Shown here piece by piece: positions 1-34,785 of a DNA stretch of 34,785 nucleotides (position 1 is its first letter; every line of letters begins with the position of its first letter). Made by a program: the position numbers and the translations under genes. Below the pieces are notes generated by a model, which was given only the letters and a program-made list of their open reading frames with translations, was not told the origin of the DNA and did no database searches. This stretch comes from a virus: positions 1-34,785 of IMG/VR virus record IMGVR_UViG_3300034198_005970. The stretch is one strand, 5' to 3'.

Positions 1-1
1 A

Positions 2-634
2 ATTTTTAACAGTTATCCTGGAAAATATGTTGCAGGATCCAGCAGTATCTATTTGACACAATCTGACAATACCGAAGTGATAGGAACCGTTGCCATTGAT
101 CCATTGGATACCAGTATACTGCGTGTTAACTGGAACCCAGACACGCTGGTAAGCAATACTGGAATTGACAGCACAGGCAAGTTAGACAACATGACGGGAT
201 ACAATGCTGTTGGTAGTAATCGTCCCAACAGTCCCGGAACATTTGATGCTATTATTAATCCATTAACTTATGATCCATTACGTCCAACAGGCACTGAACA
301 AACTGATCAAACTATCAAATTAGGATTAAGATTTTTACTGGTTGAAGACATTGGCTCCGTTGATAACCTTAAAAACACTCAGTGGACCGGTACACCTGGC
401 ACTGCCGCTACAAATTACAGCATAGTATGGGGTACATTGGTAGCAAAAACAAACGACATTGTAGAATGGGATGGGGCCAAGTGGAATGTTGTGTTTAATT
501 CTAGTCAGTTTCATGACACTATGGTGTGGCAAACAAATACATACACTAGTGCTCAGTACATGTGGAATGGTGTCTCGTGGAACAAGAGCTTTGAGGGTAC
601 GTATGACGCTGGATCATGGAGAATAGTCTTGTAA
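2..634 (+). CDS. Virion structural protein, C-terminal part (5' end cut by window edge)
   Basis: The frame is open to the left edge of the window, so this is the last ~210 residues of a longer protein. A TTG codon at 53 could be read as a start, but nothing upstream of it looks like a ribosome site and the reading frame continues past it. The tail contains WDGAKWNVVFNSS and ends with YMWNGVSWNKSFEGTYDAGS followed by WRIVL. From memory, this aromatic, beta-rich ending resembles the C-termini of large structural proteins in T4-like cyanophages; I could not run a comparison. The last 19 bases overlap the Nudix gene, so the two are probably co-transcribed and translationally coupled. Which virion part it belongs to cannot be told from this fragment. 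Confidence 0.6.
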   Translation: MFNSYPGKYVAGSSSIYLTQSDNTEVIGTVAIDPLDTSILRVNWNPDTLVSNTGIDSTGKLDNMTGYNAVGSNRPNSPGTFDAIINPLTYDPLRPTGTEQTDQTIKLGLRFLLVEDIGSVDNLKNTQWTGTPGTAATNYSIVWGTLVAKTNDIVEWDGAKWNVVFNSSQFHDTMVWQTNTYTSAQYMWNGVSWNKSFEGTYDAGSWRIVL

Positions 635-1065
635 CGGATAGGATAGTATGTAGCGGAGCATTGTTCTACGCCAAATCTACACGACGTTTCTTGTTATTAC
701 AAAAGGCCAGCGGCAAGCATGAAGGCACTTGGGGCCTAGTTGGTGGTACCAATGTTGTTGGCGAAACTCCATGGCAGGGTCTACAGCGCGAAATTACGGA
801 AGAAATTGGTAGTATACCCGACATAATCAAAACAATTCCCTTAGAAACATTCGTGTCTAATGACAAGGTGTTTAATTTTCATACCTACCTGTGTGTAATA
901 GACACGGAATTTGTGCCGATACTTAGCGACGAACATCAAGGCTGGTCGTGGGCAACTGTAGACCGTGCACCGAAACCCTTACATCAAGGACTACGCAATA
1001 GCTTTAGTTCAAAGACAATACGCACAAAATTGCAAACAATATTTGATCTAGTGGAGTTGATATAA
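616..1065 (+). CDS. Nudix hydrolase
   Basis: This 149-aa protein carries a complete Nudix box, G-x5-E-x7-R-E-U-x-E-E-x-G-U, at residues 44-66: G44, E50, R58, E59, E62, E63 and G65 are all present. The family hydrolyses nucleoside diphosphates linked to another moiety (dNTPs, ADP-ribose, NADH, capped RNA and others) using Mg2+ bound by the REUxEE glutamates. The size is normal for a single-domain cytoplasmic Nudix enzyme. Substrate cannot be told from the box alone. T4-like phages often carry Nudix enzymes thought to clean up nucleotide pools or act on nucleotide-linked compounds. The start lies inside the end of the upstream structural gene, and the stop shares one base with the next ATG (TAATG at 1063-1067), so it sits in one operon with the oxygenase genes. 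Confidence 0.9.
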   Translation: MENSLVTDRIVCSGALFYAKSTRRFLLLQKASGKHEGTWGLVGGTNVVGETPWQGLQREITEEIGSIPDIIKTIPLETFVSNDKVFNFHTYLCVIDTEFVPILSDEHQGWSWATVDRAPKPLHQGLRNSFSSKTIRTKLQTIFDLVELI

Positions 1066-1718
1066 TGATCAATTATATTATACCGACAACTGTTGTCGAT
1101 AGTTTTCTTGACGATCCTGACTGGATTAGAAATTTTGGTCTTAAGCAAGAATTTGCAGTTGATCCGATTAATCAATGGCCTGGAAAAAGAACTAAAGACA
1201 TTGCTGAACTAAATCCAGCGTTGTTTGGTCATATTATTAATAAATTTTTTTCGATATTTTACGACCACGAGGAAACTCAAGTAAGATGGAAGGCAAGTGC
1301 ATATTTTCATATGATTGATGAATCATATGAAACAGGATGGGTTCACCGAGACCAAGGTAGACTTATCACAGGAGTTGTATATCTCAATGAAAGCGATGAC
1401 TCTGGAACTAGTGTGTATGAGCCAATTAGCCCGGGGTTACAATTAACTAACGCCGCAATCTTAAATGTGTCGTTTAAGGATCCCGAAGAAAATACACCAT
1501 TGTTAAAAAAATACAGAGATGATAGTAACAGTCAATTCAAAGAATCAATTGTAGTTAAAAATAAATTTAACAGATTGATTGCATTTGACTCTCATCTACA
1601 TCACGCCGCGAATAACTTTTTTGGAACTGATGCGTCAAGTAGACTTACTTTAGTATTTTTTATATCTAAATTGGATGTAAACGCTTTTCCTCTGCAACGA
1701 GTGCGGAGAACTATATGA
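1065..1718 (+). CDS. 2OG-Fe(II) oxygenase-like protein (DUF6445-like)
   Basis: This is a 217-aa protein. Residues 92-107 read WVHRDQGRLITGVVYL, giving an H94-x-D96 metal-binding pair followed by the usual hydrophobic strand, then GTSVYEP. Near the C-terminus, residues 171-199 contain FDSHLHHAANN and SSRLTLVFF, supplying the distal histidine (H179 or H180) and the arginine (R193) that normally holds the 2-oxoglutarate carboxylate. The layout matches small double-stranded beta-helix dioxygenases, and the H-x-D...GT...F pattern is closest to what I recall of DUF6445. Such enzymes couple 2OG decarboxylation to hydroxylation; the substrate is unknown. It overlaps the Nudix stop by one base and is followed by a 19-base gap holding an AAGGA ribosome site for the next gene. 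Confidence 0.7.
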   Translation: MINYIIPTTVVDSFLDDPDWIRNFGLKQEFAVDPINQWPGKRTKDIAELNPALFGHIINKFFSIFYDHEETQVRWKASAYFHMIDESYETGWVHRDQGRLITGVVYLNESDDSGTSVYEPISPGLQLTNAAILNVSFKDPEENTPLLKKYRDDSNSQFKESIVVKNKFNRLIAFDSHLHHAANNFFGTDASSRLTLVFFISKLDVNAFPLQRVRRTI

Positions 1719-1737
1719 AAATTAAAAGGAAAATATA

Positions 1738-2358
1738 ATGGAATCTTATATAGATAATATTTACACTACCCCAATTTATGTTGCCGAGATCACAGAACAA
1801 GAAGGGCTGAGTGTTATTCAAGAAGAAGCTAAACTTGCTATAGAAGCATCGGAATTTAGCGCCAAGCCATCATGGGGTGCAACACATTATCTTTCTAGTA
1901 CTACCTTTATGGACGATGTTATTTCAAAACATAATATGAAAATATTCCCCATTATCCTGAATGCGCACTTGCAACAATATATGGATATAATTGGGTTTGG
2001 AATGCGAGATTATATGGTAACTAGTTGGTTTAGTTTATTTCAAAAAGGACAATACGGTCATCTACATAATCACGGAAATGCAGATGTTAGCGGATGTTAT
2101 TATGTAGAAACTTCCGGGGCAGACGGAAACATTTATTTCGAAGATCCTCGTCCTGGTAACGAAACAAACTATGCGTTTGCTGGAAGATACATGTCAGGAA
2201 GAAGAAATTACGAACCTAAAGTTGGAAGAATGTTGATGTTCCCTGGATATTTGTATCACGGAATAAAAACTAATACTACAGATGTAGATCGAGTTAGTCT
2301 AAGTTTTAACATTAAATTTATAGATCCTAGATGTGAGTTGAAAAAGGGCAATGCTTAA
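1738..2358 (+). CDS. 2OG-Fe(II) oxygenase, PF13759/TIGR02466 type
   Basis: This is a 206-aa protein with the signature of the 2OG-FeII_Oxy_5 group: GHLHNHGNADVSGCYYV at residues 107-123. H110 and H112 align with the HxH pair of this family, next to the SG-x-YYV strand. The distal part, residues 163-192, has GRMLMFPGYLYHG (H174) and DRVSLSFNI (R185), as expected for the second metal ligand and the 2OG-binding arginine. The family is common in marine phages and bacteria but its substrates are not established. The start is supported by an AAGGA site about nine bases upstream. The end overlaps the SGNH-like gene by eight bases. Three further members of the same type lie at 3660, 4259 and 9540. 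Confidence 0.8.
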   Translation: MESYIDNIYTTPIYVAEITEQEGLSVIQEEAKLAIEASEFSAKPSWGATHYLSSTTFMDDVISKHNMKIFPIILNAHLQQYMDIIGFGMRDYMVTSWFSLFQKGQYGHLHNHGNADVSGCYYVETSGADGNIYFEDPRPGNETNYAFAGRYMSGRRNYEPKVGRMLMFPGYLYHGIKTNTTDVDRVSLSFNIKFIDPRCELKKGNA

Positions 2359-3034
2359 AAAAATAGGCATATTTGGAGATAGTTTTGCTGATCCAACATG
2401 GAATAATAATGACTACCTGGCATGGCCTGAGTTGTTAGAGACTGATTTTTCAGTTACTAATTTTTCTAAGAATGGGTCGAGCCTGTGGTATTCTTATCAA
2501 AAATTAAAAAAGCATATTGCAGATTTTGATGTTTGTATATTTGTTGCTACAGTATATGGCAGATTTTATCTAGAAAATTTAGATATTCATCTAAATATTA
2601 ACCGTAACACATGGCCCGTAAAACATAACATAAATTTAGGAAAACTTTATTACGAAGAATTTTTTTCAATGGATCGAGAAAAAGCATTCCACGATTTTAT
2701 GATAAAAGATATTGTAAATTTAGATAATGTTATTTTTATACCAGCATTTGAAGAATGTGCTAACAACAGAGAAATTACATTGAATCATTTTTCAAATGCC
2801 GAGTTGCGTCATTACGGGGTATTTAAGTATCAAGGCCCGGATGATCGTAAGTGCCATCTTAGCATAGAAAACAACAAAGTGATACATAAAAAAATTGTCC
2901 ATGCAATTCACAATAATCTGAATAATATATCGTTGTCAATGGATGAGTTTGTAGCTCCGGTAGAACCTTTTAATTTTTATTTTAACAGGACTACCTTGTT
3001 AGAAAATTTTGTTAAGGGCTATGATCCTAAATAA
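2351..3034 (+). CDS. SGNH-hydrolase-like protein
   Basis: This 227-aa protein opens with KKIGIFGDSFAD; GDS at residues 9-11 matches block I of GDSL/SGNH hydrolases, with S11 as the nucleophile candidate. KNGSS at 40-44 matches the glycine-bearing block II, and DDRKCHLS at 164-171 resembles the C-terminal Asp/His block V, with H169 as the candidate base, though the spacing is D-x3-H rather than the usual D-x2-H. A clean GxND block III is not visible, so catalysis is not assured. SGNH enzymes are esterases, lipases or acyl-transfer enzymes acting on sugars, lipids or peptidoglycan acyl groups. Similar GDSFA-starting proteins occur in marine T4-like phages without known function. It overlaps the preceding oxygenase by eight bases and lies among oxygenases, which suggests a shared substrate class (inference). 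Confidence 0.65.
   Translation: MLKKIGIFGDSFADPTWNNNDYLAWPELLETDFSVTNFSKNGSSLWYSYQKLKKHIADFDVCIFVATVYGRFYLENLDIHLNINRNTWPVKHNINLGKLYYEEFFSMDREKAFHDFMIKDIVNLDNVIFIPAFEECANNREITLNHFSNAELRHYGVFKYQGPDDRKCHLSIENNKVIHKKIVHAIHNNLNNISLSMDEFVAPVEPFNFYFNRTTLLENFVKGYDPK
3027..3033 (+). promoter_or_regulatory. Weak late-promoter-like motif CTAAATA
   Basis: CTAAATA overlaps the stop region of the SGNH-like gene and lies about 28 bases before the ATG at 3061. It is one letter short of the TATAAATA-type late octamer. The spacing would leave a leader of about 20 bases containing AGAGG. It could simply be coding sequence, so this is offered as a candidate only. Confidence 0.25.
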
Positions 3035-3060
3035 GTAATAAATGCGTATAGAGGTATAAA

Positions 3061-3663
3061 ATGACTGTTCAAATTATAGAAAATTTACTGCCCGTGTTCT
3101 GGCAACAAGGATTGCAAAATACTGTAGTAGATTTACAATGGATACATCAAAAAGGTACCTCGTATAAAGTTGAAGAATCTACATTTATCCAAGGTATGGA
3201 TATTTTCATAGACGAAAATACAGTAGATAGTCCTCAGTTTGTATCTTATATAATAGATTCTAAACAAACAAACCCAATTTTTCCTTATATTAGACCTATA
3301 TTATATATGGTTGAGGAACAGTTAGGAAAGAAAATTACCCGTATCATTAGAATAAAAATTAATCATCAACTTCCAATAGTAGGTTTTACTAGTAATAATT
3401 ATAATATTCCCCATATAGACGAACCTGATAGAAATTTAACGTCTGCCATATATTATATCAACAATAGTGATGGTGATACTTTTATCTTTAATGAACATTA
3501 TAGTCCTAATAAAGATGTTGATAAACTAACAGTAGCACATAGAATAACTCCAGAAGCTGGAAAAATTGTTGTTTTCCCATCGACGCAGATGCACGCCAGC
3601 TCTAATCCTATTAATACTCCTTCTAGGTACGTAATTAATTTTGTATTTGAGGTAGAGAAATGA
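3061..3663 (+). CDS. 2OG-Fe(II) oxygenase, prolyl-4-hydroxylase-like
   Basis: This is a 200-aa protein with IPHIDEPDRNLTSAIYYIN at residues 116-134. H118-x-D120 is the canonical metal pair, followed by the strand that leads to the 2OG pocket. The distal half has GKIVVFPSTQMHASS at 167-181, with H178 as third ligand, and SRYVINFVF at 188-196, with R189 as the 2OG-binding residue. The arrangement fits the P4H-like branch of the superfamily, different from the HxH group nearby. Such enzymes hydroxylate protein side chains or small molecules; the target here is unknown. The start has an AGAGG site seven bases upstream. Its stop overlaps the next start as ATGA at 3660-3663, so translation is coupled. 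Confidence 0.8.
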   Translation: MTVQIIENLLPVFWQQGLQNTVVDLQWIHQKGTSYKVEESTFIQGMDIFIDENTVDSPQFVSYIIDSKQTNPIFPYIRPILYMVEEQLGKKITRIIRIKINHQLPIVGFTSNNYNIPHIDEPDRNLTSAIYYINNSDGDTFIFNEHYSPNKDVDKLTVAHRITPEAGKIVVFPSTQMHASSNPINTPSRYVINFVFEVEK

Positions 3664-4262
3664 ATATTGATAAATGGTTTCCAACTGTAGTTAGTTGCAT
3701 AGATGATAATTTAATAGAAGAATTAAATCGCTATCGAGAATATTGCGAAGAATTTACTAACGACATTCCTACTAATCGACCATTTACAGGATCCCAGCTG
3801 ACTAGTACATTTAACCAATCGCTTCCGCAGTATGATCGCCCTATAGAGAATGATATTAGATTTAAAGAATTGTTTGATTTAATTTTAGAAAAAGGAACAA
3901 TGTTTGCAGAATTTCTAGGTTACAAATATGACTTAAGAATATCTCATGCATGGATTAATAAGATAGAAGCACATGATTATCACGAATTACATAATCATGC
4001 CTTGGGCGGCGATGCATTAATCTCTGGAGTATTCTATATTTCAGCTCCTGATTCTGCCGTTATTAGATTTAAAGATGCTATGGATTCATACAGTCCAGTA
4101 CCACCGACTGCGTATACTCCGTATAATAACAAACACGCACGATATGCTTGCGTACCTGGAAGATTATTATTATTTAGATCAGATGTGTTACATGGATACG
4201 ATTCTCATAACTCTGATGAAATAAAATTTAGTATTGCTTTTGATTTATCGGTGAAAAAATGA
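3660..4262 (+). CDS. 2OG-Fe(II) oxygenase, PF13759/TIGR02466 type, with Lys at the usual 2OG-Arg site
   Basis: This 200-aa protein has YHELHNHALGGDALISGVFY at residues 107-126, with H111 and H113 in the HxH position and the SGVFYI strand that marks this group. GRLLLFRSDVLHGY at 167-180 supplies the distal H178. The residue that in its neighbours is an arginine (R185, R191 and R178 in the 1738, 4259 and 9540 genes) is a lysine here, in SDEIKFSIAFDL (K189). Some 2OG enzymes use lysine to hold the 2OG carboxylate, so it may still be active, but this is a visible difference. It overlaps both neighbours by four bases (ATGA), forming a coupled three-gene run with 3061 and 4259. Confidence 0.75.
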   Translation: MNIDKWFPTVVSCIDDNLIEELNRYREYCEEFTNDIPTNRPFTGSQLTSTFNQSLPQYDRPIENDIRFKELFDLILEKGTMFAEFLGYKYDLRISHAWINKIEAHDYHELHNHALGGDALISGVFYISAPDSAVIRFKDAMDSYSPVPPTAYTPYNNKHARYACVPGRLLLFRSDVLHGYDSHNSDEIKFSIAFDLSVKK

Positions 4263-4891
4263 ACGATCCAAAATTTATTAAACCATTCGGCCCTTGCATT
4301 TATAGTAACTTAATTGCAGATGATATTTTGATTACTTTAAAAAACTGTAAAAAATTATCAGAAAATGAAAATGAAAATGTGGGTCATTTGTTAGCAGGAG
4401 CCTTGGAAAAACAATTAAGATTAATTGACACTCCTGAGCAACACCAAGCAATTTCGGATCATATTTTTGAACATTTAGGCATGTACATGGCTGAAAGCCC
4501 TGACACTCTTAAAGAAAAATTTACGTTTGACACCGATGATATATGGTTGAATATTCAACAAGCAGGCGAGTTTAACCCAGCACATCATCACTCTGGTGAA
4601 ATCTCCGGTGTAATATACTTGGAAATACCTGATGAGATTTTAGAAGAAAACCGAAAAAGTATAGATACAGCCGGTGTAGGATTTCATAGCTATGGGCAAA
4701 TCAGCTTTTATTACGGGGAAGACATATCTTGCCCAACATATTTTCATATGATGCCACGGCCAGGACAAATTATACTGTTTCCAGCCAAGTTAAAACATGC
4801 GGTGAATCCGTTCTTTAGCAAAGTAGAAAGGGTATCCGTGGCGTTTAATATCATTGAAAAATCCAAAGCCAAAACTAAAAATAACAAATAA
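4259..4891 (+). CDS. 2OG-Fe(II) oxygenase, PF13759/TIGR02466 type
   Basis: This is a 210-aa protein. EFNPAHHHSGEISGVIYLEI at residues 104-123 contains three consecutive histidines (H109-H111) where relatives have HxH, then the SGVIYL strand. GQIILFPAKLKHAVNPF at 169-185 gives the distal H180, and KVERVSVAFNI gives R191. Between the two motifs lies a longer loop (about residues 125-165) than in its paralogues, ending in a tyrosine/methionine-rich stretch. The C-terminus is lysine-rich and probably disordered. The function is inferred only as an Fe(II)/2OG-dependent oxygenase with unknown substrate. Its ATG overlaps the previous stop. It ends the first coupled gene block, since a late promoter follows immediately. 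Confidence 0.75.
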   Translation: MNDPKFIKPFGPCIYSNLIADDILITLKNCKKLSENENENVGHLLAGALEKQLRLIDTPEQHQAISDHIFEHLGMYMAESPDTLKEKFTFDTDDIWLNIQQAGEFNPAHHHSGEISGVIYLEIPDEILEENRKSIDTAGVGFHSYGQISFYYGEDISCPTYFHMMPRPGQIILFPAKLKHAVNPFFSKVERVSVAFNIIEKSKAKTKNNK

Positions 4892-4898
4892 ACATAGT

Positions 4899-4906
4899 TA
4901 TAAATA
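4899..4906 (+). promoter_or_regulatory. T4-type late promoter (TATAAATA)
   Basis: This is an exact copy of the T4 late-promoter octamer, lying in a short gap between two genes. In T4 this element occupies about -13 to -6, which would place the transcript start near 4912. That leaves a 16-base leader for an ATG at 4928, containing GGGA. The position, strand and spacing all fit a real late promoter driving the 4928 oxygenase, the unrecognised genes and the halogenases. Confidence 0.75.
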
Positions 4907-4917
4907 TCTAAACAAAT

Positions 4918-4921
4918 GGGA
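4918..4921 (+). promoter_or_regulatory. Ribosome binding site that decides the 4928 start
   Basis: GGGA lies six bases before the ATG at 4928. The alternative ATG at 4916 has no such site, and would fall only about four bases after the predicted transcript start, so 4928 is preferred. Confidence 0.5.
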
Positions 4922-4927
4922 ACAAAT

Positions 4928-5722
4928 ATGGATAACGAATTACTACCAACTTCTGGACAAGACTCTGCGATTGTTGAAAAAAACAAACGACCTTTAGAAA
5001 TAATCTACTTGGACAATGTTGCAAGACCCGATACGTTTGCTAACGTATTAGGCGATGTTGACAAACCAGGTTGGTTGTTTGGACGCTCTACAGATCCTAC
5101 AAAGCATGAAGAAACTGATTCAGTTTTTTGGACTCAGAACATGCAACGAAGCAGTTGGTGTACTGATGTACTATGGTACGAGATCTTGGCTAAACTAGAA
5201 GAAGTAGCTCCTGCTACTGCTAACTATCAATTTAAAGTTAAATCTGTAGACTGCGGCGGAAAAACTTTCGGGCAAGATGGCGGGATACATACCGATGTCG
5301 ATTTTCAGTACAATGAAGAAGGTGATGGCTGGATGACTGTTTGTTTTTTCCCTAATGCCGAATGGAATCCAGAATGGGGTGGAGAATTTCAGTTCTTCAA
5401 TGATGCCGGAGATGTTATAGCAACATATTATCCTAAACCTAACACATGTCTAGTATTTGATTCAAACATTCCTCACAGAGGGCTAGCACCATTACGAGGC
5501 TGTAATAAATTAAGAAAATGTTTGACTTATAAAACTTTTGTACATAAACAATGGTTCCTTGAAAACAACCCAGATGTTAAAATGATCGATGGTAGCATAG
5601 TACCGGGTCTAGTAAACACAACTCCACAACGAACCGACTTAGATAAAGTCGAGGATACCGGAGCAAAACCAAATTTTGCAGATGTTTCTACTGTTTCAAA
5701 GAAAAGAATAAAAAAAGATTAA
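4928..5722 (+). CDS. 2OG-Fe(II) oxygenase, prolyl-4-hydroxylase-like
   Basis: This is a 264-aa protein from the chosen ATG (268 aa from the upstream ATG at 4916). GGIHTDVDFQ at about residues 118-127 gives H121-x-D123. It is followed by WMTVCFFPNAEWNPEWGGEF, typical of P4H-like enzymes, where a WGGEF strand follows the metal pair. LVFDSNIPHRGLAPLRG at about 175-191 supplies the distal H183, and R190 or R196 is the candidate 2OG-binding arginine. The last ~55 residues are charged and probably flexible. The superfamily hydroxylates proline, lysine or small molecules; P4H-like genes are known in T4-like cyanophages beside structural genes. It is the first gene after the late promoter, so expression late in infection is likely. 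Confidence 0.85.
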   Translation: MDNELLPTSGQDSAIVEKNKRPLEIIYLDNVARPDTFANVLGDVDKPGWLFGRSTDPTKHEETDSVFWTQNMQRSSWCTDVLWYEILAKLEEVAPATANYQFKVKSVDCGGKTFGQDGGIHTDVDFQYNEEGDGWMTVCFFPNAEWNPEWGGEFQFFNDAGDVIATYYPKPNTCLVFDSNIPHRGLAPLRGCNKLRKCLTYKTFVHKQWFLENNPDVKMIDGSIVPGLVNTTPQRTDLDKVEDTGAKPNFADVSTVSKKRIKKD

Positions 5723-5729
5723 AGATATC

Positions 5730-5951
5730 ATGCCTGAAAACACAGTTCCTCAAATAAGAAGATCGCATTTTCCAGATAGATTATTGTTAGTGCCTATTCA
5801 CATTCGAGATGAAAGGCTTGAAATATGTAAGCCTTGCCCTAATAATAAAGACTTGCATTGTACTACTAATGCTAAACCTATATATGCTACTGCAACGAAA
5901 AGAAGCGGTTCTTGCCCAATGGGTTTTTGGTCGACCTATTATGGCAGTTAA
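5730..5951 (+). CDS. Small four-cysteine, probably zinc-binding protein
   Basis: This 73-aa protein has cysteines at 33, 36, 44 and 62: ICKPCPNNKDLHC followed by GSCPMGFW. The order C-x2-C ... C ... CP-x3-W recalls small phage proteins with the pattern C-x2-C ... C-x2-CGC ... CP-x4-W. The second cysteine pair of that pattern is reduced to one here, so a single four-cysteine metal site is plausible. No function is assigned to this group. It starts seven bases after the P4H-like gene and its end overlaps the next start at 5941 by 11 bases. A different frame across the same bases is also open (see rejected items); the cysteine pattern favours this frame. Confidence 0.6.
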   Translation: MPENTVPQIRRSHFPDRLLLVPIHIRDERLEICKPCPNNKDLHCTTNAKPIYATATKRSGSCPMGFWSTYYGS

Positions 5952-6669
5952 AGTAGGATGGTGTCCATGGGGAGAACGTGGTCCCCATACTGATCAGTCT
6001 TCTGCCGTATACTGGGGTCAAGCTGAGATATTATCAATCACTCCTAAAAAATTAGACACTTGGGATAAAAGTCTTTCTGGTTTTACTAAATGTCCTGCGT
6101 TCAATACATACGTAGCAAACACCTACATGGTGTGTTCAAACATAGATATAGAGCTAACATGGGACATTGAACATAAAAGATTAACTAGCAATCTGCCTCC
6201 TATGGCACATGATACATTTGTGCATTTACATTACCAAGATTTTGTACCCGATGTAGATCCGCCGATTGTATCGATGTTATCTAGTATGTTATTTGTAGCT
6301 GATCAGCCCGTAATGATAGAAATGACACCACCATATAACCATATTGATCCTGCATGGAGAACTATGCCCGGAGCGTTTAACATTTACAATTGGTTTAGGC
6401 CAGTCATTCCTAGCATAGAAATGTTACACAATAAGGTATCGATTAAACGTGGGCAACCTTTAATGTATATTAGATTCAGGACTGAAAATTTCAAAGATAA
6501 TGTTGTATTAGAAAGAGTTGAAAGAACCGATGAACTAGAACATTTAGTAAATTCTTGTTTGTCTGTTAAAAATTATCAACCTTCACTCAGCTGGAAGATT
6601 TCTAATACGCTTAATCCAATGCGTCCTAAAAATTTATTAAAAAAATGTCCCTTTAAAAAATGGCTATAA
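5941..6669 (+). CDS. Unrecognised protein next to the halogenases
   Basis: This is a 242-aa protein from the ATG at 5941 (MAVKVGWCPWGERGP). The frame is open for 44 more residues upstream to 5809, but that extension lies on top of the four-cysteine gene and reads as an artificial hydrophobic stretch, so the inner start is preferred. Visible pieces are KCPAFNTYVANTYMV, MTPPYNHIDP, a central GAFNIYNWFRPVIPS and KRGQPLMYIRF, then a basic C-terminus. I do not recognise a family and see no H-x-D...H-R oxygenase set, signal peptide or membrane segment. Proteins of this general look occur in marine T4-like phages, from memory. It overlaps the first halogenase-like gene by 10 bases, which suggests it works with that enzyme or shares its substrate (inference). 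Confidence 0.65.
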   Translation: MAVKVGWCPWGERGPHTDQSSAVYWGQAEILSITPKKLDTWDKSLSGFTKCPAFNTYVANTYMVCSNIDIELTWDIEHKRLTSNLPPMAHDTFVHLHYQDFVPDVDPPIVSMLSSMLFVADQPVMIEMTPPYNHIDPAWRTMPGAFNIYNWFRPVIPSIEMLHNKVSIKRGQPLMYIRFRTENFKDNVVLERVERTDELEHLVNSCLSVKNYQPSLSWKISNTLNPMRPKNLLKKCPFKKWL

Positions 6670-7886
6670 ACGTACAAGATTTAGCTCGACCAAAAAACAT
6701 CGTAGTAGTCGGTGCCGGAACAGCAGGTATCCAGGGTGTATGCCATTATCTTTCATATCTTGGAAGTCACGGGTGGACTGTTACACTGATACATTCTCCT
6801 AAAATTAATATACTAGGTATAGGAGAAAGCACTAATCCACCATTTGTTGAATCGTTGGAAGACGGTGCAAACTTTAATATACTCGATGACATGCCCGAAT
6901 TAGACGCTACATTTAAGTTCGGAACACATTATGTAAACTGGAGAGATAACCCGTTTACTATTCCAGTATTAACAGGGCATGCCGCATTGCATGTTAACAC
7001 TTTTAAGTTAAAAGAATTTGCATTGCCTCGAATTAAATCAATTTGGGGCGATAAATTTCAAATTATCGAAGGTACAGTATCCAGCATAGAAAACATGGGA
7101 GATTCGGTAAGTGTTATTGTCGACGATAAAGAATATACATTTGATTATGCTGTTGATAACAGAGGATTTCCAGCGTTGTTTGACGACTATCATGTTATCA
7201 AAGATAACCCAGTTAATCATTGTCTAGTACATAACACAAAAGATACAGCATCGTGGAATGCAACATTGCATCAGGCAACACCTGATGGATGGATGTTTGG
7301 TGTACCGCTGACATCAAGAACCAGTTATGGTTATCTGTTTAATAATACTATCACATCTCCTGACCAAGCAAAAATTAATTTTAGCAAAGAGATTGGTGTC
7401 GATCTGCAGGATCTCGATAACATCGAATATAAATTCAAATCTTATTATGCTGATAAGGTGTTAGATGGCAGAATTCTTAAAAATGGTAACAGAGCTGTGT
7501 TTTTTGAACCAATGTTTGCTAACAGTCTATGGTTGTATAAAAATAGTGATAAACTATTTGTTAGCTATATGAGAGGCATTCTGAGAGAAGATCAGTTGAA
7601 CGGCATATTTACAAGTATGGCAAAAGATGTCGAAGAACTAATCTGCTTTTTTTATCATGGCGGTAGTGTGCATGATACAGATTTTTGGAGGAAAGTCAAA
7701 CCGTATGCCGAGGAAAAACTTAAACAAAGTAGAACATTTAAGATCATGAAAAATATCATGACACGACAGTACAGACTTAAACAATTTGATCCTACTATCA
7801 ACGAGTACAGTTGGGTGTTCAGTGAAAAACACATGTTTACTATAGATGAAAAATTAGGTTACAATTATTTCAAAAAAAATGAATAG
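6660..7886 (+). CDS. Flavin-dependent halogenase-like protein, divergent (catalytic Glu not conserved)
   Basis: This is a 408-aa protein, shorter than typical tryptophan halogenases (about 500-540 aa). VVVGAGTAG at residues 15-23 is the FAD-binding GxGxxG, and GIGESTNPPF at 53-62 is the halogenase GxGExT region. ATFKFGTHYVNW at 83-94 places K86 where the essential lysine (K79 of PrnA) lies in ASYK-type sequences. The WxWxIP signature is altered to GWMFGVPL (W211, F213). The EPLES motif is replaced by FFEPMFANS (282-288), so the catalytic glutamate (E346 of PrnA) is a phenylalanine, F286. It is therefore clearly related to FAD-dependent halogenases, but whether it halogenates is open; an oxygenase-like or altered halogenase role is possible. 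It overlaps the preceding gene by 10 bases. No flavin reductase is present in the window. Confidence 0.75.
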   Translation: MAINVQDLARPKNIVVVGAGTAGIQGVCHYLSYLGSHGWTVTLIHSPKINILGIGESTNPPFVESLEDGANFNILDDMPELDATFKFGTHYVNWRDNPFTIPVLTGHAALHVNTFKLKEFALPRIKSIWGDKFQIIEGTVSSIENMGDSVSVIVDDKEYTFDYAVDNRGFPALFDDYHVIKDNPVNHCLVHNTKDTASWNATLHQATPDGWMFGVPLTSRTSYGYLFNNTITSPDQAKINFSKEIGVDLQDLDNIEYKFKSYYADKVLDGRILKNGNRAVFFEPMFANSLWLYKNSDKLFVSYMRGILREDQLNGIFTSMAKDVEELICFFYHGGSVHDTDFWRKVKPYAEEKLKQSRTFKIMKNIMTRQYRLKQFDPTINEYSWVFSEKHMFTIDEKLGYNYFKKNE

Positions 7887-7960
7887 CCGTTAACTCAGAA
7901 TACAGCATACCGTCAATTATATTCATTAAATAATAGAATAGCTAAATGTAGAGGAAAAAT
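7887..7960 (+). other. 74-base gap between the two halogenase-like genes
   Basis: This gap contains ATTAAATA at 7925-7932, which matches the last six bases of the late octamer, and the ribosome site AGAGGA. No hairpin followed by a T-run is visible. It may hold a weak promoter for the second halogenase. Confidence 0.3.
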
Positions 7961-9547
7961 ATGCCAAGTATAAACAAAATAGTAGTAGTCGGCGGCGGTA
8001 GTGCCGGATGGATGTCGGCTGCTACACTAAAACACCACCTACCTAACAAAGAAGTGTATGTAATTGAAAGCCCAAACATACCTACTGTTGGAGTAGGCGA
8101 AAGTACTATTGGTCAAATTAATACTTGGTTGCACGATTTAGATATTAAAGACGAAGAATGGATGCCGCATTGCGATGCCAGTTATAAATTAAGTATTAAA
8201 TTCACTGATTTTTATAAAGAAAATTCTGGAGGATTCCACTATCCATTCGGATTGCCGCATACTGAAGGTACTGTATTCGGGATCAACGACTGGTATTTCA
8301 AAAAAATGAAATTTCCAGAAACTCCAAATAGCGATTATGCTTATACATATTATCCTGCAACAATGCTTTCCGAAGCTAATAAAATTATTACGAATGAAAA
8401 TAATGAAATGCCCGCTTGGAGATTCGATAACGATACTGCATATCACTTCGACGCCGCCAAGTTTGGTATATGGTTACGAGATGTATATTGCAAGCCGCGT
8501 GGTGTAGTTCATATTCCTAGCGAAGTTGTTAGTGTACAGTCTAATGATGATGGTATAGAAACTTTAACTCTTACCGATGGCTCTACAATAACTGCGGATT
8601 TGTTTATAGATTGTACTGGATTTAAAGCAATGTTAATCGACAAAGAATTAAAAGTTCCTTTTATTCCGTATGATCATATGTTGCCTAACAATAGTGCATG
8701 GGCTACACGAGTGCCTTATCAGGATAAAGCTAAAGAATTACAGCCATATACAAACTGTACAGCAATTGAAAATGGCTGGGTTTGGAATATCCCGTTATGG
8801 AGCCGTACTGGCACTGGTTATGTTTACAGCGATAAGTTTGTAAGTGATGCAGATGCGTTAGAAGAATTTAAAAATTATCTACGCAGACGTGAACCAGTAG
8901 CTATACCCGAAGATGTAATCGATACATTAGAATTCAGAAATATTAAGATGCGCATTGGTATACATAAAGAAATTTATGTAAAAAATGTATGTGCTATTGG
9001 ACTGGCGGCTGGGTTTATTGAGCCATTAGAAAGTAACGGATTGTATACTGTACATGAATTTATTACTAAACTAGCAAAAACTCTACGCAGAGAAAGCATT
9101 AGCCAATGGGACAAAGATTGTTTTAATACTGTATGTCGTAGAGATTTTAAAATATTTGCAGAATTTGTATCCTTGCACTATGCATTAAGTCAGCGTAGTC
9201 AAACTGCATATTGGAAGGCTAACAATGATAGACAGTTTAGCCTTGCTATGGTAAACGATAATATTTCAAAATCTGGGTTTGAAGATTTAATGTTTGGACG
9301 AATGAATTCAAATACATATAATCTTGACTTAGGCGGCATACCTCCTATTGCTGCCGGTATGGGTTTCTTTCCATTAGACGAAAGTAGTGTAAAACGTAGT
9401 ATGTTTACTAATGGACATACAATGTTACTCGAGGTTGTAGATAAAACGCTAGACAAGTGGGATGCTCAACAAGCAATGTGGAAAGACATTGTGGATCGTG
9501 CTCCTACATTATTTGAATTTTTGAAAGAAAAATATTCCGATGTTTAG
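7961..9547 (+). CDS. Flavin-dependent tryptophan-halogenase-family protein
   Basis: This is a 528-aa protein, normal for the family. In order it shows VVVGGGSAGWMSA at residues 8-20 (FAD-binding GxGxxG), VGVGESTIGQ at 43-52, and DASYKLSIKF at 72-81 with K76 matching the catalytic lysine. Then come IDCTGF at 216-221, the diagnostic WVWNIP at 273-278, and AAGFIEPLESNG at 349-360 with E357 at the catalytic glutamate. All known requirements for an FADH2-dependent halogenase are visible. These enzymes form HOCl/HOBr/HOI at the flavin and pass it to a lysine, halogenating indole or other electron-rich rings. A cyanophage enzyme of this type (VirX1) has been reported to halogenate a range of substrates. 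The start has AGAGGA six bases upstream. Its 3' end overlaps the next oxygenase by eight bases. A reductase must come from elsewhere. Confidence 0.88.
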   Translation: MPSINKIVVVGGGSAGWMSAATLKHHLPNKEVYVIESPNIPTVGVGESTIGQINTWLHDLDIKDEEWMPHCDASYKLSIKFTDFYKENSGGFHYPFGLPHTEGTVFGINDWYFKKMKFPETPNSDYAYTYYPATMLSEANKIITNENNEMPAWRFDNDTAYHFDAAKFGIWLRDVYCKPRGVVHIPSEVVSVQSNDDGIETLTLTDGSTITADLFIDCTGFKAMLIDKELKVPFIPYDHMLPNNSAWATRVPYQDKAKELQPYTNCTAIENGWVWNIPLWSRTGTGYVYSDKFVSDADALEEFKNYLRRREPVAIPEDVIDTLEFRNIKMRIGIHKEIYVKNVCAIGLAAGFIEPLESNGLYTVHEFITKLAKTLRRESISQWDKDCFNTVCRRDFKIFAEFVSLHYALSQRSQTAYWKANNDRQFSLAMVNDNISKSGFEDLMFGRMNSNTYNLDLGGIPPIAAGMGFFPLDESSVKRSMFTNGHTMLLEVVDKTLDKWDAQQAMWKDIVDRAPTLFEFLKEKYSDV

Positions 9548-10106
9548 ACAATTATTGAGAGAAGCACATTGGAGTGACTTTAATCTATACAAAGATGAAA
9601 TTATAAAATATTGTTTAGATAACGAAAAACCCAATGTAGTTGAATCTAATGTTGCAACCCAATATAAACATAACTTGTGGGAAAGCAAATTTAATTTTCT
9701 TGAAACTGATAACTCAGCTATTATTAAACTAAAAGTGTGGTTGAATTTAGCTGGGGCTGAAATTATACAAGAGCTAAATCAAAAAAATTACAATTTTATT
9801 ATTACTGAATGTTGGGCACATGTTACCAACACGGGTGGATATCACTTACCACATTCTCATGGACAAAGTACTTGGTCCGGCATAATTTATATCGACGGCG
9901 ATGATACTGCTGGCGGAAAAACGCATTGGTATCCTCCAATACATCTTGAAAAGAAACCAGGTTTGGATTTTTTAGCTGAAGATTATTATATTAATCCCAA
10001 ACCTGGGTTGATGGTAATGTTTCCAAGTGCATTAGTTCATTATGTTGAACCATACACCGGAACTACTCCAAGAATTACAATCGCATTTAATGCGTTTTGT
10101 ATTTAA
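9540..10106 (+). CDS. 2OG-Fe(II) oxygenase, PF13759/TIGR02466 type
   Basis: This is a 188-aa protein and the last plus-strand gene. YHLPHSHGQSTWSGIIYI at residues 101-118 gives H105/H107 and the SG-x-x-YI strand. GLMVMFPSALVHYVEPY at 156-172 gives the distal H167, and TPRITIAFNAF at 176-186 gives R178. This is a compact, complete example of the group. The start lies eight bases inside the end of the halogenase gene, so the two are translationally coupled, which suggests that they act on the same pathway or are needed in similar amounts (inference). The stop codon TAA ends at 10106, and the minus-strand gene begins its stop at 10107, so there is no room for a terminator outside coding sequence. 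Confidence 0.8.
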   Translation: MFRQLLREAHWSDFNLYKDEIIKYCLDNEKPNVVESNVATQYKHNLWESKFNFLETDNSAIIKLKVWLNLAGAEIIQELNQKNYNFIITECWAHVTNTGGYHLPHSHGQSTWSGIIYIDGDDTAGGKTHWYPPIHLEKKPGLDFLAEDYYINPKPGLMVMFPSALVHYVEPYTGTTPRITIAFNAFCI

Positions 10107-10583
10107 TTATTGACCGTTAACAATATCTGCGCCAGATGAATGTGGTGCCGCTTGATTGTAGCCAGGGCCTGGATTTGTAGGCACAACAACTGTTGGTTTA
10201 ACAGCATCAGTTTGTGGAGTTAATACTGTTGGTTTTGGAATTGCGGCTTTAACTGCTGTAATATGACTAGCCCAAGGCCCAGTAGGACTAAGTGTACCTG
10301 TAGTCATTAATTCTCTGTAAATCATATCCATCTGTTCGCCACCGCTAGCATAACCTCGCATACGTTGCATATAGAAAGGTTCTACAGTATTGCCAAATGC
10401 ATCTCTATTGGCTGCATGTGGGTCTTCAAAAGTACCATCTTCTAGCAATAAAAAGTAACTTTCTGTATTATCGGGACAATCAGTCCAGTATAGCCCAGCG
10501 TGAACTTCAAATTGGTCCGCTTCAGTTGCTACAACTTGTACAACACGGTTGGTGTTATTTTCTATGAGTGCTCGTTTTGTCAT
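10107..10583 (-). CDS. Tail-fibre-associated protein (XkdW-like region)
   Basis: This is a 158-aa protein. The N-terminal half, residues 1-45, contains NRVVQVV, HAGLYWTDCPDN and a strand-rich core. Residues 72-118 read YMQRMRGYASGGEQMDMIYR then ITAVKAAIPKP, which resembles the R-x-x-x-Y-P-S-x-x-E-Q-L-D-M-x-Y ... I-x-x-V-K-x-x-x-P-K-P pattern of small proteins (XkdW and relatives) encoded beside phage tail fibres. The C-terminal ~40 residues are rich in Pro, Thr and Val and likely disordered. The role in such phages is not settled; fibre assembly or fibre capping is possible. It is the last gene of the minus-strand fibre operon, 20 bases after the third glycine-rich fibre gene, and its stop codon abuts that of the convergent oxygenase gene. 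Confidence 0.55.
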   Translation of the reverse strand: MTKRALIENNTNRVVQVVATEADQFEVHAGLYWTDCPDNTESYFLLLEDGTFEDPHAANRDAFGNTVEPFYMQRMRGYASGGEQMDMIYRELMTTGTLSPTGPWASHITAVKAAIPKPTVLTPQTDAVKPTVVVPTNPGPGYNQAAPHSSGADIVNGQ

Positions 10584-10603
10584 AATACTATTTATCCTAT
10601 CTT

Positions 10604-11581
10604 TTATCTATATTCATAAACTATGCAGATACCGCCTTGCCCCGCTGTACCGCCTTGCCCGTTACTAGATGCAGGCACACATGCGCCGCCGCCACCCCAG
10701 CCGCCAACGTTTGTACCCGGTCTGCTACTATGGAATGTTGACATACCGTTACCAAAATATCCAGCTCCTCCTGCACAATCATATGCACTTGAGCCATTAG
10801 ACTGATCGTTGTTAGTATGCCCGCCGTTTGTTCCACCTTTGCTAGCTACACTTCCGCCGTATCCGTATCCGCCGTGACCGCTAGCATGACCATAATTAGC
10901 ATCTGCTCCGTATCCGCCACTTGCCGACATTAATCCGCCAAAACTAGTTGTACCGCCAGCACCAATATTTGCATAGTAGGCGGCTCCGCCTGATCCGCCA
11001 CCCACTGTTACTGATTGACTAGTTCCAACTTGAGCGGCTGTAAATACACCTTCTGCATATCCGCCGGCACCACCACCAATATTATAACTTGTGCCGCCAC
11101 CGCCACCACCTACACAAATAACGTGTATCTGGTTTACATCGGTTCCACTTCTAGTATATGTTCCATTACTAGTGAAAGTATAGATATTTTTCAAACGACC
11201 TTTTAATGTATTATCGTGATAAGTTTTTGCGGCGTTTTGTGTAACCGCATAACTGTTAGTAGCACTATTAACATAGTTTGCATTGTTCATTGAAGTATCA
11301 TTTGATACTTGTGAAATTGTGCCGCTACCAATAGTCAAACTACTAGTTTTTACAGTACTAGCAGTAGTAGTTCCAAGGTTAGTAATAGTAGCAGTGCCAC
11401 CAGTAATTGTTACGTTGTTAGCATCCTGATTACCTAAACTTTGTACTACTAGTACGGGAGTATTACTAGCATTTCCAATCCACATCTTATTATCAGGAAT
11501 GTTAATAGCTACTTCTCCTTGCTGTAAACTAGCAGGAACGCTACCTGGAGTATTTGAATTTTTAAATTGATATCTTGGCAT
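10604..11581 (-). CDS. Glycine-rich tail fibre / adhesin, copy 3 in transcription order
   Basis: This is a 325-aa protein. Residues 13-46 hold the fibre N-terminal pattern LQQGEVAINIPDNKMWIGNA. Residues 50-130 are Ser/Thr/Asn-rich with an AVTQNAAKTY linker motif (112-121). IYTFTSNGTYTRSG starts the C-terminal domain, which from residue 158 is strongly glycine-rich with aromatic and histidine spacing and ends GGICIVYEYR. The Gly-rich part resembles Gly_rich_2-type domains and, in style, the polyglycine receptor-binding tips known from T-even gp38-like adhesins. Two paralogues lie directly upstream and only one base separates the genes, with the order TAA-A-ATG at each junction. This copy is the most diverged in the glycine-rich loops. 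It has two Cys in the tip (AYDCAGG and GACVPASS) besides one in strand HVICVGG. Confidence 0.8.
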   Translation of the reverse strand: MPRYQFKNSNTPGSVPASLQQGEVAINIPDNKMWIGNASNTPVLVVQSLGNQDANNVTITGGTATITNLGTTTASTVKTSSLTIGSGTISQVSNDTSMNNANYVNSATNSYAVTQNAAKTYHDNTLKGRLKNIYTFTSNGTYTRSGTDVNQIHVICVGGGGGGTSYNIGGGAGGYAEGVFTAAQVGTSQSVTVGGGSGGAAYYANIGAGGTTSFGGLMSASGGYGADANYGHASGHGGYGYGGSVASKGGTNGGHTNNDQSNGSSAYDCAGGAGYFGNGMSTFHSSRPGTNVGGWGGGGACVPASSNGQGGTAGQGGICIVYEYR

Positions 11582-11582
11582 T

Positions 11583-12524
11583 TTATTTAAACTCGTAAAC
11601 TATTACAATACCGTTACGGCCGCCCCAACCATACGTTGTTGCATTACCGCCTGTTCCGCCTGATCCAAACGATGATGGAGGAGTTGCTTGCCAGCCAGCG
11701 TGATTACTAGGTTGGCCACCGCCAAAGAAACTTGCGCCGCCAACACCGCCACTGCCAGCACCGTTATTATATGCTGTTAAGTGACCGGTACCGCCACCGC
11801 CATGACTTGTAACTTGACCGCCGGATCCGTTACCGCCGTGTCCTCCACTATGAGCTTGATTATTGTTTGCACCATATCCGCCAGTAGCTGAGAGATAACC
11901 ACCAAAACTAGTAGTTCCGCCTTGGCCATAATTTCCATAATAGCCACCACCTGCGCCACCACCGCCTATAGTAATAGACACCGGAGTTGATAGGCTGGAT
12001 ATAAGAAAATTACCTTCTGCATAACCGCCGCCGCCGCCGCTTTCGTGATACCCAGCGGCTCCGCCGCCGCCGCCAACTAATACTACTTTAACACTTTGTA
12101 TTTGACTACTGCTAGGACTATAACTACTATTGCTAGTATAAGAATATACGTTAGCTAACACACTAGTACCATACGTATCTATATAAGTTTTAACTGCATT
12201 CTGCGTTGGTAACGCCGATGTACTAGTTCCCAAAGTAGACGAACTGTTATCAACACTTGTAAGTGCAGTACTTGAACCAATAGTAAGTGAAGTAGTATTT
12301 AGATTGGTTGCTGTTACTGTAGTATTATTAATTGTGCCACCGGTGATTGCTACACTGCTTGCCGTTTGATTTGCAAGTGTTCCAATTACTACTACAGGGT
12401 TTCCACTAGAGTTTCCTACATGCATACGAGGACTTTGTGTAGCATGGGCAAGTTCGCCTTGCAACAAAGTTCCGCTGGTCGGAGTTGTTGTTGTTGTTGA
12501 ATATTTTGTTTGAATTATTGGCAT
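11583..12524 (-). CDS. Glycine-rich tail fibre / adhesin, copy 2 in transcription order
   Basis: This is a 313-aa paralogue of the flanking genes. LLQGELAHATQSPRMHVGNS near the N-terminus matches the fibre head pattern. Residues 60-115 are low-complexity Thr/Asn-rich, and LPTQNAVKTYIDT (105-117) is the linker motif. The tip begins at about residue 122 with ANVYSYTSNSSYSPSS and from 151 becomes glycine-rich (GGGGGAAGYHESGGGGG), ending NGIVIVYEFK. The GQGGTTSFGGY segment is nearly identical, in protein and DNA, to the copy at 12526. Unlike both neighbours, it has no cysteine in the VVLVGGGG strand. The likely role is recognition of a host surface glycan or protein at the distal end of a tail fibre (inference from domain type). 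Confidence 0.8.
   Translation of the reverse strand: MPIIQTKYSTTTTTPTSGTLLQGELAHATQSPRMHVGNSSGNPVVVIGTLANQTASSVAITGGTINNTTVTATNLNTTSLTIGSSTALTSVDNSSSTLGTSTSALPTQNAVKTYIDTYGTSVLANVYSYTSNSSYSPSSSQIQSVKVVLVGGGGGAAGYHESGGGGGYAEGNFLISSLSTPVSITIGGGGAGGGYYGNYGQGGTTSFGGYLSATGGYGANNNQAHSGGHGGNGSGGQVTSHGGGGTGHLTAYNNGAGSGGVGGASFFGGGQPSNHAGWQATPPSSFGSGGTGGNATTYGWGGRNGIVIVYEFK
11902..11951. repeat. Near-identical 50-base segment shared by adhesin copies 1 and 2 (copy a)
   Basis: By eye this segment matches 12848-12897 at 48 of 50 positions. It encodes the GGGYYGNYGQGGTTSFGG part of the glycine-rich tip. A more diverged counterpart begins at 10938 in the third copy. It is a possible recombination site between paralogues. 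Confidence 0.7.
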
Positions 12525-12525
12525 T

Positions 12526-13470
12526 TTATTTGTACTCGTACACTATACATACACCACCCTGTCCGGTGACACCTGCACCGTGGGTACTTGCGCCGCCGGC
12601 ACCCAATGCGGCATTTGCGTAGTTCCATGGGTCGCTGTGTCCGTAGTGACCACTTTCAATCCCGCCGCCAAAGAAACTTGCTCCGCCGTGCCCGGTATTG
12701 TGGTTAGCACTTGAATATTCATTACGATGTCCACTGCCACCGCCTCCATATGCATTTATATTGCCGCCGTAGCCTAAACCACCATACCCACCACTGTGTG
12801 TCATGTTATTATTTGCGCCATAACCGCCGCTTGCTGATACATACCCGCCAAAACTAGTAGTTCCACCTTGACCATAATTTCCATAATAGCCACCACCACC
12901 GCCACCACTGCCGGATACTGTAACACTTACAGTGCTAATACCGCCGGCGGCAATTAGTAATTCTGCATAACCGCCTGCACCACCACTTTCGCCATAATGC
13001 TGGGCCGCGCCGCCGCCGGCTCCTACACAAATTACTCTAATATAGTTAACATCAGTTCCACTTTTTGTATATGTTCCACTACTAGTGAAAGTATACATAT
13101 TTTTAAGAGCACCTTTTTTACTGTTAACGTAAGTTGCTACTGCTAGCTGTGTAGGAGTTGAAGTTGTACTAGTTCCTAGTGCAGTATTAGTATCGATGTT
13201 TGTAATAGCAGGACTGCTACTGTTAATTTGTAAATTATTAGTAGTTAGTGCAGTAGGAGTTGAAGCACCGACAGCAGTATTGTTAACTGCTCCGCCAGTA
13301 ATAGATACGCCACTAGCTGATTGAGATGCCAAAGGAGTTTTAATTAGTACCGCAGTAGAACCATTACCGACCCATAGTTTGTCGTCGGCAATATTATAGG
13401 CCATTTCTCCAGTTGTTAGAGTTGGAGTATTTCCTGAGCTTGTACTAGTTTTAATCTTGATAATAGGCAT
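12526..13470 (-). CDS. Glycine-rich tail fibre / adhesin, copy 1 in transcription order
   Basis: This is a 314-aa protein, the first of three tandem paralogues. TLTTGEMAYNIADDKLWVGN at residues 17-36 is the fibre N-terminal repeat. TPTQLAVATYVNSKKG (105-120) is the linker. KNMYTFTSSGTYTKSG opens the tip, which is glycine-rich from about residue 150, has GGGGGGYYGNYGQGGTTSFG in the middle, and ends GGVCIVYEYK. It is the only copy of the three preceded by a clear ribosome site (AAGGA, seven bases before its ATG); the downstream two rely on TAA-A-ATG coupling. This suggests that all three are translated from one message in descending or coupled amounts (inference). Lengths of the three are 314, 313 and 325 aa. 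Confidence 0.8.
   Translation of the reverse strand: MPIIKIKTSTSSGNTPTLTTGEMAYNIADDKLWVGNGSTAVLIKTPLASQSASGVSITGGAVNNTAVGASTPTALTTNNLQINSSSPAITNIDTNTALGTSTTSTPTQLAVATYVNSKKGALKNMYTFTSSGTYTKSGTDVNYIRVICVGAGGGAAQHYGESGGAGGYAELLIAAGGISTVSVTVSGSGGGGGGYYGNYGQGGTTSFGGYVSASGGYGANNNMTHSGGYGGLGYGGNINAYGGGGSGHRNEYSSANHNTGHGGASFFGGGIESGHYGHSDPWNYANAALGAGGASTHGAGVTGQGGVCIVYEYK
12848..12897. repeat. Near-identical 50-base segment shared by adhesin copies 1 and 2 (copy b)
   Basis: This is the partner of 11902-11951. The two differences are G/A changes at the 18th and 24th bases. Confidence 0.7.
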
Positions 13471-13479
13471 CTATAATCC

Positions 13480-14040
13480 TTAGAATGTTCCGCCGCTAAT
13501 TGTACCATTACCTGTCAATGCAGTATTAATGGTAACAGTACCTGCTGTTAATGTTACAGGAGTAACACCACCAATCGTTACGTTATCAATTGTACCTGCG
13601 GTTGCTGGAGCAATGACGACTTGACCTGTTCCAGTTGGACTAATTGTAACTGTGGTATTAGCTGGGCTTAAAGCAACTGTACCGCTAGCTGTTAAGTTGT
13701 TAACAAATGTGTTAGCACCGTTACTGCTAGTCAATTGGAAGTTTGCACCGTCGGAAAAAATAGTAACTGTTGCACCTGCGGTTAGACCGTAAGTAGTTGC
13801 TGTACCGCTTTGCCCTGGACCTTGAATATAGCCGCCATTGGTCACCGTACTCAATGTAATTATACCGCTAGTAGAATTATAAAAAGTCATAGAAGCCCCT
13901 TGATATGTCACTGGGCTTGGTAATTGTGTAGTGTAAGGTGCTGTACCTGTGAATTCTGTATACAAACCTGCCGCAGGTGTGTTAATAGTTGCGGCAGATG
14001 CAAGAGAAGCTGTGGTACTTATTGTATTATAACGTGCCAT
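13480..14040 (-). CDS. Virion structural protein (small, Thr/Gly-rich)
   Basis: This is a 186-aa protein from the ATG at 14040 (MARYNTISTTASLASAATIN). GGAG at 14048-14051 lies seven bases upstream, which decides this start; an ATG 33 bases further upstream would add MKHRHHNWSRK and overlap the previous gene. Residues 24-60 have GLYTEFTGTAPYTTQLPSP and the strand MTFYNSTSGIITLST. These are familiar from small structural proteins of T4-like cyanophages, where a beta-sandwich precedes Thr/Gly-rich repeats. Residues 115-186 run through ASGTVALSP, VVIAP and VTINTALTGNGTIS repeats that read like a fibre shaft. The function is probably a fibre or tail-associated structural component. It lies between a 112-aa structural protein and the glycine-rich adhesins, all on one strand with gaps of 9-13 bases. 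Confidence 0.65.
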   Translation of the reverse strand: MARYNTISTTASLASAATINTPAAGLYTEFTGTAPYTTQLPSPVTYQGASMTFYNSTSGIITLSTVTNGGYIQGPGQSGTATTYGLTAGATVTIFSDGANFQLTSSNGANTFVNNLTASGTVALSPANTTVTISPTGTGQVVIAPATAGTIDNVTIGGVTPVTLTAGTVTINTALTGNGTISGGTF

Positions 14041-14047
14041 TTTTCTA

Positions 14048-14051
14048 CTCC
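14048..14051 (-). promoter_or_regulatory. Ribosome binding site deciding the 14040 start
   Basis: On the minus strand this reads GGAG, followed by seven bases and ATG. It lies in the 13-base gap after the upstream gene's stop codon. Confidence 0.7.
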
Positions 14052-14053
14052 AA

Positions 14054-14392
14054 TTATGATGTCGATGTTTCAATACCGTAAATATTTACGTTTACTGCTG
14101 TACCGCTTGAAGATACTACAAAGTTTGCACCGGGTTGAGCAACTATACCTGTACGTTCAAACACACCGTAACCAATGACAGCAGTTTGATATTCCACCGC
14201 TTCACTTGCTACTGGGAGAAGTACCGTGCTTCCTCCCATGTACATCCTAATGTTAACTGCTGTATTAGATGTGTTAGTAAAAGATACGTTATAGACACCA
14301 TAGTAACCTGATGGTACTGTGTACAATAATGTGCCTGATGCAATGCTACCTGCTGTTAGCTGGGTTGTTGCTTTTATTCCTGATCCTGCCAT
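14054..14392 (-). CDS. Small virion structural protein
   Basis: This is a 112-aa protein that is all beta by appearance: GTLLYTVPSGYYGVYNVSFT, NTAVNIRMYMGG and VNVNIYGIE. The pattern V-P-x-G-x-x-x-x-Y-x-x-x-F-x-N-T-x-x-x-x-V-N is frequent in small phage virion decoration or fibre-connecting proteins, but I cannot assign it to a named family. A CGGAGA site lies seven bases before the ATG. It begins 15 bases after the giant gene's stop, in the same transcription direction, so it is presumably co-transcribed with it. A 14-base palindrome lies inside its 3' end. Confidence 0.6.
   Translation of the reverse strand: MAGSGIKATTQLTAGSIASGTLLYTVPSGYYGVYNVSFTNTSNTAVNIRMYMGGSTVLLPVASEAVEYQTAVIGYGVFERTGIVAQPGANFVVSSSGTAVNVNIYGIETSTS
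14077..14090. repeat. 14-base perfect palindrome CGTAAATATTTACG
   Basis: This palindrome is within the 3' end of the 112-aa structural gene, 37 bases before the next start. It is too short and A+T-rich to be a strong terminator. It could bind a protein, or be chance. Confidence 0.3.
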
Positions 14393-14407
14393 GTTAATTC
14401 TCCGTTA

Positions 14408-17400
14408 TTATTTTTGGCTAAAGAATGCTAATGCTACTGGAGCACCATCTATTCCGCCGGTAAATGTCATCTTGCTTGATACAATAATTTGATTACCTGT
14501 TGTATTACTTATCGTATTATTAGCAATATAAATTTGCCCTGAAGTTAGTGTATTTACGTTCAATGAACTCGATCCACCTCCAATTTGGGCAGTAATGTAG
14601 CTCTTAATAGCCTTCTGCGTTGGAACTACGTTATCGCTATTAGCTGTAAAGTACGGATCTGTACTGAAACTTGTAATAGTTGCACTACCAGTTCCAACCG
14701 ATAAGTTACCTAATGACAAACTCTGCAATCCGCTTAGAGCAAATGCACTAGCATTCAATGTAGCAGTACCAGTCGACTGTTGAACTCCGAACAAGTTACC
14801 AACGTTAAAGTTACCGTCTTGGTCAGTTGATGTAAAGAACACACGGCCACCGCCAGTAGCATAAGATTGGTTAGCTTGGATAGCGTTACCTGGAATCACA
14901 AACGGATAGTTAGTTTGTGTTTGGTTTCCAGTACCAATATACAAGAAGTCATGTCCAGTTAAACGTACTTGGCTATATTTCAATCTTGTTGTAATTAAGT
15001 TATTGTGAGCTGGTGCTAACAATGTACTTAATGCAGGATTAATTTGGAATGTTGCTGTATACGCACCAGCTGTTCCTAAAACGTTTGAAACAGTTACTAG
15101 TTTGTACCATTGGCTACTTCCAGTAATACTTGCAAACTGTACGTTCGCTCCAGCAGTTGGAAGCGCATACAAATTACTTACGTTAATGTAGCTTGAATTT
15201 TGATACAAATCAGCATATCCGTCACCTAGGGTGTTTGCAGTAGCAGTAGCGTTTGCCAAACCTCTGTTTGTAAAACTTGGGTTAGCCAATGCTCCGTCGC
15301 CAACACGCACACGTACCGCCGCAGTATTAACCTTGTTAGGATCTATCTGTGTTGCTATCGGACCAGCTGTATATGTCATACTTAACGGTACTGTAGTTGA
15401 CAACGTTACTGCTGTTGTGCTACCTGCTGTTGCAGTTACACTAAATTGTGTACTAGTAACACTTGATCCAATAACATAGTAAGTTGTATTAGTTAATAAA
15501 TTACCATAAGCCGCACTAAACTCAATTGGTTGATTATTAGCTAAACTTGTTGACAAGTTAGTTGTATCATCAACTGTAATCAAGTTAGTTGATACTGTCG
15601 TAGCAGTAACGTTACCCTTAGGATATCCGCTGCCTGGTTCAACTAGACGAACTTCTATAACTACGTTACTAGCAACTTTCATACGTCCAGTTGTTTGTGC
15701 GCCTGTTCGTATACTTGCGGCTGCTGTGCCACTTGTGCTACTTACTGCCGCCCAGACTGGTTGTACACCAATTACTAAACTAGTAATGTTACTTGGGTTA
15801 CCAAATGTTAATGCGCTCCAGTTTGTACTAGAAGGCATTGTACGTAATGTCCATACTAGACCATCTGGACTAGTTGCCGCTACAGTTGTACCAGATGCTA
15901 TGGCAAAGAATAAGCCTTCTGCATAATAAACTTTAGTCCATGTATAAGTTGAACTTAGCACACTGGTAATTGTTCCAGAACATGCTGGACTTGCTACCCA
16001 GTTAGTGCCATAGTTAATTGTATAAGCGACTGCACCAGTTGCGGCTAACGCAACAAACTTATTATTACCGTAAGCAATACTAGTCCAAGTTGTTGAACTT
16101 GGAAGTGTTCCGCCAGCTACCCATGTAGAACCGTTATTAGATACAGAAGTTACGTTACCACCATTATTAATAGCAATAAATGTACCACCGGTATTACCAC
16201 CAGCACCATAAGTTACTGCTGAGTAATAACCAGCACTTAACGCTGTAATAGATCCTGATCTGCTAATCCAGTTTGCATAAGCAGTTGGACCGTTACTTGA
16301 AGCGGCTGTTGCTGTTCCACTTGCACCACCTACTGCTACATAAGTACCATTTCCGTAAACTAAACTATATAAGTTCAATACACTGATATAGTTTTGTGAA
16401 CCAGTCATTGCAGTCCATGTTGATCCGGCAGATGTTGGATTACTAAACGCAATATATGTACCAGTACTTGCAGTTGTACTCATTGCTAAGAATACTGCAC
16501 TAGTATCTGTTACTGTAACTATTGGAACAGTAGTATATCCGTATCCTGCTGTACTCACTGCCAATGCTGTTACTCCACCGTTTGAATAAGTAGGAGTTGC
16601 ACTAGCTTGAGTAGCAATGTAAGTAAGTACGGCTCCGCCGTATGTTACGTTAGTATATCCACTAGCTGTTGTATAATCAAATGTTGGTGTATTTGTAACG
16701 TTACTAGTCGAAGATACACAATAGTAAATTCTTCCAGCCGCTGTTTGATAATACGTACTAGCTATCAATGTTGTTGGTAAACTAGCAGTCGGATACGCTG
16801 TTGGAGTCAATCCTTGCGGTTGTGAAATAGTAACTGTTGGAGTACTGAAGTAATTTTTACCCCAAGTATTCATTGTTATACTACTTACAATACTAGTTAC
16901 TGCGGTTACTGTTGGTGCTGAAACATATCCAGAACCATTAATAGTCATAGTCACGCTAGTAATTACACCATTTAGAACTGTACATGTTGCTGTAGCACCA
17001 CTACCACTAGCACTTACAAACACGATGTTTGGTGGTGTTAGATAATTATAACCACCGCTAATAATGTTTACACTTACAATCTGTGTAGCACTAGTACCAG
17101 TACCAACCACTGCGGTTAATACTGCACCACTTCCGCCAAAGCCACCAATAACTGCTGTAGCAGTGGCGCCTTGGCCTCCACCGTAAATCACGTTATTCCA
17201 TGCTTGACTACTTGGTAAAGCGCCGCCTGAACTCCAACTTGTGCCATTTGATGAATAGCTAGTTGTTGTACCAGTTGTTGGAGTAGCTACAAAACGTCCG
17301 CCACCATACGCAACTGCACCATATGCTCCGCTAGTAATTGTTCTAGCAGTAGCAGTATATCCTGGAGCGGTATAGCTAATGCGTGGTTCAATAATATAGC

Positions 17401-20400
17401 CACTTGTTAAGTCTGTTTGGCTAACAATAGCAGTACCTGGAACCACATGGTCAAATCCAGCGGCATAAACTGCTGTACCACCTTGTGCAGTATAACTTAA
17501 ACTAGTTGCACTGCTTGTAATAGTTACAGTAGTTCCACTGAAAGGTGTAGTACTTACAGCAAATGCACTAGTTGTTAAGTTAGTTGCATTAACAAAATAT
17601 GTAGTACCTGTATCAATACCATTAAAACTTGAACCAAATGATATTGCTTGTCCTGCAACAAATGTATTAGTTGCTGTAATTAAGTTATTAACTGTTGAAA
17701 CTGCTGTTACTGTTGTACTTAAACTTGTCTGAAGTGTTGTAGTCACAGCTACAATGTTAGCATTGCTAGCTGTAATAGTTGCACCAGTTGCTACACTGAA
17801 TGATCCAGATGAAACACCTTGTACATAATATGCTGTAAGTGCAGATAAACCAGCTACCGCAGTTCCGAAGAAAATTGGCATGCCGTTATACATGTTTGCT
17901 GTACTTGATACAAATAATGTATTTTGTGTTCCAGTAATAGTTGTACTTGTTTGAGCAGTAGTTGTGTTAGTCTGCCATGTTGAACCGTTACCAGAACCAC
18001 TGATGTTAGCAGTAATGTAAACACCTGCGGCAATAGTACCACCTGTTAAGAACATACCTACAGCAATAGTGCCTGATACAGTGCCAACTGTCAATACACC
18101 GCCTGAGCTAATTGTGCTTGTTGACATAGTAGCTGTAGCATTTTGTGAAGCAGTTACTGAAAACGGTGCTACAGTATCACGAATAACCAATGCAACTTTA
18201 GTTGGGTTAGAGTAAGACAATATATTTGCATATTGCCCAACACCTGTACCAGCTATAATTTGAATACGCTCACCGTTATATGCGTTGGTCAACGCTTGAT
18301 CAGTAGCCGCAATAGTAAACGAATAGTTGTTACCTGTAACTTGTCCAACGTTAGTTGTTGTTGCATAGTTAGTACCACCAACACCGTTACCATCGTTTTT
18401 ATCAATCAAGCGTGTTTCGAATACTGCACCATCACGGAATTCGTCTTGGAATGCTGTGGCGTTATATCCTGATCCGCTAATACTTGGTACACTACTAGTA
18501 TAGTTACTACCAGCATTTTCATATTCAAAGCGTAATATTTGTGTTGTGCTATCTGTTACAACGTTAGTTATAAATGCTTGGTTTGCACGGTTATTTAAGT
18601 TACCAAATAATGGTACTTCAGTTGTATCAACACCTTCAGCAACAACACCATATGTACCATATGAACTGTTACCGTTAGTTGCACGTATACGTCCACCTAA
18701 ATCTGCCATATAACCAGCATAGCTATAGTAGTTAAACACTGAAACAAGTTCTGATAACGAACCTGCACCACTTGTTTGCCAACCAATACCATCACCGATA
18801 ATACATGTATAGTCGTTAGCTACCATTGAATGGTATCCGCCGGCATGTAATGCTCCGTCGACTTTAGCACCGATTGCGGCATAACCAAACATTGTACAGT
18901 TTTGTACATAGCAACTACGTGAATAAATCCAAGCATTACTATCGTTTGGACCAAATCCTGGGTCAAGACTTGTAAACGCACCGCCTGTTGGTCGTTTTGT
19001 TCCAAAAGTTACACTGGCATTGCCTAAGTAGCCTGTTAAACCTGTCATAGTCATATTACGAATGCCAGAGGCATTGCGTACTAACCACATATTACTGCCT
19101 GCGGAACCGTTAATTGAATTTAACAATACTTGAGCATAACGTAAACTTCTATAATTGCCTGTGTATTGTAAGTCATACACGATAGCATTTAAATAATATC
19201 CAATATCAGTTTGTGTAAGTGCAGTTGGAGCATAGTACGCTACAGTAAATGCCGGAGTTGCTACTGTTTGCAACTGAACTGTAGATCCAGTTGTACCTGT
19301 ATTAATATTAGTAAATCCTTCGCTAGTAGTTACTGTAAATGTTGTTGTACTTGGTACACTAGCAACATAGTATGTTGTACCTGCTGTTAATCCGCTACCA
19401 GTTACAAATCCAGTATATGTTACAGTACTAGTCATTGAACCACTTGTACCAACATTAAATAATGCCCCACCTGCGCTAATTGCAGATAACGTAATAACCC
19501 CAGCACTAGCTGTTAAGACATAGTATACCGATCCGGCAACTACGTTACCAAAACTAGTTCCAAATACTACTGTACCGTTTGGTACTAATCCTGTTATAGA
19601 GCTCACAGTGATGTTGGCACCTGCATAAGCTGTTGCTGTAGTTGATGCTGTTGTTCCTGCAAATTGTACAGGGTCATTTACTACTAAACTATGAGCTGAA
19701 CTAGTTGTAATAATGTTTGTGCTAGTTGCTACTGAACTTAGAGCATAAGTGTAAGTTGCCGCATAGTACGCAGTAACTTCGTTTTGTAAGAATGGGATAT
19801 TTGCACGTAATATCTCAGCACCTTCAATGATACCTAATGTATTATTGTAAGTTGTAGTACCATTCATAGCTGGTTGAACATACTGACTTGAACTCAAGTA
19901 ACTAATAATTGTGTTTATTGAGTTAGTAGCCGCAGTTAGTTGTGTAAGATAGGTAGCACTGTTCAATGTAACTGCCACTAAACTCTGTAAGTAGTTTAGT
20001 GCGGCAGTAGTCACTGTTAATTCATAGCCTTGTACTTTATAATCTTGTGTACGGTTGTATGCACGACCTGCTTGTACTGTGGCAAAATTACTGCCTAATA
20101 ATGTATCAAGGAACATTGCCAACGTTACGTTAAATACGTCTCGTTGTGTATATGTTGATAGGTATGTAAATGCTGTGTAGTTTGTATTGATATAGTTTAC
20201 AACACTTGTCTGATAAGATGCAACGTTTGAACTTACACTTGTCCATGCTGATAATGCTGTTGTACTAGCAGTATTCAACTGTGGCATATTAATAGTTTGC
20301 AATACAATTGATAAACCAGTACCACTAGTAAACGACGTTATCGCAGAACCATTATAACTTGTTGATAATTGGAACTGAGTAGTTGTTAAACCGGTGCTAA

Positions 20401-23400
20401 TGACATAGTATGCCGTTTGAGAACCAATAATAGTAGATGTTAAACCATTGCTACTTGTTTGTGGTATAACAATATCGCCTGCTGACAAACCGTGTGTGCC
20501 AGAAGTAAATGTAGTACCGGTAGTAATTGCTGTTACTGTTATTGTTGGTGCTCCAGAAGTCAATCCGTTTGATACAAAGTTTGTAACAATAGTAAACAAG
20601 TTACTGATAGTTGTAGCGTGTGTACTTGCGCCAATCAATCCAGCACCAACTTGCAATGTTAATGTAACTGCACTCTGCGCTGGGTATCCTGATGTTGTTG
20701 GAGTTGTATTAATTATAATAGCTTGTGCAAGATTACTGATGTAAGTAATTGTGTTTGCAAATGCTGTTCCAAATCCTGATGAAATTTGTGTACCGTATAA
20801 TGCTGAGTAGTAAGCCATACCAGCATTTTGACTGGCCCAGTTACCGCCGTATACTAAATCATAATGGATTGCATCTAAAATGTAACCCATGTCACGTTGT
20901 GTTTTAACAAGACTGTAGTTAGGGTTGGTAATTAAACCTGGATTGTTTGTATTAAAGTAAGCCACAGCTTCAGCAATTAGCAATGCACGGTTAGACTCTA
21001 ATAATCCAGCGGCTGCTGATGTGTCTGAATATGTAGCGTACTGAATACCGCCAGAATTTACTTGTGTAACTCTTATTACAATATCGTTAACCGGTGTTGA
21101 ACCGCCAATGCTTGTTCCAAGAATTTTAATTGTGTTACCAACAACATATCCAGTGCCTGCTGTAGTTGGTGTAATGGTATAGTTATAATAACCATTTCCG
21201 TTGTAAGCACGTACTATAGTGAATACTGCACTGCTACCAGTACCAGTTACGTTCGTACCGCTCACTGATGTATAAGTTGCACCACCTGATTGACTAGTAC
21301 TAGTAGAAGTTGTTGTCAATGCTGGCTGTGGCCATGTAATTTGTGGAGGAGCTGCTGGACCACCTTGCAAGTATGCAGTTAAATCATCGATAGTAGTTTG
21401 TATCTGAGCTACTGCACCGCTAGCCGCAATCTGTTTCATCTTGTAGTACATGAAGTTGATTGCACTTAATGTTGGTGCTAGCTCTCCGCTACTTGTACTA
21501 CGTAAGTTTGTAGCACTTGTATTAGCACGGTTAAATGCACGACCAATTTGAATAGCATTAAAGTTACTACCAAATACCATATCATAGGCAGTATAAGTAG
21601 CAATTAATGTAGCATCGCGGTTAATTAAGTTTGGATTAGTATACGATATTGCTTGATAATACTTGTAAACCCAATATTGTGCATCGCTAGCAATGTTAGA
21701 AATCAATCCACTAACTGTGTTGTATGCTGTTTGTAGTGAAACTGGTTGAGCACCAATGTATGGGCTAACAACAGCATCGGCTGTACCGTTTGCAATCCAG
21801 TTAATAACGTTTTGAATACGATCAGCCGCAAAGTTTCCTGCGGCTGGTGAACCAGTTCCACCTGCAATAACTTGAACAACGTTGTTACCAGATGTTGCTG
21901 AAAATGCCGCACCTTGGGCTACTGTAATGATAGCTGATTTTAAACGACCCAATGCTTGTTGATAAGCCGCAGATTGCGCACTAGTTATTTGCAATATGTT
22001 AATAGAATAATATGCACCGCCTGCAATTAAACTCTGTGTGTTACCACCGTATGTTAAATCATACAATACGCTATCTAAAATATAAGTGATATCCCTAACA
22101 CCTAAATTATACTGACCAGCTTGGCCGGTAAATCCACTTGAACCTGGGTTTAAAATCAAATACTGCAATGTTTCTGTAATTAAGAAATTATAGTTTTGAC
22201 GAATTTGAGCAACTGCATTTGCGTAACCAGTAGTTGCTCCTGTAGAATTTCCACCTGTTGTAGTAGCATATGCAGTATTAGTAATTGTGGCTGCACTATA
22301 TCCAGTTGGTTGTGGCATAACAATAGCTGGTTCTCCGCCAAGCCCGTTAGATGCCAATTGATAAACTATGTTAAAACTTGTTTGTAAGTTAGCAATTGCC
22401 GTTGTACTACCAGTGCTTGCCGCTGGCAAACTTGTTACTTGCGGAGTAGTATTTCCAGTTGTTGGGGTAATCGTAGTATTACTCATCAAGTTTGGAATTA
22501 AAGTTTTAATACGATTCAATGCTACAACTGCTTTAGGCACAACTGTGGCTAAAGTCACATCGGCTGCATACGGTTGTACAACTGTTGAACGTAATTCATC
22601 TCCAACTAGTGCCGTGTAAGCTGGCACATTGATTGGAAGAATTTCATTGTATGTACCAGTCTTAATACTAATAGTAGTAGTTGGATTGATAACTTGTGGT
22701 AATACATTGTTGGTTGTTCCTGCACTTAAACAACTTGTTAAATATCCAACAAGTGTTTGAGCTTTTGCTTGTGCTCCAGATTCAACTGTGTAGTTTGAGT
22801 TAATCTGTTGTTTAGCTTTTTCAGTTTGTACAGTACCGGCAACTGTTTGGCTACCTGTAGTTGAACTCAAGAAACTTACACTTCCTGAACTGCTTGCAGT
22901 AACTTGCCATGTGCCGTTATATCCAAGTGGAGTTACACCGGCAACTGTTACAAAGTTACCCACTGTAAATGCCGCGCCACTATATGTTATGGTAGCAACT
23001 GTACCAGTACCGCTTGCGCCAGTTGTTGCGATTGCTGGATTTAATGTTGTTTGATAGTTAGTACTAGGTGCAGTATTACCTAACACACTTGGAACTAGTG
23101 TATTTGATAGATAGTTTAAGGCACTATTAAATGGTGTTACATCGTAAGTATTAACACCTGACACAAACGCAGAACCGGTTGAATTAAAATATGATTGTAC
23201 ATTAGTTGTTGTCTGGTATGTCCCGTTGTGTGTAATATCAAATATTAAGCCTTGAATAACTAATCCAGCATCTCTTTCAGTTTTACTTGCAATGTAGTTA
23301 TAAGTTCCAATCATCGCTGTACCAGTACCGACTGTAAATAATGTTGGAACTAATGCATTAGCATAGCTAGTAGCAATAGTGAATGAAGTCGATGTTGGAA

Positions 23401-26287
23401 TCGTAGCAACATAGTAAATTGAAGCTGTACTAATATTGCTGCCGCCAGCAGTGTTGAATATGATTGGCATGCCAATGTACATATTAGCTGTTGTAGTTTG
23501 TGCTATAGTACTTGATCCACCAACAGTTAACACTGATCCGCTTGTACCTGTTATGTTGAAGCTGTAGTTATAGTTTACATAGTTACTAACTTCTTTTATC
23601 ATAAATTCTTTGTTGACTTGCATCAAGAATTTAGTATTAGGATTTAAGTAACCGTCTTCAATTTGTTGGCAAGCATAACGAATACTTGCCCAAGGTTTAT
23701 CAATAGTTGTACCTTGTCCGTTGTTAACGTTATCAGATCCGCTTGGTGCGACAAACACTAAGTTGTTAACTTGTCCATAATACTGCCAAGTAGGAGTATT
23801 ATTGTTAACACGAAGTACTTGACCGTCCGTACCAATTGGTAAACGTGTTGGTCCGTTAGCACCGTAATAGAACATATCACCTTGGGTGGTAAGAACTGCT
23901 TGTTCTGTACCTGATGCTAATAAGTTCCAATATGTGCCAGTTGTGTCATTATCTGGACGATTTCCGGTAGCGCCAATGTGTGCTAATACACAAATATATG
24001 TACTTACACCCCATAGAACAGTATCGCCTAGAACATAAGTTGTTCCAGTTGCCCATGTTACACTGATACCAGTTGTAGTAACTCCGGTGATTACACCGCT
24101 ATTTTGAGTTGCTACAGTAATTATTAAATCGTTTGCAGGGCTTAATCCACCTAGGCTTGTACCTAGAATTTTCATAGTGTTGGATACTGCGTATCCACTG
24201 CCACCACTAGTAACGGTTACTGTATAACCAGTGTTTTTAGCTAATACTGTAAATTGCGCACTTGATCCAGTACCGATAATGTTAGTAGCACTAAGACCTG
24301 TATACGAATTATAACTAGGATTCCACTTAATTCCTGAATTTAACTGTGCCCAATATGTTGCAAATGGTGGTTTAGGATTTGTTGTACCTACACTAGAACC
24401 ACTAGCAGTTGATAATGTTACTGGAGAACCGCCAGCAGTTGTGCTTACAGTAAATGTTAATCCACCTGTTGGGATTGTTAACACATAATATTGTTGTGTT
24501 GTTGATAAACCGCCTAATGCTGTACCAAATGTAATTGGTAAATTAGGTACTAGATTTAATGTTGATGATACTGTGATAACATTAAGTGTACCTGTAATAG
24601 TTGAACTACTGACAGCAGTTCCAGTATAGTTAGTTGTCCATGTTGTTCCACTACCGCCAGTAATCCAATATGTATTAGCAGTCAATCCGCCGCCACTTAG
24701 GAACATACCAATTGTAACTGTACCAGTTATTGATCCACCAATAGTCAACATACCAGAGCTACTAATAGTTGTGCTAGCCATAGTAGCAGAAGAGTTAGTT
24801 GTTGCGGTTGCTGTTACTGTTTGTACGGCATTATCTGCTGTAGCAAGATATGTATAACCATCGACAGTTACAACGTCGCCTATTCTATAACCAGTTTGGC
24901 CTGATTGTAATCCGCTTGGAGTTGATGTCCATCCGCCAGCAAAAGTTAGACCAGTCGTAAATGGTTGCCAGTAACCTGATGATGTACTAGGTGTATATCC
25001 AGTATTATTTTGTAAAGCAGTATATGTATAACCGCCATAGCTAACTACATCGCCCTGTACATATGAAGTAGCATTTGACCAAGAATTTAAATATTCAAAA
25101 CCTGATACAAACAAACTAAAATTGGCAGATGCAAAAGATGCGCTAGATGTGTGTGCTGTTGTACAAATCCAAAGATCTGCTCCGTATGTCACAACATCGT
25201 TTACGCGATATCTGATACTACTTGCACTCCATGCTCCTTGATAATATACACCAGCGTTAAATGTAGTCCATTTACTCTGATCGTTTTCAAGACCTAATGT
25301 TGTGGTATTAGCTGATACATGTCCAACACTACAAACGTATGTGTAACCACCGTAGCTAACTAGGTCGTTTAATTTATATCGTGTGTTAACGGTCCAAGCA
25401 CCAATCCAATTGATGTTGCTTGAATATGGAACCCAATATTCGATAACAACTGTCAATCCAGAAGGGGTACCACTAGTAGTAGTAATTGCTGGACCACCTT
25501 GTGTGGCACTTAATGTAAATCCTGTTCCTAAACCATTTGTAGCAATAATATAATAGGTACCGTTTCCGCTAGCACTGCCGTTAATAGTACCGCTGCCACC
25601 ATTAGTTCCAGAAATTACCACAGCCATACCTACGTTTAATGTAGTTGATGAACAAGTGAATGTGCCGTTAGCACCAATTGCAGATACTGCAACTGTATTG
25701 TACTGGCTATTTTCTAGTCCTAACTGGCTTGGGCCAGATACTGTACCCAATGTACTAGAAGTGTATGTTCCAGTTAGTGCAAATGTTACTTGAGTATTAG
25801 AGCAGGTTACAACCGTAAATGTTGTGTTAACTGTATTAACTGTACCGCTTGTTGAAGTAGGGCTAAAGCCAGCTAATGTAATAGTTGATCCAATTAGAAA
25901 TGGTTGGACAATTTGTGCAGAATATGTGACGGTAGCTGTGCCACCAGTAACTGTAATTCCGGTTGCTGTTAGAGAAGCTGTTGCATTGGCACTAGTATGT
26001 CCTGTAGTACATTGGTATATGACTCCTCCATACAATGCTAGATCGCCTAAATTATAAGCAGTGCTGTTTAACCATGTTCCGCGCCATTGTGATCCATCTG
26101 CTAGTAAATTCCATAATGATGGATTTGCGTTTAAATCTGTAGCAAATGCGCTTGATGCTGTATTGGATATTACACAGATATAAGTTTTTCCACCTACAGT
26201 AACAATATCATCGACTACATATGCTGTGCCGGCCGACCATGTACCTTGATATACTGGTTTAATTCTGCCTAGTTTATATTCTGCCAT
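14408..26287 (-). CDS. Giant virion structural protein (3959 aa), mosaic of binding and beta-helix modules
   Basis: This is one uninterrupted frame of 3959 codons. Residues 1-800 hold about seven carbohydrate-binding-like repeats of the form W-x-x-G-T-x-Y-x-x-G-D-x-V-x-x-G-G-x-x-Y (for example GTAYVVDDIVTVGGKTYICV). Two further module types interrupt them. At about 840-910 begins a cyanophage-type section (VFVAPSGSDNVNNGQG; WASIRYACQQIEDG). Repeats YILDSVLYDLTYGGN and YILDAIHYDLVYGGN follow at about 1400 and 1800. Residues 2366-2563 look like a pectate-lyase-type beta-helix (RNMTMTGLTGYLG, LDPGFGPNDSNAW, GGRIRATNGNSSYGTYG). Residues ~2990-3500 contain YG-x-G-x-F-V-A propeller-like repeats split by an insertion. 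The C-terminus (~3780-3959) has FFTSTDQDGNFNVGNLFG and VVPTQKAIKSYI. It is paralogous to the 2802-aa gene. The probable role is a long tail-fibre or other peripheral virion protein. A late promoter and an AGAGGA site lie just upstream. Confidence 0.85.
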   Translation of the reverse strand: MAEYKLGRIKPVYQGTWSAGTAYVVDDIVTVGGKTYICVISNTASSAFATDLNANPSLWNLLADGSQWRGTWLNSTAYNLGDLALYGGVIYQCTTGHTSANATASLTATGITVTGGTATVTYSAQIVQPFLIGSTITLAGFSPTSTSGTVNTVNTTFTVVTCSNTQVTFALTGTYTSSTLGTVSGPSQLGLENSQYNTVAVSAIGANGTFTCSSTTLNVGMAVVISGTNGGSGTINGSASGNGTYYIIATNGLGTGFTLSATQGGPAITTTSGTPSGLTVVIEYWVPYSSNINWIGAWTVNTRYKLNDLVSYGGYTYVCSVGHVSANTTTLGLENDQSKWTTFNAGVYYQGAWSASSIRYRVNDVVTYGADLWICTTAHTSSASFASANFSLFVSGFEYLNSWSNATSYVQGDVVSYGGYTYTALQNNTGYTPSTSSGYWQPFTTGLTFAGGWTSTPSGLQSGQTGYRIGDVVTVDGYTYLATADNAVQTVTATATTNSSATMASTTISSSGMLTIGGSITGTVTIGMFLSGGGLTANTYWITGGSGTTWTTNYTGTAVSSSTITGTLNVITVSSTLNLVPNLPITFGTALGGLSTTQQYYVLTIPTGGLTFTVSTTAGGSPVTLSTASGSSVGTTNPKPPFATYWAQLNSGIKWNPSYNSYTGLSATNIIGTGSSAQFTVLAKNTGYTVTVTSGGSGYAVSNTMKILGTSLGGLSPANDLIITVATQNSGVITGVTTTGISVTWATGTTYVLGDTVLWGVSTYICVLAHIGATGNRPDNDTTGTYWNLLASGTEQAVLTTQGDMFYYGANGPTRLPIGTDGQVLRVNNNTPTWQYYGQVNNLVFVAPSGSDNVNNGQGTTIDKPWASIRYACQQIEDGYLNPNTKFLMQVNKEFMIKEVSNYVNYNYSFNITGTSGSVLTVGGSSTIAQTTTANMYIGMPIIFNTAGGSNISTASIYYVATIPTSTSFTIATSYANALVPTLFTVGTGTAMIGTYNYIASKTERDAGLVIQGLIFDITHNGTYQTTTNVQSYFNSTGSAFVSGVNTYDVTPFNSALNYLSNTLVPSVLGNTAPSTNYQTTLNPAIATTGASGTGTVATITYSGAAFTVGNFVTVAGVTPLGYNGTWQVTASSSGSVSFLSSTTGSQTVAGTVQTEKAKQQINSNYTVESGAQAKAQTLVGYLTSCLSAGTTNNVLPQVINPTTTISIKTGTYNEILPINVPAYTALVGDELRSTVVQPYAADVTLATVVPKAVVALNRIKTLIPNLMSNTTITPTTGNTTPQVTSLPAASTGSTTAIANLQTSFNIVYQLASNGLGGEPAIVMPQPTGYSAATITNTAYATTTGGNSTGATTGYANAVAQIRQNYNFLITETLQYLILNPGSSGFTGQAGQYNLGVRDITYILDSVLYDLTYGGNTQSLIAGGAYYSINILQITSAQSAAYQQALGRLKSAIITVAQGAAFSATSGNNVVQVIAGGTGSPAAGNFAADRIQNVINWIANGTADAVVSPYIGAQPVSLQTAYNTVSGLISNIASDAQYWVYKYYQAISYTNPNLINRDATLIATYTAYDMVFGSNFNAIQIGRAFNRANTSATNLRSTSSGELAPTLSAINFMYYKMKQIAASGAVAQIQTTIDDLTAYLQGGPAAPPQITWPQPALTTTSTSTSQSGGATYTSVSGTNVTGTGSSAVFTIVRAYNGNGYYNYTITPTTAGTGYVVGNTIKILGTSIGGSTPVNDIVIRVTQVNSGGIQYATYSDTSAAAGLLESNRALLIAEAVAYFNTNNPGLITNPNYSLVKTQRDMGYILDAIHYDLVYGGNWASQNAGMAYYSALYGTQISSGFGTAFANTITYISNLAQAIIINTTPTTSGYPAQSAVTLTLQVGAGLIGASTHATTISNLFTIVTNFVSNGLTSGAPTITVTAITTGTTFTSGTHGLSAGDIVIPQTSSNGLTSTIIGSQTAYYVISTGLTTTQFQLSTSYNGSAITSFTSGTGLSIVLQTINMPQLNTASTTALSAWTSVSSNVASYQTSVVNYINTNYTAFTYLSTYTQRDVFNVTLAMFLDTLLGSNFATVQAGRAYNRTQDYKVQGYELTVTTAALNYLQSLVAVTLNSATYLTQLTAATNSINTIISYLSSSQYVQPAMNGTTTYNNTLGIIEGAEILRANIPFLQNEVTAYYAATYTYALSSVATSTNIITTSSAHSLVVNDPVQFAGTTASTTATAYAGANITVSSITGLVPNGTVVFGTSFGNVVAGSVYYVLTASAGVITLSAISAGGALFNVGTSGSMTSTVTYTGFVTGSGLTAGTTYYVASVPSTTTFTVTTSEGFTNINTGTTGSTVQLQTVATPAFTVAYYAPTALTQTDIGYYLNAIVYDLQYTGNYRSLRYAQVLLNSINGSAGSNMWLVRNASGIRNMTMTGLTGYLGNASVTFGTKRPTGGAFTSLDPGFGPNDSNAWIYSRSCYVQNCTMFGYAAIGAKVDGALHAGGYHSMVANDYTCIIGDGIGWQTSGAGSLSELVSVFNYYSYAGYMADLGGRIRATNGNSSYGTYGVVAEGVDTTEVPLFGNLNNRANQAFITNVVTDSTTQILRFEYENAGSNYTSSVPSISGSGYNATAFQDEFRDGAVFETRLIDKNDGNGVGGTNYATTTNVGQVTGNNYSFTIAATDQALTNAYNGERIQIIAGTGVGQYANILSYSNPTKVALVIRDTVAPFSVTASQNATATMSTSTISSGGVLTVGTVSGTIAVGMFLTGGTIAAGVYITANISGSGNGSTWQTNTTTAQTSTTITGTQNTLFVSSTANMYNGMPIFFGTAVAGLSALTAYYVQGVSSGSFSVATGATITASNANIVAVTTTLQTSLSTTVTAVSTVNNLITATNTFVAGQAISFGSSFNGIDTGTTYFVNATNLTTSAFAVSTTPFSGTTVTITSSATSLSYTAQGGTAVYAAGFDHVVPGTAIVSQTDLTSGYIIEPRISYTAPGYTATARTITSGAYGAVAYGGGRFVATPTTGTTTSYSSNGTSWSSGGALPSSQAWNNVIYGGGQGATATAVIGGFGGSGAVLTAVVGTGTSATQIVSVNIISGGYNYLTPPNIVFVSASGSGATATCTVLNGVITSVTMTINGSGYVSAPTVTAVTSIVSSITMNTWGKNYFSTPTVTISQPQGLTPTAYPTASLPTTLIASTYYQTAAGRIYYCVSSTSNVTNTPTFDYTTASGYTNVTYGGAVLTYIATQASATPTYSNGGVTALAVSTAGYGYTTVPIVTVTDTSAVFLAMSTTASTGTYIAFSNPTSAGSTWTAMTGSQNYISVLNLYSLVYGNGTYVAVGGASGTATAASSNGPTAYANWISRSGSITALSAGYYSAVTYGAGGNTGGTFIAINNGGNVTSVSNNGSTWVAGGTLPSSTTWTSIAYGNNKFVALAATGAVAYTINYGTNWVASPACSGTITSVLSSTYTWTKVYYAEGLFFAIASGTTVAATSPDGLVWTLRTMPSSTNWSALTFGNPSNITSLVIGVQPVWAAVSSTSGTAAASIRTGAQTTGRMKVASNVVIEVRLVEPGSGYPKGNVTATTVSTNLITVDDTTNLSTSLANNQPIEFSAAYGNLLTNTTYYVIGSSVTSTQFSVTATAGSTTAVTLSTTVPLSMTYTAGPIATQIDPNKVNTAAVRVRVGDGALANPSFTNRGLANATATANTLGDGYADLYQNSSYINVSNLYALPTAGANVQFASITGSSQWYKLVTVSNVLGTAGAYTATFQINPALSTLLAPAHNNLITTRLKYSQVRLTGHDFLYIGTGNQTQTNYPFVIPGNAIQANQSYATGGGRVFFTSTDQDGNFNVGNLFGVQQSTGTATLNASAFALSGLQSLSLGNLSVGTGSATITSFSTDPYFTANSDNVVPTQKAIKSYITAQIGGGSSSLNVNTLTSGQIYIANNTISNTTGNQIIVSSKMTFTGGIDGAPVALAFFSQK
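15790..17310 (-). other. Propeller-like repeats, interrupted by an inserted module
   Basis: Repeats of the form I-A-Y-G-N-x-x-F-V-A with W-x-x-x-x-L-P-S-S-x-x-W occur at both ends (VAYGGGRFVATP; IAYGNNKFVALA). A stretch of about 270 codons (roughly 17190-16370) built from GSGY-x-x-x-P-x-V repeats separates the second and third units. The paralogue has the repeats in one uninterrupted run. Confidence 0.55.
18646..18697. repeat. 52-base segment shared with the other giant gene (copy a)
   Basis: This matches 31269-31320 at about 49 of 52 bases by eye. It encodes the shared GGRIRATNGNSSYGTYGV motif of both giant proteins. Confidence 0.65.
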
Positions 26288-26307
26288 TTTTTATCATCCT
26301 CTGATAG

Positions 26308-26315
26308 TATTTATA
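26308..26315 (-). promoter_or_regulatory. T4-type late promoter (TATAAATA on the minus strand)
   Basis: The plus strand reads TATTTATA. The octamer lies in the 47-base gap between the two giant genes. A start point six bases after it falls near 26302, giving a leader of about 15 bases with AGAGGA before the ATG at 26287. Exact motif, gap location and spacing agree. Confidence 0.8.
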
Positions 26316-26334
26316 TAATTTTCTTTTTATGGTT

Positions 26335-29300
26335 TTAGCTTCTACGGAACGCATTTCTTACAAAGAAACTCAAAGCTGCCATATTGCCATCTACACCAAT
26401 GTTTACTAGACCACTTCCTGGAATTTGGCCGAAATAAATTTTGCTAGTCATTTTTACATTAGACCCAGTTGTTCCGTTTGGTATCGTTGATTTAATAAGG
26501 TTAGGATTACCAACAATAACTGTACCAGCTGTCAACTGACCTGTAAACGTATTTGCACCACCTTGACTTAAACGACTAGTCAAATAAGTTTTGATAGCTT
26601 TTTGTGTTGAAACTACTGTGTCGCTATTTGCACTAAATGTACTATCAGTACTAAACTGCGTAACAACTATACTTGATCCGCCAACACTAATACCACCTAA
26701 ACTCAATGTAGTCAATCCAGTCAATCCAAACTGACTTGCACTAAGAGTAATAATACCAGTAGCTTGTTGTACTCCAAATAAATTACCAACTTTAAAGTTA
26801 CCGTCTTGATCGGTTGATGTAAAGAACACACGACCGTAGTTTACTTCAACTGTTTGATTATTTGGATACGATAGTGCGTTACTTGTTGCTGGATATTGAG
26901 AGTTAATTAAGTCGCCTGAGCCAATATATAAAAAGTCATGATTGGTTAATCGTGCCTGACTATACTTTGTACGTATACTAACTACTGTACCGTTAGCTGT
27001 AGCGTTGGCTACTGAAATTGATGGACTTACTGAAACGTTAGCCTCGTAGTTAGGAGATGTAGTACCATAAACTGCATAAGAGCTAGTTACTTTATAAATC
27101 TGACTTACTCCAGAGATTGTCAAGTTATCACCTGGGCTGGGTAGTCTTGACAAGTTGTTAAGAATTACTGTTAAGCCTGTTTGATATTGATCCGCATATC
27201 CGCTACCTGTTACTAATATAACAGTCGAATTACTATTATATCCGTTACCCTTATTATAGAATGTAGGGCTACTTAGTGTACCATTGCTTAATCGTAAATT
27301 CACTTGTACGTTAGTTGTAACGTTTGGATCTGTAACTGTAAGTGTTGCTGAACTAAAATTATAAGATCCGGCTGCTGTCTGATATCCGCCGCCTGGTTCC
27401 CATTCATTTATATTATTAATAATTCCAGAGTTTACTGAAGCTCGCCCTTTAGTTCTACATCCTGAATTGATTATACTACCAACATTAGAACCTGATAATG
27501 TACTAATTACATTAAAGTAATTTGAAGCTACCAATCCATATGCAGTTGCAGGACCGTATGCTTGAGCTGTGACAAGTTGTTGATTCCATTGTAAACAATC
27601 TTCAGTTGTATAAGCTGTGGTGCTGTTTGAATATAACGCTGTAAATACTCCGTTACCATATACTACTACAGAAGCCGCTATGGCAATATTGCTACTATAC
27701 CACGTTATACCGTTTTGTGAATATGCTGTGGTACTACTAGTGCTGGATACTGCAACAAAAGTTTGTTGACCGTATGCAATACTTTGCCATGTTGTATTAC
27801 TAGGTAATGTACTGGAAGTCCATGTGCTACCATTTGTACTATAAGCCGCTTGAGTAGAAGATGATGCACCGCCGGCTATAGCAACAAATATACCGTTACC
27901 ATAAGTTACACTAATCCATGTAGTATTTGCTGGCAATGTTGCACTGGTCCAGGTACTACCATAGTTAGTACTGTATGCGGCGGTATTTGAACCTGATGCA
28001 ATCGCAACAAATATACCGTTACCGTATGCTACACAAGTCCAGCCTGCGCTAGCCGGTAATGTACTAGCTTTCCATCCTAGTCCTTTTGATTTACTAACAA
28101 CTGCTACAGTACTAGGAACAACCGATGTGCCAGACACTGCAACCCAGTAGCCATTTCCATAAGCAATGCTACTCCAACTCTGTGAGGATGGTAATGTAAT
28201 GTTTGACCATGTTTGACCATCGCTTGAACCTGCGGCTGTTTGACCACCCGATGGAACTGCTATCCAATAATTTGCACCGTAGGCCATTGAATTCCAAGTA
28301 ATACCGTTACCTAAAGTAACTGCACCGGTATATGTACTCTGAGTAAAACTTGGAGCACTAAAACTTAATCTTGGTTCAATATAATATACTGATGTATTAT
28401 CTAATACTGATTGAATCTGTGTCCCGGGATTAATATGATCCCAACCTACCGCGGCTACGTTCATAGATCCAGTTTTAGTTATCAGGCTAAATGGAGTTGC
28501 ATTAGTCGATGTTCCAGAAATGGTTCCTGTACTAGTTGATACTGCAAATGTAGATCCTGAACTTGATGGGATCGATTGAACATAGTAAGTCTGTCCAATT
28601 TGTACGTTGCCATACAATGCTGTTTGGAATGTAGAAGTCATTGCACCAGAAGGACTTAATGTTAAAGTCTTAACAGTATTAGTGCTAGTTCCAACCATAG
28701 ATCCTGTACCGCCAGCCAATGTAAATGGTGTTGGACAAGTTCTTGCAGTCATAGTTCCTGACCCGCCGTTCATAATAACTGCGCCACCGCCAGGAGTTTG
28801 ACTGATAGTAAATGTTGTCGAATTATTAACAGCTAGAATATAGTAAACTGTTCCTGAAACAATGTTAGTTTCCCAAGTTGTTCCAATAAAGTTAATTGGC
28901 TGATTAGAAATAAATCCTGTAGTAGATGTAACTGTAACTAAGTTAGTACCAGTGGCAGTTTGGGACATATTAACGCTAATCAAACTACTTGTGATACTAA
29001 ATTGAGTACTGTTAACAATATTACTAATGTAGTATTTTGTATTATCAAGAATATTATCAAATACAGTGTTTGTAAACACGATTGGATTCAACACTACTAA
29101 CGACCCTGTAGATGTTGTGTTTAATGTATTTGTACCCGAAGTTGTCGAAGTTACTGTAACAGTTGAAGTAGCTGTAGATATTGTAAAATTATTTGCATCA
29201 ATAATATCACTAATATAGTAAACGGTACTATCTGTAACTCCGCCAAGGGCTGTGCCGGTAAACTGAATTTGATAGTTGACTACCATGTTGATAGTAGTAG

Positions 29301-32300
29301 CCTGCAAATAATTACTATTTGCAGTATAGTTTAATACCATATTACCAGAAGCAGTATTTAATGCATACGTTGTACCGGCATAGTTTGCACTAATTTGGAA
29401 TGTAGTGCTACTTAAAATCGCACTAACATAATATGTATATCCTGCAACAACGTCACTGAATAGCGAGCCAGCACCGGCACTGAATGTAACAGCCATGTTA
29501 ACTAATAATCCAGCAGTACTATTACAAGTAAAATAATTATTTGTGCCGCCGTTGGCCGCTGTCACTGTAGTCTGTGCTAAGTTAGTTGATATAACTGTTG
29601 TAGTAAAATATGTTGGAATAAATTGTACTGGTTGATTCAAATAAAGTGTACTAACATTGCCAGATCCTAATGTAAATAATCCAGTTCCTTGTGTTGTACT
29701 AGTAATTTGAAGACTTGTAAAAGATTCTTTTAGCACATACGCATACTTAGGTGTTCCACCTGTAGTACGACTATCAAAGTAACTGATGTATCCATACTGT
29801 CCTGCACCGGTACCACTTTGTATAAACACACGTAGACCAGTATAGTTAGCGTTAGTGTTTGTATCTGATATTGCTAACTGTACAAATTGGCTTGAACCGC
29901 CTTGAGCGTTATTGCTGGCTGTCAAATATCCTGAACCGCCTGTAATTCCATTTGAGTCTGTAGTTACATATGTTTGGAATATACTTGCACTTCTGATTTC
30001 ATCGGCAACAGTAACTACGCCTGTTCCAGATCCTGTAATATTTAAGTTAGCATATGCAGTGTATTTTGAAGTTGATGACACTTCAAGATAAAAGTTTGGA
30101 AGCCATTTGCCTGCCACTACCAATGCCGGGCCATAAGTCGCCGCCGATCCTGTTCCGGTAATGAAAGTAGGAGCGGTTGTTGTCGATGTTCCCGCAGTGG
30201 TAACCTGATACACATAACTGTTATAAGATATGTATTGGCCTAAAGAATACGATGTGTTGGCTACCCATGATGTTGGAGTAGCGGCTGGTAATGCAGATAG
30301 CTCTGTCTGAGCGCCATATACGTAAGTATACTGTGCTGATGTACCAGTGTATCCGCGTGGATATATTCTAAACTGTAAGTTTGTATTCAATCCAGTAATA
30401 TCATTTACAGCCATCCAGATTCTGTACCAACCTACAGTATTACCTGTAGTTGATATAGCTTGAGGTAATGCTCCATAGTTTACTGGAGTAAATCCTGTGG
30501 TTGTTCCGGACAATGCTCCGTTATAGTTTGCTGTTGTTACGCCTGTAACAAAATTATAATTAATGCTACTTGATACTGAACTACTTCCAGAAAATATTCC
30601 ATATAGATCGATACTAGTTGCGTTACCTTTTTTAACATACAAACTAAGCGTATAACTTAATGCACTGTTTACAGGAACTGTACCTGCTGCCGATACGTTT
30701 AAAATAGCACTACCGGTTAACGATGTTACAGTGATAACACAATCGTTAGCAACGTTAACGCCGCCTAATGATCCGCCTGCTACAAACAATTGGTTGCCGC
30801 TAACATATCCGCTACCGCCGTTATTAACTGTTACATTATAACCTGTACTAGTTATTGTAATGTTAAATGTTGCACTAGTTCCTGAACCGCTAACGTTAAC
30901 TGCACTTACGTTTGTGTAAGTTGCGCCAGCCGCTGGGATTGCTATGTTTTGATAAACATATGCTCCATCAGGCCCTGATGTTAATCCTTGTAATGTCCAT
31001 GCTTCTGCATTTCCAGTTAACGCGATTGTATTTTTACTGAATAATAAATTACCATCGCTAACCCAGTTTGCTCCAATAAAGTTATTACTAAAGGCCAACA
31101 TGTTTGTTGTTGTACTAACGTAGTTAGATCCAGCATTTGAATAACTTAATCTTAATAATTGTGCCGCAGTACCGTACGAACTTTGTACTGTTGCTTGTAC
31201 TTGAGAGCTTTGATTAAACACAATTCCAGTTGCAGGAGTTTCTGTTATGTCATAGCCTTCTGAAATTACACCATATGTACCATACGAACTGTTACCGTTA
31301 GTTGCACGGATACGTCCGCCTGCTTCGGCAAAATATCCAGAATATCCGTAGTATGAGAATACAGATACTGCTTCAGTCAATGCGCCAGGGCCTGTACACC
31401 AGATACCAATACCATCATTAACAATATGTGTAAAGTCATTACAAACAATAGATTTATTTCCGCCATTATGCAATGTTCCATCAATCTTCAACGCAGTACA
31501 TCCGTTACCAAATGCTGTAATGTTTTGTACATACGGACTACGACGGAAAATCCAAGCAGTAGTATCGTTTGGTCCTGTACCAGGATCTAAACATGCATAG
31601 CTACCACCTGTTGGTCGTTGTATTAAGAAACTATCTACGCCACCCAATGTACCAACTAGGCCAACAAAAGTCATGTTACGCAAACCTGTACCGTTACGTA
31701 AACGGAACATATCTTTCAAAGAATCTCCAGCATACACCGTCATATTGCCGCCAGAATAAGAAGCTAACTGTACTATAGTAGATCCTGTATTTGTAACAGT
31801 TGCTATACCACCAGTTGTAATACTATTGACGGTCACAGGATTTGAAATGCCAGTTACAGTTATATTAACATCATTGACTGACAAACTAACTGTTCCTGTG
31901 CCAATACCTGCAACTGCGCTTGCAGTGAATGATGTGCCTACTGTGTTTGAAGAAGCACCATTCAGTGTAAAATTAGTAGTACCAAGACTTACAATAGTGT
32001 AAACATTACCTTGGACTAAAGATGTTGCTGTTATAGTTGTGTTACCTAGATTTCCACCTGGAATTCTTAATTTATCGCCGACTGAGTATCCAATGCCTGC
32101 ATAGCTAACTGATACATTATATGTGCCGGCACTAGTTGCACTAACAGAAAATGTTGCATTTGATCCTGAACTAGTAATATTATTTGCTGTTTGATATGTG
32201 TAAGTTCCTGTTGTACTAGTTACACTAAATTGATTAGTAGTTGTATTAATGGTTGAACCAACTACATAATATTTTTGTCCTGTTACAATTCCGCCAAATC

Positions 32301-34743
32301 CTAGATATGTTGTACCTATTACATTTAATATATTTGAAACAGCAAACATCACAGGCATCTGATCTGCCATAACACTTACATTAGTTACTGTAAATGTGTT
32401 AGTTGCAGAATTGCTGGCTGTAGCAGAAGTATTGATACTAATTGCCGGCTGTACTACTACACCGCGCAATTCGTCTCCAACAATGGCAATATTTTCTGGA
32501 ACTGTAATTGGTAACGATTCATTGTAAGTTCCTGTTCGAACAAATATTGTACTACTGATACCACTGTTAGGACTAGGTAATGCGTATGTACTTTGAGTAG
32601 ACAATGTTGTAAGAATATAACTTATTAATGCGGCCGCACTATTAGCTCCACTGACACCAGTCAGTACGTTAGTTTCTGCACTAGCTAATCCAGTAGATTG
32701 ATAGATAACTGGTGTTATACCGTTAGTAGTTTGATAATTAGTAGATGGATTAGTTTGTGTAATTGCAAAATTTATTAAACTGGTCAAGTAGTTTAACATC
32801 GGAATATAGTATGGAACATCCGATGCTACTGCTGTACTAAAAAATACGTTGTTTTGTCCAAATGCAAAAAATGCTAGTGCGGCTGCAACTGTTTGACTAT
32901 TTCCGCCACGACCTATATCGTAAGCCAATGCATCGATAATGTATCCTGCATCTCTGGCAGCTTTTACAGAATCAAATGCATAACTTGAAGTATAAGGACT
33001 TATGTTATTTGTAATTTGATATCTTGCCCACTGAACCATCTCAGCCAACATCCACGATTTGTTAGCAACTAATAATGCCACAGTGTTTGGTAATTGTGTT
33101 CCAGCAGATATAAGATTACATGCATAAGCAATAGATTGGAATGGTTTATCCCAAGTGTTACCATATCCGACAGCGTTTTGACCCGATGTTGAACATACAT
33201 AATATACATTTGAAATTGTATTGATGTTAGCCCAGGCTGGAGTGTTAGCTGTTGATCTTAAAGTATTAGATGAATTTCCAATCGGCAATGCCAAATAGCT
33301 AGACATACTGCTATTATAATATTCCATGTCACCAACGGTGTTCATGGCATTTTTTCTAGCGTGTGTTACATAAATTACCCAGTATGTATTAGTTGTATCT
33401 AAATCTGGTCTATTTCCATTAACTCCGACTGTGCCTGCGGTGTGGCTTTGCACACACACATACGTGGTATTTTGCCAAACTGCAATATCGCCTACAGAAT
33501 AAAAAGTACCGGTAACCCATGTCTTAGTCCACTGAGTTCCTGGGATTAATAAATTCCAGTAACTATAATTTATACCAATAAAATTTAAAATTTGACTATT
33601 GACTAATGTTGCAGTTGAATCGGGTACTGCGCTTAATGTTACTGTTGTACCTGATACACTTACTACTTGCTGGCCTTGTGTAAACCCTACACCAATTACA
33701 TACATGCCTGGAGTTATTCCAGAACCTGAAGCAACTATTAAAGTTGTACCTGAGCTACCTGAAGAATTATAAGTTGTTGTAACTGCAAATGCTGACGGAT
33801 CTTGCCCAGTGCTGTTAGCATTCGCAGAATATAGTCTGCCGTGTCTGCGAACCATGTTACCAACTATGTATGCACTATTGCTATTCCAGTCGCCTGAGAA
33901 TAAGAATCCTTGTGTAAACAATGACCAATTGCTAGGAGAGCTACTTGGAATGTTTGCTTGGTTGTTTGTAGTTTTTCCAATGTATGTATAACCGCCGTAT
34001 TCAACAGTATCACCAGCTTGATAGGTTGAGCCAGCACTCCATAAATTACTATTTGCATATTCTAATCCAGGCAACCACAGAGACCAGTTTCCAGGAGTAA
34101 ATGCACTATCACTATTATATGTAGTACATTGATAAATGTTTGCGCCTTCTTTTACAAGATCGTTTACTTTATATCGAGTATTAGCAGACCATGCACTTTT
34201 ATAGTCTACACCACTATAAAAAACTTTCCAAGCGGCTTGGTTAGCTTCTAAACCCAATGCTGTAGTAGCTGAACTAGTATGATTGTTTATACATTGATAT
34301 ATGATACCGCCGTACTTAACTACATCTCCTACACCGTATGCGGTGCCAGTGGTCCAAGTGACGTGCCAGTTAGGGAACTGTGTATATAGTGCCCAATAAT
34401 TTGATTGGGCGGCAAATGCTGTAGATGTGTGTTGTGTTGTACAGTAATAAATTTGGCCGCCAAAGATGGTAATATTGCCTAAACTATAGGGAGTACCTGT
34501 ATTCCATTGTCCAGTAAAGGTTTTACCGTCGATAATTAAATTCCAGTATGGGGTAGTTGCACCACTACCAGTTACGTGATTTAAATCGTTGTAAAAATTT
34601 GTTGCGTCACTTGTATTGGCAATTAAACAAACATAAGTCTTGCCTTGGTAACTGACAATGTCATCTCGACTGTATGTAGTTGCCGTAGTCCATGCGCCTT
34701 TCCATGTAAATCGTAATCTGCCAATTTTAAATTCTTGTGCCAT
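26335..34743 (-). CDS. Giant virion structural protein (2802 aa), paralogue of the 3959-aa protein
   Basis: This is one open frame of 2802 codons starting MAQEFKIGRLRFTWKGAW, parallel to MAEYKLGRIKPVYQGTW in its paralogue. Residues 1-460 hold about seven carbohydrate-binding-like repeats (TYSRDDIVSYQGKTYVCL, TAYGVGDVVKYGGIIYQC). Residues 466-770 carry NTVGDMEYYNSS, VYYVCSTSGQNAVGYGNTW, YIIDALAYDIGRGGNSQTVA and the TGTYNESLPITVPENIAIVG strand set. Residues ~1000-1175 are a pectate-lyase-like beta-helix (LRNMTFVGLVG, LDPGTGPNDTTAW, GGRIRATNGNSSYGTYG). Residues ~1690-2110 are tandem small modules with a YY-[VI] ... TF-x-[VI]-S core. Residues 2141-2381 are six propeller-like repeats. The C-terminus has FFTSTDQDGNFKVGNLFG and VVSTQKAIKTYL. 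The last residues, VRNAFRRS, differ from the paralogue. AGGAAAG lies seven bases before the ATG. The probable role is a peripheral tail or fibre protein that touches host glycans (inference). Confidence 0.85.
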   Translation of the reverse strand: MAQEFKIGRLRFTWKGAWTTATTYSRDDIVSYQGKTYVCLIANTSDATNFYNDLNHVTGSGATTPYWNLIIDGKTFTGQWNTGTPYSLGNITIFGGQIYYCTTQHTSTAFAAQSNYWALYTQFPNWHVTWTTGTAYGVGDVVKYGGIIYQCINNHTSSATTALGLEANQAAWKVFYSGVDYKSAWSANTRYKVNDLVKEGANIYQCTTYNSDSAFTPGNWSLWLPGLEYANSNLWSAGSTYQAGDTVEYGGYTYIGKTTNNQANIPSSSPSNWSLFTQGFLFSGDWNSNSAYIVGNMVRRHGRLYSANANSTGQDPSAFAVTTTYNSSGSSGTTLIVASGSGITPGMYVIGVGFTQGQQVVSVSGTTVTLSAVPDSTATLVNSQILNFIGINYSYWNLLIPGTQWTKTWVTGTFYSVGDIAVWQNTTYVCVQSHTAGTVGVNGNRPDLDTTNTYWVIYVTHARKNAMNTVGDMEYYNSSMSSYLALPIGNSSNTLRSTANTPAWANINTISNVYYVCSTSGQNAVGYGNTWDKPFQSIAYACNLISAGTQLPNTVALLVANKSWMLAEMVQWARYQITNNISPYTSSYAFDSVKAARDAGYIIDALAYDIGRGGNSQTVAAALAFFAFGQNNVFFSTAVASDVPYYIPMLNYLTSLINFAITQTNPSTNYQTTNGITPVIYQSTGLASAETNVLTGVSGANSAAALISYILTTLSTQSTYALPSPNSGISSTIFVRTGTYNESLPITVPENIAIVGDELRGVVVQPAISINTSATASNSATNTFTVTNVSVMADQMPVMFAVSNILNVIGTTYLGFGGIVTGQKYYVVGSTINTTTNQFSVTSTTGTYTYQTANNITSSGSNATFSVSATSAGTYNVSVSYAGIGYSVGDKLRIPGGNLGNTTITATSLVQGNVYTIVSLGTTNFTLNGASSNTVGTSFTASAVAGIGTGTVSLSVNDVNITVTGISNPVTVNSITTGGIATVTNTGSTIVQLASYSGGNMTVYAGDSLKDMFRLRNGTGLRNMTFVGLVGTLGGVDSFLIQRPTGGSYACLDPGTGPNDTTAWIFRRSPYVQNITAFGNGCTALKIDGTLHNGGNKSIVCNDFTHIVNDGIGIWCTGPGALTEAVSVFSYYGYSGYFAEAGGRIRATNGNSSYGTYGVISEGYDITETPATGIVFNQSSQVQATVQSSYGTAAQLLRLSYSNAGSNYVSTTTNMLAFSNNFIGANWVSDGNLLFSKNTIALTGNAEAWTLQGLTSGPDGAYVYQNIAIPAAGATYTNVSAVNVSGSGTSATFNITITSTGYNVTVNNGGSGYVSGNQLFVAGGSLGGVNVANDCVITVTSLTGSAILNVSAAGTVPVNSALSYTLSLYVKKGNATSIDLYGIFSGSSSVSSSINYNFVTGVTTANYNGALSGTTTGFTPVNYGALPQAISTTGNTVGWYRIWMAVNDITGLNTNLQFRIYPRGYTGTSAQYTYVYGAQTELSALPAATPTSWVANTSYSLGQYISYNSYVYQVTTAGTSTTTAPTFITGTGSAATYGPALVVAGKWLPNFYLEVSSTSKYTAYANLNITGSGTGVVTVADEIRSASIFQTYVTTDSNGITGGSGYLTASNNAQGGSSQFVQLAISDTNTNANYTGLRVFIQSGTGAGQYGYISYFDSRTTGGTPKYAYVLKESFTSLQITSTTQGTGLFTLGSGNVSTLYLNQPVQFIPTYFTTTVISTNLAQTTVTAANGGTNNYFTCNSTAGLLVNMAVTFSAGAGSLFSDVVAGYTYYVSAILSSTTFQISANYAGTTYALNTASGNMVLNYTANSNYLQATTINMVVNYQIQFTGTALGGVTDSTVYYISDIIDANNFTISTATSTVTVTSTTSGTNTLNTTSTGSLVVLNPIVFTNTVFDNILDNTKYYISNIVNSTQFSITSSLISVNMSQTATGTNLVTVTSTTGFISNQPINFIGTTWETNIVSGTVYYILAVNNSTTFTISQTPGGGAVIMNGGSGTMTARTCPTPFTLAGGTGSMVGTSTNTVKTLTLSPSGAMTSTFQTALYGNVQIGQTYYVQSIPSSSGSTFAVSTSTGTISGTSTNATPFSLITKTGSMNVAAVGWDHINPGTQIQSVLDNTSVYYIEPRLSFSAPSFTQSTYTGAVTLGNGITWNSMAYGANYWIAVPSGGQTAAGSSDGQTWSNITLPSSQSWSSIAYGNGYWVAVSGTSVVPSTVAVVSKSKGLGWKASTLPASAGWTCVAYGNGIFVAIASGSNTAAYSTNYGSTWTSATLPANTTWISVTYGNGIFVAIAGGASSSTQAAYSTNGSTWTSSTLPSNTTWQSIAYGQQTFVAVSSTSSTTAYSQNGITWYSSNIAIAASVVVYGNGVFTALYSNSTTAYTTEDCLQWNQQLVTAQAYGPATAYGLVASNYFNVISTLSGSNVGSIINSGCRTKGRASVNSGIINNINEWEPGGGYQTAAGSYNFSSATLTVTDPNVTTNVQVNLRLSNGTLSSPTFYNKGNGYNSNSTVILVTGSGYADQYQTGLTVILNNLSRLPSPGDNLTISGVSQIYKVTSSYAVYGTTSPNYEANVSVSPSISVANATANGTVVSIRTKYSQARLTNHDFLYIGSGDLINSQYPATSNALSYPNNQTVEVNYGRVFFTSTDQDGNFKVGNLFGVQQATGIITLSASQFGLTGLTTLSLGGISVGGSSIVVTQFSTDSTFSANSDTVVSTQKAIKTYLTSRLSQGGANTFTGQLTAGTVIVGNPNLIKSTIPNGTTGSNVKMTSKIYFGQIPGSGLVNIGVDGNMAALSFFVRNAFRRS
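27600..28320 (-). other. Six propeller-like repeats
   Basis: Six units share the core AYG-N-G-x-[FW]-V-A-[VI] (MAYGANYWIAV, IAYGNGYWVAV, VAYGNGIFVAI, VTYGNGIFVAI, IAYGQQTFVAV, VVYGNGVFTAL), each followed by an AYS-x-x-G-x-x-W and a LP-x-x-x-x-W segment. The regular ~40-residue spacing suggests a six-bladed propeller, a shape often used for ligand binding. The identification is by pattern only. Confidence 0.6.
28440..29690 (-). repeat. Tandem array of small interspersed modules in the 2802-aa protein
   Basis: Several units of about 60-90 residues follow one another, each with a V-x-F-x-G-T-x-x-x-x-x-x-x-x-x-x-Y-Y-[VI]-x-x-I-x-x-[SN]-x-[TN]-F-x-I-S core, for example KYYISNIVNSTQFSITSS and VYYILAVNNSTTFTISQT. 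Single units of the same kind are scattered through the 3959-aa paralogue. Confidence 0.6.
31269..31320. repeat. 52-base segment shared with the other giant gene (copy b)
   Basis: This is the partner of 18646-18697, within the beta-helix-like region. Confidence 0.65.
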
Positions 34744-34750
34744 TCTATAT

Positions 34751-34757
34751 CTTTCCT
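34751..34757 (-). promoter_or_regulatory. Ribosome binding site for the 2802-aa protein
   Basis: The minus strand reads AGGAAAG, seven bases before the ATG at 34743. No TATAAATA is visible in the 42 bases between the gene and the window edge, so any promoter lies outside. Confidence 0.65.
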
Positions 34758-34758
34758 A

Positions 34759-34785
34759 TTAGGTTGCAGAAACTATTTGCGCCGC
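34759..34785 (-). CDS. Possible last eight codons of an upstream minus-strand gene
   Basis: Reading inward from the window edge on the minus strand, one frame gives AAQIVSAT followed by two stops, TAA and TAG. This would suit the C-terminus of another structural gene 15 bases before the 2802-aa gene. It is too short to prove. Confidence 0.25.
   Translation of the reverse strand, partial: AAQIVSAT

Follow-up and report, generated by a model that had tools for sequence, protein, structure and literature searches.

An island of Fe(II)/2-oxoglutarate oxygenases and halogenase homologues beside the tail-fibre tip genes of a T4-like marine phage

Genes of the island and its borders

The window analysed here, positions 1-34,785 of the IMG/VR record IMGVR_UViG_3300034198_005970, is DNA of a T4-like marine phage in which a run of Fe(II)/2-oxoglutarate (2OG) oxygenases and flavin-dependent halogenase (FDH) homologues meets a block of tail genes on the opposite strand. 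The open reading frames lie where a preliminary description of this DNA had placed them, most junctions overlap or nearly touch, and profile matches confirm the run beside tail genes; the gene list of that description, sound for the oxygenases and halogenase homologues, had overlooked the NUDIX gene, the small Cys-rich protein and the upstream gp15-like gene. The features are as follows.

2..634, + strand: 3' portion of a gene resembling T4 gp15 (tail sheath stabiliser), left island border; 41% identical to L101:3746-5197
616..1065, + strand: NUDIX hydrolase, opening gene of the run; PF00293 E 3.5e-15; 76% identical in L101
1065..1718, + strand: putative Fe/2OG oxygenase, DUF6445 type; PF20043 E 4.6e-15, phrog_1644 E 1e-34; HRD...H, R
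1738..2358, + strand: putative Fe/2OG oxygenase, PF13759 type; E 6.7e-20; HNH...H, R
2351..3034, + strand: SGNH-like putative esterase/acyl hydrolase; GDS, G-S and CH motifs, no Pfam match
3061..3663, + strand: putative Fe/2OG oxygenase, PF13640 type; E 3.1e-7, phrog_274; HID...H, R
3660..4262, + strand: putative Fe/2OG oxygenase, PF13759 type, Lys replacing the 2OG-binding Arg; E 3.2e-12; HNH...H, K
4259..4891, + strand: putative Fe/2OG oxygenase, PF13759 type; E 2.3e-19; HHH...H, R
4916..5722, + strand: putative Fe/2OG oxygenase, PF13640 type; E 8.8e-8; HTD...H, R
5730..5951, + strand: 73-aa Cys-rich protein; phrog_13558 E 0.005
5941..6669, + strand: phrog_17480 protein (E 2e-15), predicted dUTPase/dCTP-deaminase-like barrel; AF2 pLDDT 72.5
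6660..7886, + strand: short FDH homologue without signature residues; PF04820 E 2e-28
7961..9547, + strand: VirX1-type FDH, signature motifs intact; PF04820 E 7e-106, PDB 6qgm VirX1 E 5.6e-111
9540..10106, + strand: putative Fe/2OG oxygenase, PF13759 type, final gene of the run; E 1e-19; HSH...H, R
10107..10583, - strand: phrog_1787 protein (E 2e-14), conserved linker from the glycine-rich tip genes to the enzymes of the island
10604-11581, 11583-12524 and 12526-13470, - strand: three tandem glycine-rich tail-fibre tip genes; phrog_863, with PF21722 for 10604-11581
14408-26287, - strand: giant tail-fibre gene, 3959 aa; phrog_9851 tail fiber protein
26335-34743, - strand: giant tail-fibre gene, 2802 aa; phrog_9851 tail fiber protein

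The nearest relative of the window is the 47-kb IMG/VR contig 3300010885_023842 (loci L010 and L101), which has a near-identical gene order at 58-85% amino acid identity; because most of the island recurs there, the island is not an assembly artefact. Its gene at L101:3746-5197 matches PF16724 (T4-gp15_tss, E 5e-24). The DUF6445-type and SGNH genes are absent from this contig, and a phrog_7084 gene stands in the SGNH place. No match of the window to phages was found at the DNA level, and a promoter scan gave chance-level results only.

On the tail side, all three tip genes match phrog_863 ('tail fiber assembly', E 1e-36 to 1e-37), and the gene at 10604 also matches PF21722 (Gly_rich_2, E 6e-7). 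The two giant genes, both upstream of the tip genes, match phrog_9851 with E values of 1e-134 (14408-26287) and 2e-114 (26335-34743). The last oxygenase gene of the run ends one base from the convergent tail gene. Gly_rich_2 and phrog_1787 genes adjoin FDH and 2OG genes in the window, the arrangement that defines a cyanophage tail-tip island. Lys and Arg are scarce in glycine-rich tips. In T-even phages, the glycine-rich tips are receptor-binding proteins (PMC12892980).

Enzymes encoded in the island

In a Pfam profile search, all seven oxygenases score above the family cut-off in PF13759, PF13640 or PF20043. Each carries a metal triad, HxD...H in the 1065, 3061 and 4916 proteins and HxH...H in the four PF13759 proteins, together with a basic 2OG-binding residue (Arg in six, Lys in the 3660 protein). 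The seven oxygenases and three subtypes previously proposed are thereby borne out, with PF20043 for 1065, PF13640 for 3061 and 4916, and PF13759 for 1738, 3660, 4259 and 9540. The Lys of the 3660 protein is also kept in its L010 and L011 relatives, and the HxH pattern occurs in the solved PF13759 chain 3bvc, which with 2rg4 is the closest solved chain, both of them uncharacterised. Searches of PDB sequences with the PF13640-type, DUF6445, phrog_17480 and glycine-rich proteins returned nothing useful. Catalysis by the seven is predicted from their families and motifs. Pairwise identity among them is only 20-29% and they are therefore not recent duplicates; the 4916..5722 protein is 61-72% identical to its L011 and L101 counterparts. 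The phrog_1644 family of the 1065..1718 protein is labelled 'minor coat protein' in PHROGs.

Two FDH homologues had been described, and both match PF04820; two functional halogenases are not supported. The 7961-9547 protein has the motifs GGGSAGW, YKLSIKF and WVWNIP, that is, GxGxxG, the catalytic Lys (K80 at the PrnA K79 position) and WxWxIP. Its closest solved relative, over the full length (E 5.6e-111), is VirX1 of cyanophage Syn10 (PDB 6QGM), whose gene is ~39% identical; GGGSxGW and WVWNIP are common to both, and VirX1 has YKNSIRF where the window has YKLSIKF. The active site of VirX1 is large and open, and the enzyme accepts bulky substrates (PMC8407142). In the 6660-7886 protein the corresponding motifs are GAGTAGI, FKFGTHY and WMFGVP, with His at the catalytic-Lys column and the second Trp of WxWxIP missing, and we class it as an FDH homologue that may not halogenate, with the caution that Arg occupies this column in proteins of the Syn10/syn9 type, and VirX1 is active nonetheless.

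The remaining genes are less readily assigned. The 2351-3034 protein is only tentatively SGNH-like: GDS, GSS and CH are kept in four homologues (those in L016, L032 and L093 included), with no GxND block seen; the predicted fold agrees weakly (AF2 pLDDT 68.7; best Foldseek matches SGNH esterases, E about 0.01-0.03, none <1e-3). The 5941-6669 protein, previously unrecognised, belongs to phrog_17480, a recurrent halogenase neighbour, with a halogenase near several of its homologues. Its model matches dUTPase 6ky8 in Foldseek (E 2.5e-4, TM 0.35 by query); we rejected dUTPase identity because the match is one of fold and because, in the candidate motif-III stretch, Asn takes the place of an Asp found in many homologues. 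The 5730..5951 protein probably binds metal, as its homologues share a CxxC...C...CPxGKW pattern; they lie mostly immediately upstream of phrog_17480 genes. Single-protein searches found no relatives of the SGNH, phrog_17480 or glycine-rich proteins in annotated phages.

Conservation of the slot in other phages

The same gene order, namely tail fibre, glycine-rich tip (PF21722), phrog_1787, VirX1-type halogenase(s) and oxygenases, is found in syn9, S-RIM44, S-CREM1, P-RSM6 and P-TIM40, and an order of tail fibre, glycine-rich tip, phrog_1787, halogenase and oxygenases also in S-WAM1, S-SZBM1, Sf-FP1 and Sf-FR1; Sf-CH11 is similar without phrog_1787, and in Sf-FP1 a further run of oxygenases adjoins the short tail fibre. 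In the syn9 island (gp40-gp54, NC_008296), the glycine-rich tips gp38 and gp39 and a phrog_1787 gene adjoin the two adjacent halogenases gp41 and gp42 and a run of Fe/2OG oxygenases that includes the DUF6445 type, along with a phrog_7084 gene. Unlike in the window, neither syn9 halogenase is shortened and each has WxWxxP and carries Arg in the Lys79 column, a JmjC_2 oxygenase is present, no SGNH homologue was recognised, and the tail genes run in the same direction as the island; amino acid identity to the window is 23-39%. The S-CREM1 island (ORF67-ORF80, OP535465) has a Collagen-like/glycine-rich gene, phrog_1787, one halogenase and eight annotated 2OG genes in line, and differs in its single halogenase and its JmjC protein. 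Tail genes face the island in the window, L010 and L011, and the position therefore survives inversion.

The arrangement is already present in published cyanophages, to which the window adds another member. Such islands are common in cyanophages, contrary to the rarity first supposed, and the figure of one or two oxygenases per T4-like cyanophage was too low: the genomes compared here have 6-19, and 24 are published for S-SCSM1. Across 16 halogenase-bearing genomes, 46 oxygenases lie <=8 kb from a glycine-rich gene, where 18.6 would be expected (P about 1e-4 in a shift test, a value that overstates independence because the genomes are related). All 36 phrog_1787 loci, surveyed with a query built from halogenase loci, have a glycine-rich gene, a halogenase and an oxygenase, with 2.33 oxygenases per 10 kb; at 26 clamp-loader control loci neither a glycine-rich gene nor a halogenase occurs, and the oxygenase density is 0.72 per 10 kb. 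Strict coupling of phrog_1787 to a halogenase was nevertheless rejected, since in S-B64 and G025 phrog_1787, a glycine-rich gene and oxygenases occur together and the locus lacks a halogenase. In S-SSM5 and S-MS29, too, oxygenases adjoin the glycine-rich gene with no halogenase close by, three loci (L012, L014 and L020) have a halogenase by the glycine-rich gene without an oxygenase, and G024 is an exception to the pattern.

One explanation of such variation is that a hot spot of recombination next to the variable tail-fibre genes has gathered oxygenases and halogenases with unrelated host or phage targets and no common pathway. Gene turnover is indeed strong, as the replacement in the nearest relative illustrates, the seven oxygenases are divergent, and many further oxygenases are encoded outside the slot. 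However, the cargo is narrow, being drawn mainly from the Fe/2OG, JmjC_2 and FDH families rather than from general morons, and 78 of 82 oxygenases are on the same strand as the halogenase. Moreover, the combination recurs in a Maricaulis-associated phage contig (L148) whose virion gene, phrog_3287, is not T4-type; there, Gly_rich_2 lies beside six to seven Pfam-matched oxygenases, JmjC_2, a methyltransferase and a halogenase. A scan of bacterial genomes with the halogenase as query returned a single locus, which proved to be a phage contig. The conserved synteny in related phages likewise argues against unrelated insertions, and we consider a mere hot spot unlikely.

Candidate substrates of the island enzymes

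The position of these genes suggests a tail-tip modification module whose enzymes hydroxylate and halogenate tail-tip proteins, a reading that we advance tentatively, at close to but short of an even chance. Tail-fibre tip proteins would be hydroxylated by the oxygenases and halogenated by the VirX1-type halogenase after synthesis and before assembly, the main substrates being the products of the neighbouring glycine-rich PF21722 genes; the 6660, SGNH-like and phrog_17480 proteins may serve in targeting, in editing or in attaching other groups. With another combination of enzymes the receptor-binding surface would differ in its chemistry. This would explain why individual enzymes come and go quickly while the slot stays fixed, and adsorption would presumably benefit. 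The composition of the glycine-rich domains (Tyr, Trp, His, Phe, Pro) shows no clear difference with and without a halogenase, a comparison with only four negatives. In the literature searched, no modified residues were found reported for cyanophage virions, and the many oxygenases encoded at other positions of these genomes, like the exception G024, also count against the reading.

Virion proteins, the host surface and a small molecule had all been put forward as targets; gene order favours the first, and gene position alone cannot separate a tail protein from the other two. SGNH-like esterases often act on acylated sugars, and the island might instead make or decorate a small molecule or capsular sugar, such as a halogenated amino-acid- or sugar-derived metabolite that aids the infected host in competition, or a capsule change. 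The S-SSM6a cluster (PMC7824862), in part like the window in combining a halogenase with 2OG and cupin enzymes, differs in its additional carbamoyltransferases and heptose and nucleotide-sugar genes, and its authors read it as specifying a secondary metabolite or capsule. The comparable S-SSM7 region, which also adjoins glycine-rich tail genes, holds carbamoyltransferases and heptose genes, pointing to sugars and thus against tail-tip modification. Antibiotic protection has been suggested as well (PMC2984593, PMC9964418), and for the S-CREM1 island genes the published role is antibiotic protection and host reprogramming. Yet the S-SSM7 cluster itself comes after genes in the tail-tip slot, a metabolite pathway would not be expected to stay tied to tail-tip genes, and Pfam and PHROGs profiles matched no glycosyltransferase, carbamoyltransferase or heptose gene in the window's island. 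A PP-binding carrier protein (PF00550) occurs in none of 18 phage records and only in the Maricaulis assembly, and a thiotemplate biosynthetic gene cluster was rejected on that ground. The tailoring pathway first proposed thus stands as a real multi-enzyme island and is unsupported as a stepwise small-molecule pathway; we regard a small-molecule or sugar product as improbable.

Action on the host is more doubtful still. The oxygenases might draw down 2OG, hydroxylate ribosomal or photosystem proteins, or repair DNA. JmjC_2, with members in the syn9 and S-CREM1 islands, is the Pfam family of ribosomal oxygenases; effects on 2OG and nitrogen signalling and on DNA repair have been proposed (PMC3037559). 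However, 2OG could be drawn down without seven divergent enzymes, without a halogenase and without a position next to tail genes. As to repair, a Pfam search gave no AlkB-type PF13532 match among the seven window oxygenases, and the slot is at a distance from uvsY and uvsW, the genes from which the repair proposal derives.

Some cyanophages encode as many as two dozen Fe/2OG oxygenases, and VirX1, a viral halogenase, has been produced and crystallised; the literature searched gives no native substrate for either, and the tail-tip link, which we did not find there, is the new part. It names a candidate substrate, testable by mass spectrometry on cultured isolates such as syn9, Syn10 and S-CREM1. 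Under tail-tip modification, diverse marine phages may, tentatively, carry a portable island that hydroxylates and halogenates (probably brominating or iodinating) their own receptor-binding tail-tip proteins, and it is possible, in the same tentative sense, that the host-binding surface is diversified by enzymatic modification and not by mutation alone. If true, these genes would leave the list of 'auxiliary metabolic genes', and viruses would have a new means of altering the surface that binds the receptor.

Gene content of the window

The window, a virus contig of 34.8 kb from IMG/VR, matches no annotated phage at the DNA level. Its features, listed from the left end to the right, are as follows.

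Left edge: 3' part of a T4 gp15-like gene (tail sheath stabiliser)
Between this gene and the enzyme run: NUDIX gene
1065-10106, plus strand: enzyme run (the island)
1065, within the run: oxygenase, PF20043 above the Pfam cut-off
1738, 3660, 4259 and 9540: oxygenases, PF13759 above the Pfam cut-off
3061 and 4916: oxygenases, PF13640 above the Pfam cut-off
1 base from the run, convergent with it: phrog_1787 gene
Right of the phrog_1787 gene: three tandem glycine-rich tail genes (PF21722/phrog_863)
14408-26287, minus strand, right of the glycine-rich genes: giant tail-fibre gene, 3959 aa
26335-34743, minus strand: giant tail-fibre gene, 2802 aa

Because the left part of its nearest relative, IMG/VR contig 3300010885_023842, encodes proteins like the tail sheath, gp13 and gp15 (from translations; gp15 by Pfam), the window phage is, judged by sequence, a T4-like myovirus. 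Each giant tail-fibre protein contains five CBM_5_12 carbohydrate-binding modules (PF02839, E 2e-34 and 7e-36), which suggests polysaccharide binding. Where the island and the tail genes converge there is a terminator-like palindrome (10082-10094), followed on either strand by a T-rich tail; the surrounding region, taken whole, shows no enrichment over shuffles.

Enzymes of the island

All seven oxygenases proposed in the preliminary description clear the Pfam threshold for a Fe/2OG family and have complete ligand motifs. The PF13759 proteins carry HxH in place of HxD, a pattern also seen in 3bvc, a solved chain of that family; in 3660 and its relatives, Lys replaces the 2OG-binding Arg. Pairwise identities among the seven are 20-29%, and their divergence is therefore old.

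The two proteins described as halogenase homologues fared differently. Protein 7961 matches VirX1, the halogenase of cyanophage Syn10 (PDB 6QGM), across its whole length and has all the flavin-dependent halogenase signatures, whereas 6660 has His at the column of PrnA K79 and WMFGVP where WxWxIP is expected, so that on present evidence its sequence would not warrant the name halogenase. Proteins of its short class (about 390-408 aa) occur elsewhere on their own, in S-SSM5 and S-MS29. VirX1 is active, and a review names K79 as its lysine (PMC8407142), yet in our alignment Arg occupies that column in VirX1-type proteins such as syn9 gp42. The missing Trp of 6660 was therefore weighed above the missing Lys.

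Homologues of the SGNH-like protein 2351 adjoin halogenases at three compared loci (L016, L032 and L093), but its fold match is weak. Protein 5941, previously unrecognised, is phrog_17480. Its predicted structure (pLDDT 72.5) resembles dUTPase barrels (6ky8, E 2.5e-4), with Asn within what would be the dUTPase catalytic motif; assignment as a dUTPase was rejected on account of this residue, and the model points to a fold relative. The gene for the small Cys protein 5730 and the phrog_17480 gene recur together, and a halogenase is also present at several loci retrieved with 5941 (L127, L134, L137, L139, L140 and L146).

Recurrence beside tail-tip genes

Comparison of gene order revealed that the island is recurrent, with tail fibre, glycine-rich tip, phrog_1787, halogenase(s) and oxygenases following in this order in nine annotated phages: syn9, S-RIM44, S-CREM1, P-RSM6, P-TIM40, S-WAM1, S-SZBM1, Sf-FP1 and Sf-FR1. 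Sf-CH11 is similar but lacks a phrog_1787 match. The earlier figure of one or two oxygenases per T4-like cyanophage is too low, as 16 complete halogenase-bearing genomes have 6-19 each. By circular shift, 18.6 oxygenases would be expected no more than 8 kb from a Gly_rich_2 gene in these genomes; the observed number is 46 (P about 1e-4). The same distance from a halogenase takes in 47 oxygenases, against 20.6 expected. Among 28 distinct IMG/VR VirX1-type loci with enough flank, an oxygenase lies within 6 kb in 21, a glycine-rich ORF in 18 and either in 25; 78 of 82 oxygenases are on the same strand as the halogenase. Oxygenase density is 2.33 per 10 kb at loci retrieved with phrog_1787, and all 36 of these loci have a glycine-rich gene and halogenase, a figure biased by the choice of query, which was taken from halogenase loci. 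At the clamp-loader loci of T4-like cyanophages, in comparison, the density is 0.72 per 10 kb and both genes are absent. One unselected genome (G025), and also S-B64, combine glycine-rich, phrog_1787 and oxygenase genes without a halogenase; another unselected genome (G024) departs from the pattern.

Sf-FP1 also has a second oxygenase run (within L115, 45000-64000), distant from its halogenase island and bordering the genes for the short tail fibre and a tail assembly chaperone. At L020, L021 and L050 (13206-14334) a halogenase adjoins glycine-rich genes, with no oxygenases detected; a glycine-rich protein there has 16-18% Pro and is possibly collagen-like.

The sole match in bacterial genome contigs is a Maricaulis MAG contig (L148; NZMJ01000017.1, 1-13533), a phage stretch binned into the MAG and bearing the virion gene phrog_3287. 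Fe/2OG genes are very densely packed here: Gly_rich_2 is followed by six or seven Pfam-matched 2OG enzymes and further phrog_274-type ones. The stretch also has JmjC_2, a phrog_7084 gene, a methyltransferase of the TylF type and a VirX1-type halogenase (44% identity). The island therefore also occurs beyond T4-like cyanophages, tied there too to a glycine-rich tail gene.

A proposed target

In T-even phages, receptor binding is the role of glycine-rich tip proteins (gp38), which have loops arranged on a polyglycine lattice (PMC12892980). For the PF21722 proteins, a PDB sequence search returned nothing useful. In the simplest model, drawn from gene position, the oxygenases and halogenase would modify the tip proteins during their synthesis, and tip peptides would carry hydroxyl and halogen masses. 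JmjC_2 members are present in the syn9, S-CREM1 and L148 islands, and this family includes known protein hydroxylases, which fits the model. Enzyme families and position are observed; modification of the tail-tip proteins by the island enzymes is our inference.

Earlier work reported that cyanophages each have several 2OG oxygenases and that Syn9 has two halogenase genes, and it suggested oxygenase roles in 2OG/nitrogen or DNA repair (PMC3037559); published oxygenase counts are 24 in S-SCSM1, ten in S-CREM1 and nine in S-SZBM1. The S-SSM6a cluster was read as a halogenated-metabolite or capsule-decoration system (PMC7824862); the comparable S-SSM7 region directly follows glycine-rich tail genes. 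This S-SSM7 slot (L116, 92000-114000) holds carbamoyltransferases, heptose genes, a nucleotide-sugar epimerase and a halogenase, a content that may point to glycosylation of the tail or capsule. The tail-tip link is stated in none of the openly available papers that were searched. The window island is thus a new, large example of a known but little-discussed arrangement, and the new part is a testable reading of its target.
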